Assembly: GCF_030160295.1 (NCBI RefSeq)
Contig: NZ_BSOB01000005.1
Location: forward strand, 186,001 to 250,000
Source of the DNA: Dyella acidisoli
GTDB taxonomy: Bacteria; Pseudomonadota; Gammaproteobacteria; Xanthomonadales; Rhodanobacteraceae
Direction of reading: 5' to 3'
DNA: 64,000 nucleotides
The position numbers were made by a program, and so were the translations under genes. This document shows positions 1 to 64,000 of the stretch, piece by piece (the first letter of the stretch is position 1; each line of letters begins with the position of its first letter). Under the pieces are notes generated by a model, which saw nothing but the letters and a program-made list of their open reading frames with translations, searched no databases and had not been told where the DNA came from.

Positions 1-3000
1 CTCATCAGCGTGGGTTGCGTGGCGTCGTTGCCAAGCTTCCAGTTCTTCTTCGCCTCGGCGCCGACGCGACCGGCGAGCGAGTTGGCGTTGTTGAAATACA
101 CGCTGGACGCCGTATCGGAAGCATCATTGAAGGAGGCAGTTTGATAGACCAACTGCGCTTGCGGCACGAACACCCAGCCGGCGCGCAGCGGTATCGGATA
201 GCCACCCTCCAGTGATGCAGCGACACCACGACCGTCGGTTTTCAGCGGAGCCATGCGCGCGGAGCTGGCCTTGACGTTGTAACCGGTGCCCTGCACGACA
301 GCGTCCGTGTACCAGCCGGACGCACCGAAGTGCGTCCAGTAGCCACCCAGCGTGTAATTCTGTAGCTGATCGTGGCCGGCCGTAATGCCGTCAAAGTGCT
401 TCACGTCACCAGCAATCTGACCAAGCGCAATGTAGACGCCAGCGACATCGCGGCTGCCATCGTCGTGCTGACCACGATAAAGATCGACGCCGGCCTGCAA
501 GGCGAACATGTCATCGGTGTAGCTCGGTCCCTTGTCACCATAAATACCGAGCGAACCGCCGTCACGCGAACCGTGCTGAGCGATGACGCGCGCCCAGCTG
601 CTGTCGCTCTTAGCACCCGCGGCCTGCAGCACGTCCTCGCCAACGCGCTCCTGCAAACTGTCCATCAGGTCCAACCCATAGGACAACGCCATCGAAGGCA
701 CGGCGGTGTAAAGCGAGACTTCCTGGCGATAGAGCGGAATGGTTTTCTGCGTTGCGGTGTTGCCCGCGCTGGAAGACGACGAAGGCGTGGGCGTGGGTGT
801 AGGAGTGGGAGTCGGCACTGGCGTAGGTGATGGGACCGGAGTGGGCGTTGGCGCTGGTGTGGGAGTCGGTGCCGGAGACGGTGTTGGAGTGGGACTCGGT
901 GCAGGCGTTGGTGAAGGCGCACATGCCGCAGCACCTGGCACCAGCGAACAATCGAGCTGCGAACGCAAGTACCAGCTCTGCGCACTGCTGCTATCCGTGC
1001 TACCACGATAAAGCGAATACTCGTAAGGACCGGCCGCCACTGCACTGGCCAAGCTGAAAGCACCGGCGGACGTCGTACCACCGTTGATCGCTTGCACCAC
1101 TTCGATACCGTTGGCTGTGGTCAGTGCACCCGAGCCACCCGCGTTAGTAATGCGCAATGCGGTGCTGCCGGTAGCCGTGCCGCCGTTGATCACCAAAAGA
1201 TCCGACGGTGAACCATCGCCGCCGAGATAGGTGTTGAGCGCAACGACACTGCCGCTACCGCCCACGTAGTTGGTGGTCACGAGCTTGTTGCCTGTGCCAG
1301 TGCCACCTACTTGCACCAGGCCGTTGTTGTTCAACGTGTCGTTGATGGTGAAACTGCCTTTGGCAGTGCTGCCCTGCGCCGACAACGCATCAGCCACGGC
1401 GATCGTGCCGTTGTTGGTCACAGTGCCGCTTACGCTGCCATAGCCGCCCAACGTCGTGCCCGACGCTACCGTGGTGCTACCGCCACCGCTCAACGCTGCG
1501 CTGGCATGACTGTCGTCGCCCACCACGAGCGTACCTGCACTTACGTTGGTATCACCGGTATAGGTGTTGTCGGCATTGAGAATGGTAGTACCGCCGCCGA
1601 GCTGGTTCACGCCGCCCGTACCAGAGATGGTGTTGGCGAAGGTATAGGTATCCGAGCGATCGAAGGCGAGTGTGCCGTTGTCGGTGACGTTGCCAGTGAT
1701 GGAACCGCTGGTGCCATCATTGCCGAGCTGCAACGTTCCAGCAGTGATCGTGGTGCCGCCTGTGTAAGTGTTGTCGTTCGTCAACACCGTGGTGCCGCTA
1801 CCGAGCTGGTTGACTGCACCGCTGCCGGAAATCACGCCGCCAAAGCTGTGGACATCGGAACGATTGAAAGCGAGTGTTCCGTTGTCGGCGACATTGCCAG
1901 TGATGGAACCGCTAGTGCCACCATTACCAAGCTGCACTGTGCCAGCCGTGATCGTGGTGCCGCCCGTGTAAGTGTTGTCACTCGTCAGCACCGTGGTGCC
2001 GCTGCCAAGCTGGTTGACCGCACCACTGCCAGAAATCACGCCACCGAAGTTGTAGACGTCGGAACGATCGAAGGCGAGTGTGCCGTTGTCGGCGACATTG
2101 CCGGTGATAGAACCGCTGGTGCTGCCATCGCCGAGCTGCAGTGTGCTGGCTGTGATCGTGGTGCCACCCGTGTAGGTGTTGTCGTTCGTCAGCACAGTGG
2201 TACCGCTACCGAGCTGGTTGACTGCACCGCTACCGGAAATCGCGCCACCAAAGCTGTAAACGTCGGAACGATTGAAAGCGAGCGTACCGTTGTCAGTAAC
2301 GTCGCCGATGATGGAGCCGCTGGTGCCGCCGTTCCCAAGCTGCAGCGTGCCGGCGGAGATGGTCGTGCCGCCCGTGTAGCTGCTGTCACCCGCCAGCACC
2401 AGCGTGCCGCTGCCCGCTTTGGTCAGCGCGCCGGTGCCGGTGATGCCTTGCGTAAGCGTGCTGTTGAAAGCCTGCGTATCGATCGTACCGCCAGCGGCGT
2501 TGAGGGTCACGGCGCGCGTCGATGCAAGATCGAAGCTCTGCGTGAGCTGCAAGGTACCGCCGTTGAAGGTGACGCCGCCTGACGCGTCGCCCAATGCACT
2601 ATCCGCACCGACCGCAAGCGTGCCGTTGTTGATGAAAGTGCCGCCGGCATACGTGTTCGCGCCGGTCAGCATGGTCGTGCCCGAACCGATCTGCGCCACG
2701 CTGCCGCTACCGGAAATCACGTTGCTGAAAGTCACCGCGTTGCCTCGATCGAAGGCCACCGTACCGTTGTTGGTAATGGACTTGTTGATGCCGCCCGTCG
2801 TGCCACCGTTGCCCAACTGCAGCGTGCCGCCGTTGTCCACCGTCATGCTGCCGGCATAGGCCGAATTGTTGTCGGTGAGGATCAGCGTACCGCCCTGCAC
2901 TTCGGTCGAGGTCAGGCCTGTCAGGTCGGCGAGCGGATTGGCAATGGTCCAGGTACCGCTATCTTGCTTTTGCAGTGTCTGGAAACCGGAAATAGAGGTC

Positions 3001-3848
3001 GGGCCGCTACTGCTGCCCACGCTTAACGTATCGGTGTCGGTACCGTTCAAGGTGAGTAGATTGGTGCCGCCGCCACCACTAATGCTGCCGCTCACCGAAG
3101 AGCCGGTATAGAGGTGCAGAGCATCGTTGCCACCCGCAAACCCCAGGTTGCCTTTCACCTGGCCTCTATTGGTGAAGTCCACTGCACCATTGCCGGAGGC
3201 ACCCAGCACGTTGCCGTGGGTCACATCGGTTTCGATGATGCCGGTGGCACTGTTGACCACGGTATTGGAGCCGGACGGAGTCTGGAACCAGATGGCCGCC
3301 GCATGGACGGCCCGGATGGTGCCGTTGTTGATGATGGTGTTGCCGAAGCCAATGGGATTCACCGCTTCGGCATCGTTCGCCGTGCCGTTCGACAGCACGG
3401 TGGCACCCTGCTGCACAGTCAAGGTGCCATTGTTGTTGAATTCGATGGTGTTCTTACCGTCGCCGTAATTGCCGCCACCCGTGCTCGTGGCGCTGTTCTG
3501 AACCAATGAGCCCGACTGCAACAAGATGGTTGCGTTGTTGCCAAGCGAAATGTCGGAGACGTTCCCCACCACAATCTGCGCATTCGATTGCAGCGTGACC
3601 GAAGCGCCGGAAGCCGTCGAGTTGCCCGTGCCGATCGAGCTGGCCCACGGCGATGGCGCTGTCGTATCGCAAGTCGTCGCGTTACTGGTGGTTGTGCAAT
3701 TGGCGTGTGCCTGCGACGTCATTAGAGCCACATAAGCCAACACGGCCAGGCAGGTTGCCTTGCGCTGCGGCCAGGCATGGTTATTCGTAGGAGTGGAGTA
3801 ATTCATATTGACCGTAGTGGCAATACCGTGCGTCGTTATGTTTTTCAT
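1..3848 (-). CDS. Autotransporter with PATR-type beta-helix repeats and beta-barrel (partial, C-terminus beyond window)
   Basis: An open frame runs from an ATG at 3848 to the window edge (about 1282 codons, no stop). Residues 1-49 form a signal peptide with a long N-region, an Ala/Leu/Val core and an AHA|N cleavage site. A large passenger follows, rich in NNGT, LTGANTY and GTTML patterns typical of autotransporter-associated beta-strand repeats, including four 204-bp units. A Pro/Thr/Ser linker (about residues 981-1023, positions 780-905) leads to the start of an autotransporter barrel from about residue 1050 (SWARVIAQHG, GVDLYRG, LGGYWTHFG). Family knowledge: type Va secretion exports the passenger through the C-terminal barrel for adhesion or biofilm. 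Only the last strands are missing. An AAAGG ribosome site lies about 8 nt upstream of the ATG. Passenger function is unknown. Confidence 0.9.
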   Translation of the reverse strand, partial: MKNITTHGIATTVNMNYSTPTNNHAWPQRKATCLAVLAYVALMTSQAHANCTTTSNATTCDTTAPSPWASSIGTGNSTASGASVTLQSNAQIVVGNVSDISLGNNATILLQSGSLVQNSATSTGGGNYGDGKNTIEFNNNGTLTVQQGATVLSNGTANDAEAVNPIGFGNTIINNGTIRAVHAAAIWFQTPSGSNTVVNSATGIIETDVTHGNVLGASGNGAVDFTNRGQVKGNLGFAGGNDALHLYTGSSVSGSISGGGGTNLLTLNGTDTDTLSVGSSSGPTSISGFQTLQKQDSGTWTIANPLADLTGLTSTEVQGGTLILTDNNSAYAGSMTVDNGGTLQLGNGGTTGGINKSITNNGTVAFDRGNAVTFSNVISGSGSVAQIGSGTTMLTGANTYAGGTFINNGTLAVGADSALGDASGGVTFNGGTLQLTQSFDLASTRAVTLNAAGGTIDTQAFNSTLTQGITGTGALTKAGSGTLVLAGDSSYTGGTTISAGTLQLGNGGTSGSIIGDVTDNGTLAFNRSDVYSFGGAISGSGAVNQLGSGTTVLTNDNTYTGGTTITASTLQLGDGSTSGSITGNVADNGTLAFDRSDVYNFGGVISGSGAVNQLGSGTTVLTSDNTYTGGTTITAGTVQLGNGGTSGSITGNVADNGTLAFNRSDVHSFGGVISGSGAVNQLGSGTTVLTNDNTYTGGTTITAGTLQLGNDGTSGSITGNVTDNGTLAFDRSDTYTFANTISGTGGVNQLGGGTTILNADNTYTGDTNVSAGTLVVGDDSHASAALSGGGSTTVASGTTLGGYGSVSGTVTNNGTIAVADALSAQGSTAKGSFTINDTLNNNGLVQVGGTGTGNKLVTTNYVGGSGSVVALNTYLGGDGSPSDLLVINGGTATGSTALRITNAGGSGALTTANGIEVVQAINGGTTSAGAFSLASAVAAGPYEYSLYRGSTDSSSAQSWYLRSQLDCSLVPGAAACAPSPTPAPSPTPTPSPAPTPTPAPTPTPVPSPTPVPTPTPTPTPTPSSSSSAGNTATQKTIPLYRQEVSLYTAVPSMALSYGLDLMDSLQERVGEDVLQAAGAKSDSSWARVIAQHGSRDGGSLGIYGDKGPSYTDDMFALQAGVDLYRGQHDDGSRDVAGVYIALGQIAGDVKHFDGITAGHDQLQNYTLGGYWTHFGASGWYTDAVVQGTGYNVKASSARMAPLKTDGRGVAASLEGGYPIPLRAGWVFVPQAQLVYQTASFNDASDTASSVYFNNANSLAGRVGAEAKKNWKLGNDATQPTLM
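780..905 (-). repeat. Pro/Thr/Ser low-complexity linker in the autotransporter
   Basis: A near-hexanucleotide repeat (gtgggcgttgg-like on the plus strand) encodes a run of PTPTPSPTPAP-type residues between passenger and barrel. Such extended linkers are common in secreted Xanthomonadales proteins. The repetitiveness makes it prone to slippage. Confidence 0.8.
1600..2410 (-). repeat. Tandem 204-bp coding repeats in the autotransporter passenger
   Basis: The same landmark (ccgttgtc or a near variant) recurs at 1675, 1879, 2083 and 2287, exactly 204 bp apart, so each unit encodes 68 residues. Flanking words such as gagctggttgac and gtgtaagtgttgtc recur in phase. The units are highly similar but not identical, and the frame is preserved throughout. 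Confidence 0.85.
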
Positions 3849-4322
3849 GACTGGCCTTTGCGTTATTTGAAATTGGTTTTTTCCGCACGCGCTGCAAAAG
3901 ACACGCAACAGCCCACACCGGCGCTTTGCGCAGGCGCAGACGTGATCGGATTCAGTGCGAAAAACCGGCTGCTTTGCTCATACGAGGGCACTCCCATGCC
4001 CCGCAGCCAAGCGGCCGTTTCGTGGCGCATAGGATATCCGCGAACACGGTGCTCGCTGGCCAGACGATTCCTAAAATAAAGTCAGTTAAAGACTGCTTTT
4101 TGTCCCTTTTTGATAAGAGCTGTCCGAGCAGGCTTGTTTTTCTGTCTCTGGAATACTGTCTGCAAAATCAAACAGCGACCCAATTGGTTTAATGGCGCGG
4201 AAAGGAACTTATTTAGATCACTTCGATGGCGATTCAAGCCGAGCGATGATGGCTCGTTATAGGGAGTGGCATCGACGCTCGCCGGGCCAGTCTTCGAAGT
4301 TCTAGGGCAACGAGCGACAGTG
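3849..4322. other. Intergenic region upstream of the autotransporter
   Basis: No supported gene was seen. The stretch next to 3848 should hold the autotransporter promoter and leader. Short open frames here have no recognisable family or ribosome site. Confidence 0.5.
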
Positions 4323-4800
4323 TCACGATCGGGCCTCCATCACGATCAGGGCCTTACCGTTGATGCGACTCCCCTTTCCAACTGCCTGATCAGTTCGATC
4401 CCTTCATGCAATCGAACCATGCGTCCGACCGAAAGTTTCAGTATTCCCTTGCTTGCAAGGTCGACCACTTCTCGCATCGTTGCCTTGTCTTGTTTACCCA
4501 TGACGAACTTGCGAGAACGTGAGAGAAGAATGCGACCATTTTTGCGGGCGAAGGGTTTATGTCGAGGATCACGCCCCTGGCTTTAGGAGCCTGTGCTCAT
4601 CCCGAAGGGGCAAGCTTCCAGGGTGTCAACGACGACATCGAACTCGTCGAGCAGGCCACCTGGATAGAGTGCGCGTAGTTGAGCACCGCATCTGCTCCGT
4701 TCGCCTTGGCCGCGTTCATGGACTCTGCGCGCACACACCCGACGACGGAGGCACCTACCACCTTTGCGATTTGGGTTGCAAAGCACGCTCCTCACCCTGA
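4323..4800 (-). pseudogene. Remnant of a zinc-type/quinone oxidoreductase (MDR superfamily)
   Basis: Read on the minus strand across several frame changes, this stretch recovers the C-terminal half of an NADP-dependent alcohol dehydrogenase/quinone oxidoreductase. Recovered pieces are CFATQIAKVVGASVVG (Rossmann segment), NAAKANGADAVLNY, LLDEFDVVVDTL, KARGVILDINPSP and a C-terminal GKALIVMEARS followed by a stop at 4323. At least two frameshifts separate them, and the N-terminal catalytic domain and the GGVG loop are absent. It is a decayed gene, not a functional enzyme. Confidence 0.7.
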
Positions 4801-4877
4801 TAACGCTCCCTAATCGCGATAAAGTCGCAAGTGCATTGCGCTATCGCCTCTAATCCTGACGTAGGCAGGGCTACGTC

Positions 4878-5891
4878 TTACGCTGAGACAAAGGATTTAC
4901 TCGCCAAGACGCCATAAGCTGACGCGTCCACCTTCAACATTCCATCGCCGTGCACAATCACCGACAGAGGGTCTGACAACTCGCCGATAAACGCGCCATC
5001 CGTTTCGTTTTTCAGAAACGCCATGAAGTGCAAGGAACCATCGCGCGCGGGCATGACACGTCCTGCATAAAGCTTCCCAAGCGGATCGCCCACCAAAAAA
5101 TCGCCCGGCACCAAGTGCCACTCACCCAATGGATGATCGGCCATCAGGTAATGCGTGCCGGTCATGGGGTGCGACATGGCTGCGCTCGAATAATTCCAGT
5201 CAATCAAATTCGCAGCCGTGCAAAACAGGCAATACCAGCGTCCTTGCCATTTGAAAATCTGCGGTACTTCCAGATGCGCAAACACGCGTGAACGAAACAG
5301 CGGCGGCTGCAACGTCCATTGATGCAAGTCATCCGACGTGGCGTGGCCGATGACACCTCGGCCGATACTCGGCCCGCTCGGCTCGCGCGCGGTGAAGACC
5401 ATATGCCATCCACGACCATCGGGGTCGGGAAATACCCATGGATCGCGGCAGGCCTGCTCGTACCACACATTCTTGTCGAGCGTTTCGTAAAGCGTGTTGT
5501 CTGACAATTGCAATATCGGATTGCGGGGCGAGCGCTCCCAGCGATACAGATCCGGCGAAGAAGCCACGCCAATGCGCTGGATCAATCCTTCTTCTTCGCG
5601 GCTAGTGCCCGTATAGAACATCAGCCAGTGACCTTGAGGCGCCTGCACCACAGTTCCGGTCCAGGTGGTGTAGTCGTCCCACGCGGGCGACGCTGCCGGA
5701 CGCAACGCTTCCTCCACTTCCACCCAGTTCACCAAGTCTTCGGATATGGCGTGTCCGATCGAGACGTGCCAATGGCGTTTATTGGGATCGCCCAGCGACT
5801 TGGGTGCTTGCAGGAAGAACAGATGGGTTCGCCCGCCCTCCTGCGCGAACCAAAAATCCCAGACCCAACGATCATCGAGGCGAAACGCCAT
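4878..5891 (-). CDS. GH32/GH68-like five-bladed beta-propeller glycosidase (possible fructosidase)
   Basis: About 337 residues resembling the GH43/32/68 beta-propeller clan. The expected acidic triad can be placed: an N-terminal Asp in VWDFWF, the RDP motif in ACRDPWVF, and a Glu in LEVPQIF. The WDFW motif resembles GH68-type VWD more than the NDPNG of classic GH32. No signal peptide is seen, so it is probably cytoplasmic. I chose the ATG at 5891 (MAFRLDD); an in-frame TTG at 5930 is a possible longer start. It is divergent from the TBDR at 6196 and probably belongs to that uptake locus, which fits hydrolysis of a sucrose- or fructose-containing intermediate. Exact substrate unknown. Confidence 0.8.
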   Translation of the reverse strand: MAFRLDDRWVWDFWFAQEGGRTHLFFLQAPKSLGDPNKRHWHVSIGHAISEDLVNWVEVEEALRPAASPAWDDYTTWTGTVVQAPQGHWLMFYTGTSREEEGLIQRIGVASSPDLYRWERSPRNPILQLSDNTLYETLDKNVWYEQACRDPWVFPDPDGRGWHMVFTAREPSGPSIGRGVIGHATSDDLHQWTLQPPLFRSRVFAHLEVPQIFKWQGRWYCLFCTAANLIDWNYSSAAMSHPMTGTHYLMADHPLGEWHLVPGDFLVGDPLGKLYAGRVMPARDGSLHFMAFLKNETDGAFIGELSDPLSVIVHGDGMLKVDASAYGVLASKSFVSA

Positions 5892-6195
5892 GTGTGCTTG
5901 CTCAACAGGCGCGCGGATTGCGCGGCGCAAATATTACCTGTTAAGTGAATTATTTCCATGGACATCCTGCGAAAATGGGACTGATAAGGCTTTTCTCGTT
6001 GACGAGTGCGGCGCGCTATAGCTGATTTAATTGTCCATCTTCAATGTCTTATTAGGGACAAGATTCAGGCTAAACGGGACTTTTTCTCAGTCTCCCGCTC
6101 TGTCAACAATATGACACATGATGAGTGATATTTTTCCCCGGTCCGCGCCGTCGGCCCTGCCGCCCGGCCACCGCATCCGCACCTGGGAAAGAACC
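5892..6195. promoter_or_regulatory. Divergent promoter region between glycosidase and TBDR
   Basis: About 300 bp separate the two divergent starts. It contains an imperfect palindrome tgtcttattagggaca at 6045-6060, resembling motifs upstream of the two other TBDRs in this window. No separate gene is supported. Confidence 0.5.
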
Positions 6196-8952
6196 ATGCT
6201 CACCTATTCCGAACGCCAGCACGGCCGTCGGCTGTCTGTCCTGGCACTGGCCATCCTGACGGCCTTGCCGGCCATGAGCCGGGCCGATGACACCAACGCC
6301 CTGCCCGACCAAACCAAGGCGAAGACGTTGGCTAATGTGGAGGTCAATGGTCAGGTTGCCGCCAATGGCATCGCTATCGCCGCCAAACAGACGCAAGACC
6401 GCGTGATGGACGTGACCACCAGCGAGCAGATTCAGTCCTTGCCGAGCTTGAACATTCCGCAGGCCGTGCAGCGTGTGGCCGGTGTGTCCACCAGCTTCAA
6501 TTCCGACAACATCAACGGGCGCGACGAAGCACAGCAAATCGCCATCCGCGGCCTCGACGCCAGCTACAACAACATCACGCTCGACGGCGCACCGATGGCC
6601 ACCACCGATCGCGCCAGCCGCGGCGTGCGCACGGATCTCTTGCCTGCGTCGCTGGTGCAAGAAGTGGACGTGTACAAAACCTGGCAGCCGGACCAGGACC
6701 CTAATGCGGTCGGCGGCTCCATCAACGTGGTCACGCGCAGCGCGTTCGACAATCAAGGCCACACCTACGCAAGCGTTACTGCTGCACTAGGTCACGTGAG
6801 CGGCACGGGCAACGCGCTGTCCGCCGATGCGGGTCTGGCTCGCAAGGGTGACGCGGTGTTTAGCGCCACTTTCGGACCGAATCACACGCTGGGCTTCGTG
6901 CTCGCGGCCAACTACGAAAACCGCAATCTGTATTCGCTGGGCCACATGACCAGCGACAACATCTTCTACAACTACTACAACGCCAACGGCAGCAACGCCA
7001 ACAACCCCGGTATTGGCGGCAATAACTTCGGCAATGGCTATCCAGTGCCGCAGCAGAGCAAGTACTGGAGCTTTCCGGAAAACATGCAGCGCAAGGGCCT
7101 GGACGGCAAGCTCGAGGCGAAGTTTGCGCCGAACATGTATGGCTTCCTGTCATTCGGCGTCAACGATGAAGTCGTCCATTCGGAACGCAACGAGATCATC
7201 CTCGACGACAGCCGTTCCACCGGCACCAATCCGGTGCAGAACCAGACCGGGACCTCCGGTCAGTTCGCGCTCGGCGAATCGGAAATCGGCCGGCAGCAGG
7301 CGATGATCAAGCGCGAAGACAAATTCACGCAAAGCGGCTTCGACTGGCACGTCGATGACGACAAGGTGTTCTCGGCGCGCGCCTCGTACTCCGACGCCAG
7401 CGACTGGAACCCCTCTGCGCTCAACAAGTACGCGTACGGCAAGTTCAAGTACAACGGTGCTAACGGCGCGGTGCTCAACGGCACCCCGGGCCTCGCCATG
7501 GGCTACGACACCAGCGGTTTCCAGCCCGATTTCAGCATGACCCATCCGGCCAACTTCACCAACTTGAACAACTTCAACGCGGTGTACTGGCGCAACGACA
7601 ACATCCGCATCAGTGACAGTGTGGGCGATCTGAAGCTCGATTTCCGCCAGAACATGGACGCGGATGCGCACGGCTTCGGTTATGCCGCGGGTATCGACGG
7701 GCGCCGCCTGCGTCATCGCTACAACGAAAGTTACCAGCAGTTCGTACCCACTTCATCTGGGGATACGCTGGCCAGCGTCGGCACGGTATCCAGCGAACTG
7801 ATGCCAGGCACCAATGTGCCGTTTCTGTACATCAATCCAGATCTGGCGTGGGGGCAGCTCGCTACCAGTTCACGCGCCACCGCGTATGCCAGCAACGCCA
7901 ACAACAGCTTGCAGAGCAATTACTCACACACTGAAGACACCGCCGCGGCCTACCTGATGGGCACGTACAAGACCGATCGCCTGAGCGTGCTGATCGGCCT
8001 GCGCCAGGACGATACCTGGCTGTCGACCACCGGCAACGTGCGACAGGTGACTGGCAGCGTTACGCAATGGCAGCCGCAAACCAATCGCTCGCGCTATGAC
8101 TTCACCCTGCCTGCGGCTTCGCTGATCTACAACGCCACCGATGCGGTGCGCTTGAAGTTTGCAGCCGGCAAGACCATCGGCCGCCCCACCTACGACGATT
8201 ACGCGCCGAATACCACCTACAGCCAAAACACCGATGGCAGCGTAGGTATCACGCGCGGCAATCCCGCCATCAAGCCGCGCCTGTCGACCAACTTCGACAC
8301 GTCAGCGGAATGGTATCTGCCTTACGACAGCATGCTTTCGGCAGCCGTGTTCCACAAGCGCATTGCCGACGAAATCTATACCTTGAACAGTGTCGGCACC
8401 GTGTTCTTCGATGGTGCCAATCGCATCGCGGCGATCACGCAGCCGATGAATGCCTCGCGCTCCCAATTGAACGGTGCCGAGCTCAACTTTGTGCAGGGTT
8501 CGCTGGGCTGGTTGTCGCCATGGCTGAGTGGTGTCGGCTACAACGGCAATGTCACGTTCCTGCGTGGCCGCCTCGATGCACTTACCTCCTCCGGCGCGAC
8601 TCGACCGATCGACGGCCTGGTGAATCAACCTGGCCAGATCCGTAACTTCACCGTGTTCTACAACCAGGACGGATTCGGTGTAGATCTGGGTTACCACGGA
8701 ACCTCTCGCGCTTTGCGCCTGATCGACAGTGCACGGGCAAGCCAGGACGTGTACTGGAAAGCGCGCAAGGAAATCGACCTGCGCGTGCATCAGAACATCG
8801 GCAGCGACGTGCAAGCATTCTTCGAGATCGCCAACCTCACCCGCTCGCCGGTGACCAGCGCCACCGGGCCGGCGCATGATCTGTTGAAGGATACGTTTTC
8901 GATCGGGCGCACGTACTGGCTGGGAGTGAAGTACACGCCGCATTCGCTTTGA
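6196..8952 (+). CDS. TonB-dependent receptor (Xanthomonas/Caulobacter type)
   Basis: A 918-residue outer-membrane receptor. I placed the start at the ATG at 6196, preceded by GGGAAAG and followed by a clear signal peptide (RRLSVLALAILTALPAMSRA); the frame opens at 6118 but that extension is not signal-like. A plug domain spans about residues 50-190 (QSLPSLNIPQAVQRVAGV, IAIRGLDASYNN, DPNAVGGSINVVTR), then a 22-strand-type barrel with a terminal YWLGVKYT aromatic ending. Role inferred: TonB/ExbB/ExbD-driven import of a bulky substrate across the outer membrane for the operon that follows. It is divergent from the GH32/68-like gene and 105 bp ahead of the 2H phosphoesterase gene. Confidence 0.93.
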   Translation: MLTYSERQHGRRLSVLALAILTALPAMSRADDTNALPDQTKAKTLANVEVNGQVAANGIAIAAKQTQDRVMDVTTSEQIQSLPSLNIPQAVQRVAGVSTSFNSDNINGRDEAQQIAIRGLDASYNNITLDGAPMATTDRASRGVRTDLLPASLVQEVDVYKTWQPDQDPNAVGGSINVVTRSAFDNQGHTYASVTAALGHVSGTGNALSADAGLARKGDAVFSATFGPNHTLGFVLAANYENRNLYSLGHMTSDNIFYNYYNANGSNANNPGIGGNNFGNGYPVPQQSKYWSFPENMQRKGLDGKLEAKFAPNMYGFLSFGVNDEVVHSERNEIILDDSRSTGTNPVQNQTGTSGQFALGESEIGRQQAMIKREDKFTQSGFDWHVDDDKVFSARASYSDASDWNPSALNKYAYGKFKYNGANGAVLNGTPGLAMGYDTSGFQPDFSMTHPANFTNLNNFNAVYWRNDNIRISDSVGDLKLDFRQNMDADAHGFGYAAGIDGRRLRHRYNESYQQFVPTSSGDTLASVGTVSSELMPGTNVPFLYINPDLAWGQLATSSRATAYASNANNSLQSNYSHTEDTAAAYLMGTYKTDRLSVLIGLRQDDTWLSTTGNVRQVTGSVTQWQPQTNRSRYDFTLPAASLIYNATDAVRLKFAAGKTIGRPTYDDYAPNTTYSQNTDGSVGITRGNPAIKPRLSTNFDTSAEWYLPYDSMLSAAVFHKRIADEIYTLNSVGTVFFDGANRIAAITQPMNASRSQLNGAELNFVQGSLGWLSPWLSGVGYNGNVTFLRGRLDALTSSGATRPIDGLVNQPGQIRNFTVFYNQDGFGVDLGYHGTSRALRLIDSARASQDVYWKARKEIDLRVHQNIGSDVQAFFEIANLTRSPVTSATGPAHDLLKDTFSIGRTYWLGVKYTPHSL

Positions 8953-8968
8953 TACGCCATCTTTCAAT

Positions 8969-9000
8969 GCTGTCATTCGCGCGAAGGCGGGAATGACAGC
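8969..9000. terminator. Inverted-repeat hairpin after the TBDR
   Basis: Perfect 10-bp arms gctgtcattc/gaatgacagc enclose a 12-nt loop. The arm-loop pattern (tgtcattc, gcgaaggcg, gaatgaca) looks like the dispersed REP-type hairpins common in Xanthomonadales intergenic DNA. It lacks a T-run, so it may attenuate or stabilise the TBDR message rather than terminate it. Confidence 0.6.
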
Positions 9001-9057
9001 CAGGAAGGATCACGCTTCCGGAAGATGGAAGGTACTCCCGATGACTGAAATCAATCC

Positions 9058-9768
9058 ATGCTCAGCAAATACCACCAGCCCCTGACCCATCTGAATCAAA
9101 AATTCGACGCACACGGCAACGTGCTGCGCTTTCCTGGCAACACGCTGATCTGCCACTTGCCTCTGTTCACGCCGCTGTCGAATGCCCTCACTGCGGTGCG
9201 AGATCGCATCAAGGCCGCGCCGCACGCCGACTGTCTGGCAATGCTGCCGCCAGAGAGCTATCACATGACGGTGTTCGAGGGTGTCAACGATCAGAATCGC
9301 ACACGTGAGCGCTGGCCGGAGGAACTGCCGCTCAACGTGACGCTGGCCGAATGCACGCGTCACATGGCGAACAAGCTGCAGACGTTCGATCTTGGTATCG
9401 ATCTACCGCTGCGCATGAAACTGGCCGAACCCGCCGAGCAATTGATGATCGGGGCGATGTCCCTGGTGCCTGCCGATGCCGAAGAAGCGCACAAGCTGCG
9501 CGATCTGCGCGATCGTCTCGCCACGCACCTAGGCTTTCGCACCCCTTGGCACGACAGCTATACGTTCCACATGACGCATTCCTATCTCATCCAATCGATG
9601 AGCCTGGAGGCGATCAAGCAAGCGCTGGCCTTGCAAAGCGAGCTATATGCCGAATGGGTGGCGCCGGCGGGAACGATCACGCTCGGCGCACCGGAGTTCT
9701 GCACCTTCATTGACATGCAGGCCTTCGACAATCTGTTCTTCTTGCGCCGGCAGGAGCGCCCTGCATGA
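9058..9768 (+). CDS. DUF1868-type 2H phosphoesterase (2'-5' RNA ligase-like fold)
   Basis: A 236-residue cytoplasmic protein with the two H-x-T signatures that define 2H phosphoesterases: HMT at about residue 69 (SYHMTVFEG) and HMT at about residue 171 (YTFHMTHSYL). Family knowledge: these enzymes open cyclic phosphodiesters or cleave 2',5'-bonds; DUF1868 members have no firm substrate. Its TGA overlaps the ATG of the binding-protein gene (ATGATG at 9765), so it is translationally coupled to an ABC importer. That setting suggests action on an imported (possibly cyclic) phosphodiester rather than on RNA. The substrate is inference only. Confidence 0.8.
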   Translation: MLSKYHQPLTHLNQKFDAHGNVLRFPGNTLICHLPLFTPLSNALTAVRDRIKAAPHADCLAMLPPESYHMTVFEGVNDQNRTRERWPEELPLNVTLAECTRHMANKLQTFDLGIDLPLRMKLAEPAEQLMIGAMSLVPADAEEAHKLRDLRDRLATHLGFRTPWHDSYTFHMTHSYLIQSMSLEAIKQALALQSELYAEWVAPAGTITLGAPEFCTFIDMQAFDNLFFLRRQERPA

Positions 9769-11099
9769 TGTTGCGTGCCGCCCCGTGGATCGCCTGGATG
9801 CTGTCGGCATGCATTGCCGTGCTGCCAGCGATCACGCGCGCGTCAGCGTTCGATTTCTGGTACGCGCATGGCGGCATCTACGCACAAACCATCGACGAGC
9901 TGTGTGCCGGTTTCAATCAGGCCCATCCCCAGGATCACGTGCGCTGCCTGCCGCAAGGCACTTACGAACAAACCCTGCGCAAGGCCGTCGCTGCCTACCG
10001 TGCCGGCCGGCAACCTGCGGTGGTTGAGATCTACGACGTCGGCACCGCCGACATGATGCGCAGCGGCGCTATCTATCCGGTGGATGCGCTGATGCAAGAC
10101 ACCGGACATGCCAGCGACGATACGGACTATCTGGACAGCATTCGCCGTTTCTACGCGATGGAAAACGGGCACCTACTGTCGCAACCGTTCAGCGCATCCA
10201 CGCTGGTGCTGTATGCCAACCGGCGCAAGCTTGCGGCGGCCGGTGTGACTCGCCTGCCGCAAACCTGGGAAGACTTCGACCAGGCGCTACAGGCACTCAA
10301 GACGCACGGCGAAAACTGCCCGGCCGTGGCCGATTACACGCCGTGGAAAATGCTCGAGCAGATCAATGCCGTGCAAGGTGCACCCATCGCCAGCGCGGCC
10401 AACGGCCACGACGGCCTGCAGGCGCGCTACGTGTTCGCTCATGGCATCCATCGCCGCTATATGCACGATGTGGCGCGCTGGCATGCACAGGGTTTGCTGC
10501 TGCCGGCCATCCTGACGCACGCCAACGATCAAACGCTGGCGTTCGCCGACGGCGAATGCGCGATGGTGATCGACGCCACCGGCGCTTATGCGATCGTCGC
10601 GAAAGCCGGCATCGTCGATACCGAGATCGGCTCCCTGCCGGTGTACGCAGACACTACACGCTATGGCAATACGATCGGCGGCTCGTCGCTGTGGGTGTTC
10701 AAAGGACAAGACCCATCCGTCTATCCGGCCGTGGCACGGTTTCTCGCCTATCTGCGCGAACCGAAGCAGCAGTTGCTGTTCGCGACGCGCACCGGTTATC
10801 TGCCGCTGACGCATGCCGCGGAAAAAGCACTTGCCAGCATGCCCACCACCACTGCACCGGACGCCATCCGCGTGGGGCTTGCATCCATGGAGCTGCCCGG
10901 CAACACCTATAACGCCGGCGTGCGGCTTGGCTTCGTGGCGCTGTTCCGACTGATCTGGCAGGAAGAAGTGCAACGTGCTCTGGGCGGCAAGGAAAGCATG
11001 GATGTTGCGCTCGATCACGTCCAGGCGCGCGGCAACCAACTGCTCGAACGCTTCGAGGCCACGTACCGTGCAGCAAAACCCATGGACAACGCACCATGA
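9765..11099 (+). CDS. ugpB: UgpB-like extracellular solute-binding protein
   Basis: 444 residues with an N-terminal signal peptide ending near ITRASA. The type-I binding-protein body contains TYEQTLRKAVAAYRAGRQPAV-like and VEIYDVGTADMM segments, closely resembling the glycerol-3-phosphate binder UgpB (GSYEQTL..., VYEVGTATMM). It delivers ligand in the periplasm to the permeases encoded directly downstream. Start and stop both overlap neighbours by 4 nt (ATGA). Because the neighbouring genes encode GDPD, 2H phosphoesterase and IMPase-family enzymes, the ligand may be glycerol-3-phosphate or a related sugar/polyol phosphodiester; specificity cannot be fixed from sequence alone. Confidence 0.88.
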   Translation: MMLRAAPWIAWMLSACIAVLPAITRASAFDFWYAHGGIYAQTIDELCAGFNQAHPQDHVRCLPQGTYEQTLRKAVAAYRAGRQPAVVEIYDVGTADMMRSGAIYPVDALMQDTGHASDDTDYLDSIRRFYAMENGHLLSQPFSASTLVLYANRRKLAAAGVTRLPQTWEDFDQALQALKTHGENCPAVADYTPWKMLEQINAVQGAPIASAANGHDGLQARYVFAHGIHRRYMHDVARWHAQGLLLPAILTHANDQTLAFADGECAMVIDATGAYAIVAKAGIVDTEIGSLPVYADTTRYGNTIGGSSLWVFKGQDPSVYPAVARFLAYLREPKQQLLFATRTGYLPLTHAAEKALASMPTTTAPDAIRVGLASMELPGNTYNAGVRLGFVALFRLIWQEEVQRALGGKESMDVALDHVQARGNQLLERFEATYRAAKPMDNAP

Positions 11100-11983
11100 A
11101 ATCGAGCGCACGCTTCCACGGTCGTTGGACACCGTTCGTGTTGGGCCTGCCACAGCTCATGCTGATCGTACTGTTCTTTTACTGGCCTACGCTGAAAGGC
11201 TGGTGGTGGTCGTGGCATCTGGAATGCCCGTTCGGGCATTGTTCGACCTTCGTCGGCTTCGGCAATTACGCGCGTGAACTGAAGGACGGCAGTTTCTATG
11301 CGTCGCTGCTGACCACGGCCGTGTTTTCCGCACTGAGCGTGTCGTTGTCCGTGCTTGTTGCGCTGCTGTTGGCCGGCATGGTGGAACTGCATCAACGAAG
11401 CGGCAAGCTGTTCCGCAATCTGCTGATCTGGCCTTATGCAGTGGCCGGTTCCGTGCTGGGCGTGATTCTCAAAGTGGCCGCCAGTCCGAGCATCGGCCTG
11501 ATGGGTTATCTGAACACGCTGTGGCCGGGCTTCTGGCAGCCGCATTTGAGCGGTGTGCAGGCGATGTCGATGGTGGTGTTCGCCTTTGCCTGGACGCAAA
11601 TTCCGTTCGATTTCATCGTGCTGGTAGCGGCACTGCGTTCGATTCCCACCGACTACATGGCCGCTGCGGCGATCGACGGCGCCGGCCCGCTGCGGCGCTT
11701 CATCGACATCCAGGTGCCGATGATCCGGCCGCAGTTGTTCTTTGTCGCCATGATCAATCTGATCGATTCCATCACCAACAGCTTCGCCATCATCGACACC
11801 ATGACGCAGGGCGGCCCCGGCGGTGCCACCGACATCCTGGCGTACAAGATTTATCGCGATGGCTTTATCGGGCTGGATCTATCCGGCTCGTCCGCGCTGT
11901 CGATGTTGCTGATGCTATTGGTGCTTGCCGTAAGCGCGGTGCAATTCGTGATGTTCGAACGTCAGGCGAGGCGGGAGGCATGA
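11096..11983 (+). CDS. ugpA: ABC transporter permease, UgpA-like
   Basis: A 295-residue inner-membrane permease with about six hydrophobic spans and the EAA-type coupling loop (AAAIDGAGPLRRFIDIQVP) that contacts the ATPase. It pairs with the downstream permease. The 4-nt ATGA overlaps on both sides indicate a single polycistron. MalF/UgpA family; function inferred from family and context. Confidence 0.9.
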   Translation: MKSSARFHGRWTPFVLGLPQLMLIVLFFYWPTLKGWWWSWHLECPFGHCSTFVGFGNYARELKDGSFYASLLTTAVFSALSVSLSVLVALLLAGMVELHQRSGKLFRNLLIWPYAVAGSVLGVILKVAASPSIGLMGYLNTLWPGFWQPHLSGVQAMSMVVFAFAWTQIPFDFIVLVAALRSIPTDYMAAAAIDGAGPLRRFIDIQVPMIRPQLFFVAMINLIDSITNSFAIIDTMTQGGPGGATDILAYKIYRDGFIGLDLSGSSALSMLLMLLVLAVSAVQFVMFERQARREA

Positions 11984-12876
11984 ACATGGTCGAACGCCAT
12001 CCCCTGCTGAAAGCCACGACGCTGGTATTGTTGATGTTGAGCCTGGTGTTCGCGCTAGGTCCGATCTACCTCGCGCTGTGCTCGGCTTCCGTAACGAGCC
12101 ACCAGATTTTGTTGCACGGCCTCGCCCTGCTCCCTGGCAAATATCTTTGGGAAAACCTCAGTGCAGTGCTGCATCGCGCAGATATCGGCCACATGCTGGT
12201 CAACAGCTGCGTGGTGTCGCTGATCGTGGTGGCCGGCAAACTTGCCTTGGCTTCCACCAGCGCGTTCGCCGCGGTGTATTTCCGCTCGCGCGTGCGGCAT
12301 CTGGTGTTCTGGGGCACGTTCATCACGCTGCTGCTGCCGCTCGAGGTGCGCATCGTGCCGACCTATGCGGTGGCGTCCGATCTGTTCGAGCCGCTGCGTA
12401 GCATCCTGACTCTTTTCACGGGCCTTCACCTGCACGCATCGCTCAATCTGCTGGACAGTTACACCGGCTTGTCGCTGCCGTTGATGGCGTCGGCCACCGG
12501 CACATTCCTGTTCCGCCAGTTCTATCTGACCGTGCCGGCAGAACTCTCCGAAGCCGCGCGCATGGACGGTGCCGGTCCAGTGCGCTTCTTCGTCGACATA
12601 CTCCTGCCGCTGTCGAAAGCAAATTTCGCAGCACTCGGTACCATCGTTTTTCTTACCACCTGGAAAGACTACATGTGGCCTCTCGTCGCCATCAGCCGGC
12701 CTGAGATGCGCACCATCTCGCTCGGCATCTCCACATTCTTGCCGACCGAAACGGGCCAGCCACCGGAATGGAACCTGGTGATGGCCGCGGCGCTGATCGC
12801 GCTGGCGCCACCCCTGGTGGTGATCGGCCTGACGCAACGCTGGTTCGTGCGCGGCGTAACGGGAGTGGGCAAATGA
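11980..12876 (+). CDS. ugpE: ABC transporter permease, UgpE-like
   Basis: A 298-residue inner-membrane permease of the MalG/UgpE type. The ATG at 11980 overlaps the upstream TGA; the open frame extends further 5' but that part lies inside ugpA. The coupling loop is visible as SEAARMDGAGPVRFFVDILLP. It ends with a 4-nt overlap onto the ATPase gene. It forms the translocation pore with the UgpA-like subunit. Confidence 0.9.
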   Translation: MNMVERHPLLKATTLVLLMLSLVFALGPIYLALCSASVTSHQILLHGLALLPGKYLWENLSAVLHRADIGHMLVNSCVVSLIVVAGKLALASTSAFAAVYFRSRVRHLVFWGTFITLLLPLEVRIVPTYAVASDLFEPLRSILTLFTGLHLHASLNLLDSYTGLSLPLMASATGTFLFRQFYLTVPAELSEAARMDGAGPVRFFVDILLPLSKANFAALGTIVFLTTWKDYMWPLVAISRPEMRTISLGISTFLPTETGQPPEWNLVMAAALIALAPPLVVIGLTQRWFVRGVTGVGK

Positions 12877-13952
12877 GCGGTGCAGCGATACAGGTGCGCG
12901 GCTTGTCCAAGCGTTACGGCGAGCGCACCGTGATGGAGCAGCTCGATATCGACTTTGCCACCGGGCAGTTCACCGTGGTGCTCGGCCCTTCCGGCTGCGG
13001 TAAATCCACCCTGCTCCGTGTGATCGCTGGTCTTGAAGAAGCCGATCAAGGCACGGTGAGCATCGGCGATGTCGACATGACGCGCACGCCACCGCAAAGC
13101 CGTGGCTGCGCGATGGTGTTCCAGAATTACGCGCTCTATCCACATATGAGCGTGCGCGACAACATCGGCTATGCGCTCAAGCTGGCCGGCCTGGATCGCG
13201 TCGAGCGCGAGCGCCGCATCGGCGAGGCCGCTGAGTTGCTGGGGTTGCGCGACCTGCTCGATCGCAAGCCCACGCAACTCTCCGGCGGTCAGCGCCAACG
13301 CGTAGCCATCGGCCGCGCGATCGCGCGTCGCCAGCGCGTGCTGCTGTTCGACGAACCGCTTTCCAATCTCGACGCCAAGCTGCGCCATGACATGCGCATG
13401 GAACTGCGCCGGCTGCACAACGAGATCGGCGCCACCACCATCTTCGTCACGCACGATCAGATGGAAGCGATGACGCTGGCCGATCGCGTCGTGTTGCTCA
13501 ACAAGGGTCAGGTCGAACAGGCCGGCACGCCCATGGCGCTTTACCACCAGCCGCGCACCACCTTCGTCGCCGGCTTCATCGGCACACCGCCGATGAACGT
13601 GCTGACGGCACACCACGAAGGCGACTACGCAACGATCGAGGATGGTGGCCGTCTGCATGTGGACCAACGCGCAAGCCAGCGAACGTCGATGATGATCGGC
13701 ATTCGCCCAGAAGCCATTGCGCTCGATGCACCGAACGGGATCATCGCCACCTTGGACGCGATCGAAGACCTTGGCAGCCATCGTGTGATCTATGTGCGCA
13801 TCGGTCGCCAGCGCGTCCTCGCCATCGACCATGGCCGGCGTCCGTTTCAACCGGGCGAAACGCTGAGCCTGGGATTTCCGCCCGATGCCATCTGCTGTTT
13901 CGATGCGGCCACTGGCGAACGCATGGCGCGCGTTGCAGAGGTTCAAGCATGA
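12873..13952 (+). CDS. ugpC: ABC transporter ATPase, UgpC/MsmK-like
   Basis: A 359-residue carbohydrate-type ATPase. Walker A GPSGCGKST, Q-loop VFQNYALYPHMSV, signature LSGGQRQRVAIGRA, Walker B VLLFDEPLSNLD and the His switch FVTHDQ are all intact. A TOBE/MOI-like regulatory region occupies about residues 240-359. The start ATG overlaps the upstream stop, and its own TGA overlaps the phosphatase start. Family knowledge: this class powers import of sugars and glycerol-3-phosphate-type substrates and may serve several importers. Confidence 0.93.
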   Translation: MSGAAIQVRGLSKRYGERTVMEQLDIDFATGQFTVVLGPSGCGKSTLLRVIAGLEEADQGTVSIGDVDMTRTPPQSRGCAMVFQNYALYPHMSVRDNIGYALKLAGLDRVERERRIGEAAELLGLRDLLDRKPTQLSGGQRQRVAIGRAIARRQRVLLFDEPLSNLDAKLRHDMRMELRRLHNEIGATTIFVTHDQMEAMTLADRVVLLNKGQVEQAGTPMALYHQPRTTFVAGFIGTPPMNVLTAHHEGDYATIEDGGRLHVDQRASQRTSMMIGIRPEAIALDAPNGIIATLDAIEDLGSHRVIYVRIGRQRVLAIDHGRRPFQPGETLSLGFPPDAICCFDAATGERMARVAEVQA

Positions 13953-14770
13953 CCAGCCTGCATGCCCGCCTGATGATGGCCACACACATCGCCGAACGCG
14001 GCGGCCACATCGCACGCGGCTATTTCGCCGCGCGCGAACAACTGGCCACTACCTGCAAGGGCCAAATGGATTTCGCCAGTGAAGCAGACACCGCAGTGGA
14101 ACGTATGCTGCGCGACGAACTGGCCACGCTCATCCCCGGCGAAGCCATCGTGGGGGAGGAATTGGGCGGCGAACTGGATGCACGCGCCTGGGTGCTCGAT
14201 CCCATCGATGGCACCAGCAATTTCCTGCGCGGCTCGCCGCTATGGGGTGTCGCCGTGGCGTATGTCGTCGATGGCGAGCCGGTCATCGGCGCCATTCGTT
14301 ACCCCGTGCTCGGCGTGACCGTAGCGGCCGCTACCGGTTTGGGCCTGTTCGTCGACGGCAAACCGGCCCCGCGCGCGATACCGTTTCCCGACGTACGTAT
14401 CGCCGCCATCGGCAGCAACGCTCGGTGGAACGTCACGCAAACATCCGCGCTGGAAGCACACCTGAGGCAACACCAGTGGTTCGCCACCGGGTATCGTTGC
14501 GCCAGCGTGGGCCTGGGCTTTGCAGCGCTGGGTTACGTGGACGGCTATTTCGAGGATCACACCCATGTGTGGGACATCGCCGCGGGCATGGTGCTCTGTC
14601 GCGAAGCCGGGTTGATCGTCGAGTCCGCCGCTTCCGTTGGTGCAGGCACGCTGCGTGTTGCCGCGGGTACGCCAGCGCTGATGCAAGTGGCGATGCCGTT
14701 CTGGTCCACGTTGCGAGCCAACTATCCTGGCCGGAGGGAGGATGGGGGTGAAGCCTCCATTTCGCCATGA
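13949..14770 (+). CDS. Inositol monophosphatase family phosphatase
   Basis: A 273-residue Mg-dependent phosphatase with the family signatures GEELGG (metal-binding Glu), DPIDGTSNF (metal/catalytic site) and VWDIAAGMVLCREAG (C-terminal Asp motif). Family members dephosphorylate inositol-1-phosphate, histidinol-phosphate, or sugar phosphates. It overlaps ugpC by 4 nt, so it is expressed with the importer. In context it would release phosphate from the phosphorylated half left after a phosphodiester is cleaved. Its exact substrate is unknown. Confidence 0.88.
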   Translation: MTSLHARLMMATHIAERGGHIARGYFAAREQLATTCKGQMDFASEADTAVERMLRDELATLIPGEAIVGEELGGELDARAWVLDPIDGTSNFLRGSPLWGVAVAYVVDGEPVIGAIRYPVLGVTVAAATGLGLFVDGKPAPRAIPFPDVRIAAIGSNARWNVTQTSALEAHLRQHQWFATGYRCASVGLGFAALGYVDGYFEDHTHVWDIAAGMVLCREAGLIVESAASVGAGTLRVAAGTPALMQVAMPFWSTLRANYPGRREDGGEASISP

Positions 14771-14816
14771 TGATCGCAACAGTTAGGTAACCGCTTTTGT
14801 GGAGCGCATTGGAGTC

Positions 14817-15983
14817 ATGAGTACGAATAAAAAGAAGCAAACGGGTGCTGCATCGAAACGCGCACAACCTAGGCGCGCGGGCAGCCTTGTGCTTTCTCCC
14901 AGCGAACGGATGATCCTGGATATCGTGCGCCGCCACAGCACGATCGCGCGCGCAGCCATTGCTGCCGAAACCGATCTAGCGCAGCAATCCGTGCATCGCC
15001 TGGTGGAACAACTGATCGAACGCGGGCTGCTTCGCGCCGGTGCCACCGTTCGGAACGGACGCGGCCAACCCAGTCCACGCATCGAGCTGGTGCGCGAAGC
15101 GGCCTATACCGCCGGCATATCTATCAACACCGATTCCATCACGCTCTGCCTGGCCGATTTGGGCTGCCATATTCTGGAAGAAGTGCACATCCGCACGCCT
15201 CCTACGCACCGCAAGGCATCGTTGACCGCCATCAGCGATGCGTTGGAGCGCATATTGACGCGCAATGGTGTACGGCGCGAACGGTTGATCGGTGTGGGCG
15301 TTGCGATTGCCGGCTTTTTTGTCGCCGGCCGCAGCCAGGTCAATGCATCCGAACCCCTGCAGGATTGGTCGCTGATCGATCTGGTGCCGATTCTGGAAGA
15401 AGCCTTCCATCTGCCGGTATGGCTGGAAAACAACGCCACCACCGCAGCCATCGGCGAGAGCCTGCTGGGCGCCGGACTGTGGGCGCAGAACTTCGCCTAC
15501 CTCGCTTTCAACTATGGTTTCGGCGCCGGCATCGTGCTCGGCGGTAAACCCTTGTTCGGCACGCACGGCAATGCGGGCGAACTCACCTTGTTTACGTCCG
15601 AGGAAGCGGCGCATCGCCCCACGCTGCGTTCGTTGATGGATGAGCTGAGAATGCACGGTGTCATGGTGGATTCGGTGGAGGATCTGCGCCAGCGTTTCGA
15701 TGCCACGTGGCCAGGTGTGGAAATGTGGATCCAGCGCAGCCTGCCCTCGCTCAATCGCACCATCAATGCGCTGGCCGGTTTGTTCGATCCGCAAGCGATC
15801 GTATTCGGCGGCCAGTTGCCGCTGCCGCTCGGTCGCATGCTGATGGACCGCGTGCGCTTTCTCGATATTCATCGTTACGGCATGGGCCCCGACCGGCCCA
15901 AGCTGGTACTGGCCGAAACCAATGGCGATGCGTCGGCGATCGGTGCCGCGCTCGTTCCGTTGAAGGAGCGGTTGTTCGAATAA
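14817..15983 (+). CDS. ROK-family transcriptional regulator
   Basis: 388 residues from the ATG at 14817; an in-frame GTG at 14799 is an alternative. An N-terminal winged helix (about residues 25-75, ERMILDIVRRHSTIARAAIA...QSVHRLVEQL) precedes a ROK sugar-binding domain (GVAIAGF, LENNATTAAIGE, NYGFGAGIVLGG, HGNAGEL). A clear kinase-type zinc motif (CxCGxxGC) is not seen, consistent with a repressor rather than a sugar kinase. It lies 46 nt after the phosphatase gene and 211 nt before the GDPD-pectinesterase gene. It probably senses a sugar or polyol intermediate and controls this locus. Confidence 0.87.
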   Translation: MSTNKKKQTGAASKRAQPRRAGSLVLSPSERMILDIVRRHSTIARAAIAAETDLAQQSVHRLVEQLIERGLLRAGATVRNGRGQPSPRIELVREAAYTAGISINTDSITLCLADLGCHILEEVHIRTPPTHRKASLTAISDALERILTRNGVRRERLIGVGVAIAGFFVAGRSQVNASEPLQDWSLIDLVPILEEAFHLPVWLENNATTAAIGESLLGAGLWAQNFAYLAFNYGFGAGIVLGGKPLFGTHGNAGELTLFTSEEAAHRPTLRSLMDELRMHGVMVDSVEDLRQRFDATWPGVEMWIQRSLPSLNRTINALAGLFDPQAIVFGGQLPLPLGRMLMDRVRFLDIHRYGMGPDRPKLVLAETNGDASAIGAALVPLKERLFE

Positions 15984-16194
15984 ACCAGAAAAGTTTTTCG
16001 CACTAAGCAAAGCACGTCTTCCGATGCGGCCCGCTGCGGGCACAAGGGCCGCTAGAAAACACTAAGACAAGGATTTCCTTTCGTTATCGAACTTCGACGC
16101 CTTGCGCCGATGCGGGTGTCTGCACGCCTCGTTTTCCCCTGTGCCCGATTGCACCTCAATCCAAACCATCCCATGCTCGACAGGAGTCTTTGCC

Positions 16195-19100
16195 GTGAAG
16201 TATCCGTTCAAACGAAAGCGCAGCGCATTGTTGGTAGCACAGGCCCTGGCCGTATTAATGGCCAGCGCCACTCTTCCCACCCACGCCCAAAGCGCAGGCC
16301 AATACAAGCTGACCGACAGTGCTACCCGAACCACCCTGATCAATCTTCTCAGTTTCCGTTTGCCAAATGGCACCACGCGAATCTCCGATTACGACAGCGC
16401 GCCCGTGATCGTGGCCGCGCATCGTGGCGCGGTGAATAGAGCCCATCCGGAAAACACGGTGGAGTCGGCGGTCAATACCTTGAACGCAGGCATTGAATCG
16501 ATGGAACTGGACGTCTATGAAACCAGTGACCATGTTCCCTACTTGATGCATGACAAGACGCTGTATCGCATGCTCAACCGCCCGGAATATTCCGACATCT
16601 ATCGTTGGGCCAGGGAGAACGGTGCTGCCAACCTGCGGACGCCCGCATGGAGCGACATTGAGAATGATTCGATATGCACCGGTGAAGATGGCTATGGCCA
16701 GACGGTCAACAGCCCCTTCTGCAACGACGGTACGGTCATGCCCCATATAAATCCCGCCACATTGGAGCAGGCTCTCTATGAACTTTACCAGGATAGCTAC
16801 GAAGGCCTGGTGTTCCTTGATCTGCGCGAATGGCAGAACGTGAGAGACGTGGCAGCGATCATGTCTCACGACTTGGCTGTTGGCGATGGCTATGGTGTGT
16901 GGGAAGCCAAGCATGTGGTGCTGAAGTTCCAGACCGCCTTGTTTGCCGGCCCGGAAGACTTCTATGAAAAAACCGCCGCTTACTACCAGTCGCTGTATAA
17001 CGCATCGTTAACGCAATCGGCGCTCGCGCAGTTATACGTCATGCCGACCTACACCTCCAATGGCGTGGCGAACCAGGACACCAACGGCAATACCACATGG
17101 GCCAGAACCGACTATCAAAATTGGCTGGTGTGGAATCTGCGGAACAATAACGGAAACGTCTACAACGTATTGTCCCCGCTGGTCGGTCTCAAAGCCTTCG
17201 GCGCCAGCCTAAACTACGGAAGCGACGATCTGTATACGGCCCTATGGCAGAGCGGCCGGAATATGGGCGTCTATATTCCCGAGACGCTGTGCACCATGAC
17301 CAATCCGAGCACGGCCAAATCCAACCTCTTTGGCGCCAATGGCACCTACTGGGAAGGTGGCATCTGCGGCCCGCTTGCGCCGGCCATGAATGCGAACGAA
17401 TGCGGCACCGCCAGCACCACGACGTTCGATCTCACCGGTCAAGGTTGTACCGACCATCGTCCGTTTGCTCAGTTTTGGCATGACAAGGCCCGCTTCGGTT
17501 TCATCATCACCGACAAACCGATCGAGACGCTCGACTACCTGATGCAGTTCCCCGGCCAGCGCCCAGGCTCGGCATGTCCCGGTTCTGTCGGCACCTGCCA
17601 CATCACAGTCACTCCGCCGCCAGTGCTGATCGTGGCGGCGGACGGTAGCGGCAATTACAAAACCATCAACGCGGCCGTGGCGGCCATGCCTGCCAGCGGC
17701 GGCGTGATCGAGATCAAGCCCGGCACCTATCACGAAAAAATCACTATCACGAAACCCAGCGTATCGTTGATCGGCCTGGGCCAGGATGCCTCCCAGGTGC
17801 TTATCACCCACGACGACTACGCGGCCAAGATCAACCCCGCCACTGGCAAAGCCATGAGCACCAGCGGCAGCTACACCCTCGCGGTGAGCGGCAACGACTT
17901 CTACGCCAGCAATCTCACCATCCAGAACACCGCCGATTACGAAGCGCCCAACTTCGAGAACAACTCGCAGGCAGTGGCGCTGTACACCACCGCCGATCGC
18001 GCCGTGTTCCGTGCGGTCATGCTGGAAGGTGGGCAGGACACCTTGTACGTCGGCAACGACAAGCGCGCTTATTTCAACAACTGCTATGTGGAAGGCTATG
18101 TCGATTACATCTTCGGCAACGGCAAGGCCGTGTTCGACAGCTGCCTGATCAAGACCAAGATCCACGGCAATCTGAGCGGCGAGGCGACCATTACCGCGCA
18201 GAGCAAGGCCAGTGCCGGTGAAGACAGCGGTTTCGTATTCCTCAATTCGCAGTTGTTGTTCGACAGTCCCTACATGACCAATGCATGGCTGGGACGTCCA
18301 TGGGGCGCATACGCCACTACCTATTTCGTCAACACCAAAATGGGCTCTCAAATAGAGCCGGCGGGCTGGATCGAATTCATTCCCGCTGCTTTTGCCCCGC
18401 CCGGCCAAGGCACCAACAACCTGCCCACCTCGACCTATCGCGAATACAACTCCTTCTACCCTGGCGCGAACGGCAACTGGACCGTGTTCAATCTCAGCCA
18501 ACGCGAAAGCACGTCGCCCAACAGCAACATAGCGCTCAGTTCCAATGACGCGGCCAACCTCCAGCCGGATATTTATCTTGCTGGCAGCGACAAGTGGGCT
18601 CCGACCAAGGTCTTTTACGGCGGCGACCATTCGAATCAGGCCTTGCCGATCCCGACACCCGCGCCGGGCGTGCCTACCGCACCGACCATCACCAGCAACG
18701 TCGCCGGCAATGGCAATGTGCAGGTAAGCTGGGCTGGCCAGCCCGCCAGTCCGGTCGAACAGGGCTACACCATCACTGCTACGCAGAACGGCAAAACATT
18801 TGGTCCGATCACACTGCCGCCTTATGCATCGACGGGTTATATCGACGGACTTGCCAACGGCACACCTGCCACCGTGACCGTGCGTGAATTCAACGCGCAG
18901 GGCAGTAGCGCTCCTTCGGCGTCTATCCAGGTCACACCGGTCGCACACGATCCGAGCGCACCGACCAACATCCAAACGAGCACATCGAGCACCAGCGCAA
19001 CGGTAACCCTCACTATTCAAAACCAAGGCATCCAACCCGTCTTCGGAGGCAGCGTTGCGCACGCGGGGATCTACACCTCCCTGTATGCAAGCCGGTCCGA

Positions 19101-19263
19101 CGCGTATGCAGGCAAAGCACTCGCAGGCACTAGCGCAGGCTTAACTACTAACAGTTGGACGTTCACCAACCTGCGCCCCAACACCACGTATTGGATGTCC
19201 CTGGCCGCCTACAACGGCTACTACAGCCCAACCGTCATCGCCTCGTTTACTACGAAGCCGTAA
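16195..19263 (+). CDS. Secreted fusion: glycerophosphodiester phosphodiesterase + pectin methylesterase (CE8) + two FN3-like domains
   Basis: 1022 residues from a GTG at 16195, preceded by AGGAG 8 nt upstream and followed by a signal peptide (KRKRSALLVAQALAVLMA...THA). The GDPD-type domain spans about 50-470: HRGAVNRAHPENT from residue 76, then ELDVYETSD and LMHDKTL. A complete pectin methylesterase domain spans about 480-800: GTYHEK, NSQAVAL, QDTLY (Asp about 615), DYIFG (Asp about 637) and LGRPW (Arg about 701), all expected active-site residues. Two FN3-like modules occupy about 824-1022. It is exported, so the phosphodiesterase acts in the periplasm or outside the cell. GDPD fused to pectinesterase is not an arrangement I recognise. 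It lies downstream of the Ugp-like operon and ROK regulator. Confidence 0.88.
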   Translation: MKYPFKRKRSALLVAQALAVLMASATLPTHAQSAGQYKLTDSATRTTLINLLSFRLPNGTTRISDYDSAPVIVAAHRGAVNRAHPENTVESAVNTLNAGIESMELDVYETSDHVPYLMHDKTLYRMLNRPEYSDIYRWARENGAANLRTPAWSDIENDSICTGEDGYGQTVNSPFCNDGTVMPHINPATLEQALYELYQDSYEGLVFLDLREWQNVRDVAAIMSHDLAVGDGYGVWEAKHVVLKFQTALFAGPEDFYEKTAAYYQSLYNASLTQSALAQLYVMPTYTSNGVANQDTNGNTTWARTDYQNWLVWNLRNNNGNVYNVLSPLVGLKAFGASLNYGSDDLYTALWQSGRNMGVYIPETLCTMTNPSTAKSNLFGANGTYWEGGICGPLAPAMNANECGTASTTTFDLTGQGCTDHRPFAQFWHDKARFGFIITDKPIETLDYLMQFPGQRPGSACPGSVGTCHITVTPPPVLIVAADGSGNYKTINAAVAAMPASGGVIEIKPGTYHEKITITKPSVSLIGLGQDASQVLITHDDYAAKINPATGKAMSTSGSYTLAVSGNDFYASNLTIQNTADYEAPNFENNSQAVALYTTADRAVFRAVMLEGGQDTLYVGNDKRAYFNNCYVEGYVDYIFGNGKAVFDSCLIKTKIHGNLSGEATITAQSKASAGEDSGFVFLNSQLLFDSPYMTNAWLGRPWGAYATTYFVNTKMGSQIEPAGWIEFIPAAFAPPGQGTNNLPTSTYREYNSFYPGANGNWTVFNLSQRESTSPNSNIALSSNDAANLQPDIYLAGSDKWAPTKVFYGGDHSNQALPIPTPAPGVPTAPTITSNVAGNGNVQVSWAGQPASPVEQGYTITATQNGKTFGPITLPPYASTGYIDGLANGTPATVTVREFNAQGSSAPSASIQVTPVAHDPSAPTNIQTSTSSTSATVTLTIQNQGIQPVFGGSVAHAGIYTSLYASRSDAYAGKALAGTSAGLTTNSWTFTNLRPNTTYWMSLAAYNGYYSPTVIASFTTKP

Positions 19264-19277
19264 AGCACAACGCACGA

Positions 19278-19305
19278 AGCTCTCCCCTGCTTGCAGGGGA
19301 GAGCT
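19278..19305. terminator. Strong hairpin after the GDPD-pectinesterase gene
   Basis: Perfect 13-bp arms agctctcccctgc/gcaggggagagct with a 2-nt loop begin 15 nt after the stop codon. There is no long T-run, but the position and stem strength support transcription termination, possibly in both directions. Confidence 0.7.
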
Positions 19306-19380
19306 ATTGATTGGCCCGCATACATTGGTCCAAATGTAAAGTTAGTTTCTTGACGCGCCTTCACGAGTAGCTCGCGGAAC

Positions 19381-19800
19381 GTCACGAACTGGACGTCACC
19401 GATCAACAGCATGTGGTCGTTGAGGTTGTACTTGAAGCCGTTTGAGAAATTGGTGGTGACGGTGGGCTGTATCTGGTAGCGCGTGTCCGTGTCAAAACCC
19501 ACACCACCATTGCTCAGTTTATTGTTCCAGGCACTGGAACTCAGCGAGCCGCGCTGGAACACGCCCTAGCTGCTGTAATCGAACGTAGTGCCACTGGCCG
19601 GGTCAATATCGAAGCTGGTGTCACTAAAGATCGCGCCGTGTTCCAGCCAGGACATGTCGTAACGTGAGCGGATGAACTGGGACGTGAACTCCAGGTCCTT
19701 AGTCGGGCGCCACTGGAAGGCACTGGAAATGCCGACGCGGCGGCGTTGGAAATTCAGCGCGCGCCAATCGGTCCCGCCTTGCACGTATACCGTGCCCAGG
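19381..19800 (-). pseudogene. Internal fragment of a TonB-dependent receptor
   Basis: About 420 bp on the minus strand match, almost residue for residue, part of the intact TBDR at 53376-56525 (its 55060-55480 segment). Shared runs include GVGFDTDTRYQ, FSNGFKYNLNDH and FTSQFIRSRYDMSWLEH. A nonsense change (TAG where the intact copy has CAG, near 19566) interrupts it, and both ends break into unrelated sequence. It is a barrel fragment without promoter, signal peptide or plug. Confidence 0.85.
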
Positions 19801-20177
19801 CCATGTCACGTAACTTTGCGCATCCCCGGTTTTTAACTCGGTGTTGCCAAGCTCATTCAAGTATTTGTAGGCAAAGAAGACCTGTTGAGGTTGAATGAGC
19901 CCGCCGATAGAAGGCTCGCAAACACGCTGAAAACGATAGTGGCTCAAGCCGGACTCGATACAGCATCTTTTATCGTCCGTTTTTTACCCGACGAGCCGTC
20001 ACACCAGGAAGATTTGGCACAAGCAGGTATGATACCGTTTTACCAACGACCGGGCTGCCGCGCCGCTAAGTGACAGTACTGCATAGCGAATAACTATTGA
20101 GCGAGAAGATGCGTATCGGTAGCACTCTCAGATTGAGATTTCTAGTTTTCAGTGAGAGCAAATGTACGGACAAGCTC
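19801..20177. other. Unassigned stretch between TBDR fragment and hexosaminidase gene
   Basis: A short minus-strand frame at 19810-19947 (VFFAYKYLNELGNTELKTG) has protein-like composition but no family I recognise and no start signals; it may be another remnant. Otherwise nothing was seen. Confidence 0.35.
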
Positions 20178-21749
20178 CTAAAGCCGAGAGTTCGAAAACA
20201 AGCGAGTGCCCGGACCATACTGTAAGATCTCGATGCTTTGGCGCAGTACGGAGTAGCTTAGAGGTGCTCCTGTAGCATCATGCGCCTGCCCGCGCCAGAA
20301 CACTTGGCCAGCCGCTGGTATCGCGTCCTTGAACAGGCCATGGACCGTATTCTCATAGTCATAATCGCGCGCCCCCTTATCGTTCCAGACTGCAATCTGT
20401 CCGCCTGTGGGACCGTGCGGCCCCATGACACTTGCGGGGGTGCGGTTGTCCCAACCGTCGTATAAGGCATCACCACGCACACCCTTCGGATTAAAATAAT
20501 CTGGGCCAAAGGGAACGATGTACCAATCGCCATACGACTCGGTCCAACGAAAGCCGTGCTCACCCCAATTGAACTTGGCCTCATCGCCCCAGTTGATCCA
20601 GCGTTGGATCAGAAAAGATTTATCCAGGCCGATCGCGAAATCGGCGCTGCCCCACATCTCGACCTGCTTACCGCGCCACTGCAAAAAATGCCCTAGCTGA
20701 TTAAGGTAATTCACCTGTGAGACGATGCTGATGTCTTCCTGATTGACACTCGCTTCGTCGCCACCGATATGGATCACATCGGAGCGAAACCACGGCAGGA
20801 ATTCTGCGAATATGGACTCCACATAAGCCAGCGTCTGGGGTTTGCTGGGGTCCAACGTGCCGCCGGATGGAGTGCCGCCTTGATACAGTAAGTCTGGGCG
20901 GGCCGCACCAATGGCGCCGGCGTGACCGGGAGTGTCGATCTCCGGCACGATGCGCACCGCGTTGGCAGCGGCGATCTCTTCCAATCGATTCCAATCCTGC
21001 CGGGTGTAGTACTGGCCGTCGGACGGCAATAGATCGTGGAAGACTGGGTTGTCGCTCTTTAGGCGAAACGCCTTCATTGACCAACTGCGGTGGTCGTCGC
21101 TATTGACCTGGTCGTCCAGATGTAAATGCAACGTATTGAGCTTGTACCAGCCCATGAAGCGAATGTAGTCCTCCAGGAACGGTACGCTAGCAAACTTCCT
21201 GCCGACATCGAACATCACCGACCTCTCGCTGTAGCGCGGATAATCGAGTACGTGACCACGAGGAACGGAACGATGCTTGCCGGCACTTTGGCCATCCAGC
21301 ATCAGCATCTGCAACAGTGTGCGGCTGGCGTAGAACAGACCTGCGCGAGTGCGCGCACATAGCGACAAGCTGCGGCCAGCTTCCAGAACGTATCCTTCAT
21401 CGCCGATCAACGACGAATTGTCGCAAGACGCGAGACGCAGCGTGATATCTCCCTCTGAACCAGCTTTCCCTTGCCGAACTTGGGGACGGATATCGGACAC
21501 ATTCGCAAGCTCCCGAGCGAGCGCGGCTGCCAAGGGGCGAAGCATTTCAGCGTGAGAAGGATCGATCAGAATGCGGCTATGCTCATGCAACTCCCAGCGG
21601 CCCTGCCCGCCCTGCCAGCTTTGCAATGTCGGTATGACGACTGGCGCTGGATTTGGTGCCAGCATCGGTTTCGCAGTCGCACCAAAACACGTTATGGCGA
21701 GTCCGAGCCCAATAGTGCAGCCGAACCTTCTATGACGAATGCGCTTCAT
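20178..21749 (-). CDS. GH20 beta-N-acetylhexosaminidase, exported
   Basis: 523 residues with a signal peptide (GCTIGLGLAITCFGATA). A GH20b-type N-terminal domain (about 40-170) precedes the GH20 catalytic barrel: FDVGRKFASVPFLEDYIRFMGWYKLNTLHLHLDDQ pattern, EIDTPGHAG, and the catalytic HIGGDE pair (D331-E332). Substrate-assisted catalysis removes terminal GlcNAc or GalNAc from chitin oligomers, peptidoglycan fragments or glycans. It stands alone, tail-to-tail with the TBDR fragment. The C-terminus is short but the catalytic domain appears complete. Confidence 0.9.
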   Translation of the reverse strand: MKRIRHRRFGCTIGLGLAITCFGATAKPMLAPNPAPVVIPTLQSWQGGQGRWELHEHSRILIDPSHAEMLRPLAAALARELANVSDIRPQVRQGKAGSEGDITLRLASCDNSSLIGDEGYVLEAGRSLSLCARTRAGLFYASRTLLQMLMLDGQSAGKHRSVPRGHVLDYPRYSERSVMFDVGRKFASVPFLEDYIRFMGWYKLNTLHLHLDDQVNSDDHRSWSMKAFRLKSDNPVFHDLLPSDGQYYTRQDWNRLEEIAAANAVRIVPEIDTPGHAGAIGAARPDLLYQGGTPSGGTLDPSKPQTLAYVESIFAEFLPWFRSDVIHIGGDEASVNQEDISIVSQVNYLNQLGHFLQWRGKQVEMWGSADFAIGLDKSFLIQRWINWGDEAKFNWGEHGFRWTESYGDWYIVPFGPDYFNPKGVRGDALYDGWDNRTPASVMGPHGPTGGQIAVWNDKGARDYDYENTVHGLFKDAIPAAGQVFWRGQAHDATGAPLSYSVLRQSIEILQYGPGTRLFSNSRL

Positions 21750-21842
21750 TGCCTACCGAAAATATAAAATGTCCCCGTAATATAACGGCAGATCGAAACA
21801 TCGTTGTAGCCCAACGCCAACTTTCAGAAGCAGCAAAAAATA

Positions 21843-22832
21843 TTATTGCTTCCCCGGAGCAGGCAGGTCTGCAGCTGCCCGCCTGGAAGCTTGAGGTGCC
21901 GGCTTTAGGAGGTAGATTCGCCTACCTTTGAAGTCCCAAACGGTCTTGTATTGCCTGAAGAAGCCATACCCTATCGTAATGATGTTGGTTTCCGTTAGGC
22001 CAATGGGTTGAGCGGCCGCAAACGGAGAGCTGCTTACATCCATTGCCGGTATCGCAGCCTTGGCTCCAGAATCGAAACGAAGTCCAGATACGTCGAATTT
22101 CTCCATGTCGGCATGAGAAGGCGTCAAATAGCCCTCACGCGTCAGGCGATGTAACGTTTCAGCATCTGCGTAGACCGTACCGTACTGCCCGGTATCGAAT
22201 GCAGCTGCGAAGTCGACCGAACCGATCTTGACGTGCATGATGGGTTGATTGGGAAGTTTCCGCACCTCAAACGGCAATTCTGCAATGATTTTCTCGCCCT
22301 TCAGATAATCGCCAGGGCCGTCTTTATAGAACGTCGCCTGGGATTGCTGGTAGTCGAGTTTCAGTGCGTAGCCATCCCAGAACCAATAGCCAATCCACCC
22401 CAAAAAATCTGGCGTAATTGCTTCCAATAATTGGGCGTTTTGACTAGCCACCTGTGTTGCACTGGCATAACTGAGCGATCCAATGTGAACGTTTTTTATG
22501 GCTGGCCGCAACATGACCTCAAAGGTTTGACCACTACCGAATAGGCCCTTGCCAATCACTGCCCCGCCACTCAGCAAAACGCGATGATCATTGATAGCCA
22601 GTGCCTGTTCGGCTCCCGTATCAAGCATCAACTTCCCCTTCACCCCAGCCACTTCGCCCTCAATGAAAGGGAACTCCCTCACCATGCTAATGGGGAAGCT
22701 GATGTGATCGCCGTGCAGTCGTATTTCAGGAGCACGCCCAGACTTGGGTAAAGCTTCAGCCAGACACGTTTTGGTAGCGAAAGAGCTAATGACGGATGCG
22801 GCAAAAAGTAGAGTGGAAATTAGGCGATGCAT
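21843..22832 (-). CDS. Exported retropepsin-like aspartyl protease family protein
   Basis: About 329 residues from the ATG at 22832, chosen because a hydrophobic signal peptide (LISTLLFAASVISSFA) follows; the frame opens 25 codons earlier without signal features. Two D-T-G signatures are visible: LMLDTGAEQA (about residue 70) and AAFDTGQYG (about residue 211), so both lobes of a pepsin-type active site could lie in one chain. No PDZ domain is evident. The substrate is unknown. Confidence 0.75.
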   Translation of the reverse strand: MHRLISTLLFAASVISSFATKTCLAEALPKSGRAPEIRLHGDHISFPISMVREFPFIEGEVAGVKGKLMLDTGAEQALAINDHRVLLSGGAVIGKGLFGSGQTFEVMLRPAIKNVHIGSLSYASATQVASQNAQLLEAITPDFLGWIGYWFWDGYALKLDYQQSQATFYKDGPGDYLKGEKIIAELPFEVRKLPNQPIMHVKIGSVDFAAAFDTGQYGTVYADAETLHRLTREGYLTPSHADMEKFDVSGLRFDSGAKAAIPAMDVSSSPFAAAQPIGLTETNIITIGYGFFRQYKTVWDFKGRRIYLLKPAPQASRRAAADLPAPGKQ

Positions 22833-22954
22833 AGGAGGAGATACCGGGCGGGATATGTGTTTCAAGTTTTTTCCAGGAAGCCTTATGCCAGTGATTAGTC
22901 TGCACATGAGGCGTTGCCCAGAAATTCGGACACTTAAAAATAAGAATCAGTTAG

Positions 22955-23629
22955 TTAATGTCCCGCCATGAGCGCAAGTTGCCGTTCCAGTGCTTCGCGA
23001 GTACGTCGCGCAACATCGGCATCCACGCGGTCAGCCAAAACCTGGCAGATCTGACGCAGCTGATCGGCGGTCATACCGATGTTCATGCCAATACGCATAT
23101 GCGCTTGCACCTGTGGTTCGGCTCCCGGCAATGCGGCCAGCATGGACACGGTGGCAAGCTCACGGCTTTGCCAGTCAAGGTTGTCGCGCTCGAAGATATC
23201 GCCAAACAAGTGGGTCTTGAGGTATTTATCGATGGCCGGCGCAAAATCGAATACGGGTCCCTTGACCGGGCCGCCCGCCAACTTAGTTTGGTTGGCGGTA
23301 CCTGCGGCAAGCAGCGCGTCACCCGTTGGAATGGGGCGGCTGGGCGCTTCGCCAAGCGCATCCTGGATCCCACGCTGCTTGCGCGAATCCAACACTCGCA
23401 TCAGCTCGCCGAGGGCATTGAGGCTGCGCGGAAATCCGGCGTAGGCGTAGAGTTGCACCAGAATTTCCCGTACGTCGCTCACCGTCAGGCCAACGTCCAA
23501 CCCCTGGTTTAAGGCGGCACTCAATTTGGCCATATCGCCTGCAGCGGCAAACGCCGCAATGGGCGCAATAGCTTGCTGGCAAGCCGAAAGCGTTTCCGAT
23601 GCCGTCGATGTACTCGTCACGTTTTGCAA
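22955..23629 (-). CDS. Carboxymuconolactone decarboxylase family protein
   Basis: 224 residues with two CMD-like helical repeats: about 25-90 (LSACQQAIAPIAAFAAAGD...ILVQLYAYAGFPRSLNALGEL) and about 140-215 (DWQSRELATVSMLAALPGAEPQVQAHMRIGMNIG). The E..C..H peroxidase-type Cys pair is absent, so it is more decarboxylase-like than AhpD-like. It lies just downstream of a broken SDR gene on the same strand and may have been co-transcribed with it. Confidence 0.85.
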   Translation of the reverse strand: MQNVTSTSTASETLSACQQAIAPIAAFAAAGDMAKLSAALNQGLDVGLTVSDVREILVQLYAYAGFPRSLNALGELMRVLDSRKQRGIQDALGEAPSRPIPTGDALLAAGTANQTKLAGGPVKGPVFDFAPAIDKYLKTHLFGDIFERDNLDWQSRELATVSMLAALPGAEPQVQAHMRIGMNIGMTADQLRQICQVLADRVDADVARRTREALERQLALMAGH

Positions 23630-23688
23630 TTCCTATGTATGTAGTGGGTTCGGGTGCGCAGCAACCGTCAATCCGAAAATCGTCGACT

Positions 23689-24250
23689 TCAGTGCGCGGT
23701 GTAACCACCATCGACCGGGAGGGCGATGCCAACGACGAAGCTGGCGCCTGGGCTGCACGGCCATAGAACCGCATCGGCGATTTCCTGAGACCTTCCGAGG
23801 CGCCCGACTGGAACATTCTTCATCATCTCGTTCATCACTACCGTTTCGCCTTTCAGCATATCGGCGACCATCGGTGTTTCGTATGATGCCTGGGCAGATC
23901 GCGTTGACTCGGATGCCCCGCGCCGCATACTCGAGCTCCGCACTCTTGGTCATTCCGGGCAGTCCATGCTTGGCAGCATGGTAGGCCGCGCGGCCGGGAA
24001 CGCCCACCAAGCCACCGTGCGATGAATTGTTGACGATCGCCCCCCCTGCCCTGCGTGCGCATCTGGATCAGTTCGTATTTCATGCAGAGTCAAACGCCAC
24101 GTAAGTTAATTGTGTTGATGCGATCGAATGTCTCGCTGGTAACATCGGCGGTTTCTACGGCCGGGCTTTGTATGCCAGCATTGTTGAAAGCGGCATCCAG
24201 ACGTCCAAAAGCCGTCACTGTCTGTTCAACGAGTGACTTTACATAGCCTT
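23689..24250 (-). pseudogene. Frameshifted short-chain dehydrogenase/reductase
   Basis: Pieces of an SDR are spread over different minus-strand frames: FGRLDAAFNNAGIQSP (NNAG motif), TINLRGV, then [34 protein letters not shown] (YxxxK motif) and the C-terminal [27 protein letters not shown]...DGGYTAH. At least two frameshifts and a stop separate them, and the N-terminal glycine-rich loop is missing. Decayed and non-functional. Confidence 0.85.
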
Positions 24251-24658
24251 CGTCGGATACTCATGCGTAATCCGGATAAGTCTTAGCGCAAGACGACGGC
24301 TACCGAACCTCGAAATCGAGGGCGATATTGGCCCCATCGGAACGAAAACGCATTGAACCAAGCGCTTCGCTGAGATGGCTTCGAACTCTTCCCGCGTGCC
24401 GGGTCACGATTGCGCCATTCCTTACTCCCTATCACTACGAACCCGCGCACGCCGTGGCCAACAACGTGCTGCACGCTTGAAATTTTCTCGCGTCGCAATT
24501 CGCAGAACCCTATCGCCGTCTCAAAAAGATAGCAGTTTGGCCGTGTTGTGAAATGTACGTGAATATCCTTGAACACTTAGAGTTGCCGGGCACATGGCAA
24601 GGGGTACGTGTGCCACTACCGCAAATGACCAGTAAGCCATGCACAGAGAGCGAAGCCA
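24251..24658. other. Unassigned stretch before the pectin lyase gene
   Basis: No supported gene. A minus-strand frame at 24283-24576 has no family resemblance. The part next to 24659 should hold the pectin lyase promoter. Confidence 0.4.
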
Positions 24659-25885
24659 ATGTTGTCGAGAGACCGTACGTTCGTAAAAACCATCGCAGCC
24701 ATGGGGCTTATTGCCTCCGGATGTGCTGCTCAAACCCTATTCGCCACCGATGTTCCGGAAGGATTTGGGCACGACACGACCGGCGGCGCCAACGGAGAGG
24801 TCGTCACTGTTACCACTCCAGCCCAGCTGCAAAACGCACTTTGCGGCAGTCTCAATGCAGAAGGACTCTGCGCGGACGATACACCGCGCACCATCGTGAT
24901 TTCCGGAACGATCGACTTCCGCGGAGCGGAGGGCACAACCTCCGGACTTGGCTGCGATCCCTATCCCAATAAAACCGAAGCGCTGGTGCTGTTGAATAGC
25001 AGCGATACGCACTGCAACGGCTTTACGACGTCGCAGATTCCTTACGACAAGGTCGGGAACGACCCGTTGCTGGTCGGTTCGAACAAGACGGTTACCAGCA
25101 CCGACGGCAAGGCGGTCATCGAAGGCCGTGGCCTTCGGTTGGTCGACGTCCAGAACGTCGTCATTAGCAACCTGACAATCCAAGACATCAACCCGAGCGT
25201 CATTTTCGCAGGCGATGCCATCACACTGGATGGCGTCGACAATGTCTGGATCGACCACAACAAGTTCTTCATGATCGGTCGCCAGATGATCGCCGCAGGC
25301 TTCGGCGCGGTGACGCATGTGACGGTTTCATGGAATGACTTTGACGGTAGCACTCCTTACGCCGCTTACGGTGACGGAGACCATTATTGGAACATGCTGT
25401 TCGAGAGCAGCGATCAAAGCGTCACCATCGTAAATAATTGGGTTCACCACTTCGCCGGTCGCGCACCGATCATCACGGCGAACGGTTCCACCGGGCACGG
25501 TGTCTTCCAGATCGTGAACAATTATTTCCAGGACGGGTCTGTGTACGGACATGGCTTGAATGCCTACAACGGTATCGATGTGCTCGTTGAAGCCAACTTC
25601 TACGATCAGGTCCCGATGCCTATTCTCAAAAACGCCAACCCGGACCAGGTGGGAAGCGTTTTTGGTCTCACCAGCGGCCCGCATAGTGCGCAGGTACCTT
25701 GCCTCCAAATACTGAAGCGCAATTGCGGTACTAACGCCATCGTGGGCACGTCCAATATCGGCGGTTTTGATCAGGACGTAAACGCACTGCAGGCCTTCAA
25801 GGGTTCGCCGTACTTGGTGCATCCATATAAGGCCAGCCAGGTACGCACGTTTGTTCCGGCCGGAGCAGGTCCCGGCCATATCTAA
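24659..25885 (+). CDS. PL1-family pectin/pectate lyase, exported
   Basis: 408 residues with an N-terminal signal sequence (TIAAMGLIASGCAAQ). The PL1 beta-helix signatures are present: VWIDHNKFFMIGRQM (residues about 196-210), DAITLDGVDN, and GRAPIITANG with the conserved Arg region. The WIDH followed by a GRQ strand resembles pectin lyases (methylated substrate) more than classical pectate lyases. Expected reaction: beta-elimination of (methyl)galacturonan outside the cell. It stands alone and is followed by a hairpin. Together with the pectinesterase domain at 16195-19263 it indicates pectin use. Confidence 0.88.
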   Translation: MLSRDRTFVKTIAAMGLIASGCAAQTLFATDVPEGFGHDTTGGANGEVVTVTTPAQLQNALCGSLNAEGLCADDTPRTIVISGTIDFRGAEGTTSGLGCDPYPNKTEALVLLNSSDTHCNGFTTSQIPYDKVGNDPLLVGSNKTVTSTDGKAVIEGRGLRLVDVQNVVISNLTIQDINPSVIFAGDAITLDGVDNVWIDHNKFFMIGRQMIAAGFGAVTHVTVSWNDFDGSTPYAAYGDGDHYWNMLFESSDQSVTIVNNWVHHFAGRAPIITANGSTGHGVFQIVNNYFQDGSVYGHGLNAYNGIDVLVEANFYDQVPMPILKNANPDQVGSVFGLTSGPHSAQVPCLQILKRNCGTNAIVGTSNIGGFDQDVNALQAFKGSPYLVHPYKASQVRTFVPAGAGPGHI

Positions 25886-25916
25886 GCAAGTTCAAGCTTG
25901 AAAGTTCTACGCAGCT

Positions 25917-25948
25917 CGTGCAGTGATCATCACTGCACGGGCTTTGTA
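25917..25948. terminator. Hairpin after the pectin lyase gene
   Basis: Perfect 9-bp arms cgtgcagtg/cactgcacg around an atcat loop, about 30 nt after the stop and followed by ggctttgt. A plausible terminator with a weak T-tract. Confidence 0.65.
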
Positions 25949-27366
25949 TCTGCCGCACTTGTTGCTGCTCGAAGCGGCAATCGCGCGAGCACCGGCCAAA
26001 GCGATGCCGCCGACGTTCCTGCGCGGCGGGCTATCGAGGAGGCCCGAACACAAGAGGCGCCCTGGTTCGACTGCTTACGTTGGTCGAGTTGTGCGAGCAC
26101 CACACCGCGACGGTCGAGGAGCGCCGCGCCCTCCGGACGCTAATCGTCCAGCTACCCGAAGCGCACAATACGCCCTTGCCAGGAAGAGCTCGCGAGCAGA
26201 TCGAAAGAATGGAACCCAACTGACCCGGTGCGTGGCGCGGACCGGTCAGCCTACTCGTGTACCCTGCTCCCACAACTCCCTGGCGAATCACGAAATTCGT
26301 CAGGCCAATTCAGCACGCACCCAAATACCCGCTAGAGCCGCGTAGCATTCGCAACGTATTTCGCATTGAGCGATCTCTGCCCGATGAGTCATCAGGACCT
26401 AAATCCAGCTAATCTCGAATGGGCTTCAATAGCGCTGCGCGCGCGTGCCATTGCCCTTGATACTTCCTAGTAAGTTCGATGGTTCCAGAGATATTTTCCT
26501 TGGATGAAAGGGCTCGCTCGATAGTTCGCTCAATTGCGACATGTCTCGACCCATTCACCACGTTCAACAAAATCTACGCCATAGCTCGATCGCTACGACG
26601 TCGATCTATCTGCACGCAGAGGACGACGTCCGCCACGCTGCAACGACGACGAAAAGGCAGTCTTGATAGCAACAAAGGCGGAAAGCCCCTCAGTCCACCA
26701 AGCCGCTAAAGCTCAGCCGCTGCAACCACCGTGGCTCTACTGCGACACGAACGCCAGACACTGCTCCTGTCTTCGGGATAATCGGCATAAGTGTACTTTT
26801 ACCTCCCCGCCATTTTTTTGGACAAACACCGTGTAAGAAACGGAATTAGGGGGAGTCGGCCTTTTCTCGTCGGCGCTTTGGATATTTCCCAGACCTGGAC
26901 GAGGTTCCAGGCTCAATGCGCGACGCCGACTCTTTTCACGTATGCCATACCACCCGGCTTGGAGTTGAGTATGTCAGCCCCCATCACGGGAGAGCCCGGA
27001 AGTTAGGCGCCGACGAGGGGGCCCTTCGTCATATGGATGACCGATGCCGGACCGTGCCACCTTTGGGTAGCACGTTTCATTTTTCTGGCTCAGAAGGCTG
27101 GCGTGAGGCGGAAGTAATGGGGTTCAACGTAACGCCCTTCTTCAAACGCATTGTCATGCAACCGTTCAATGCCCGATCGCTCTTCGATGATCTTGGCGCA
27201 GTTGTTACTGGTTCGCTATGGATGGAAGGCATAGAGATAGGTGACTGGTAAGCATTCGGAGAGTCGATGCATGTCCTCATATTGCCAAACCATCGCGGTT
27301 GGGAACGATGGTGATCCACTTAACGTGAGGTTTGAATCTTCCAGCCCTGCCCCATGTTATTTGATA
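25949..27366. other. Remnant-rich stretch without an intact gene
   Basis: Only fragments were seen. A plus-strand frame at about 26050-26223 ends in LRTLIVQLPEAHNTPLPGRAREQIERMEPN, which is protein-like but unassigned. An integrase tail lies at 26541-26666. Small frames at 26791-27251 have no recognised family. Confidence 0.5.
26541..26666 (+). pseudogene. C-terminal remnant of a tyrosine recombinase/integrase
   Basis: A 41-codon piece contains LRHSSIATTSIYLHAEDD, matching the C-terminal signature of phage-type integrases: the L-x-H-x-S/x-TT helix followed by the nucleophilic Tyr. Everything upstream, including the catalytic Arg and HxxR, is missing. It marks a past mobile element. Confidence 0.75.
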
Positions 27367-27990
27367 TCAAATGTTTCTAGCAAAACGACCAGTCAAAAGT
27401 TGAACAGTTACACTGGCGATTTCCTGCATTTCATGAATATCGGCACCGCTACGTGCGCGAAGCGCCAAGCTCTGCACCATCGCCGTAGTCTGCCTCCCCA
27501 ACATCGGAGCTGAGATCGCCGAGTCGATTTCGTTGCAAGCCTGAGCGATTCGAAAACGCCTCGCAAAAGCTTCGTCCAGCAAAGTGATGAGCCGTTTCAA
27601 CGATGCCCGCACCGCAGGCGACTCGATCGCCTCTGCGGGTGCGGTGCACATTACTAGGCATCCACGTGATTTCGCACCCGAGAGATAATGATCAATAGAC
27701 ATCTTGAAGAAAGCGGACAATTCGTCACGCAGAGGCCGAGCCCCCGCTAACGCAAAATCAAGCGCGGCCTTCGTGTCGCCGATCACCCGGTCGACGACAG
27801 CGAGATACATAGCATTTTTATCGGGGAATGCATCGTACAGCCTTGGCCTGCTGACGCCTGCAGCATCGGCGAGGTCGCTGAGCGAGGCTCCCGCATACCC
27901 CTTTTCCCAGAATACCCCCAGCACAGCATCGAGCACGTGGCTGTCATCAATCTGTTTGGGACGGCCGCGTGGCCTGTTGCTGACCTTCAT
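27367..27990 (-). CDS. TetR/AcrR family transcriptional regulator
   Basis: 207 residues from the ATG at 27990 (MKVSNRPRGRPK); the open frame extends upstream without coding character. An N-terminal HTH (about 15-60: DAVLGVFWEKGYAGASLSDLADAAGVSRPRLYDAFPDK) precedes a ligand-binding domain. The RGRPK start and the helix pattern fit the subgroup that controls nearby oxidoreductase or detoxification genes. It is divergent from the GST gene at 28339 across about 350 bp, so it probably controls it and itself. Confidence 0.9.
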   Translation of the reverse strand: MKVSNRPRGRPKQIDDSHVLDAVLGVFWEKGYAGASLSDLADAAGVSRPRLYDAFPDKNAMYLAVVDRVIGDTKAALDFALAGARPLRDELSAFFKMSIDHYLSGAKSRGCLVMCTAPAEAIESPAVRASLKRLITLLDEAFARRFRIAQACNEIDSAISAPMLGRQTTAMVQSLALRARSGADIHEMQEIASVTVQLLTGRFARNI

Positions 27991-28338
27991 TTTCGTACCG
28001 ATATGAAGATAATTATTGACAGGCCCATTTAACTGCAGAATGATACGAAAATCCACAGTCGATGGAGAACCCTATGAAACTTTGACTTTTCGCCTTTAGC
28101 CTAAGGCTGCTCGATGTGATGCGCATTGTCTTCGGATTCGGCCTGAAGCGCTCGGCCGTGCCAGAAAGCCGTGTACCTACAGGTCAGCTGCCGCTGCTCC
28201 TTAGCATCACCAACCAAGCTCGGTGAGTTCGCAACGTTCAGGCGGCTCGGAGCTACGTATTCCCAATACTTCAAGACATCAGCGCCGCTCCTCAAGCGGT
28301 GACGAGAGCGCTTGTCTCTGAATAACCAATTGGAGTGA

Positions 28339-29151
28339 ATGATGCAACATTATCCCGTTTACGAAAACCCCTATGTAAAGGTCAACATCAACAGCAACAC
28401 CGTTTTGAAACTATACCGTTTCGCTGTCGGCAATCCGGAGGTGGCGCGCTACGTGTCCACTCTGTCGCCGCCTTCCACGAAATTGGAGGCGTACTTCAAA
28501 ATATTCAAAATTTCCTACGAAGTTGTGCCGGTGACAAACACCGATGAGGCACCCCGCCACAAGGTGCCGTACATCCTTGCCGGCGACGTCAAGCTTACTG
28601 ATTCCGATCTCATCATAAACTACCTGAAAAGGACACAAATCAATCCTGATGCCAAGCTGACTTCGGCGCAGCTGGCATTGGGGCATCTCGTTCAGCGCAC
28701 GCTGGAAGATCACCTCTACTGGATCGTTGTCTATTATGAGTTTTACGATCAGAACGGCTGGGACTTCCTCTTGCGAGCATCTGTAGGTGATCCCTCGGTA
28801 CTCCCGCCACCGGTTATCGCTGCCTTTGACGAAGTACGGGCTGACCGGGCCAAGCGGTGCTATGACCAAGGAATTGCCCGTTACACGCCAAGCGAAATCT
28901 TAGAGAAGGCCTGCAAAGATCTTCAGGCAATCTCGGAGATTTTGGGTGACCACAAATATCTACTCGGAACCGATCATCCGACATCGTTCGATGCAGTTTT
29001 AGTCGGCATGACCCTTGCGATATTCCAGGCAAGAGACATGCATCCCGAGATCACCGACTTCGCCCGCAAAAACCCGAACCTTAGTCGATACATGCATCGC
29101 ATGCTCGGTACATATTTCCCAGAGCTTGAACTAGCCTTCCTGCCCGCATGA
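28339..29151 (+). CDS. Glutathione S-transferase family protein (FAXC/metaxin-like)
   Basis: 270 residues. A thioredoxin-like N-terminal half (LKLYRFAVGNPEVARYVSTLS..., HKVPYILAGDVKLTDSDLIINYL) with the cis-Pro VPY and S/T-D-S glutathione-contact motifs precedes an all-helical C-terminal domain (SPFDAVLVG-like TSFDAVLVGMT). The layout resembles the failed-axon-connections/metaxin GST branch. ATGs occur at 28339 and 28342, with GGAG a few bases upstream. Likely role: detoxification of an electrophile, under the divergent TetR. Confidence 0.83.
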   Translation: MMQHYPVYENPYVKVNINSNTVLKLYRFAVGNPEVARYVSTLSPPSTKLEAYFKIFKISYEVVPVTNTDEAPRHKVPYILAGDVKLTDSDLIINYLKRTQINPDAKLTSAQLALGHLVQRTLEDHLYWIVVYYEFYDQNGWDFLLRASVGDPSVLPPPVIAAFDEVRADRAKRCYDQGIARYTPSEILEKACKDLQAISEILGDHKYLLGTDHPTSFDAVLVGMTLAIFQARDMHPEITDFARKNPNLSRYMHRMLGTYFPELELAFLPA

Positions 29152-29162
29152 TATCGCCACGC

Positions 29163-29218
29163 TCCTACACGCCAGCCCATCGGTGTAGGAGAGGTCGCCC
29201 GAGGTTATCTCGGGCGAC
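29163..29218. terminator. Double hairpin after the GST gene
   Basis: Two consecutive inverted repeats: tcctacac/gtgtagga (29163-29190), then gtcgcccgag/ctcgggcgac around gttat (29194-29218), starting 11 nt after the stop. Good termination position; no T-run. Confidence 0.65.
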
Positions 29219-29643
29219 GTCGTTATGAATTGTATCTCATTGGATGGCTTATCCATTTCACCATTGCATTGAGGCCTTGCACGGCCATGTCGCGACAACT
29301 TTCTTTCCTGAGCATTGCGTCGAACCTACACCTACCAACTTAAGAAGTGTTGCATTCTATCTGAAGATGTGCGGGTACTTAACCGCGCAGTATTTTCTTC
29401 GCAACACCAGAAGGACTGTCGCAGCCGATGATTTACTCTTGACTAAATGGCTTACTTCGAACGGCAGTTTTTTAACCCAAGTTAGCGCTTAACTAGCAAG
29501 TATCTTATTTGTTCTTAGCGCGAAGTCGCCTATCAGCCGGATACGTCAATTCATATGTGCCACGGCTTTGCTTGCGGAAGGCTCGAAGTGTTGCGAGCAA
29601 ATTCTTGCACCAAAACCGGAGTAACCCGGAAAATACGACAAAG
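29219..29643. other. Intergenic stretch between GST and MBL genes
   Basis: No supported gene. Small plus frames (29244-29492) lack a ribosome site and any recognised family. Confidence 0.4.
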
Positions 29644-30273
29644 TTACAAACGGCCCACTGTCTGATCGATGACAGCACGCCACTGCTCTGGCGTGATCGC
29701 CTGCACCGCGCTTCTTCGCACCGAAGCACTCGATATCACAACATCGGGTCTCATTTCTCGTAATTTCAGCAAGCTGTCGCCCAAAGCTTTCTTTCGCCCG
29801 CCGGAGTGCCACTGCACAAGCGTTCCCCATCCATCGTCTTCGGGATAAATAAGGTCTCCGGTGAAGAGATAGCGATATCCATGGGGCGACTGGAAGACGA
29901 AGCAAGTACTACCGGAAGTGTGACCAGGCGTTGGAATGACTTCAACACTGTCTGGCTCAACACTTGAGCCATCAAATACGACGTCGACCTTACTGTATTT
30001 GCCAATGGCATTCACTTCTAGAGCATGGCTGCAAAGCTGATTTCCAAACATCTGCTTGATGGCAGCCAATGGTGGGCCCGCTTCATCACGATGACTCACG
30101 TATTGTCGAGAAATTCCTCCCAAGCGCTGAATCGCAATGAGGTCCTCATGGACGCCCGTGCTGTAGAAGAGTGTGTTGCCGCTATCCTGGGTCAGAAGAT
30201 AAGCGTGCGTAGTGACCCCGTGGAAGGGATGCTCTTCTTGTGTTTCCCATAAATCGGGGAACAATTGTTTCAT
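29644..30273 (-). CDS. MBL-fold metallo-hydrolase
   Basis: 209 residues from the ATG at 30273 (MKQLFPDLWET). Metallo-beta-lactamase-fold landmarks are VIPTPGHTSGSTCFVF (PGHT motif) and LFTGDLIYPED (metal-bridging Asp region). The canonical HxHxDH is degenerate, replaced by SHRDEAGP, so metal binding or the reaction may be altered. It follows the alcohol dehydrogenase gene by 92 bp on the same strand, probably in one operon divergent from the LysR gene at 31705. Confidence 0.82.
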   Translation of the reverse strand: MKQLFPDLWETQEEHPFHGVTTHAYLLTQDSGNTLFYSTGVHEDLIAIQRLGGISRQYVSHRDEAGPPLAAIKQMFGNQLCSHALEVNAIGKYSKVDVVFDGSSVEPDSVEVIPTPGHTSGSTCFVFQSPHGYRYLFTGDLIYPEDDGWGTLVQWHSGGRKKALGDSLLKLREMRPDVVISSASVRRSAVQAITPEQWRAVIDQTVGRL

Positions 30274-30365
30274 TGAAGCACTTCTCGTAACCCAGGAAAA
30301 AGACAACCCGATACCGGGAGAGCCAACCACACACCGTGGCGCGACTCTTGCGCTAATCGCTCAGC

Positions 30366-31367
30366 TCAGCCATCAGATGACAGCAGAACGGCACCGCGGC
30401 GTGGGGTTTCTTGAGCCGAAGCCATTGCTTTGACAGCATCCGGAAGTGGGAATACTCGATAGTCAGCAAAGCTTGCCGCGTTGGCCCGGATTACGTGGAA
30501 AATATCTTTGAGGTCGCTGGCTCGTTGATCGGAGGACAACTCCCTCACGTTCACCCCTTTTAACGTCAACCCGCGAACCGTCAAAGCAATGCTCGACACC
30601 ATCGAGGGGGAATAATCTAGCCCCCCATAAGTCAGCAGTGTGCCCCGATCAGCTAGGACGTCGAGCAGATCCGCCGTCATTGCTCCGCCAATTGGATCGA
30701 TTGCCACTTTCGGTGCACTGCCATAAACAGCCCTCGCCTGATCTTTCCAGTCGCTGGCCGAGGTATCGATCACAGGGACATCGGGAAATACAGCGGAGAG
30801 GACGTTGGCGGATGGTAGACTTCGGACCGTCGTGATGAGTTCGAGTCCACGCATTTTGGCCAATGCGATCAGATTGCGGCCAACGCTCGAGCCCGCCGCT
30901 GTCACCAGAATTGGTGCCCTTTCATCACCAAGGCTCCAGGTGGCAGCAGTTTCGCGGAGGAGCGTGGCAGCGGTGATGCCGTTAATCATCACCTGAGAGG
31001 CAGCTTCGTCGCTGATGTCATCAGGGATAAGAATGAGATCTTCTGTTGATACCGTGACGTGTTCCGCCCACGTGCCGTGAACATGGAACAATCCGACACG
31101 TTTCCCCACTCCAAACCCGCTGGACAGATCCACTCCAGAGCCCACGGCTGCAATCGTGCCCACACCATCCCCTCCCGGGACCAAGCCAGACTCGGGAATG
31201 GGAAGAGGTACGATTCCGCGGATCATAAGGCCATCGATGGGGTGCACCATCCTCTGGTGCACCTTAACCAAGACCTGACCAGGACCGGGCGTAGGAATCC
31301 CCAGGGATTCGTTCGGTACCAGCACCTCGCTGGGCTCGCCGTGACGGCGGTAAATCATGGATTTCAT
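30366..31367 (-). CDS. Zinc-type alcohol dehydrogenase-like/quinone oxidoreductase family protein
   Basis: 333 residues from the ATG at 31367, preceded by AGGAC at 8-nt spacing. An MDR-superfamily N-domain (MVHPIDGLMIRG, VPGGDGVGTIAAVG) and Rossmann domain (ILVTAAGSSVGRNLIALAKMRG, DPIGGAMTADLL) are visible. No structural-zinc Cys cluster is present, which fits the zinc-independent QOR/MECR-type branch (NADPH-dependent enal or quinone reduction). It is divergent from the LysR gene, with a truncated aldo/keto reductase between them. Confidence 0.87.
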   Translation of the reverse strand: MKSMIYRRHGEPSEVLVPNESLGIPTPGPGQVLVKVHQRMVHPIDGLMIRGIVPLPIPESGLVPGGDGVGTIAAVGSGVDLSSGFGVGKRVGLFHVHGTWAEHVTVSTEDLILIPDDISDEAASQVMINGITAATLLRETAATWSLGDERAPILVTAAGSSVGRNLIALAKMRGLELITTVRSLPSANVLSAVFPDVPVIDTSASDWKDQARAVYGSAPKVAIDPIGGAMTADLLDVLADRGTLLTYGGLDYSPSMVSSIALTVRGLTLKGVNVRELSSDQRASDLKDIFHVIRANAASFADYRVFPLPDAVKAMASAQETPRRGAVLLSSDG

Positions 31368-31427
31368 TATTTTGTCCTGAGGATGGGCGCGCTCAGCTAG
31401 ACACACATGCTGACTTGCGCATGCGAA

Positions 31428-31607
31428 CTAGTACCCAGGCGCAGTGCTTAGGGTTCCAGGTACGGCAAGCGCAGCCTCATGATCACTGGGCGCACCGAAA
31501 ACACCCGAGCCCGCCAGTTGCATAGCGCCATAGCCCAGTCGCTTCACACTGCGATCACCTAGGGAGAATTGACCTCCAAGATCACCAAATCGCTCGTTCG
31601 TTTGCAT
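31428..31607 (-). pseudogene. Truncated aldo/keto reductase (N-terminus only)
   Basis: A 59-codon frame contains RLGYGAMQLAGSGVFGAPSD, the N-terminal strand typical of bacterial aldo/keto reductases (GYGAMQL...GVFG.P.D). It then stops after AALAVPGTLSTAPGY; the catalytic Asp/Tyr/Lys/His and the rest of the barrel are gone. It lies where a LysR-controlled reductase would be expected, divergent from 31705. Confidence 0.75.
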
Positions 31608-31704
31608 GAGTGGCCACCAGTCGTCTTGTAGGCTCCTATGTTGGCAGCTACGATTGCGTAGATTAACGCCACTAATCCGGACAACCTGTACGGAATGCCG
31701 AACA

Positions 31705-32610
31705 ATGCGCGCTGACTTAACTGAGCTCAACGCCTTTCTTGCGGTGGCGGATGCCGGGGGCTTTCGGGATGCGGCACGCGAAGCCAATGTCAGCCCTTCA
31801 ACGTTGAGCGATGCGGTACGACGCCTCGAGGGGCGATTGGGGATGCGACTCCTTCATCGCACGACCCGTAGCGTCACCCCTACGGAGGTAGGCGCTCTTT
31901 TAATCGAGCGCCTCCGGCCGGCGCTTGGCGAGGTCGACGCCGCGCTTCAGATGCTGGAGAGCATGAGTGGACGCCCTGCGGGAACACTACGCCTGAATGT
32001 GCCCGTCAGTGCAGCAAGATTAACGCTACCCGCCATCCTGCCTGGGTTCATGATTGCTTATCCCGACATCCGCGTGGAAATCGATGCCGATGACCATTTG
32101 GTCGATGTCCTTGCTTTGGGCAACGACGCAGGCATTCGTCACGACGAGCGACTCGAACAAGACATGATCGCGGTGCCTATTGGACCGAGAGTGCAGCGCT
32201 ACGCGACCGCCGCAGCACCAGGATATTTGGACAAGCATGGTCGACCGACGCATCCCCGTGACCTGCTCGGGCACTCATGCATCGTTGGTCGCTTCGTTGG
32301 CGGAGCACTTGCAACGCCCTGGGAATATGAGCGTAACGGCGAGGTGTTTCGAGTTGATCCGCAAAGCCGACTTGTCGTCAAAGTCGGAGGAGCCACCGAT
32401 CTTGGCGTAGAGGCGGCGATAGCCGGCATTGGAATCATCCATTTGTTCGAAGATTGGCTTCGCCCGCATTTTGAAAGCGGCCAATTGGAACCCGTGCTTT
32501 CGGAATGGTGGCAGTCGTTTACAGGGCCGTTTCTTTATTACTCTGGGCGCCGCCTAGTCCCACCTGCGTTACGCGCATTCATCGACTACATCAAGACAGC
32601 ATCCCACTAG
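31705..32610 (+). CDS. LysR family transcriptional regulator
   Basis: 301 residues from the ATG at 31705. An N-terminal winged HTH (about 1-60: ELNAFLAVADAGGFRDAAREANVSPSTLSDAVRRLEGRLGMRLLHRTTRSV) is followed by a periplasmic-binding-like effector domain (about 90-295). It is the CrgA-type subgroup. It is divergent from the aldo/keto reductase remnant and the alcohol dehydrogenase/MBL pair, which it probably controls. Confidence 0.9.
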   Translation: MRADLTELNAFLAVADAGGFRDAAREANVSPSTLSDAVRRLEGRLGMRLLHRTTRSVTPTEVGALLIERLRPALGEVDAALQMLESMSGRPAGTLRLNVPVSAARLTLPAILPGFMIAYPDIRVEIDADDHLVDVLALGNDAGIRHDERLEQDMIAVPIGPRVQRYATAAAPGYLDKHGRPTHPRDLLGHSCIVGRFVGGALATPWEYERNGEVFRVDPQSRLVVKVGGATDLGVEAAIAGIGIIHLFEDWLRPHFESGQLEPVLSEWWQSFTGPFLYYSGRRLVPPALRAFIDYIKTASH

Positions 32611-32778
32611 GGCCCGACACGCGAGTGTATCTGGCCTATATCTCGATGAAGGACAACGACGTAAATGCCGAAATTGTCGGCCGGCTGCAATAAAATCCTT
32701 ACGACGTATTTCAGCTCTCCCGCGAAGAAGGTGCGGAGTCGCAAGTAAGCAGTTGGTACCGCTTGACGGATTCACCGC

Positions 32779-33252
32779 TCAGCCTTGCACTGCGGCATAG
32801 ACCTTGCTGATGTCGAACATGTTGTGGACGGAGATGAATTTCTCCGATGCTACATCGATGGTGAAGATCGAAGTCGCCGGCAGCGCTATGCGCTTCAAAG
32901 CCGCGCCTTCACCAACGGAGAAGATCGGGAGCGCTGTCGATACGACCGTTACGGAGGATGCGGGCCGTCCGGGGAGCAGGTCTACAGGCACGACATCGCC
33001 CATGAGCGGGTTCGTCCAGACCTCGACCTTGGTATGCTCGATTCCCGCCAGGGCCTGACCGAACCCATTAGTGAACTCCCTGATGGCATCGATCGTCATG
33101 ATGGGCTCATCGGCGTTGAACTGCAGCAACGTCGTCGGCGCCGGATAGTAGAGACCGGCGAGCCGATCACCGTCCAGGGAATCGACGGCGTCGTAATAGT
33201 TCTGCACAATCCGCACGATATTCACGTCTGCAAGGGGTGGTTTGTTTTTCAT
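32779..33252 (-). CDS. SnoaL/NTF2-like protein
   Basis: About 157 residues from the ATG at 33252 (MKNKPPL), with an upstream ATG at 33264 as alternative. A cone-shaped NTF2-like fold is suggested by VRIVQNYYDAVDSLDGDRLAGLYYPAPTTL..., IREFTNGFGQ and the C-terminal FTIDVASEKFISVHNMFDI strand pattern. SnoaL-like members are isomerases, hydratases or ligand binders; no function can be fixed here. No signal peptide. Confidence 0.7.
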   Translation of the reverse strand: MKNKPPLADVNIVRIVQNYYDAVDSLDGDRLAGLYYPAPTTLLQFNADEPIMTIDAIREFTNGFGQALAGIEHTKVEVWTNPLMGDVVPVDLLPGRPASSVTVVSTALPIFSVGEGAALKRIALPATSIFTIDVASEKFISVHNMFDISKVYAAVQG

Positions 33253-33970
33253 GATCAATTGCATTCCTTTTTTGGGGCATGTAAACAAAGATAAAATAAG
33301 TGAAGTTTAGTTATAACATGAAGCGGTAGGACGCACCTTCGCCGAATCTTCTTGCCCAGTGCAGCAATGACCTCGTCAATGGTTGCGCACCACTTTCTTG
33401 TGGACACCTATCGGCCCAAAGATGCGCTAGAGATAACAACATCGTGACTGCAAGATCCGCAACTTCGAAGGACTTTTTCTTAAATCTCATCCATCGCGCC
33501 AGTGCTATAAAGAACGAAGTATCTATCGATTGAAACACCTATTTGTCTTCGCTAACAAACGTCATGAATATTCTTTTGAAATCTCTTTTCGCTTTGCTGC
33601 GATTCATTCAAAGTATAGCCCATGATGGACTAATTATTTGTAGCTCTAAATTCCACAAAGTTCGGAAAATATGTCGCCACTAAGGTGACTTTTTCTACAG
33701 TAGGATCCGTCACTCGAGCGTGCCAAAGCTGCTACGTTCGCGATGCGAAATGGCTCCAACTCCTTTCCGTTGTCACAGCTTCTTTTCGTGTGTGATCTTC
33801 ATTGAGAAAATTCGGATGAAGAATGCGCCGCCTAAAGAACCTCAGAAGAAATCAAAATAGACGGACAAACATTCATCGACGTGTAGAGTCATGCAGTCCC
33901 CCCTCCCTTTTTCATGTCATGTGGCTCATGTCTTCGATACGGAATACCCAATGAGAGATAGGAGCCGACC
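33253..33970. other. AT-rich intergenic region with a hairpin repeat
   Basis: No gene is supported. It contains copy A of a duplicated ~180-bp element (about 33653-33830), whose other copy is at about 36320-36487. A minus frame at 33311-33538 has no family resemblance. The stretch before 33971 carries an AGGAG ribosome site for the DUF2255 gene. Confidence 0.5.
33653..33830. repeat. Dispersed ~180-bp repeat, copy A, with terminator-like hairpin
   Basis: Shares cggaaaatatgtcgcca, a gtcgcc-actaa-ggtgac hairpin with T-run (33673-33694), ctacagta, and a distal ttgagaaa.ttcggatg.aga block with copy B at 36320. The spacing between blocks is similar in both copies. Confidence 0.65.
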
Positions 33971-34357
33971 ATGACCTGGTCTTCAGGCGAACTACACCAC
34001 ATCGTTAAAGCGGACGATGTCAAGATCGCATCGCTCCGTGATGACCGTATGACTCCAGGCACTCAAACATGGGTTTGGTGTGTTGCTGTGAACGGTGAAC
34101 TGTACGTGCGCGCCTACAACGGAAAGCAATCCCGCTCATATCAGGCTGCCATTCGCCAGGGTGCCGGGCTGATCGTCGCCGCTGGGATGGTCTGGGTCGT
34201 GAAGTTCGAACTGGCTGCTGGGGAAATCAACGCAAGCATCGACGATGCCTATCGTGCCCAACACAAGGGAAGCCCTAGTCTCCGGTCGATGATAAACGAT
34301 GGCGCACGCGAAGCGACTACCAAGGTAACTCTTCAGCGTAATACCTCGAATAACTGA
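33971..34357 (+). CDS. DUF2255 family protein
   Basis: 128 residues; AGGAG at 33960-33964 sits 6 nt before the ATG. The pattern of a W-x-x-x-E-L start, DDVKIASLRDD, TWVWCVAVNGELYVRAYNG, then a hydrophobic strand and a C-terminal helix with DDAYRAQHKG matches the DUF2255 family, which resembles small flavin-reductase/PNPOx-like barrels. Biochemical role unknown. It follows copy A of the hairpin repeat and stands alone. Confidence 0.75.
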   Translation: MTWSSGELHHIVKADDVKIASLRDDRMTPGTQTWVWCVAVNGELYVRAYNGKQSRSYQAAIRQGAGLIVAAGMVWVVKFELAAGEINASIDDAYRAQHKGSPSLRSMINDGAREATTKVTLQRNTSNN

Positions 34358-34677
34358 TAACTGCATCAATGATGCAATTGACCATTCCGTCTAAAAAATA
34401 AGGTGCATTAAGAGGTCAGCCACGCCCCATCTTCGCTTTACTGACCTATAACGGCCCTTGTCAATTCAGAGCACATCCATCCAATCAAGACATGACCACT
34501 TCATTCGCTGAATGAAATTGAGTGTTGATAGAAGTGCGGGATCTGTAGGGCAATCACATTTAATAAGTTAAACTTCATACGTACATTTTCAGATGCTTTT
34601 TAATGTTGCCTAATACTTACTTATTAGTATTTTGGTTAAAAAGCATCTAGGCTCGCTAATAACTCGGAGGAATCATT
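34358..34677. other. Intergenic region upstream of hpnH
   Basis: AT-rich, no gene supported. It should contain the hpnH promoter; a good GGAGG ribosome site lies at 34666-34670. Confidence 0.5.
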
Positions 34678-35799
34678 TTGGCAATCCCTCTCATTCAACA
34701 AGCCTCGATTGCGCGCTACATTATCAAGAAAAAGCTAAGCGGTCAGAAACGTTACCCGCTGGCGATGATGTTGGAGCCTTTGTTTCAGTGCAATTTGGCT
34801 TGCGCCGGTTGCGGAAAGATCGACCATCCAAAGGAAATTCTGCAAAAGCGCATGAGCGTTGAGCAGGCGCTGGCTGCCGTGGACGAGTGCGACCCGCCCG
34901 TGGTGTCGATTCCCGGCGGCGAGCCACTTATCCACAAGGACCTTCCTAAGATTGTCGAAGGCATTATCGCGCGTAAGAAGTTTGTGTATCTGTGCACTAA
35001 TGCGATCCTGCTACCCAAACACATCGACGAATACAAGCCATCACCCTATTTTACTTGGTCGGTACACCTGGATGGTTTGGAAAAGCACCATGACGAGTCT
35101 GTGTGTATGGACGGAGTATTTCAGAAGGCTGTGACTGCGATCAAGTTGGCATTGTCAAAGGGTTTTCGCGTTACTGTAAACTGCACGCTCTTCAACGGTG
35201 AGCAGCCAGAAGAAGTGGCCGACTTCTTCGACTATGCGATGGGACTGGGTGTCGAAGGGATTACCGTGTCGCCAGGTTATAGTTACCAGCATGCGCCACG
35301 TCATGATGTGTTTCTTGGCCGTGCCGAAAGCAAGCAGTTATTCCGCAACATCTTCAAAATTAGTAAGGAACGTAAGAGCAACTGGGCATTCAATCAGTCG
35401 GCGATGTTCATGGACTTCCTTGCGGGAAATCAGAGCTATCAATGCACGCCATGGTCCACCCCTACTTATAACATTTTTGGCTGGCAAAAGCCTTGCTATC
35501 TGCTGGTCGATGAAGGTTACGCAGAGACGTACAATGAATTGATGACAGAAACTGCGTGGGATAGGTACGGCGTAGGCATTAATCCGAAGTGCGATAACTG
35601 CATGGCGCATTGCGGCTTTGAAGGTACCGCCGTAGATGACATGTTTACCAGCCCCTTGAAGGCGTTGAAGGTGTCAATGTTTGGCCCTCGCACGGATGGC
35701 CCGATGGTGCAAGATTTGCAGGTAAAATACGGCGATCGAACTGAAGCCACAGCCATACATATTCCGATCAGTTCGATTCAACGCCGCACTGATAGATGA
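34678..35799 (+). CDS. hpnH: Adenosyl-hopene transferase HpnH (radical SAM)
   Basis: 373 residues starting at a TTG (34678), supported by GGAGG with 7-nt spacing and the conserved N-terminus MAIPLIQQASIARYII. The radical-SAM cluster motif CNLACAGC (CxxxCxxC) is at about residues 38-45; GGEPLIH and a C-terminal Cys-rich SPASM-like segment (CDNCMAHCGFEG) follow. Family knowledge: HpnH joins 5'-deoxyadenosyl to diploptene/hopene, making adenosylhopane, the first step of extended hopanoid side chains. No squalene-hopene cyclase or other hpn gene is in the window, so the pathway must be completed elsewhere. The rare start and isolation are notable. Confidence 0.93.
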   Translation: MAIPLIQQASIARYIIKKKLSGQKRYPLAMMLEPLFQCNLACAGCGKIDHPKEILQKRMSVEQALAAVDECDPPVVSIPGGEPLIHKDLPKIVEGIIARKKFVYLCTNAILLPKHIDEYKPSPYFTWSVHLDGLEKHHDESVCMDGVFQKAVTAIKLALSKGFRVTVNCTLFNGEQPEEVADFFDYAMGLGVEGITVSPGYSYQHAPRHDVFLGRAESKQLFRNIFKISKERKSNWAFNQSAMFMDFLAGNQSYQCTPWSTPTYNIFGWQKPCYLLVDEGYAETYNELMTETAWDRYGVGINPKCDNCMAHCGFEGTAVDDMFTSPLKALKVSMFGPRTDGPMVQDLQVKYGDRTEATAIHIPISSIQRRTDR

Positions 35800-36742
35800 A
35801 AAGTGGATCACCGAAATAAGCCATTATCATTAGCGACTTAAACGTGCTCTATATCATCGTCAGGCACCATACGTAGGCCACATCATGTGTGTGGCCGGTG
35901 AGCTTGGATGCGAATTCGGATGCCGAACGTAGCCGATTAAATTGGGCTTCATAAGGCAGAAAATAGAGTATTCGGAAAGCGCGTTCAACCTCAATTGTGG
36001 GCCAGATTATTCGCACGACCGGCTTGACTGTCGCAAATTGTAAGGGGTTATTAAGCATGCGCGCTCTGATCCAGTAGCCGGCTTTCTCCCCTTTCCTTTC
36101 AATTTTTGCAACGTTGGAACGGCCATTAGGTGACATTGCTTGGCTTGAGTTAGTGGACACTTATTGCTCACCTAGAGATAAACCGCGCAGCAAGCAGGAA
36201 AAAAATCGTATTTATGCACCTTCTTTCATCGAACAAGTGCGCGATAAAATTGGCAATGTGCTGCTTTAACTCGCTTTAAAAGAAAGCCTATGACGGTTTG
36301 CGAATCGTAGCCTTTGGCTCTACAAAGATCGGAAAATATGTCGCCAGTAAGGCGACTTTTCTACAGTAACATCTTCAGCCAAACATACTGTTGCTACAAC
36401 ATCTGCGATGTCGAGTAGCTGCAATACCTGCCCTTTCATCCGCGACACCTTTCCGCGCACTCTTTCGTTGAGAAACTCGGATGCAGACTCTGTTACCTAT
36501 GACAGTAGACATTGCCGAGACCAGCCACCCGCTCAATGCGGGTAGACAGAATTAGCGATGCGTTTCCCGACGAAGCGGCCCATGCGAGCCTCATCAAAGA
36601 AAGTGCTGCCCTCGTCGAAACCCTTCTGACCTGCCGTGAAGTCTGATCGCACTCCACTGTCCCCGCTCGCGATTGCAACCTGCCAGGCCACGCATTTTTT
36701 GCAAGTTATTCGAACGCTTGCAGGAGATGGAGGGATCTGCCC
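35800..36742. other. Long intergenic region with repeat copy B
   Basis: No confident gene. A minus frame at 35849-36160 (103 codons) has no recognised family and may be a hypothetical or spurious. Copy B of the hairpin repeat is at 36320-36487. Confidence 0.45.
36320..36487. repeat. Dispersed ~180-bp repeat, copy B, with terminator-like hairpin
   Basis: tacaaagatcggaaaatatg, then gtcgcc-agtaa-ggcgac followed by tttt (36340-36360), ctacagta, and a distal gttgagaaactcggatg block align with copy A. Copy B has a perfectly paired stem; copy A carries a G-T variant. Confidence 0.65.
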
Positions 36743-37180
36743 ATGGCAGACCTAATCTACCATTTTGGTGATTTTCGCCTTGCCCCCAATGCACGGAAAC
36801 TCACCAGGAACGGCAAACCGAATCTTGCTCCTGCACGCGCAAGCTATCGAAGCGTGGAGAGAGAGAACCGGCGCGACCAAGCCATCACTCAGTTGAAAGA
36901 AGCCATGATCAAGGCCGACACGCTGGGTGTGCCCGAACTCATCGGCGACGTCGGCTACGCTTATGCGCAGGCTTTATTGGCGGCAGGCAAGCTGGATAGC
37001 GCCACTTCCATCAGCGGCAGGATTTCCACTTGGGCCGAGAAGGATTGGCGTGCCGCCTGGACGCAGGTATGCGCATACCGCGCACTAGGTCAGGATGCAT
37101 ATGAAGAACAACACAAGAACAAAGCTCGAGAGCTAATCGGAGATCGCGCGGTGCCAGTGTGTGCTGTGGCAGGCTACTGA
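36743..37180 (+). pseudogene. Fossil transcriptional regulator: winged-helix start joined to TPR-like tail
   Basis: A 145-codon frame. Residues 1-32 (YHFGDFRLAPNARKLTRNGKP) match the first strands of an OmpR/CadC-type winged helix. Residues about 45-140 (KEAMIKADTLGVPELIGDVGYAYAQALLAAGKLDSA...) match the C-terminal helical repeats of the same large regulator type. The DNA-recognition helix and several hundred middle residues are missing, consistent with an internal in-frame deletion. Possibly still translated, but not as the original regulator. Confidence 0.6.
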
Positions 37181-37664
37181 ATCCATAACTAGCATTTTTA
37201 TTCGATATAAATTTTTAATAGCAAAACAACCAAAAGTATCGAATTCATTGTCGCCTATGCACTTCGCATAAAAAGTTTAAGAATCGCAGTAGAAATGCCG
37301 ACATCTAAGGAATAGATCCGCGACCGACGCATATCAAATTTATCAATCACAATGGGACAAAATTAGGTCATTTAAGGACTTTTTATGAAGTGAGATGGTG
37401 AATTCACATGTTGAACACACCATCAAACACTAAATACGAAAAAGATCTTCCGAAATCGTTTCGTTGCATCGCTTCAAGGGAATTCTTTGGTTCTGCTTCT
37501 TATTCGAGGCCCAATTTGTCAATCTGATTTTTTACCCACATCGCATGACGAAACGGTGTCACGCGAAGCAGCACGCAGGGCCTGTGTGCGGTTAAAGCCG
37601 TTCATGGGATAGCAGTGATTTCTGGCCGAATGTCATCAACTTTCGATAGAGGGGAAAGAGAGAA
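37181..37664. other. AT-rich intergenic region
   Basis: No gene seen. It likely holds the promoter of the secreted SnoaL-like gene at 37665; a purine-rich ggggaaagagaga precedes its ATG. Confidence 0.5.
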
Positions 37665-38603
37665 ATGGCTGAAAAAGCGAATTTGACCCGTAGAACGGCG
37701 CTGAAATTTGTTGGTGCACTTGGAGCGTTGAGTGCGACGGCAGCGTTCGGTCAAGACCGTAGTTTTTTGAACGGCAATCTATTAAGGCGTGGCTCGTCTG
37801 GCCTGATGCTTCCTCAAATGGAGACAACTGCAATCGACATGGTCACTGCTCGTTCGCTAGCCACACCGACGAACGATTTCAACAGAATCATGGCGACTTA
37901 CAGCAAATGGGACTACAACGAAGTGATTCTTTGGGCGAATCCGGATGGGACGCTGACGCTCGTAACAGCCTTCACCCGGGCCGAAGTTGAACAGTTTTGG
38001 GACGCCTACCTCTCCAGCGCCCACTATCCTGGAGGTGAAAGGCGTAACTCAGACTTTCCGGGAACCTGGTTCGACCTTATAGATAGTCAGTACTACCAGA
38101 TCGATTCGGTCACAGGCGTCGAAACGTCTTACCGAGCAGCGTTCGTGTTCATCACCTGGCCCGATGGCGTTATTGGTGAATTGTACTGGCGCGAGCCATC
38201 GTGGACGCCGGCCTTCGAAATTACGATGCCTCAGACATTCATGGAGATGTTGGTTGCATACGAGAATGCGTGGCAAACAGGAGACGTGGACGCAAGGTTG
38301 GCCCTGATCGAAGACGAAACATGCAGCGTGGTGCGCATCGCCAACGTCACCGGAGACCATCGCACTCGCTTCGTTGCGAGGACCAAGTCCGAGCTGCGCG
38401 CGGGCTGGACTTCAGAGTCGTACGGTAAAGTCATCGAACTCAAGCGGCTCTACAAGGTGATATCCACTTTCTACATTAGCGCTGGCTACAAACTCGTGCT
38501 TGATGTCTCGGGAAGGCGGGTCGAGAGGGAAACCGTCATTCTCTTCCCGCTTGGGCCCAACCGGAAGTTCATTGGTGAATTGAGCTACTCGTTTGAATCA
38601 TGA
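37665..38603 (+). CDS. Tat-type exported protein with SnoaL/NTF2-like C-terminal domain
   Basis: 312 residues. The N-terminus LTRRTALKFVGALGALSATAAFG has a twin-arginine motif (R-R-T-A-L-K) and hydrophobic core, suggesting Tat export of a folded protein. The C-terminal half (from about residue 185: MEMLVAYENAWQTGDVDARLALIEDETCSVVRIANV...) is SnoaL-like. The N-terminal half (about 60-170) contains another NTF2-like stretch (FNRIMATYSKWDYNEVILWANPDGTLTL). Function unknown. It stands alone. Confidence 0.72.
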   Translation: MAEKANLTRRTALKFVGALGALSATAAFGQDRSFLNGNLLRRGSSGLMLPQMETTAIDMVTARSLATPTNDFNRIMATYSKWDYNEVILWANPDGTLTLVTAFTRAEVEQFWDAYLSSAHYPGGERRNSDFPGTWFDLIDSQYYQIDSVTGVETSYRAAFVFITWPDGVIGELYWREPSWTPAFEITMPQTFMEMLVAYENAWQTGDVDARLALIEDETCSVVRIANVTGDHRTRFVARTKSELRAGWTSESYGKVIELKRLYKVISTFYISAGYKLVLDVSGRRVERETVILFPLGPNRKFIGELSYSFES

Positions 38604-38907
38604 GTAAGCGGCGGCGCGGATCATGCGACGTTCTGCGGAAGACTTTGCGAGGCCGTGGCCGCATCCTCAGCTCGTGTATGTTCTCATAAAAGTAACTCCT
38701 GGCGATGGGCGGTAACCAAACGTACATCGCCAATCCACTATGACTATTGGCGACACCCCTGGCGCTGCGGGCGACGCAGTGATGTTGACGCGTCGCTATA
38801 TCTCGGAAGCGCTATGACACTGAATGGTCGTTCCGTCGAGTGCCCCGGATCTTTGATTTCCGATGGTGGTCATGCTGCTAATAGAGCGGTCCAATATGCG
38901 ATCATAA

Positions 38908-39450
38908 TTATACATATGCTCCTGACTGCATCTGTCGGATTATTTGGAATACGTGTCGTTGCCCTATCGCTGTATCCAAGAACTCTCCCGGAGACCGATT
39001 CTTCAACGCAGGCACAGGCGTCCGGAGCCATCGGCCTATCCATGCAGCAGCATCAAAAGCTTCAGTTTCTCCACTTTCATCAACCATACGATGAACTTCT
39101 ACAATTAGCTGAGTCACCCCCAATACACGCTCACTTTCGGACTGTGACAGTCGTTCATTGGCAGCAATTTTTCGTTTCAGCGTTGATCGACCAAATCCCA
39201 AATACTTGATCAGTGTCTCCTGATCCATGCCAATGTCCATTGCCACCAACGTAAAACCAACTGCTGGCAAACCTCTGCGAATCCACTCAATCAACTGGTC
39301 AGTGGGTGAATGGTGGATGGCAACATATGCGGTCATGCGATCAGATTGTTGATTTATCAACAGACTGTCCAAGTATGGTTGCTCGTCCGCCTTTTGCATC
39401 CTCGCGCCACGGGTACTTTTAATGATTGATGTGTCCACGTGCTTTGACAT
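38908..39450 (-). CDS. Xre/MbcA/ParS-type antitoxin (DUF2384), orphan
   Basis: 180 residues from the ATG at 39450 (MSKHVD); other in-frame starts exist at 39498 and a TTG at 39525. The C-terminal toxin-binding domain is clear: ERLSQSESERVLGVTQLIVEVHRMV...AAAWIGRWLRTPVPALKNRSPGEFLDTAIGQRHVFQIIRQMQSG, with the W-L-R-T-P-x-P-A-L and LDT hallmarks. An HTH-like region (MDQETLIKYLGFGRSTLKRKI) precedes it. Family partners are RES toxins encoded directly downstream, but only about 300 bp of non-RES DNA follows here. Confidence 0.85.
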   Translation of the reverse strand: MSKHVDTSIIKSTRGARMQKADEQPYLDSLLINQQSDRMTAYVAIHHSPTDQLIEWIRRGLPAVGFTLVAMDIGMDQETLIKYLGFGRSTLKRKIAANERLSQSESERVLGVTQLIVEVHRMVDESGETEAFDAAAWIGRWLRTPVPALKNRSPGEFLDTAIGQRHVFQIIRQMQSGAYV

Positions 39451-40066
39451 GTGTGATCCGACTGAAATTGGCGTCTCTAAGCCCGCGCCGAGCCTCATCC
39501 TCGCTTGGATCCCGAAATGCTCCAAGACATAGTTGATTATGATGGCAAAGCCTCATCCATTGGGGTAGACCAAGTGCACATCTAGGCTCTGTGCGACCTC
39601 CAATGACTGGATCAATGGAGACGAAATGCTTTCTATCTACTTAAAGATGCTTCCGGGACTGTCCGCGTTAACCGGTGTACCTGCTGAGATCTTTCCCTTC
39701 GCTGTGGCGCCATGCTCCATTCTCCGACCGGAAAGAGCTAGTTGACTATGTGGCCATATTTGACACGTTTAAGAACATTTTCTCAATTATAAACCGTTGG
39801 TTGTTACTCTATTAACCGGGCGGTTTGTATTGATCGTAATGGTATAGAAATTGTCCCAAGAAGACATTGCTGCATTGTCAATTGCCACGTTAGCCTCTCA
39901 CCGCACTTCACAATACATATACGAAATCTATTTAATCACATAAACCGTTTAAATTTCTAATGCGGTAATTATGTCGTATCGATAGGCACGGAAAAAAGGC
40001 CTTCAAGTAGGCCATATTCAATGTAGAGAAATAGATTTTCAACCAATTGTCCTCGGGGGGGCTAAC
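39451..40066 (+). promoter_or_regulatory. Promoter/leader region of the Oar-like TBDR
   Basis: From 39761 to 40066 it aligns with the upstream region of the TBDR at 56525. Shared are acacgtttaagaaca (39763), an imperfect palindrome tgtcccaagaagaca (39852-39866), cacgttagc, a leader hairpin aggcct/aggcc (39997-40013), and aattgtcctcgggggggcta immediately before ATG. No gene is present in 39451-39760. Confidence 0.65.
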
Positions 40067-43000
40067 ATGTCTACGACTTGGCGTCATTTGACGTCAGCGG
40101 TTTTTCTTCGACCCAAAACACTAGTGCTTGCCATTAGCCTCGGCTCTGCTGGAATGGCTTACGGCCAAGCAACGACGGGTTCGATTTTCGGTCAAGCGCC
40201 AGTTGCGGGTGGTGAGACGGTGCTCATCAAGAGCGCCATTGGGCTTACGCGGGAAGTATCAGTGGATGGAGATGGGCATTATTCCACTGGGTCACTCCCA
40301 TTGAGTAACTATACGGTCACACTGATACGTGACGGCCATGCCGTCGACACGCGTTCGGGTATTGAATTAAAGGTTGGCACGGCAACCGAAATTTCCTTTG
40401 TGGTGGCAAGTGTTGATTCCAAAAATCTGGGCACCGTAACGGTCACTGGTAGCAAAGTTCCTCCGATCGACGTAACCAGCGTAGACGCACGAACGGTCAT
40501 TACCTCTCACCAACTTGATACCCTGCCGCTTGCACGCACTGCGGAGGCTATCGCATTGCTGGCGCCCGGGGTTGTCAGCGCCTACAGTGGTTTTACAGGC
40601 CCTACTGGCAATCCACTCGTGTCTTTCGCGGGCTCGTCCGTGACTGAAAACGCGTACTATCTCAATGGCTTCAATACGACCGATCCGCTGAGCGGTTTTG
40701 GCGGTATTACGCTGCCTTACGGTGCCATCGACCAGCAAGAAATTCTCAGTGGTGGCTACGGTGCGGCATACGGACGCTCTGATGGTGGCGTGATCAGTCA
40801 GGTTGGTAAACGCGGCAGCAATGATTGGCATTTCGGAGCGCAGCTGCAGTGGACGCCACGGTTTGCGAAAGGAGACTTGAACGACTCCTACTATGTCTCC
40901 GGCAACAAGGCCGGTCAGATCTATCAGCGCAATTCGGACAGCAAGAGCTGGGAAACAATGGAGAGCGCCTATCTTGGCGGTCCCATCATCAGGGATAAAC
41001 TCTACTTCTTTGCTGCATTGGAAGGCGACAAGCGACGCGGCAACAGTGTCGGCAACGTGACGTCTCCGTACGATACGAGGTACCAGGATCACGATCCGAA
41101 GTGGTACGCCAAGCTGGACTGGAACATCAACGACAGCAACATCCTTGAGTTGACCGGCGCGTCGAGCAAGGACGAATACAGTGGATCCCACTACAACTAC
41201 AGCTATTCCAGCAGCGCAACAGGAAGCTTTCACGACTTTGATACGTCGTCGAAGACGGCAGCTGACGTTCGTATCATCAAGTACACCAGTTACATCACCG
41301 ACGATCTAACCTTCAGCTTGCTGTATGGAAAGCAGAAGATCGTTTACTACAGTGCGATTCCTGGTTACAACGGCACACTTCCCTACGTGGGTGGACCGGA
41401 GAATGAGAATCCAGCAATCACTGGTGGCTCAGTCATTACCAACAGCCAGACTGTTCAGACCTTCAATAATCCTAACCATCGATCCACCAATACCAATCTG
41501 CGCCTGGATGTCTCATACAAGTTGGGCGATCACACCATCATTGCAGGCATCGACAACCAGGATACCCACGACATCGACGACGGCACGACCACTGCGGGAC
41601 CAGGCTACGCGTGGCAATATGAACTTGGTGACCCAAGTACCCCGATCAGTGGGAGTCCTTTCGTCGACGCTCCCGGCAATTATCCGGGCGGTTCGACGGG
41701 TTATTTTGTCGCCAAAGACATCTTCAGCACGGCCGCCTCCGTGCGCGTCAAGCAGCGTGCGCAATACATCGAGGATGCATGGCAGGTATCCGATCGCTGG
41801 TTGGTAAAAGCGGGCTTGCGCAACGATCAGTTCACCAATTTCAACCCGGATGGTCAGGCCTACCTTCGACTTACCAAGCCACAGTGGGCGCCCCGCGTAG
41901 GTTTCAGCTGGGACGTGAACAATGATGCCACGCTGAAGGTGTACGGCAACGTCGGTCGCTACTTCCTCGCCATGCCAGCCAGTGTGGCTTTGCGCGGGGC
42001 CGCCGGCTCGACGTTTACCGATCAATACTTCACCTACACCGGGATTGATGACCGCGGCATTCCGATCGGTTTGACAGCCATCAGATCGAGCACCGGAGGC
42101 CCCATATCAGCGAACAATGAATATGGGCAGCCGCCAGATCCGAAGACGGTGGCATCGCAAAACATTAAGTCCGAGTATCAGGACGAGTACTTGTTGGGCT
42201 TCTCGCAACAGTTCCATCAAGCATGGGCGTGGGGGATGAAGGCGCAGGTACGCAAGATCCGCAATATTCTGGACGACATCTGCGACACCAACACCATCGC
42301 GAACAAGGCGAAGGTACTTGGTTACAGCGTCGACGACAGCACGTTGAACGGCTGCTATCTATCCAATCCTGGTCGTAGCAACACCTACCTAATTCCGAAC
42401 CATGAGAGTGGTTATTTCCCAGTAACCGTTACGACGCAAGATTTCGGCTTCCCTCCCGTAAAACGCAACTACTATGGTCTTGAAAGCTTCCTCGAACATC
42501 CGTTTGACGGCAAGTGGTACGGCAAGATCGACTATGTCTATTCCCGTAGCTACGGCAACTCAGAAGGCCAAGTGCGTTCTGACATTGGCCAGACCGACGT
42601 ATCAGCCACCGTAGATTGGGATTTCGGCAAGTTGATGGAGTACGCCAGCGGCTATTTGGCGAATGATCACAAACATCAGCTCAAAGCCTATGGGTCCTAT
42701 CAGCTCACGCCCGAATGGATGCTTTCGGCAAATGTGGCATTGATTTCCGGTTCGCCAAAGGTCTGCCTTGGATACTATGGTGCTGACCAAACCAATCCTG
42801 TTGGCTACGGTAGCTACTACCATTATTGCGGTGGCCACCCATCTCGCCCCGGCGATGCAGGGCGGCAACCGTGGCAACACGTGGTTAGCCTGGAGGCCGA
42901 ATATCGGCCCGCGTGGGCCGGTAAAAAACTCGCTTTCGACGTGATGCTTTACAACGTGTTCAACGAGTCCGTAGCCACCTCCACCTACGCCTTGTACGGC

Positions 43001-43090
43001 ACGGCTACGGCGCCGAATGTGAATTACGATCGCGTGCAATTTTGGAGCACTCCGCGATACGTTCGCTTCGGTATTACGTACGACTACTAA
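40067..43090 (+). CDS. Oar-like TonB-dependent receptor with N-terminal carboxypeptidase-regulatory-like domain
   Basis: 1007 residues. Signal peptide (TLVLAISLGSAGMAYGQA), then a CarboxypepD_reg-like beta-sandwich (about 30-110), plug (about 120-240: LDTLPLARTAEAIALLAPGV, YLNGFNTTDPLSGFGG, GAAYGRSDGGVISQ) and a large barrel. The plug pattern is that of Oar-type receptors. The first ~95 residues and upstream leader closely match the TBDR at 53376-56525, but the barrels are unrelated in detail. Substrate unknown; Oar relatives are linked to protein or peptide substrates and secretion. An S10 peptidase gene lies about 2.7 kb downstream. Confidence 0.92.
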   Translation: MSTTWRHLTSAVFLRPKTLVLAISLGSAGMAYGQATTGSIFGQAPVAGGETVLIKSAIGLTREVSVDGDGHYSTGSLPLSNYTVTLIRDGHAVDTRSGIELKVGTATEISFVVASVDSKNLGTVTVTGSKVPPIDVTSVDARTVITSHQLDTLPLARTAEAIALLAPGVVSAYSGFTGPTGNPLVSFAGSSVTENAYYLNGFNTTDPLSGFGGITLPYGAIDQQEILSGGYGAAYGRSDGGVISQVGKRGSNDWHFGAQLQWTPRFAKGDLNDSYYVSGNKAGQIYQRNSDSKSWETMESAYLGGPIIRDKLYFFAALEGDKRRGNSVGNVTSPYDTRYQDHDPKWYAKLDWNINDSNILELTGASSKDEYSGSHYNYSYSSSATGSFHDFDTSSKTAADVRIIKYTSYITDDLTFSLLYGKQKIVYYSAIPGYNGTLPYVGGPENENPAITGGSVITNSQTVQTFNNPNHRSTNTNLRLDVSYKLGDHTIIAGIDNQDTHDIDDGTTTAGPGYAWQYELGDPSTPISGSPFVDAPGNYPGGSTGYFVAKDIFSTAASVRVKQRAQYIEDAWQVSDRWLVKAGLRNDQFTNFNPDGQAYLRLTKPQWAPRVGFSWDVNNDATLKVYGNVGRYFLAMPASVALRGAAGSTFTDQYFTYTGIDDRGIPIGLTAIRSSTGGPISANNEYGQPPDPKTVASQNIKSEYQDEYLLGFSQQFHQAWAWGMKAQVRKIRNILDDICDTNTIANKAKVLGYSVDDSTLNGCYLSNPGRSNTYLIPNHESGYFPVTVTTQDFGFPPVKRNYYGLESFLEHPFDGKWYGKIDYVYSRSYGNSEGQVRSDIGQTDVSATVDWDFGKLMEYASGYLANDHKHQLKAYGSYQLTPEWMLSANVALISGSPKVCLGYYGADQTNPVGYGSYYHYCGGHPSRPGDAGRQPWQHVVSLEAEYRPAWAGKKLAFDVMLYNVFNESVATSTYALYGTATAPNVNYDRVQFWSTPRYVRFGITYDY

Positions 43091-43107
43091 GTCTGCCCCT
43101 CCCCAGG

Positions 43108-43169
43108 CCTAACGGTCGCATGCGACGTTAGGTGTTTTCGCCCTGGTGCTTATTCACCAGGGTTTTTTT
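43108..43169 (+). terminator. Tandem hairpins and strong intrinsic terminator after the Oar-like TBDR
   Basis: A first inverted repeat (cctaac...gttagg around a gtcgcatgcgac palindrome, 43108-43132) is followed by ccctggtg-cttatt-caccaggg and seven T residues (43141-43169). This is a textbook Rho-independent terminator. Confidence 0.92.
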
Positions 43170-43560
43170 CAGGAATGGAACTTATGATCTGGTTATCGAT
43201 CATCGCATCGGACAGTGTGCTCGGGCGAAGTCGGGCTTTTCGCTGCTCCATGTCCTTCATAGCGTTTGGTCTGATCCAGCTTCAACCCATCGCATTCCTT
43301 GTGCCAACGGAGATACGCTGCTCGTTGATACCCAACTACCGTATGATCTCCGCATAACTAAAGCGCTTCTTTGGCATGGTCAGTAGTAGCATTTATACGA
43401 AATACACTTGTCTAGTGGAACAACTGCCTATTTTTTGCGGGCGTCGAATGCCCCTCATATAGCGCATTCCGGATTTATGTAGTGGTTAAGCGTCTAACAG
43501 CTTAAGGTTAATGGTGGCCACTTATCGTCTGGGCATTTCAACGCCGGTCACTGCTAATTG
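43170..43560. other. Intergenic region upstream of a LysR gene
   Basis: No gene supported; plus frames here have no family resemblance. The promoter of the LysR gene at 43561 should lie near the 3' end. Confidence 0.45.
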
Positions 43561-44529
43561 ATGGAGAACGATTTGGACTCATCGCAACGCGTTCGCACAA
43601 TCCTCTCTTTTGTTCAGGCAGCAGACTTAGGTAGCTTTGTCGCTGCAAGTCGCGCGCTTGGTATTACCTCAGCCGCAGTGAGCAAGAACGTTGCCAATCT
43701 TGAGAAGGCGCTGGGTGTGCGGTTGATGAATCGCACGACTCGGACCCTCAAACTCACCGACGAGGGCGTCGCATTTCTTCGGCAGGCCCGTATTGCCCTT
43801 GAGGCGCTCGATGCAGCGATCAATACCGTTACAGCGCAGCGCGTTGCACCTGGAGGGCGTGTCCGCATTTCGACGAGCACGGCGTTTGGACGCGAGCACC
43901 TGTTGCCCGTTCTGCCTGGACTACTGTCTCGTTATCCAGCTTTATCCATTGAAGTCGATTTCGACGACCGCGTCGTCGATCTTGTGCGTGATGGCTACGA
44001 CTTTGTGTTCAGAGGCGGCAACGTCCCGGATTCCGCCCTGGTTTCGCGCCCGATCTGTCGTTTGAACACGGTAGTTGTCGCGTCTCCCGAATATTTGGCG
44101 CGCCACGGGATGCCTCGGGCTCCACAAGAACTACCGACGCACAAGCTCATTGCACGGCGATTTTTGGGTGGACAGGTTGCACCATGGTATTTCAGGAGCG
44201 AAAACGGCAGCACCAACGCGTTCGATCCAACGAATGTCGCAGTATTGACCCTATCCGCGCCTGAAGCAGTTGTTCAGGCTGCCTGCAATGGCGTGGGCGT
44301 TGCCCACGTCGGCGTTCATCTAGCCTGGGAGCATCTGCTTTCCGGTGTGCTGAAAGTTGTACTTCATCGCTATCACCAGCCAGGAACGTACGAGATGGTG
44401 GTGCAATACCCCCATCGGGCGTTGCTAGCGCCGCGTATACAAGCAACGTTGGATTACTTGATGGAGGCGTTTGCGGAAAATAAGAGCCTGCATGTGCCAT
44501 TAGAGGCATTAGACACCTACGTCGCATGA
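43561..44529 (+). CDS. LysR family transcriptional regulator
   Basis: 322 residues from the ATG at 43561. HTH at about 10-65 (ILSFVQAADLGSFVAASRALGITSAAVSKNVANLEKALGVRLMNRTTRTLKL), then an effector-binding domain with the common LVRDGYDFVFRGG and AACNGVGVAHVG elements. CrgA-type subgroup. There is no obvious divergent target: the upstream neighbour is the TBDR on the same strand, and the downstream neighbour is the RES toxin gene on the opposite strand. Confidence 0.9.
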   Translation: MENDLDSSQRVRTILSFVQAADLGSFVAASRALGITSAAVSKNVANLEKALGVRLMNRTTRTLKLTDEGVAFLRQARIALEALDAAINTVTAQRVAPGGRVRISTSTAFGREHLLPVLPGLLSRYPALSIEVDFDDRVVDLVRDGYDFVFRGGNVPDSALVSRPICRLNTVVVASPEYLARHGMPRAPQELPTHKLIARRFLGGQVAPWYFRSENGSTNAFDPTNVAVLTLSAPEAVVQAACNGVGVAHVGVHLAWEHLLSGVLKVVLHRYHQPGTYEMVVQYPHRALLAPRIQATLDYLMEAFAENKSLHVPLEALDTYVA

Positions 44530-44833
44530 CTGACATGCGATATGCAGGTTGAGCTATTCCAGACTTGATCTAGGTAATCTAGTCCACGCGCAAAGGCTCC
44601 CTCACCACGCAACCTCACCGTCTTCCGTTGAAATATCGTAGTCGCTTTCGCCAACTTGATCTCTCATGGCTGAAAGATTCGCTATGCCTTCTTCAAAGAA
44701 TGCTCACTATTGCGACTAAACCCTTGACGAGGTTGTCTTTACTACCTCACTGAATTGCCATGCCATACACGGCCTTCATTCATCTCTAACTCTATGCGCG
44801 CGTATAACTTCCGCATCATACGCATAACGAACT
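44530..44833. other. Convergent intergenic region
   Basis: About 300 bp between the LysR stop and the RES-toxin stop; nothing recognised. Confidence 0.4.
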
Positions 44834-45295
44834 TCACCCGAAGCGCCTCAGCTTCACTATGTTGATCCGTTTGGCATCGGCATGCGCTGGATTGATGAGG
44901 ACGTTGAACTCTTCACGAATAACCGCAGAGGGGACCCGCATCAGTGCACTCCGTCCTGATCTCATCCAAACCGCACCAGCCTGAGCCGTCACTTGACCAG
45001 TGGTAAGCTCCGCTTGATTTTCGTGACAGGGAAGCGTACACGCACGGGACCACACCATATCAGGGATGTCGATTCTTACAAGATAGCGATTCAGCGGCAA
45101 CGTGTCAGATGAGACATGCACAAGTGTTTCTAGCATCGCAAGAGCAATTGAAGGAGATGCATAAATGATTGAAGTTCCTATGGCACTCCAACGCCCGCCA
45201 GTCAATGCCGCGCAGGCACCCGTTCGGTCATCTGCCTTATAGGTAATTGTATCAACGGCAATACGCCATGCAGTCGCCACTAAAATGAGCTCCAT
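44834..45295 (-). CDS. RES-family toxin (NAD+-degrading type)
   Basis: 153 residues matching the RES domain: GGRWSAIGTSIIYASPSIALAMLETLVH (the Arg, Tyr and Glu of the active-site set), a central LVRIDIPD strand, SGRSALMRVPSAV, and the closing NVLINPAHADAKRI. Family knowledge: RES toxins deplete NAD+ and pair with ParS/Xre antitoxins encoded upstream. Here the upstream overlapping gene (16 nt) is not of that type. An orphan ParS-type antitoxin lies about 5.4 kb away on the same strand. Confidence 0.85.
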   Translation of the reverse strand: MELILVATAWRIAVDTITYKADDRTGACAALTGGRWSAIGTSIIYASPSIALAMLETLVHVSSDTLPLNRYLVRIDIPDMVWSRACTLPCHENQAELTTGQVTAQAGAVWMRSGRSALMRVPSAVIREEFNVLINPAHADAKRINIVKLRRFG

Positions 45296-45651
45296 TTTGA
45301 ATTTGCTTGAATATTTGGGGCACGTACTTCTGCCGCAACAGTGGCGTCTGCTGAGTTGATCCAGCCTCCGTTATAAAGGCCTAGCTGAATTTCTGCTAGG
45401 TATTCGGCCTCGAAGACTTTGGTCGAACCGCCACGCCCGGATGCAATGCCTACCTTGCACATATGATCTACGCAAGCGCCATACCAATCAGGCAGTCCAA
45501 ATTCGGCACTAAAAAATTGCAACGACGACAAAAAAGGAGTGTCCGCGGACGAAAAGTGTCGGACACACGGACAGTCTTGAATTGTTAATCGCAATGGATC
45601 GGTTTTCAATAAAGAACATTGCATGCACGATGAACGCAAAAAGTCTGTCAT
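45280..45651 (-). CDS. Unrecognised Cys-rich protein overlapping the RES toxin gene
   Basis: 123 residues; its 3' end overlaps the RES gene start by 16 nt, implying translational coupling. It carries paired Cys motifs (SCMQC, DCPC) plus a C-x5-C pair in FGLPDWYGACVDHMC. The LPDWYG-x-x-x-D segment faintly resembles barstar-type inhibitors, but the rest does not. No HTH or DUF2384 is visible. No ribosome site is obvious before the ATG at 45651. Position suggests an antitoxin or accessory for the RES protein; this is inference. Confidence 0.55.
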   Translation of the reverse strand: MTDFLRSSCMQCSLLKTDPLRLTIQDCPCVRHFSSADTPFLSSLQFFSAEFGLPDWYGACVDHMCKVGIASGRGGSTKVFEAEYLAEIQLGLYNGGWINSADATVAAEVRAPNIQANSKWSSF

Positions 45652-45795
45652 TAAAATTGATTAGATATAATAAATGACAACCATCGCATAAGTAAGCGAA
45701 ATTTTTTGAACATTATTCTCCCTGCTTAGGTTCAGTTCTTACTTGGCATGGCGCTTGCAGATCACTGAACTTCACCTCGCCTATTTTGATTCGCC

Positions 45796-47337
45796 ATGGA
45801 CCTATCCAAGTTGACGCTCTTGAAATCTCTTACTCTTCGTACACAGATCAGCAAGCTAGTGGGTATCGCCTTCTTGCTTCTACCCGGACTGTGTACCAAT
45901 GCATTGGCGTCGGAATTGGAGGAGCCCATTGCCCCCCCTATTACAACCGTGCATACCGCCATCATCGGTGGGCATCCCATCAAATACACAGCCACGTTTG
46001 CTGAAACGCCAGTTGCTGGTGACGCTGCACACCCTTTGGCATCGATGTCATCGATCACCTATTTGCGATCAGATCACGGTGCTTCCGGCGTTAATCGTCC
46101 GGTTGTATTTGTATTCAATGGTGGCCCTGGCGCCTCATCAAATGCTCTTCATTTGCATGCATTAGGGCCGCGGAGAGTGATGAGTCCCGATGCTAGCCAT
46201 CACGAGAACTATTTCGTCGATAATCCTTACAGTCTTCTCGATGTAGCTGACCTGGTGTTTATCGATCCTGTTGGGACAGGGTTGAGTCGGGTATTCCGAG
46301 GTGGTGACGGGCACCCATATTGGGGGCCCGATGGTGACGCAAAAAGCGTCCTGATTCTGATTCGAGAATGGTTGAAGACGCATGGGCGAGAGCGGTCGCC
46401 TATCTATATAGCCGGTGCAAGTTATGGCGGCTATCGAGTAGCCACTATGATGAAATTATTGGGAGACCAGCACATAGATGGATTGATCCTGATCTCCCCC
46501 CTATTGAATGTAAGCACGATGGCGGATGAAGACGGTAATGAACAGTCGTATATCAACAACTTTCCGTCCATGGCAGTAGCTGCCTGGTTTCACCACAAGA
46601 CGGATCGCCGTGGATTGGACGCAGTTGCTTTCAGGTCCAACGCGGAAAAATTCGCTATCGAAGAGTATGCACCCGCTTTGCAATTGGGTAATCGAATCCC
46701 TCGAGAGCAACGCGCGGTCATCGCAAAAAAAATTGCCGCATTCATTGGCCTTTCGGTTAACCAGGTTAGCGAGGCGAACCTGCGCATCACTAGTGAGCAG
46801 TATCTAAATACGCTGTTGTCGGGCGAGAATCTTCGCATCGGTCGATTAGATACACGCATGACTGGACTCTTGCACGCAAAAGCTGCTTCCGGCATTCCAA
46901 CGAATGATCCCTCTCTCCTGCTGAGGCCGAAAGACAACACCACAGACCAATACTTCCGTCAGGAGCTGAAGGTGTTAACCCATCGCAATTACATCCAGAT
47001 GACGTGGGACATCAATGGTACCTGGAACTGGTCGGACGACAGAGAAAGTGATCATCAGCCGCGATTCTATTTCACAGGAGGTCCAGCCATCGGTGATGTC
47101 ATGGCTGCGCAACGTAATATGCGGGCTTGGGTCGGAAGTGGCCTATTCGACATGGCAACACCGTGGGAGGGCGTACGCTATGAAATCAGTCATGGAGAAA
47201 TTCCAAGGGACCGTGTAACGGAAGTTGTGTTCGAGACGGGGCACGCTCTCTACGACACCGAAAGCACCCTTAGTCAGTTTTCGACATCACTACATCTCTT
47301 TATACAGGGAGCTTCCGTTCCTGATCGAAGCCATTGA
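45796..47337 (+). CDS. S10 family serine carboxypeptidase, exported
   Basis: 513 residues with a signal peptide (LVGIAFLLLPGLCTNALA). The alpha/beta-hydrolase S10 signatures are complete: VFVFNGGPGASS (oxyanion region), IAGASYGGYR (Ser nucleophile), VGSGLFDMATP (Asp) and VFETGHALYD (His). Such bacterial S10 peptidases release C-terminal residues from peptides in the periplasm at acidic pH. It stands alone; the Oar-like TBDR upstream may bring in peptide substrates, but that link is speculative. Confidence 0.92.
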   Translation: MDLSKLTLLKSLTLRTQISKLVGIAFLLLPGLCTNALASELEEPIAPPITTVHTAIIGGHPIKYTATFAETPVAGDAAHPLASMSSITYLRSDHGASGVNRPVVFVFNGGPGASSNALHLHALGPRRVMSPDASHHENYFVDNPYSLLDVADLVFIDPVGTGLSRVFRGGDGHPYWGPDGDAKSVLILIREWLKTHGRERSPIYIAGASYGGYRVATMMKLLGDQHIDGLILISPLLNVSTMADEDGNEQSYINNFPSMAVAAWFHHKTDRRGLDAVAFRSNAEKFAIEEYAPALQLGNRIPREQRAVIAKKIAAFIGLSVNQVSEANLRITSEQYLNTLLSGENLRIGRLDTRMTGLLHAKAASGIPTNDPSLLLRPKDNTTDQYFRQELKVLTHRNYIQMTWDINGTWNWSDDRESDHQPRFYFTGGPAIGDVMAAQRNMRAWVGSGLFDMATPWEGVRYEISHGEIPRDRVTEVVFETGHALYDTESTLSQFSTSLHLFIQGASVPDRSH

Positions 47338-47599
47338 GCTGCGATATGCGTGAAGTGGCGCGAGCGTGTTCTCGAGACTTTTCAGCGTGGAATTAGGTGC
47401 ATATGACGATCCGCAATGGTTAAATACGGCTTCGCGCCAATCATGTCAGTCTTCCCACTGAGCTGACCTGAAAAAACGATCCAGATCGTTCGTTCATAAA
47501 CTATGACCGAGGAAATTTGGATCAGTTTTTTTTCAGATCAGCTCAGGCGCTTCCAATTGGACCATTGGGCCACAATCGAGGCCAGGCAAAAGGGACGTA
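47338..47599. other. Convergent intergenic region
   Basis: No gene. Tail-to-tail between the S10 peptidase and the monooxygenase gene; no clear terminator hairpin identified. Confidence 0.4.
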
Positions 47600-47977
47600 T
47601 CAGTGATCCGAGCGCTCCCAGTACGCTTTGGCGCCCAGCACCACTGGATTGACGTCCAGAAATGTTCGCGACGCCCCCATTTTCTGCGTGGATTCGAAGA
47701 ACCTCCGGAAATGTGGCGTCTCACGGTGCGAGTTGTAGGCCGCCTCATCCTTGTACATTTCGAAGACGAGAAATCGGTGAGGGCTGTCCTTAAGCGCAAC
47801 CGCGTACAAGGCATACACGCCTTGCTCTACGTGCACAGACGTGGAGACGCTCTCCTGAAGCACCGCCTTGAATTCCTCAAGACGCTGCGGATCGACATCC
47901 AATTGTGCTATGCGCACGTAAGGTGCGGGAGCCTGTTGCCCACTGATGGCCGAAGTCCAGAATTCTGAGATCTGCAT
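47600..47977 (-). CDS. Putative quinol monooxygenase (ABM domain)
   Basis: 125 residues from the ATG at 47977 (MQISEFWTSA). Ferredoxin-like antibiotic-biosynthesis-monooxygenase domain: VRIAQLDVDPQRLEEFKAVLQES, GVYALYAVALKDSPHRFLVFEMYKDEAAYNSHRETPHFRRF. Homologues such as YgiN oxidise quinols. It is the last gene of the minus-strand cluster 47600-51761, 119 bp after the amidohydrolase gene. Confidence 0.87.
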   Translation of the reverse strand: MQISEFWTSAISGQQAPAPYVRIAQLDVDPQRLEEFKAVLQESVSTSVHVEQGVYALYAVALKDSPHRFLVFEMYKDEAAYNSHRETPHFRRFFESTQKMGASRTFLDVNPVVLGAKAYWERSDH

Positions 47978-48096
47978 GGTTCCGTTTCCTACTTGCTGCT
48001 GTGGATTGTCCGAACAGCACCGGTTTGTGCAACAAGGCAAGCCACCAAGGCCACTGCGATGCCACGTAACGCAGGTCGGGCGGACAACAAGTGGAT

Positions 48097-49077
48097 TCAC
48101 ATATCATCTCCGCGGGTTAGCCGTTCCCAATTGGCATGTGCGAATTTCCGCTTGTTGTCGTCAGTCAGTTGTAGCGTTTCAAGGAAACGCCGTGCATCTC
48201 CACCAGGCCGATACTGATAGGGGTAGTCGGTTGAGAAAAGTATTCGATCAGACCCGACTATCTCGATGGCCTGACGCAGATACGCCCGGTTGAACATGCC
48301 GCTGGCGGTCAGATAGAGATGGTTCCGGACATAGTCGACAAAGGGGCGCTGCAACTTCGATACTCGGTCGAGCATGGCAATACGCTCAAGATAGAACATC
48401 ACCAGTTCACCCCAGTGCCCGAGGATCACCTGAAGATTCGGGTGCCGATCAAATACACCCGCCAAGACAATGCGTACGAACTGGATACCGGCTTCGTAAT
48501 GCCATCCAAGGCCAAAGGTTGACAGCGCCAGATCGATCGGTAGGCCAAACCCTGCGTAGTAGGCGTCGCGAACGCCTGCTTGGGGAATCTGTGGATGGAT
48601 CAGCAATGGAACACCCATCTCCGCCGCGCAGGCAAAGGTCGGTTCGAATATTGCGTGATCAAGATTTTTCTCACCGACGCGGCCATACAGGATGGCGCCT
48701 TTGAAGCGAAGCTGCTCAACACAACGCTGAAGCTCTCGCGCAGCACTTTCACCGTCCGCGAACGGCAAGACCGTCAGTGCTTGAAAGCGGGAAGGATTGG
48801 CCGCGACACTGCTGGCTATTAGGTCATTGACTCGTCGCGCCAGATCGATACTGTGATGTCCTACATTGTTCAGGCCAGGTGTCGTTAGCGAGAGCACTTG
48901 CACATCGACACCGGTTTCATCCATCAACGCTAGGCGCTGCCCGGCGAGATCGGCTAGACGCTCGCCGAGCTCACCCGAATTCAGCGCAAGTGTGCCGTCG
49001 TCGGCGCCAGGGATCGAGGTCCACGCTTGCTTCACCACACCAGGCAGAACGTGCTCTTCAATGGCGACGATCTTCAT
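48097..49077 (-). CDS. Amidohydrolase family protein (ACMSD/decarboxylase-like TIM barrel)
   Basis: 326 residues. Amidohydrolase-2 features: N-terminal IEEHVLP (E-x-H in place of H-x-H), PLLIHPQIP, VILGHWGELVMFYLER and FSTDYPYQ (metal-ligand Asp). This subgroup includes gamma-resorcylate and ACMS decarboxylases acting on aromatic acids. One nt separates it from the upstream PfpI-type gene's stop. Confidence 0.87.
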   Translation of the reverse strand: MKIVAIEEHVLPGVVKQAWTSIPGADDGTLALNSGELGERLADLAGQRLALMDETGVDVQVLSLTTPGLNNVGHHSIDLARRVNDLIASSVAANPSRFQALTVLPFADGESAARELQRCVEQLRFKGAILYGRVGEKNLDHAIFEPTFACAAEMGVPLLIHPQIPQAGVRDAYYAGFGLPIDLALSTFGLGWHYEAGIQFVRIVLAGVFDRHPNLQVILGHWGELVMFYLERIAMLDRVSKLQRPFVDYVRNHLYLTASGMFNRAYLRQAIEIVGSDRILFSTDYPYQYRPGGDARRFLETLQLTDDNKRKFAHANWERLTRGDDM

Positions 49078-49078
49078 G

Positions 49079-49768
49079 TCAGGGCATCGCCATAAGCTGC
49101 TTGAAAACCGCTTGGCCGACGCCGTAAGCCGAGGCCGGGTTCTGGCCAGTGATCAGGCGACCATCCACCACCACGTTCGCCGTCCAGTTGCGTGCGGGCT
49201 GATGTAGAGCACCCCGCTGCTTGAGGGTGGTCGCGAGCAGGTAGGGCACGACATGCGTGTACTTGACCTCCGCTTCCTCTTCGTCGGTGAAGGCGGCGAT
49301 CTTCTTGCCGGTGACGAGATGACTGCCGTTCGAAAGCGTCGCATTTACTAGTGCGGCCGGGCCATGGCAGACAGCAGACACGATGCCACCGGCTTCGTAG
49401 ATGTCTCGAATCACTCGCTGCACGGCAGGGCTGTCCGCAAAGTCCCACATCGTGCCATGGCCGCCTGCGAAGAACACCGCTGAGTAGCGCGACGGATCGA
49501 CTTCGCCAAGAACCAGCGAGTGGGCGAGCGCCTGACGGAATCCGGCGTCATGCCAGAAACGATCGTTGACTGGATCATTGAGGTCAAAGAAATCGATCGG
49601 TGGGTGCCCACCGCGAATCGATGCAATCTCCGTAGGAATGCCTGCTGCGCGGAAGACATCGAGCGGATGCGTAAGCTCGACCATGGCAAATCCGGTCGGC
49701 TCACCGGTATCGCCCCGAATCGGGTGGCTTGTGACGACGCATAAAACGGGCTTGATAGTTTTGCTCAT
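49079..49768 (-). CDS. DJ-1/PfpI family class I glutamine amidotransferase-like protein
   Basis: 229 residues with the nucleophile elbow VSAVCHGPAALVNA (Cys) and the preceding AVFFAGGHGTMWD. HchA/Hsp31-like branch: glyoxalase III or protein/nucleotide deglycase activity is possible. Its neighbours also handle reactive carbonyls, quinones and electrophiles. The cluster is compact (11-nt gap upstream). Confidence 0.88.
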   Translation of the reverse strand: MSKTIKPVLCVVTSHPIRGDTGEPTGFAMVELTHPLDVFRAAGIPTEIASIRGGHPPIDFFDLNDPVNDRFWHDAGFRQALAHSLVLGEVDPSRYSAVFFAGGHGTMWDFADSPAVQRVIRDIYEAGGIVSAVCHGPAALVNATLSNGSHLVTGKKIAAFTDEEEAEVKYTHVVPYLLATTLKQRGALHQPARNWTANVVVDGRLITGQNPASAYGVGQAVFKQLMAMP

Positions 49769-49779
49769 GTATTTGCTCC

Positions 49780-50829
49780 TTACGATTTGAGGGAGGCCAT
49801 GTCGATGACGAAGCGATACTTCACGTCGCTCTTCAACATGCGCTCATAGGCTTGGTTGATTTGCTGGATGGGAATGACTTCGACATCCGAGACGATGCCG
49901 TGCTGCCCACAGAAATCGAGCATCTGCTGGGTTTCGCCTACGCCACCAATGAACGAACCGGAGATGGCCCGACGCCCCCGAACAACGCCTCCAGCGTTCA
50001 CCGGCGTGCTGAGCGGCCCCATGTATCCGACAAGCACCAGCACACCTTCAAGTGCCAGCGTCGGCATGTAAGGATTGATGTCATGGTCGTAAGGCACCGT
50101 GTCGATGATCAGGTCGTAGCGCCCGGCGACAGCCGTCATATGTGCTGGATCACTCGACAGCACCACGTGATCAGCACCGAGTCGAAATGCATCCTTCTCC
50201 TTACCACCAGAACGCGTAAACAAAGTCACGCTGGCGCCCCGTGCTTTCGCCAACTTCAGCGCCATGTGGCCAAGCCCACCAAGGCCGATCACTGCCACCC
50301 TGCTGCCTGGGCCGACCTTCCAGCGATGCAGCGGCGACCAGGTAGTAATGCCTGCGCACAAAAGTGGCGCCGCGCCGGCAGGATCGAGACCGGCCGGAAT
50401 GGACACAACAAACTTGTCCCTGACGACAATCGAGTCCGAATAGCCACCGTAGGTCACTGCACCATCATGTCTATCGGTGCTGTTATAAGTGAAGGTCGCG
50501 CCTTCGGTGCAATCCTGCTCCCATCCCGTCTGGCAAGGCTGGCAATGCTGACAGGAATCGACCATACAGCCGACACCGACCATGTCGCCGGCCTTGAAGC
50601 GACCGACCTTCTCTCCGACCTGTCGAACCGTTCCAATGATCTCGTGGCCGGGCACGATCGGGTAGATCGTGAAGCTGCCATGGTTGCGAGCCAGGTGCAA
50701 GTCCGTGTGGCAGACCCCGCAAAACAGGATATCAATGACGACATCGTCCGGTCGGGACTTGCGTCGCTCGAACGAAAATGGCGTAAGCGCGCTAGTAGCC
50801 GATGAAGCGGCATAGCCTGAAACCCTCAT
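49780..50829 (-). CDS. Zinc-dependent NAD(P) alcohol dehydrogenase (YahK/CAD type)
   Basis: 349 residues. Catalytic-zinc CGVCHTDLH and GHE, the structural-zinc Cys cluster in DSCQHCQPCQTGWEQDC, and the Rossmann GLGGLGHMALKLAKA are all intact. YahK/cinnamyl-alcohol-dehydrogenase-type enzymes reduce a broad range of aldehydes with NADPH. Mid-cluster position. Confidence 0.93.
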   Translation of the reverse strand: MRVSGYAASSATSALTPFSFERRKSRPDDVVIDILFCGVCHTDLHLARNHGSFTIYPIVPGHEIIGTVRQVGEKVGRFKAGDMVGVGCMVDSCQHCQPCQTGWEQDCTEGATFTYNSTDRHDGAVTYGGYSDSIVVRDKFVVSIPAGLDPAGAAPLLCAGITTWSPLHRWKVGPGSRVAVIGLGGLGHMALKLAKARGASVTLFTRSGGKEKDAFRLGADHVVLSSDPAHMTAVAGRYDLIIDTVPYDHDINPYMPTLALEGVLVLVGYMGPLSTPVNAGGVVRGRRAISGSFIGGVGETQQMLDFCGQHGIVSDVEVIPIQQINQAYERMLKSDVKYRFVIDMASLKS

Positions 50830-50856
50830 GGTCGATGTTCCTAAGGCTCGGAGGTG

Positions 50857-51156
50857 TTAGGTGTTGTCTGGCGCGAACAGCAGTTGCCAGCCCGTGAAGG
50901 GCCCGAGTGGGATCACGTCCCAGCCAATGATTCCTGCCTTCGCGAGCGGAAATTCGCTCAATGCCTTTCTGGCAGCCTCAATCGAATCGGCCTCAGCAAT
51001 GATGGCTACACCAGGGCGATCCTGGCGGAAATAGATGTCGCGCACGATGCCGCTGGTGTAGAGCTTCCAGCCATGACGCACTTCGTCATGCATATGCGGC
51101 TGGTACTTCTCCGGGCTGGCACCGGGCTGTGGGATGTCAAGGCAAAGGAGTTTCAT
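50857..51156 (-). CDS. YciI/muconolactone isomerase-like small protein
   Basis: 99 residues from the ATG at 51156, with AGGAAC at about 8-nt spacing. A ferredoxin-like alpha+beta dimer fold is suggested by MKLLCLDIPQ, VAIIAEADSIEAARKALSEFPLAKAG and a C-terminal strand. Often found beside oxidoreductases; function unproven. Co-directional, 27 nt before the alcohol dehydrogenase gene. Confidence 0.7.
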   Translation of the reverse strand: MKLLCLDIPQPGASPEKYQPHMHDEVRHGWKLYTSGIVRDIYFRQDRPGVAIIAEADSIEAARKALSEFPLAKAGIIGWDVIPLGPFTGWQLLFAPDNT

Positions 51157-51191
51157 GGATGAGGTTCCTGGGGAAAAAGTCAAATCGAGCA

Positions 51192-51761
51192 TCAAACCGG
51201 TTGAAGTCGGCGCACGGTCTCGGCGACGCGTTGTCCAAGGTATGCAGCGGTTTCCAGATCGCTGTGGATAGGCGTATCGTCTGGCCCCTGGTCACCGTTG
51301 GATTGCGCCATTGCACCCAGCCAGCTGCCCAGGCGATTGAGGTCATGCACGCTGCCACTGCTGGAGTCGTTGCCCGGTTTCAGATCGAGCCCCACCCACA
51401 ACATGCCGTGCTGCGCGGCAAACAACGTCATCGAGATCAGCGAGTGGAGCTTGTCGCCGTTCTGTGCACCCGAGTTCGTGAAGCCGGCAGCCACCTTGTT
51501 GCGCCACTTCATGTCGATCCAGGCAAGCTTGGTGGAGTCTTCGCAGAACTGCTTGAAGCGCGCGCTGGGTGCGCCGTTGTAGGTGGGTGCGCCAAAGACG
51601 ATGGCATCGCTTGCCTCAAGTACGTTCCAAGGTATATGCCCTTCTGCCACGGAGATCAGCCGGGTCTCGACACCCGCCACGCGTTGCACGCCTTGTGCAA
51701 CGCTTTGTGCTTGCTTGGCTGTATGGCCATAACCGCTGTCATAGACGATCGAAATCTGCAT
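51192..51761 (-). CDS. Flavodoxin/WrbA-like NAD(P)H oxidoreductase
   Basis: 189 residues, flavodoxin fold: ISIVYDSGYGHTAKQAQSVAQGV (FMN phosphate loop), DAIVFGAPTYNGAPSARFKQF and the KVAAGFTNSGAQNGDK segment. WrbA-like enzymes reduce quinones by two electrons and so avoid radicals. It is the first gene of the cluster, divergent from the LysR gene at 52057 across about 295 bp. Confidence 0.9.
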   Translation of the reverse strand: MQISIVYDSGYGHTAKQAQSVAQGVQRVAGVETRLISVAEGHIPWNVLEASDAIVFGAPTYNGAPSARFKQFCEDSTKLAWIDMKWRNKVAAGFTNSGAQNGDKLHSLISMTLFAAQHGMLWVGLDLKPGNDSSSGSVHDLNRLGSWLGAMAQSNGDQGPDDTPIHSDLETAAYLGQRVAETVRRLQPV

Positions 51762-52056
51762 CGGAACGTTCTCAATGAAAAGAAAAAATGACTAAGAGTC
51801 GGCAACGCAACTCACAGCGAGGCGCCGGGCGCTGTTGGGCGTTGTGAATGCCGTGGTCGGAAAAGATGCTACTGTAGAAAAATAAGCTCTGGTGGCGACG
51901 ACCGTTCCCATCTTTGTAGAATGGAATGCTACTTATCGCATCGCCTAAACAGCTATGTTTTTGCATGGGCGGCTGCTATGCGTGTGATGCAGTAGCAGAG
52001 GAGCGCTCGCGTGTTACGTACGAAGGCGCGCGCACGCTTTTTTGAAGAGGCATGCA

Positions 52057-53067
52057 ATGATGAAGACCGACATGCAAGGCCGATTGGACGGCGTAGCAGT
52101 TTTCGTGGAAGCAGTGGAAGCAGGCGGCTTTGCCCGCGCCGCTGAGCGCTTGGCGCTATCGAGATCGGCTGTAGGCAAGGCGATCGCACGCCTGGAGGCT
52201 CGTCTTGGCGTTCGTCTCTTCCATCGCACGACGCGGACCCAGAATCTGACCGAAGATGGCCAGGTCTATTACGAACGATGCCTTCGAGCGATCGAAGAAT
52301 TGCGTGCTGCCGAATCCCTACTGGAATCGGGCAAGCAGGAAGTCGCCGGACGGTTGCGCATCACCATGCCCGTGCTGTTCGGCCGCTACTGCATCGCGCC
52401 AGTGCTTTTGGACTTTGCGCGTCAACATCCCAAGCTGGAGCTGGAACTGAGCTTCAGCGACAGGCCCGTAGACATGATCGCTGAAGGCTTCGACCTCGGC
52501 ATTCGCAGCGGTGCCCTGGGCGAAGCCACTGGACTGTGCGCGCGGCCTTTGGCCACGCAGCCAAAGGTCTTGTGCGCCGCTCCCGCCTACCTCAAGGCGC
52601 GTGGCGAACCCGATACAATTAAAGCTCTCGCCACACACGACGTGCTGATTCATTGGCGCACAGGCCACCGCTATCCGTGGCTACTGCCCGATACGGATGG
52701 ACACCTGACTGAAGTCAGACTCGCGTCGCGCCTGCGGCTCGATGATCTAGAAGTGACCGCCGATGCGGCCGTGGCTGGAATGGGTATCGCGTGGTTGCCT
52801 CATTGGCTCGTGCGCGATCGTATTCAGTCAGGGGCACTCACTGCGTTGTGGGAAAAACGGCCCGCGGCTTCCATGGACAGCCATGCCATCTGGCCGGCGA
52901 CGGATTACATGCCGCTACGTGTACGCCTCGCCATCGACACGCTCGTCGAAAAACTTCCGAACGCGGTGGGAGTGAAGCCGCCCACTGTACGACCAGGTTG
53001 GCACGCGCAAGGCATCACTGCAGGCGATACCTCCTCCTCGCCGCGAAAAAAGCGCCGCACGCCCTGA
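52057..53067 (+). CDS. LysR family transcriptional regulator of the redox cluster
   Basis: 336 residues from the ATG at 52057, with AGAGG 6 nt upstream; a TTG at 52042 is in frame. HTH at about 10-65 (FVEAVEAGGFARAAERLALSRSAVGKAIARLEARLGVRLFHRTTRTQ). Effector domain with IAEGFDLGIRSG. A basic C-terminal tail ends in PRKKRRTP. Divergent arrangement strongly implies control of the flavodoxin-to-monooxygenase operon. Confidence 0.92.
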   Translation: MMKTDMQGRLDGVAVFVEAVEAGGFARAAERLALSRSAVGKAIARLEARLGVRLFHRTTRTQNLTEDGQVYYERCLRAIEELRAAESLLESGKQEVAGRLRITMPVLFGRYCIAPVLLDFARQHPKLELELSFSDRPVDMIAEGFDLGIRSGALGEATGLCARPLATQPKVLCAAPAYLKARGEPDTIKALATHDVLIHWRTGHRYPWLLPDTDGHLTEVRLASRLRLDDLEVTADAAVAGMGIAWLPHWLVRDRIQSGALTALWEKRPAASMDSHAIWPATDYMPLRVRLAIDTLVEKLPNAVGVKPPTVRPGWHAQGITAGDTSSSPRKKRRTP

Positions 53068-53375
53068 GCTTGGCAATTCGGGCCTGAACTACTCATGCCA
53101 CCATCTTTATCACGGTGGTGACAGTAGCTATGGCTCGCAATCATTGAAATGACAACCTAGCGCGTTGATCGCGCCAAGGTTGTCGATGCCGAACAGGTGG
53201 CCGTCCCTGGCCTCGATCCAGGAGCCAAGCGATACACACTGCCCACGTTAGTACGCGCGTTGTAGGCAGCGTTCAGCAAGATGGAACACCGATCCGCTCA
53301 CATGGCCGCCACCACCTGGCTATACGCAATCGGACAGACCGGTCGCGCATCACGCGTCCATCCCTCCGGCCATCA
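53068..53375. other. Convergent intergenic region
   Basis: About 308 bp between the LysR stop and the TBDR stop. A possible small hairpin (ccacc...ggtgg) lies near 53100-53120; no gene. Confidence 0.4.
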
Positions 53376-56300
53376 TCAAAAAGTCGCGCGGAACACCATC
53401 TCGTAGCGCCGGTCGGCGACGAACCAACCACGGTTGTACAAGCGGCTATCCACTAGGCCATTGCCGTAGCTGGTTGGCCCCATCAGGGTACGCACCTTGG
53501 CGTTGTTCAGATTGTTCATCTGCAGGCCCACTTGCATGTTTTTGTCGATGCGATAAAACACCGAGGTGTCCAGCTGCCCGTAGTTATCGGACCAGGTCGG
53601 TAGGTGTGTGGACACGTCACTGGTGGTCAGTAGATAGCGCGAGCGCCAGTTCCACGCCACGCGCGCCGACCAATCACCCTTCTCGTACATGCCCACCAGG
53701 TTGTAGCTTCGCTTAGAGATGCCGGTCATCGGCAAGTCCACACCGATCACGGTGGCGTTGGTATACGGATTAGTGGCGGTGTTGACGCCCCCATTGCTAT
53801 CCAGGTACGTGAAGTTGGCCTGCACGCCAAAGCCCTTCATCCAGCTTGGCAGGAAATCGAAGAACTGGTTGTAGCCCACTTCCGCGCCGCGCAGCGTACC
53901 GGTACCAATGTTGTACGGCCGAGTAATCTGGAACTGCTGGCCGTTGTAGATCTCCGGGACAGTCTCCTGCGCGATGTAGTTGTGGATGTCCTTGTAGAAT
54001 GTCGTGGCGTACAGCATGCCGGTGTTGGAGAAGTACCACTCCAGCGCGGTGTCGTATTGAGTGGCGCGCTCCGGTTTGAGGTAGGGGTTGCCGGCCAGGC
54101 CGTTCCACTGCACCACTTTCGAGTTATCCGCATTCAGCACGTAGCCCAATTGCACGAACGACTGCATGTTAGTGAAGCTCGGCCGCGCAATCGCCTTGGA
54201 CGCCGCGATGCGCCATTGCAGGTCGTCGGTCAGCTTGAGCCGCAGATTGAGGCTGGGCAGCGCGTCTTGGTAATGAGTGCGCGCGTTGATCGGCAGGTAG
54301 CCGCCGTTCCAAATCGCTTTCTGGGCATCCGGGACGCCCGTGCCACTGAGATTGAGCAGCTGCACGACGCCATTGGTGTCCACATCGGTACGCACCACTC
54401 GTAGGCCGACATTGCCGTCGAACGGGATGCCGAGGGCGGTGTCATTGCCGAAATACAGAATGCCGTAGGCGGCCTTGGTCTTCTCGCCCTGGTCATTGAG
54501 GTCGGCCGGCGTGAACTGCACCGGGCTCCAGGCCGACGTCGACGACACGCCCATCGGATGCAGAATGCCGTAGGCTGAGGCGTAGTTCTCCACCAGTGAG
54601 CTGCTGGGGAAGTATAGCGGCGTCGGAATCTTCACGTTGCCGCGGAAGAAGTTCGAGAACGAGTACAACGTCGCGTTCGCCGGGTAATAGTTGAGGCTCG
54701 CGACCGTGCTTGGCGTGCCCACCGACGCCCAGCTGGCCGTGATCACGCCCCAGTTGTAAGACGTGCTGATGTTGTTCTCGGTGCGGTTGGTGGCTCGCAG
54801 GCCCATCTTGAAGTACTTAAACAAGCTGCTGTCCTGGAAGTCGTACTCCAGATCCAGGCGGAAGGCGCGATCCATGCCCACCTCCTCCTCGCGGTGATCC
54901 ATCGCTGCGTACCAGAAGTAGTTGGCCGGGTTGGACGTGTAGCTGGCCGGACTTGCCGAAACCAGCGGCATGCCACCGCTGCCGGTGGTGTTGAGGTACA
55001 TCCCTGGCAGGTAGATCATCTGAAACGCCGTGAAATCCAGCTCTTTGCTGGTGGACTTCACGAACTGGACGTCACCGGTCAACAACACGTGGTCGTTGAG
55101 ATTGTACTTGAAGCCGTTCGAGAAGTCGGTGGTGACGGTAGCCTGTGTCTGGTAGCGCGTGTCCGTATCAAAACCCACACCACCTTTGCTCAGGCGATTG
55201 TTCCAAGCGATGGAACTAAGAGAGCCGCGTTGGAACACGCCCTGGCTGTTGTAATCGAAGGTGGTGCCAGTGGCCGGGTCGATGTCGAAGCTGGTGTCGC
55301 TGAAGATCGCGCCATGCTCCAGCCAAGACATGTCGTAGCGTGAGCGGATGAACTGGGAGGTGAACTCCAGGTCCTTGGTCGGACGCCACTGGAAGGCACC
55401 GGAAATACCAATGCGGCGGCGTTTGAAATTCAACGCGCGCCAATCGGCGCCACCCGGCACGTATACCGTGCTCAAGCCGCTTCCGGCAGTCGCCGCTGCA
55501 TCGGAGCGCATGGTGAATGGCTCAAGCTGGATGCCATCGGTCCGGGTGGCCAGTTCCGAGTAGGAGACATCGATCAGCGCGCCGAACTCACCCCAGTTCT
55601 CGGTCTTCCAGCGATTGCTGTACAGGAAAGACGCCGACGGCTTGCTTTTGTGCGACAGGTCACCTTCGTTGATGCCGTAAGAGAAACCGATCACCTGCCC
55701 CGGCGAATCGAATGGCAGGCGCGTGCGCAAATTGACCGTGCCGCCGATGCCACCCTCGATCAGCTCCGCCGACGGGTTCTTGTACACATCCACGCCGGCC
55801 AGCAGTTCCGCCGGCACGTCCTCGAAATTCAGCGAGCGGCCGCTGTTGGAGGAAAAGCTGTCACGACCATTCAACAACGATTCCACCTGTGTGAGGCCAC
55901 GGACGGACACGTTGCTGCCTTCGGCCGAGGGATGATCCGGATCGTTGGCCGAGAGGAAGTGATCGATGGTAACTCCGCTAATGCGTTGCAGGGTCTCGGT
56001 CACGCTGCGATCAGGAAGGGCGTTGATGTCGACGGCGGTGACCGAGTCGACTATCTGGTCCGCGTTCTGCTTCAGTAATTGCGCCGACTCCAGGCTGGCA
56101 CGGATGCCGGTCACGGTGACGCCTTCGAGGTTCTTGGCGCCCTTGGCGTTGGCGTTGGCGTCGGCGCGGACTGCATCAACATTTGTTTGAGAAAAGGAAA
56201 TTTCAGTCGCCGTTCCAACTTTTAGTTCAACACCTGAACGCTTATCGACTTCACTTCCGTCGCGCAGAAGTGTGATTATATAGTTACCCAATGGAAGAGA

Positions 56301-56525
56301 TTTGACTGAATAACGTCCACTTCTGTCCACTGATACTTCTCGTGTAAGTCCAGTGGTACTTTTGATAAGGATAGTTTCTCCACTTGCGACTGGTGCTTGG
56401 CCAAAAATAGATCCGGTCGTCGCTTGACCGTAAGTCATTCCAGCAGAGCCAAGGCCAATGGCAAGCACTAGTGTTTTGGGTTGAAGAAAAAACGATGACG
56501 TCAAGTGACGCCAAGTCGTAGACAT
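53376..56525 (-). CDS. TonB-dependent receptor with N-terminal carboxypeptidase-regulatory-like domain
   Basis: 1049 residues. Signal peptide (TLVLAIGLGSAGMTYGQA), CarboxypepD_reg-like domain (about 30-110), an Asn/Ala-rich linker with a TonB-box-like EGVTVTG, plug (about 140-260: VDINALPDRSVTETLQRISGV, GLTQVESLLNGRDSF, GGIGGTVNLRT) and a long barrel ending YEMVFRATF (terminal Phe). TIGR01782-type layout typical of polysaccharide or sugar receptors. Its promoter and first ~95 codons match the Oar-like TBDR at 40067, and a fragment of its barrel recurs at 19381-19800. Substrate unknown. Confidence 0.94.
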   Translation of the reverse strand: MSTTWRHLTSSFFLQPKTLVLAIGLGSAGMTYGQATTGSIFGQAPVASGETILIKSTTGLTREVSVDRSGRYSVKSLPLGNYIITLLRDGSEVDKRSGVELKVGTATEISFSQTNVDAVRADANANAKGAKNLEGVTVTGIRASLESAQLLKQNADQIVDSVTAVDINALPDRSVTETLQRISGVTIDHFLSANDPDHPSAEGSNVSVRGLTQVESLLNGRDSFSSNSGRSLNFEDVPAELLAGVDVYKNPSAELIEGGIGGTVNLRTRLPFDSPGQVIGFSYGINEGDLSHKSKPSASFLYSNRWKTENWGEFGALIDVSYSELATRTDGIQLEPFTMRSDAAATAGSGLSTVYVPGGADWRALNFKRRRIGISGAFQWRPTKDLEFTSQFIRSRYDMSWLEHGAIFSDTSFDIDPATGTTFDYNSQGVFQRGSLSSIAWNNRLSKGGVGFDTDTRYQTQATVTTDFSNGFKYNLNDHVLLTGDVQFVKSTSKELDFTAFQMIYLPGMYLNTTGSGGMPLVSASPASYTSNPANYFWYAAMDHREEEVGMDRAFRLDLEYDFQDSSLFKYFKMGLRATNRTENNISTSYNWGVITASWASVGTPSTVASLNYYPANATLYSFSNFFRGNVKIPTPLYFPSSSLVENYASAYGILHPMGVSSTSAWSPVQFTPADLNDQGEKTKAAYGILYFGNDTALGIPFDGNVGLRVVRTDVDTNGVVQLLNLSGTGVPDAQKAIWNGGYLPINARTHYQDALPSLNLRLKLTDDLQWRIAASKAIARPSFTNMQSFVQLGYVLNADNSKVVQWNGLAGNPYLKPERATQYDTALEWYFSNTGMLYATTFYKDIHNYIAQETVPEIYNGQQFQITRPYNIGTGTLRGAEVGYNQFFDFLPSWMKGFGVQANFTYLDSNGGVNTATNPYTNATVIGVDLPMTGISKRSYNLVGMYEKGDWSARVAWNWRSRYLLTTSDVSTHLPTWSDNYGQLDTSVFYRIDKNMQVGLQMNNLNNAKVRTLMGPTSYGNGLVDSRLYNRGWFVADRRYEMVFRATF

Positions 56526-56800
56526 GTTAGCCCCCCGAGGACAATTGTTTGAAAGGCCTATTTAAAGGCCTTTTGTGTGCTTATTTAACGCATTGGAAAT
56601 CGAAACAGTTGCAGTTTTGATTCATACGATTTCGGATATGCGTTGCGAAGACCAATGAGAAGCTAACGTGACAATTGGCGATGCATCAATGTCTCATTGG
56701 GACAATCACTATGTCACTGCAGTCAATGCAAGCCATATGGTTATTAGAGTATTAACGCATAGTTTATAATTGAGAAATTGTTCTTAAACGTGTTAAATAT
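56526..56800 (-). promoter_or_regulatory. Promoter/leader region of the second TBDR
   Basis: On the minus strand this region mirrors that of the Oar-like TBDR: aacacgtttaagaaca (to 56796), the palindrome tgtctcattgggaca (56690-56704), cacgttagc, an 8-bp leader hairpin aaaggcct/aggccttt (56552-56573), and the same cctcggggggctaac before ATG. Confidence 0.65.
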
Positions 56801-57170
56801 GACCACTATATAGTCGTCTATTATTTCCCGGTAAAAGAATGAAGCGGGGCGCTTTTGCGCGAAGGAAAAGATCTCTGCGGGTTCACCACTACAACACCCA
56901 TCGTCCGCATAGTGCGCTCAACTATCAACCACCGGCTCCGCAGTCCGTCCGGCCCAAACTACTTCAATCTGTGAGGCTTGCTGCTTAAACTGACTTCACA
57001 TCTGGACCGGTTAATGCAGGCCAGTCCAGGTTGTCTTGGCCAACGCCATCTTGCCGATTATCGAGTGAAGGGGCACTTGCATTCCGCATGCATCATGTTG
57101 ACGACAGCGTCATGGTCAGGCATAGCATGGGGTGCTCGACGCTCTTGCAACGAGAGAAGGATACTTGGTG
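56801..57170. other. Intergenic region before the Tn3-type elements
   Basis: No supported gene; the small plus frame at 56978-57268 has no family resemblance. Confidence 0.4.
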
Positions 57171-57171
57171 A

Positions 57172-57280
57172 ATCATTCACTAAGAAGCCAATTTCAAATC
57201 ACGTTGGGACAACCTGTTGCCCGCTTCAATATTTTCGGCGACTTCATCACCAGCCGTTAACGTCTTGAACATCACGCTCT
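57172..57280. repeat. Direct repeat (copy 1) near the left end of the first Tn3-type unit
   Basis: About 100 bp aligning with 61286-61385: both contain gaagccaatttc, tcac.ttg.gacaa, and atcacca.ccgttaacg in order. A candidate recombination or end sequence. Confidence 0.6.
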
Positions 57281-57397
57281 TCTACGTTTCTGGAGTTCAC
57301 GTTTTCCCGCAAAAAACTGTGCATCGGGTGAAATCACGGTCCGAGGGCGTTTCTGTACTGGAGCGACTAGCGGATGACATCTTCAAAGGGAAAGGTC

Positions 57398-57490
57398 ATG
57401 CCATCTAACCCTGTCCTGATCGGCGGCGATAACCGCTCTGGCGCTACGCTGCTCAGCGCTCTGCTCGACTCACGTCCTGGTCGAACGTTT
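57398..57490 (+). pseudogene. Truncated sulfotransferase (P-loop N-terminus only)
   Basis: MPSNPVLIGGDNRSGATLL followed by SALLDSRP matches the PAPS-binding start of sulfotransferase-family proteins (GG..RSGTTLL..LLDSHP), preceded by AAAGG. The resemblance ends within about 30 codons, shortly before the transposase gene, consistent with truncation by transposon activity. Confidence 0.6.
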
Positions 57491-57588
57491 CGGTCTCAAC
57501 CGTGGCGACGTGCAGACCTTGGTGACGCGTGTAATGGCCAAGCATTAACCAACAACTTCTATAACGATTGTGTTTCTAAGGCGGTGTC

Positions 57589-60582
57589 ATGCCAGTTAGT
57601 TACCTTACGGAAGAACAGCGCGATAGCTATGGGAAATTCAATGGCACTCCTTCTCAAGATGAAATGGCTCGTTATTTTCATTTGGATGATCAAGACAAAG
57701 CTTTTATCGGCCGGAAGCGTGGCCACATCAACCGCCTTGGCATTGCCTTGCAACTTACAACATTACGCTTTCTTGGCTCTATCCCAGAAGATGTTTCACA
57801 TATACCACCAGCCGTCGTTGCTACTGTTGCACGTCAATTAGGCATTACCGATGAAAAACCTTCGATCGAAAACTACTGGGTAGCTGATGTAAGGTGGGAT
57901 CATCAGGCAGATGTTCGTCATCATTATGGGTATGTCGATATATCAGATCCACCCATCGGCTTTCGGCTTGGTCGTTGGCTGTATGCAATATGCTGGACAG
58001 GCACCGAACGGCCAAGCGTACTGTTTGAACGAGCTACAGCATGGTTACTAACCCATAAAGTACTCTTGCCTGGCCGTACAACGCTTGAGCGCTTCGTAGC
58101 GAGCATCCGTTCACGCGTCGAAAATCAACTGTGGCGACGCTTGGCGAAAAATCTCACCGAAGAGCATCGCTCCCGTCTAGAACAACTACTTGTCACTCAG
58201 GTAGGCAGCCGCCGGTCTCTATTAGATCATCTAAGAACTGGCCCCGTTCGCGTAAGCGGGCCGGCACTCATCCAGGCATTAGCGCGTCTTGGGACGGTTC
58301 GAGAACTAGGCATCGACTTGCCGGTAGCCGCGCATCTTCCTCATAGCCGCATCACGACGTTGGCGCGTTTTGCAAGTGCCGCCAAAGCGGCTGCAGTCGG
58401 GCGGCTACCTGAACTGCGTCGTATGGCTACCCTAGCCGCCTTTGTTCACTGCCTTGAAGCGACCGCCCATGACGATGCGGTGGAAGTGCTGGAAATGCTA
58501 CTTCGAGATGTTTTCGCCACGGCTCGCAAAGAGGATCGAAAGACGCGCCTGCGCACGATTAAAGATCTGGACAAGGCAGCCGCGCTGCTGGCCGATGCAT
58601 GCCAGGTCGTTCTTGATACGCAACTTGCCGATGAAAACGTACGTAACGAGCTATTCGCCAAGGTTCCTCGTCCTATGCTGAGCCAGGCGCTTCAGGAGGT
58701 TATCAACCTTATTCGGCCGCCTGATGATGTTTTTTACAATGAATTGAGCGACCGCTATCGACGCATACGTCGCTTCCTGCCATTCGTACTGGAGAGCTTG
58801 CAATTTGGCGCCTCACCGGCAGGCATGCCGGTGGTGGCGGCATATGAATGGCTTCGCACACACCCCGGACGCTTCAAAGACGATGACGACGTGCCTCGCG
58901 ACGTTATCCGCAAGCGGTGGGCACGCTACGTCATTCGCGAAGACGGAACCATAGACCACCGTGCATACACCTTCTGCGTGCTTGATGAACTTAAAATCGC
59001 ACTCCATCGACGTGATGTCTACATCACGCCAAGCTGGAAGTACGCCGATCCACGTGCCGGCTTGTTGAAGGGGGACGAATGGGAGAACAGTCGCCCAATC
59101 ATCTGTCGAACATTGAACCTTTCGCCTATCGCCTCCCCTACCCTTACTGCCATCACACGCGAACTGGACGAGACCTACCGATCAGTGGCACTTCGATTGC
59201 CGAACAACCCTGACGTCCGCTTTGAAGGCGATGGTGACCTGGTTATCACTCCACTCGATAAGTTGGATGAGCCAGAATCCCTCATTGCGCTTCGTGCTGC
59301 GGTCAATGCGCGGATGCCTCGCGTAGATATCGAAGAGGTGCTGCTGGAAATCGCAACACGGACTGGTTTTACGGATGCGTTCACCCATTTGACCGAGCGC
59401 TCGGCACGTGCCGCAGACCTCCCAATCAGCGTTTGTGCCGTATTGCTTGCCGAAGCTTGCAACACGGGCTTTGAACCCTTTATACGTGCGGATGTTCCTG
59501 CCTTAAAGCGATCGCGCCTTCTCTGGGTCGACCAAAACTACTTTCGAGACGAAACCATTACGACAGCTAGCGCGGCGCTCGTCTCCGCACAAAACCACAT
59601 CGCACTTGCCCATGCGTGGGGTGGCGGTGAAGTGGCCTCCGCAGATGGCATGCGATTCGTTGTACCTGTGAGGACTGTGCATGCCGCCGCGAATCCGAAG
59701 TATTTCGGCAGGGAGCGCGGTGTGACGTGGTATAACCTCGTTTCAGATCAATTTACCGGTCTCAACGACATCACCGTGCCGGGTACGTTACGCGATAGTT
59801 TGGTTTTACTCGGTGTAGTACTTGAACAGCCCACCGAGCTTCAACCTACACAAATCATGACCGATACCGGTGCCTACAGCGACGTAGTGTTCGGCCTGTT
59901 TCGATTACTAGGCTACCGGTTCTGCCCGAGGTTGGCTGATGTTGGTGGCACACGCTTTTGGCGCATAGATGCCAACGCAGATTACGGCGAGCTAAATGCG
60001 ATTTCCAGGCACCGGATCAACATGGGTCTGATTGAAGAGCATTGGGACGATATTCTCCGTCTCGTCGGGTCCTTGAAATTGGGCACTATTTCCGCCCATG
60101 GCATCATGCGTACCTTGCAAATTGGTGATCGCCCTACCGGCTTGGCTCGAGCTATCGCCGAATTTGGGCGCATTGAGAAGACACTTCACACGCTTACCTA
60201 CATCGATGATGAAGCGAAGCGGCGCGGCACCCTCACCCAACTCAACCGTGGTGAAGGGCGCCACAGCGTAGCGCGCGCGATATTCCATGGTAAACGAGGA
60301 GAGCTGCGTCAGCGCTATCAGGAAGGTCAAGAAGATCAACTGGGAGCACTCGGCTTAGTGCTAAATATCGTGGTGTTGTGGAACACCATTTATATGGAAG
60401 CAATCTTGGATCAATTGCGCAGCGAGGATTTTCCAGTGAAAAGCGAAGACGTAGAGCGGCTGTCACCACTGATCCATGAACACATCAACATGCTTGGTCG
60501 CTACTCCTTTGCAGTGCCAGAGGCGGTGAGTCGGGGTGAGTTGAGGCCCCTGCGCAATCCTGCTGAAGACGACTCAGACTAA
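57589..60582 (+). CDS. tnpA: Tn3 family transposase (TnpA), full length
   Basis: 997 residues, about the size of classical Tn3 transposases. An N-terminal DUF4158-type domain is followed by the C-terminal DDE domain: first Asp in ASADGMRF, second Asp in MTDTGAYSDVVFGLFRLLGYRF, and Glu in QEGQEDQLGALGLVLNIVVLWNT. All three catalytic acids are present, so it may be active. Replicative transposition yields cointegrates that need a resolvase. A small ORF follows 22 nt downstream, and a tyrosine recombinase gene about 0.9 kb downstream. Confidence 0.95.
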   Translation: MPVSYLTEEQRDSYGKFNGTPSQDEMARYFHLDDQDKAFIGRKRGHINRLGIALQLTTLRFLGSIPEDVSHIPPAVVATVARQLGITDEKPSIENYWVADVRWDHQADVRHHYGYVDISDPPIGFRLGRWLYAICWTGTERPSVLFERATAWLLTHKVLLPGRTTLERFVASIRSRVENQLWRRLAKNLTEEHRSRLEQLLVTQVGSRRSLLDHLRTGPVRVSGPALIQALARLGTVRELGIDLPVAAHLPHSRITTLARFASAAKAAAVGRLPELRRMATLAAFVHCLEATAHDDAVEVLEMLLRDVFATARKEDRKTRLRTIKDLDKAAALLADACQVVLDTQLADENVRNELFAKVPRPMLSQALQEVINLIRPPDDVFYNELSDRYRRIRRFLPFVLESLQFGASPAGMPVVAAYEWLRTHPGRFKDDDDVPRDVIRKRWARYVIREDGTIDHRAYTFCVLDELKIALHRRDVYITPSWKYADPRAGLLKGDEWENSRPIICRTLNLSPIASPTLTAITRELDETYRSVALRLPNNPDVRFEGDGDLVITPLDKLDEPESLIALRAAVNARMPRVDIEEVLLEIATRTGFTDAFTHLTERSARAADLPISVCAVLLAEACNTGFEPFIRADVPALKRSRLLWVDQNYFRDETITTASAALVSAQNHIALAHAWGGGEVASADGMRFVVPVRTVHAAANPKYFGRERGVTWYNLVSDQFTGLNDITVPGTLRDSLVLLGVVLEQPTELQPTQIMTDTGAYSDVVFGLFRLLGYRFCPRLADVGGTRFWRIDANADYGELNAISRHRINMGLIEEHWDDILRLVGSLKLGTISAHGIMRTLQIGDRPTGLARAIAEFGRIEKTLHTLTYIDDEAKRRGTLTQLNRGEGRHSVARAIFHGKRGELRQRYQEGQEDQLGALGLVLNIVVLWNTIYMEAILDQLRSEDFPVKSEDVERLSPLIHEHINMLGRYSFAVPEAVSRGELRPLRNPAEDDSD

Positions 60583-60604
60583 TACAGGGTAGAAAGATGC
60601 GGCC

Positions 60605-61138
60605 ATGGAACGATCTTCTCATGCCATTGATTTAATTGATAAATTAAGCCTTATAACTGTTTTACGTTCCATTGCTCCCCAAACCCCTATCACCACGGTG
60701 TGGTCGCACGGCGTCTTCAATAACCTGCCGAGCGCACCACTGGTCGTCCCGTCGTTCAACTATCAGGCAGGTCATCGCTATGTACTCGTCCCTGGCGCTA
60801 TTTACGACACGGCGTGGAGCGACCCCGCGCACCCGATTCTTACGACCTACATTTTGCGCAACGGAAAATTCGTCGACAAAAACGTCGCCGAGGCAGCTGA
60901 CGAGGCTAACGCAGAAACGAATGAACTCGCCTTCATGGAACAACAAAAACGGGACAGGCCGCGCATTATGAAAAAAGGTGCGGAAGTGTGTTTACGCGGC
61001 AGGAATGGCGTAGCGAATCACGGATATGTTGAGGACGTGACCGATGAGAAGATCGAGATCCGCCTCAGCAGCTGGCAAGGGAATGACCGCGATGTGTGGG
61101 ACTTCCCTAACCAGTGGTTCTTGTGTGGCCACAACTGA
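60605..61138 (+). CDS. Hypothetical protein downstream of Tn3 transposase
   Basis: 177 residues, beginning 22 nt after tnpA on the same strand. Soluble and unassigned; the N-terminal half (LRSIAPQTPITTVWSHGVFNNLPSAPLVVPSFNYQ) and the C-terminal GAEVCLRGRNGVANHGYVEDVTDEKIEIRLSSWQG, an SH3-like strand pattern, look like genuine protein. It may be transposon cargo or an accessory protein. No known family recognised. Confidence 0.6.
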   Translation: MERSSHAIDLIDKLSLITVLRSIAPQTPITTVWSHGVFNNLPSAPLVVPSFNYQAGHRYVLVPGAIYDTAWSDPAHPILTTYILRNGKFVDKNVAEAADEANAETNELAFMEQQKRDRPRIMKKGAEVCLRGRNGVANHGYVEDVTDEKIEIRLSSWQGNDRDVWDFPNQWFLCGHN

Positions 61139-61473
61139 CGCTACTGTCCTCAGCCGCCAGATCAGAATACATCACGGCCCAAAGCCATCCATAGCATCTC
61201 GCACTTAGCACTGGGTTGGCCGGTTCAATGCGCATTTAAACGAGGCATTAAGCAATCCATATGACGGAATTGCTCCTCTGCACACACCATTCGTCACGAA
61301 GCCAATTTCCAGTCACTTTGAGACAATGTGCTGCATATGTCTCATTTGAAATAGCTCTATCACCACCCGTTAACGCATTGGCCGCCACGCTCTAATCCAT
61401 TTACGGGGAAAGTCACTACCGGCTTCTCTGCAAGGAATCCACATCGCTGCAGATAACCCGCCCGCCACATACA
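61139..61473. other. Intergenic region with direct repeat copy 2
   Basis: No gene. Contains the direct repeat at 61286-61385 and an internal gagacaat...tgtctc inverted pair (61317-61343). Confidence 0.5.
61286..61385. repeat. Direct repeat (copy 2) upstream of the tyrosine recombinase gene
   Basis: Aligns with 57172-57280. The additional tttgagacaatgtg...tgtctcattt inverted pair resembles a recombinase core or binding site. It sits about 90 bp before the recombinase start. Confidence 0.6.
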
Positions 61474-62784
61474 ATGATGTCGGTAACCTCCATGTCGTCG
61501 GTACAAACTAAGCACGTACCATTTATGGCTGATATCCATCGTTATCTCGAAGCTGCGACGCGTGACAATACGCAACGCAGTTACGCGTCAGCCGTTCGGC
61601 ATTTCGAAGTGGAATGGGGTGGTCACCTACCCACTACGGCGGACGAGGTGGCGCGCTATCTCGCCGACCACGCCAACCAACTTTCGATCAATACGCTCAG
61701 ACAGCGCTTGGCGGCATTGGCGCAATGGCACAGCGAGCAGGGCTTTGCCGACCCGACGCGCTCCTCGCTCGTGAGGAAGGTGCTGAAGGGCATCAAGGCG
61801 CTGCATCCGTCGGTCGAAAAACAGGCAGTGCCACTGCAACTCAATGAACTTGGAAGGGTGGCGGACTGGCTAGACACTGCAGCAACCAACGCAAATGAGC
61901 GTGGCGACACGGTGCGCACCATGCAGTATTTGCGCGATCGGGCCTTAATTCTGCTGGGCTTCTGGCGAGGGTTCCGCGCCGACGAATTGATTCGCCTGCG
62001 CATTGAACATATCGATCTACGGCCAGGCGATGGTCTTACTCTGTTTCTTTCACGCAGCAAGACCGATCGCGACAATAATGGCCAGTCGTTCAAAGTACCT
62101 GCATTGTCGCGATGGTGTCCAGTCGACGCCACGCAAGCCTGGATAGTAGCGTCGGGGCGAGCAGAAGGCCCACTATTCTCCCGCATCAACCGCTGGGGAG
62201 CGTTGAGCGACGCCCCCCTAGACGTCGATAGCATCGTACCTATCCTACGACGCGCCTTTGCTCATGCTGGCCTGGGGCAAGCGGACGCGTACAGCGGTCA
62301 TTCCCTGCGCCGGGGTTTTGCCAACTGGGCCAATGCCAACGGCTGGGATATCAAGAGCCTGATGGCGTATGTCGGATGGCGTAAGGTCGACACGGTCATG
62401 CGTTACGTGGACGCCAGCATGCCGTTTATGCCGGCCAGTACTGACGCACGTTCACCACAACTAACTGTGACATCCACGCCCTCCCCAAATGCCACGATGC
62501 CCCAGGTGGATCTCGTGGCGCAATTTTCGCTGACTTCCTATACCAATAGTCTGCGTCAGCGCGCTAAGGCTCGAAAACTAATCGAGGAGGCTTGTCTAGC
62601 GCGACACCGCGCACAGCGCGCGGACACGGACGGTTATCGCTTTCACATTCAGATCCCCGACGACGCCGAATTTGAGGAAGCGATTGCGACTGTTCTTGAC
62701 GACATGTATCGCATCGCCAACAACCATGGCTGCTACCTTGAGGCCACGATAAGCGAAAAGAAAGGCAGTCGCAGCTGGGAATAG
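61474..62784 (+). CDS. TnpS-like tyrosine recombinase
   Basis: 436 residues. Core-binding N-domain (about 20-130: TQRSYASAVRHFEVEW...SINTLRQRLAALAQWH) and catalytic domain with Arg in FWRGFRADELIRLR, HSLRRGFA (HxxR), the GW in YVGWRKVDTVMRYVD and the following Tyr nucleophile. In the Tn4651/Tn5041 branch of Tn3 transposons a TnpS-type enzyme resolves cointegrates. A C-terminal extension (about 330-436) is unusual for simple integrases. It is followed 18 nt later by a second transposase gene. Confidence 0.88.
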   Translation: MMSVTSMSSVQTKHVPFMADIHRYLEAATRDNTQRSYASAVRHFEVEWGGHLPTTADEVARYLADHANQLSINTLRQRLAALAQWHSEQGFADPTRSSLVRKVLKGIKALHPSVEKQAVPLQLNELGRVADWLDTAATNANERGDTVRTMQYLRDRALILLGFWRGFRADELIRLRIEHIDLRPGDGLTLFLSRSKTDRDNNGQSFKVPALSRWCPVDATQAWIVASGRAEGPLFSRINRWGALSDAPLDVDSIVPILRRAFAHAGLGQADAYSGHSLRRGFANWANANGWDIKSLMAYVGWRKVDTVMRYVDASMPFMPASTDARSPQLTVTSTPSPNATMPQVDLVAQFSLTSYTNSLRQRAKARKLIEEACLARHRAQRADTDGYRFHIQIPDDAEFEEAIATVLDDMYRIANNHGCYLEATISEKKGSRSWE

Positions 62785-62802
62785 GTCAGGACAGACCCAT
62801 CA

Positions 62803-64000
62803 ATGACGAAACTGGACGAAACTTCTTATCCTTACCTCAACCCGCAACCCTCAGACGCCGAAATCCAGAATCACTACACTGCCTCCCCGGACGAATGGTC
62901 GTTCGTTCGGGAAGTAGCTCAAACGGCAGACGGACAGCTGGCCGCTTTATTCCATCTGAAACTCCATCAGCGGCTAGGTCGATTCATCGACCTGGTAACC
63001 GTACCGAACCTTATCCTGCAAAAAATCGCAGCGTCGGTCGGGGTGAACCGCATTCCAACGGTCACGGCGTTGCAGCAATACGATGCCTCATCGACCGGCC
63101 GCCGTCATTTGACTCGGATTCGCGACTACTGCGGCGTGCGGCCCTACGATGCCAACGTAACAACCTGGCTGACGACTGTGGCCGAGAAAGCCGCAGAATT
63201 GAAGAGCCGACTTCCCGACATCATCAACGTGCTGCTCGAGGAACTTGTTCACCACCGCTACGACCTACCTTCCTTCGATGCGCTGGATCGCATAGCCGCC
63301 ACAGCACGCGAGACCGTCCATGAAAGGTACTATCAGAATGTCGAGGGCCAGCTCACCTCCGAGCTGAAAGAGACGATCGATAGTTTATTGGAAACGCACA
63401 ACAGCCCGACTACCGGCTGGAACTCATTGAAACGCGAATCGCGTAAACCCACCAACAAGGAAGTACGGCAATATCTACAGCATGTGGTACGCCTGCGCGA
63501 ACTCTCAGCGCACATGCCGAAATTGTCGCTTCCCGTACCCAAGTATAAGTACTTCTGTGACTTGGCGGCCAGCTTGGATGCTAGTGAGCTGCGCCAACAA
63601 AAGGCGAGCAAGCGCTATACGCTTGCGGTCATCTATATTCGTTCGCGGTATGCAGGCACGCTCGACGATGCGGGCGAAATCTTCGTCAAATTAATGCGCG
63701 CGCTTGAGAATAATGCCACAGCGCAATTGATCGAACATCAGCTTGAGCATACGGAGCGGGCCGAGCGCCTAATTCTTCAGCTCAAAGATGTATTGGAAGC
63801 CTTCGTCCGTGACGGCTCCATCAAAACGCGCATTGAGGCTATCGAACACTGCCTTACTGAGCAACCCGACGAGCTTATCACTCAGTGCACTGAGCATCTG
63901 GCTTATGCGGGCAAGAACTATCTGCCTTTTCTCTTGCGTCCTTACGCAGTCCAGCGCCCAATCCTCATGAATTGCCTGGACATCATGAACCTCAAGAGTG
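62803..64000 (+). CDS. Second Tn3 family transposase (partial, runs off window)
   Basis: An open frame from the ATG at 62803 continues to the window end with about 399 codons and no stop. The N-terminus (SPDEWSFVREVAQTADGQLAALFHLKLHQRLGRFIDL) and VGVNRIP...TRIRDYCG match the DUF4158 N-terminal domain of Tn3-type transposases; DDE residues lie beyond the window. It differs markedly from the TnpA at 57589. Together with the recombinase it forms a second transposon unit. Confidence 0.88.
   Translation, partial: MTKLDETSYPYLNPQPSDAEIQNHYTASPDEWSFVREVAQTADGQLAALFHLKLHQRLGRFIDLVTVPNLILQKIAASVGVNRIPTVTALQQYDASSTGRRHLTRIRDYCGVRPYDANVTTWLTTVAEKAAELKSRLPDIINVLLEELVHHRYDLPSFDALDRIAATARETVHERYYQNVEGQLTSELKETIDSLLETHNSPTTGWNSLKRESRKPTNKEVRQYLQHVVRLRELSAHMPKLSLPVPKYKYFCDLAASLDASELRQQKASKRYTLAVIYIRSRYAGTLDDAGEIFVKLMRALENNATAQLIEHQLEHTERAERLILQLKDVLEAFVRDGSIKTRIEAIEHCLTEQPDELITQCTEHLAYAGKNYLPFLLRPYAVQRPILMNCLDIMNLKS

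What the first reader, a model, noticed from the sequence alone, without database searches (positions are those of the whole stretch)
4878..19263. Candidate sugar- or polyol-phosphodiester utilisation locus with agrocinopine-like logic
One locus joins a TBDR, a UgpBAEC-like importer, a secreted GDPD, a 2H phosphoesterase, an IMPase-family phosphatase, a GH32/68-like glycosidase and a ROK regulator; five of the importer-operon junctions overlap by 4 nt. The set can be read as: capture of a phosphodiester, cleavage of the diester, removal of phosphate, and hydrolysis of a sucrose/fructose-containing part. As I recall, agrocinopine catabolism (acc genes) pairs a GDPD-type AccF with an IMPase-type AccG. 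Here the importer is Ugp-type, so this would be a different solution. Glycerophosphoinositol is an alternative substrate.
Basis: partly seen in the sequence, partly recalled or inferred. Interest (0 to 1): 0.75.

Follow-up and report, generated by a model that had tools for sequence, protein, structure and literature searches.

The report
Ugp-coupled relative of xanthosan utilisation locus
A Dyella-like bacterium carries a conserved gene set that looks built to take up a sugar-type phosphodiester whole and cut it inside the cell, a variant of the recently described Xanthomonas system that feeds on a phosphodiester made in the host plant.

Summary
One correction: the 'secreted GDPD' is a GDPD-pectinesterase-FN3 protein. 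The best parallel is the Xanthomonas xan cluster (Science 2025: xanR ROK, xanT TBDR, xanP 2H phosphoesterase, AvrBs2 GDPD-derived synthetase). The window has counterparts of xanR, xanT and xanP, no AvrBs2 (own genome far below the model's cut-off), and adds UgpBAEC, an IMPase and a GH32/68-like enzyme. This Ugp-type set recurs in six other loci (Dyella, Rhodanobacter, Trinickia, Paraburkholderia, Caballeronia; three incomplete); its 2H enzymes form one supported clade. They lack a signal peptide, whereas the 11 Xanthomonas-type ones examined carry a Tat-like one. UgpB keeps most phosphate- and hydroxyl-binding residues but has lost one of two tryptophans that clamp glycerol phosphate. Best reading (inference): intact import of a sugar or polyol phosphodiester, cytosolic cleavage by the 2H enzyme (AccF-like role), dephosphorylation by the IMPase (AccG-like role), and GH32/68-like action on a fructosidic part. 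No activity or substrate is shown. The GDPD partner varies and is not part of the co-inherited core.

The parts
4878..5930 (-). GH32/68-like (clan GH-J) enzyme, probably starting at M14 (MAFRL); no signal peptide seen by eye; divergent from the operon
   Evidence: Pfam PF00251 9.8e-19; Asp25, Asp163, Glu221 invariant in 6 homologues (roles recalled); Foldseek rows 1-31 are GH32 or GH68 proteins on a model of pLDDT 72; only GH32N match of the genome
5892..6117 (.). divergent intergenic region; a block AATATGACACA(T/C) at its right end is conserved in four genomes, two of which have no TBDR there
   Evidence: role as promoter/operator is inference
6118..8952 (+). TonB-dependent receptor (XanT-like)
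   Evidence: TIGR01782 483 bits; 57-77% identical copies in L048, L050, L051 and (in two frames) L052
9058..9768 (+). 2H phosphoesterase PF08975/DUF1868 (XanP-like), no signal peptide, HMT at 69-71 and 171-173
9765..11099 (+). UgpB-like substrate-binding protein
   Evidence: 4aq4 2.6e-65; pocket mapping by hand; only full-length UgpB-model match in the genome
11096..11983 (+). UgpA-like permease
   Evidence: NF007852 254.8 bits, below cut-off 335
11980..12876 (+). UgpE-like permease (ATG 11980; ATG 11986 is an alternative)
   Evidence: NF008210 267.8 bits, below cut-off 297 (scanned as the longer ORF from 11521); start choice
12873..13952 (+). UgpC-like ATPase (ATG 12873; longer ORF starts at 12768)
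   Evidence: NF008653 440.7 bits, over cut-off 432
13949..14770 (+). IMPase-family phosphatase, one of four family members in the genome
   Evidence: PF00459 5.2e-42; DPIDGT and WDIA motifs
14799..15983 (+). ROK-family regulator with winged HTH (XanR-like)
   Evidence: PF00480 2.6e-27 and HTH_24; 69-90% identical in the six other loci
16056..16132 (+). block upstream of the probable GDPD start, conserved in four genomes although one of them (L048) has a different, stand-alone GDPD there; next best match in the own genome is at chance level (E 0.49)
   Evidence: function as regulatory element is inference
16102..19263 (+). GDPD-pectinesterase-FN3 protein (ORF from TTG 16102; probable start GTG about 16195, followed by what looks like a Sec signal)
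   Evidence: variable partner, not core

Best explanation
A catabolic locus for an environmental (perhaps plant-derived) sugar or polyol phosphodiester, built as a Ugp-dependent variant of the xan uptake-and-utilisation module. The TBDR takes the ligand across the outer membrane (inferred from family). UgpB binds it through a phosphate site and UgpAEC bring it intact into the cytoplasm (inferred). There the XanP-like 2H enzyme hydrolyses the diester (inferred from the proven XanP reaction), the operon's IMPase removes phosphate from the released sugar or polyol phosphate (inferred), and the GH32/68-like enzyme cleaves a fructosidic or related glycosidic part (inferred). The ROK protein senses a product and controls the operon and its divergent gene (inferred). 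A secreted lipid- or diester-acting enzyme, GDPD-pectinesterase here but a plain GDPD or a phospholipase C elsewhere, may free or trim the ligand from a larger source; it is an exchangeable accessory (inferred). Shown here: families, operon layout, conservation of the core, clade of the 2H enzymes, lack of a signal peptide in the Ugp-type 2H enzymes, and pocket residues. Not shown: any activity, binding or substrate.
For: Families and layout. UgpB at 50% identity or more in 7 of 96 loci (window, L047-L052); of these 7: GH32 in 6, UgpC in 6, IMPase in 5, TBDR at 50% or more in 5, ROK in 7; GH32 in none of the other 89 loci. Nine Trinickia genes lie at 54-69% identity to the window's. XanP clade of the seven supported 100/97. 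XanP of Xanthomonas hydrolyses a sugar phosphodiester and lies with a TBDR and a ROK gene (PMC12807533). 2H genes with ROK or TBDR within 9 kb: signal peptide in 0 of 7 Ugp-type, 17 of 21 others. A separate Rhodobacterales clade of 4 also joins UgpBAEC to a 2H gene without signal. UgpB pocket: Tyr67, Ser145, Tyr345, Asp91, Gly305/306, Arg387 kept, Trp188 of Phaeobacter UgpB replaced by Tyr191. No other full-length UgpB match in the genome, one GH32, IMPase an extra family member.
Against: Nothing was measured. D. nitratireducens (L047) lacks IMPase and the TBDR; Rhodanobacter A1T4 (L049) lacks this TBDR; Caballeronia (L052) lacks a close UgpC, IMPase and GH32, and its TBDR is in two frames. 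Over all 97 2H genes signal peptide and Ugp are not significantly linked (p = 0.10); the ROK/TBDR subset was chosen afterwards and the seven Ugp genes are one clade. Ser266 of the phosphate site is Ala in 3 of the 7, the window among them. A PF08975 gene also lies in a C-P lyase operon (L073), so the family does not fix the substrate. The 2H protein is only 29-34% identical to the Xanthomonas-type ones. The signal-peptide rule is home-made.
Confidence: 0.6

Rival explanations
1. Glycerophosphodiester scavenging: the ligand is glycerophosphoinositol or a related lipid head group; UgpB binds it as M. tuberculosis UgpB binds glycerophosphocholine, the 2H enzyme opens it or an inositol cyclic phosphate, and the IMPase gives free inositol.
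For: UgpB relatives bind glycerophosphodiesters (PMC8603345 passages; PMC12718374 passages); IMPase in the operon; a phospholipase C (PF04185/PF05506) sits inside the Caballeronia operon; GDPD genes beside several of the loci.
Against: The GH32/68-like gene (6 of 7 loci) and the ROK regulator point to a sugar; an extracellular GDPD would destroy a glycerophosphodiester before import (inference); none of the ten locus proteins scanned matched an inositol-catabolic family other than the IMPase.
Confidence: 0.2
2. Use of xanthosan itself, or a close galactose phosphodiester, made in plants by other bacteria: a scavenger of the Xanthomonas private nutrient.
For: Counterparts of xanT, xanP and xanR in one cluster; XanP gives Gal-1-P (PMC12807533), a kind of substrate that an IMPase-type phosphatase could take (inference).
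Against: 2H, TBDR and ROK proteins are only about 26-34% identical to the Xanthomonas-type ones; those 2H enzymes form their own long-branched clade apart from this one; a GH32/68-like enzyme has no evident task on a digalactose diester.
Confidence: 0.1
3. A plain G3P or maltodextrin-type importer with unrelated neighbours; the 2H and IMPase genes serve housekeeping roles.
For: CUT1-type importer; UgpC also scores 349 bits with the MalK model, below its cut-off.
Against: 4-nt overlaps through 2H-UgpBAEC-IMPase, co-conservation, separate Ugp-2H pairing in Rhodobacterales, half-lost Trp clamp.
Confidence: 0.1

Closest known systems
Xanthomonas xanR-xanT-xanP-avrBs2 xanthosan cluster (Wang et al., Science 2025, PMC12807533; parts 1-3 of 5 of the text read; supplement not seen)
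   Same: ROK regulator, TBDR and a 2H phosphoesterase with two HxT/S motifs in one cluster, with a GDPD-type protein beside them
   Different: No AvrBs2 match over cut-off in the genome; the GDPD here is fused to pectinesterase and seems Sec-exported; the 2H enzyme has no signal peptide whereas the 11 Xanthomonas-type ones examined have a twin-arginine one; UgpBAEC, IMPase and GH32/68-like genes are added, none of which had a BLAST hit in those 11 loci (some loci are cut by contig ends, L035 right after the 2H gene)
Agrobacterium acc locus for agrocinopines (PMC4526662, passages)
   Same: ABC importer with a binding protein, phosphodiesterase and phosphatase used inside the cell, a repressor; possible sucrose part
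   Different: Importer is Ugp-like, diesterase is of the 2H fold, regulator is ROK, a TBDR is present; the acc proteins themselves were not compared here
UgpBAEC of E. coli / Phaeobacter (4aq4, 9lff)
   Same: All four subunits, most pocket residues
   Different: Trp188 equivalent is Tyr or Phe in the seven Ugp-type proteins, Glu88 is Asp, Ser266 is Ala in three of seven; UgpB, A and E score below their model cut-offs
Atu0111 protein (PDB 2fsq), the only solved relative of the 2H protein at E up to 1
   Same: same family by sequence, 1.8e-33
   Different: no function in the listing; context not examined

Membership tests
xan (xanthosan) system | 2H phosphoesterase with two HxT/S motifs | tested here: met
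   PF08975 1e-38; HMT at 69-71 and 171-173
xan (xanthosan) system | TBDR and ROK regulator in the same cluster | tested here: met
xan (xanthosan) system | AvrBs2-family synthetase (in cluster or genome) | tested here: not met
   NF041304 best 52 and 26 bits against a cut-off of 1000; the matches span positions 270-331 of 716 only
xan (xanthosan) system | hydrolysis of xanthosan | not testable with these tools
   needs purified enzyme and ligand
Ugp glycerol-phosphate importer | four subunits UgpB, A, E, C | tested here: met
   only the UgpC model's cut-off is reached
Ugp glycerol-phosphate importer | pair of Trp residues that clamp glycerol phosphate | tested here: not met
   Tyr191/Trp194 in the window; Tyr or Phe at the first place in all seven Ugp-type proteins
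Agrocinopine catabolism (acc) | homologues of AccA-E, AccF and AccG | not tested
   acc sequences were not fetched or compared; only the roles were compared from passages of PMC4526662
GH32 | GH32 N-terminal model over its cut-off | tested here: met
   68.5 bits, cut-off 22.1; activity untested

The most novel reading that the evidence does not exclude
The exported GDPD is not a hydrolase but, like its distant relatives AvrBs2 and the spider-venom phospholipases D (listing), a transesterase: outside the cell it turns a plant or lipid phosphodiester into a cyclic or oligomeric sugar phosphodiester that only cells with this TBDR and Ugp importer can take up, and the cytosolic 2H enzyme re-opens it. 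That would be a self-made private nutrient without any injected protein.
Probability: 0.07. Interest if true: 0.9.

Novelty: new variant of a known kind. Interest (0 to 1): 0.6.

Why it matters
The published xan system names an outer-membrane receptor and a diesterase but, in the parts read, no inner-membrane importer for the diester. These loci offer a natural variant that has one, with a 2H enzyme that lacks the export signal of the Xanthomonas type. If right, sugar-phosphodiester nutrition reaches beyond Xanthomonas and Agrobacterium into soil and (as I recall for Trinickia and Paraburkholderia podalyriae) legume-associated bacteria, and a ready set of proteins (UgpB, 2H, IMPase, GH32/68) is at hand whose ligands would identify the compound.

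Tried and rejected
GDPD as the AccF counterpart: rejected as the leading reading, since it seems exported, varies in architecture and is not part of the co-inherited core. AvrBs2-type synthetase in the own genome: none over cut-off, although a hrcV match over cut-off suggests a type III system. Known RNA elements: none at gathering threshold in window 1-26000. Plasmid-borne copies: 18 records at E up to 1e-15, all under 60% identity. A shared ROK operator: a 12-mer search over 14 upstream regions gave only weak candidates (by my own estimate, made without a call, about five such matches between two regions are expected by chance), so none is claimed; the block before the GDPD gene is reported as an observation. 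Prior descriptions: three searches of the open-access library (1, 1 and 10 of 15 papers listed) showed no title or abstract start about a Ugp-type set; one search has the xan paper first. The word DUF1868 has no occurrence in the 20 of 54 papers listed. A literature lead on plant glycosylinositol phosphoceramides gave one unrelated review. Not done: alignment of the window GDPD to AvrBs2 around the Arg544/Asp547 motif; comparison with acc proteins.
Full report
What is there. The locus 4878-19263 holds, in order: a GH32/68-like gene on the minus strand; then on the plus strand a TBDR, a 2H phosphoesterase (PF08975), UgpB-, UgpA-, UgpE- and UgpC-like genes, an IMPase-family gene, a ROK regulator and a large protein. 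Five successive junctions from the 2H gene to the IMPase overlap by 4 nt if the ATG starts 11980 and 12873 are used. The last protein is not a simple GDPD: it carries GDPD, pectinesterase (3.2e-55) and FN3 domains, with the GDPD HRG/HD and the pectinesterase QDTL, DYIFG and LGRPW motifs present (motif meanings recalled). Its export signal was judged by eye.

Which organism. The closest named loci are Dyella nitratireducens (2H protein 80% identical), Dyella sp. SG609 (78%) and Rhodanobacter sp. A1T4 (69%); D. nitratireducens is G077, of the window's genus (contig length). PF08975 occurs in 7 of 233 genomes of the family and, among these, 2 of 16 of the genus (genus size), and in 19 of 398 of the order, which were drawn from a larger group.

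Link to the xan system. A literature search brought up the xan cluster: AvrBs2 makes xanthosan, a cyclic digalactose phosphodiester, XanT (TBDR) imports it, XanP (2H) hydrolyses it to Gal-1-P, and XanR is a ROK protein (PMC12807533, parts 1-3 of 5). I mapped 11 of the 13 loci of genus g58, taken to be Xanthomonas (L035-L041, L043-L046): none had a BLAST hit to UgpB, A, E, C, IMPase or GH32; TBDR hits in 8 of 11 and ROK hits in 6 of 11, 7 of 11 with tblastn (L046 added). Not every locus is complete: L035 ends right after the 2H gene. A frame with the GDPD motif lay in 8 of 11. The own genome has no AvrBs2 over cut-off: best 52 and 26 bits against 1000, the second being the window's own GDPD. 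It does have a hrcV match over cut-off.

Conservation. A scan of genome contigs found 295 pattern stretches, of which 250 encode relatives; the best 80 (79 loci, L047-L125) were kept, so weaker relatives were cut off. I then examined 97 2H genes in 96 loci: the window, L029, L030, L033-L046 and L047-L125; two pairs among them are the same gene (L029/L067, and L034/L072 by its coordinates). UgpB at 50% identity or more is in 7 loci: window, L047 (D. nitratireducens), L048 (Dyella SG609), L049 (Rhodanobacter A1T4), L050 (Trinickia symbiotica), L051 (Paraburkholderia podalyriae), L052 (Caballeronia). Of these, GH32 is in 6, UgpC in 6, IMPase in 5, TBDR in 5 and ROK in 7; GH32 is in none of the other 89 loci. 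Against the reading: L047 lacks IMPase and the TBDR, L049 lacks this TBDR, L052 lacks a close UgpC, IMPase and GH32 and has its TBDR in two frames. In Trinickia an ExbB gene and in Paraburkholderia a TonB gene follow the TBDR. The exported partner varies: GDPD-pectinesterase in the window, L047 and L049; a stand-alone GDPD in L048 and L050 (29% identical to the window's domain); a phospholipase C inside the Caballeronia operon; none in what is held of L051, whose contig ends 297 nt after the ROK gene. Among L047-L125, a GDPD in the locus was found in 6 of 15 loci with ROK or TBDR hits and 0 of 64 without (p = 1.8e-5; lists typed, one of the six, L065, by BLAST only; not corrected for relatedness). 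The GDPD domain of the window's kind is in 4 of 398 genomes of the order at E up to 1e-15; the fourth, G395, has the same three-domain protein with no other part of the set in 32 kb.

Tree and localisation. In a tree of 63 of the 97 2H proteins (most rows of L073-L125 were thinned out by hand, L034 was dropped, and a length filter applied) the seven Ugp-type proteins form one clade (100/97). Four loci of Rhodobacter/Marivita type with UgpBAEC-like genes beside the 2H gene form another (96/91), and starred branches force two changes. My home-made signal-peptide rule found a signal in 28 of 85 2H genes without Ugp nearby and in 1 of 12 with Ugp (p = 0.10); the one is a second 2H copy in L049 that lies with its own ROK and TBDR genes. 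Among the 28 2H genes with ROK or TBDR within 9 kb the split is 0 of 7 (Ugp-type) against 17 of 21 (p = 0.0003). A first table of mine had left out four non-Ugp genes without a called signal (L029, L067, L042, L054); one search puts them back. By eye L029 and L054 do carry a twin-arginine-like stretch that the rule missed; L042 does not. The subset was chosen after seeing the data, and relatedness is not corrected for. All 11 Xanthomonas-type 2H proteins begin with an SRRxL-type stretch before a hydrophobic run. So I infer that those are exported, and that the Ugp-type has a cytosolic diesterase fed by an importer.

UgpB. In Phaeobacter UgpB, Tyr64, Ser143, Ser266 and Tyr342 hold the phosphate, Glu88, Gly303 and Arg393 the hydroxyls, and Trp188/Trp191 clamp the glycerol; the paper describes the Trp pair as arising in the G1P/G3P binders, on the way from proteins that bind glycerophosphocholine or a dinucleotide (PMC12718374, passages). 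By the alignment (mapped by hand) and the window has Tyr67, Ser145, Ala271, Tyr345, Asp91, Gly305/306, Arg387, Tyr191 and Trp194. The first Trp is Tyr or Phe in all seven Ugp-type proteins (Ser in the Rhodobacter one); Ser266 is Ala in three of seven. Most phosphate and hydroxyl contacts are kept in a modified site, which I read as fitting a larger phosphodiester better than G3P. That is a prediction. The genome has no other full-length match to the UgpB model.

Other enzymes. The GH32/68-like protein has a mean column identity of 73% over six genomes, with Asp25, Asp163 and Glu221 invariant. Its model (pLDDT 72, six sequences) matches GH32 and GH68 proteins in the first 31 rows (TM-score 0.59-0.66 by query length, 16-20% identity). 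It is the only GH32N match of the genome. The IMPase is the lowest-scoring of four family members. The GDPD model is weak (pLDDT 62), but its best matches are GDPDs. A PF08975 gene lies in a Mesorhizobium locus with PhnH and PhnI (L073), which suggests sugar cyclic phosphates as another substrate of the family (inference).

How it works, most likely. Outer-membrane capture, Ugp import of the intact diester, cytosolic 2H cleavage, dephosphorylation and glycosidic cleavage, under ROK control. In acc, AccF and AccG are a phosphodiesterase and a phosphatase used after import (PMC4526662, passages); here the 2H enzyme and the IMPase would play those parts. I give 0.6 to a sugar-type diester by this route, 0.2 to a glycerophosphoinositol-like ligand, 0.1 to xanthosan or a close relative, and 0.1 to an ordinary importer with unrelated neighbours.

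Novelty. A new variant of a known kind. In three searches of an open-access library I saw no title or abstract start that describes this Ugp-type set.

Noticed in passing
L073 4919-10654 (Mesorhizobium helmanticense): A PF08975 2H gene lies with PhnH, PhnI and two ABC ATPase genes of a C-P lyase operon; a possible stand-in for PhnP. Many other Mesorhizobium loci show the same pattern of ATPase hits but were not checked for Phn genes.
   Followed up: partly
window 24659-25885 (+): Pectate lyase-like protein about 5 kb beyond the GDPD-pectinesterase gene.
   Followed up: no
window 20178-21749 (-): Protein that looks like a GH20-type hexosaminidase by eye; no family search was run on it.
   Followed up: no
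window 57589-60582 and 61474-62784 (+): Tn3-family transposase and a phage-type integrase near the window's right end.
   Followed up: no
G000:C22:39350-41347, C25:19837-21855, C11:16580-18586: Three matches to the HrcV model in the genome, one over its cut-off: probably a type III secretion system besides flagella.
   Followed up: no
L145 9132-13229 (-) (G395): GDPD-pectinesterase-FN3 protein in a genome of another genus of the order, with no Ugp or 2H hit in 32 kb around.
   Followed up: partly
L027/L049 (Rhodanobacter A1T4): Two different 2H loci side by side: the Ugp-type and a ROK/TBDR type with a signal-bearing 2H protein and an adjacent 626-aa frame without Pfam match.
   Followed up: partly
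plasmids NZ_CP070073.1, NZ_OY754374.1, NZ_LR740760.1, NZ_CP127317.1: E. coli plasmids carry DUF1868 genes about 31% identical to the window 2H protein.
   Followed up: no
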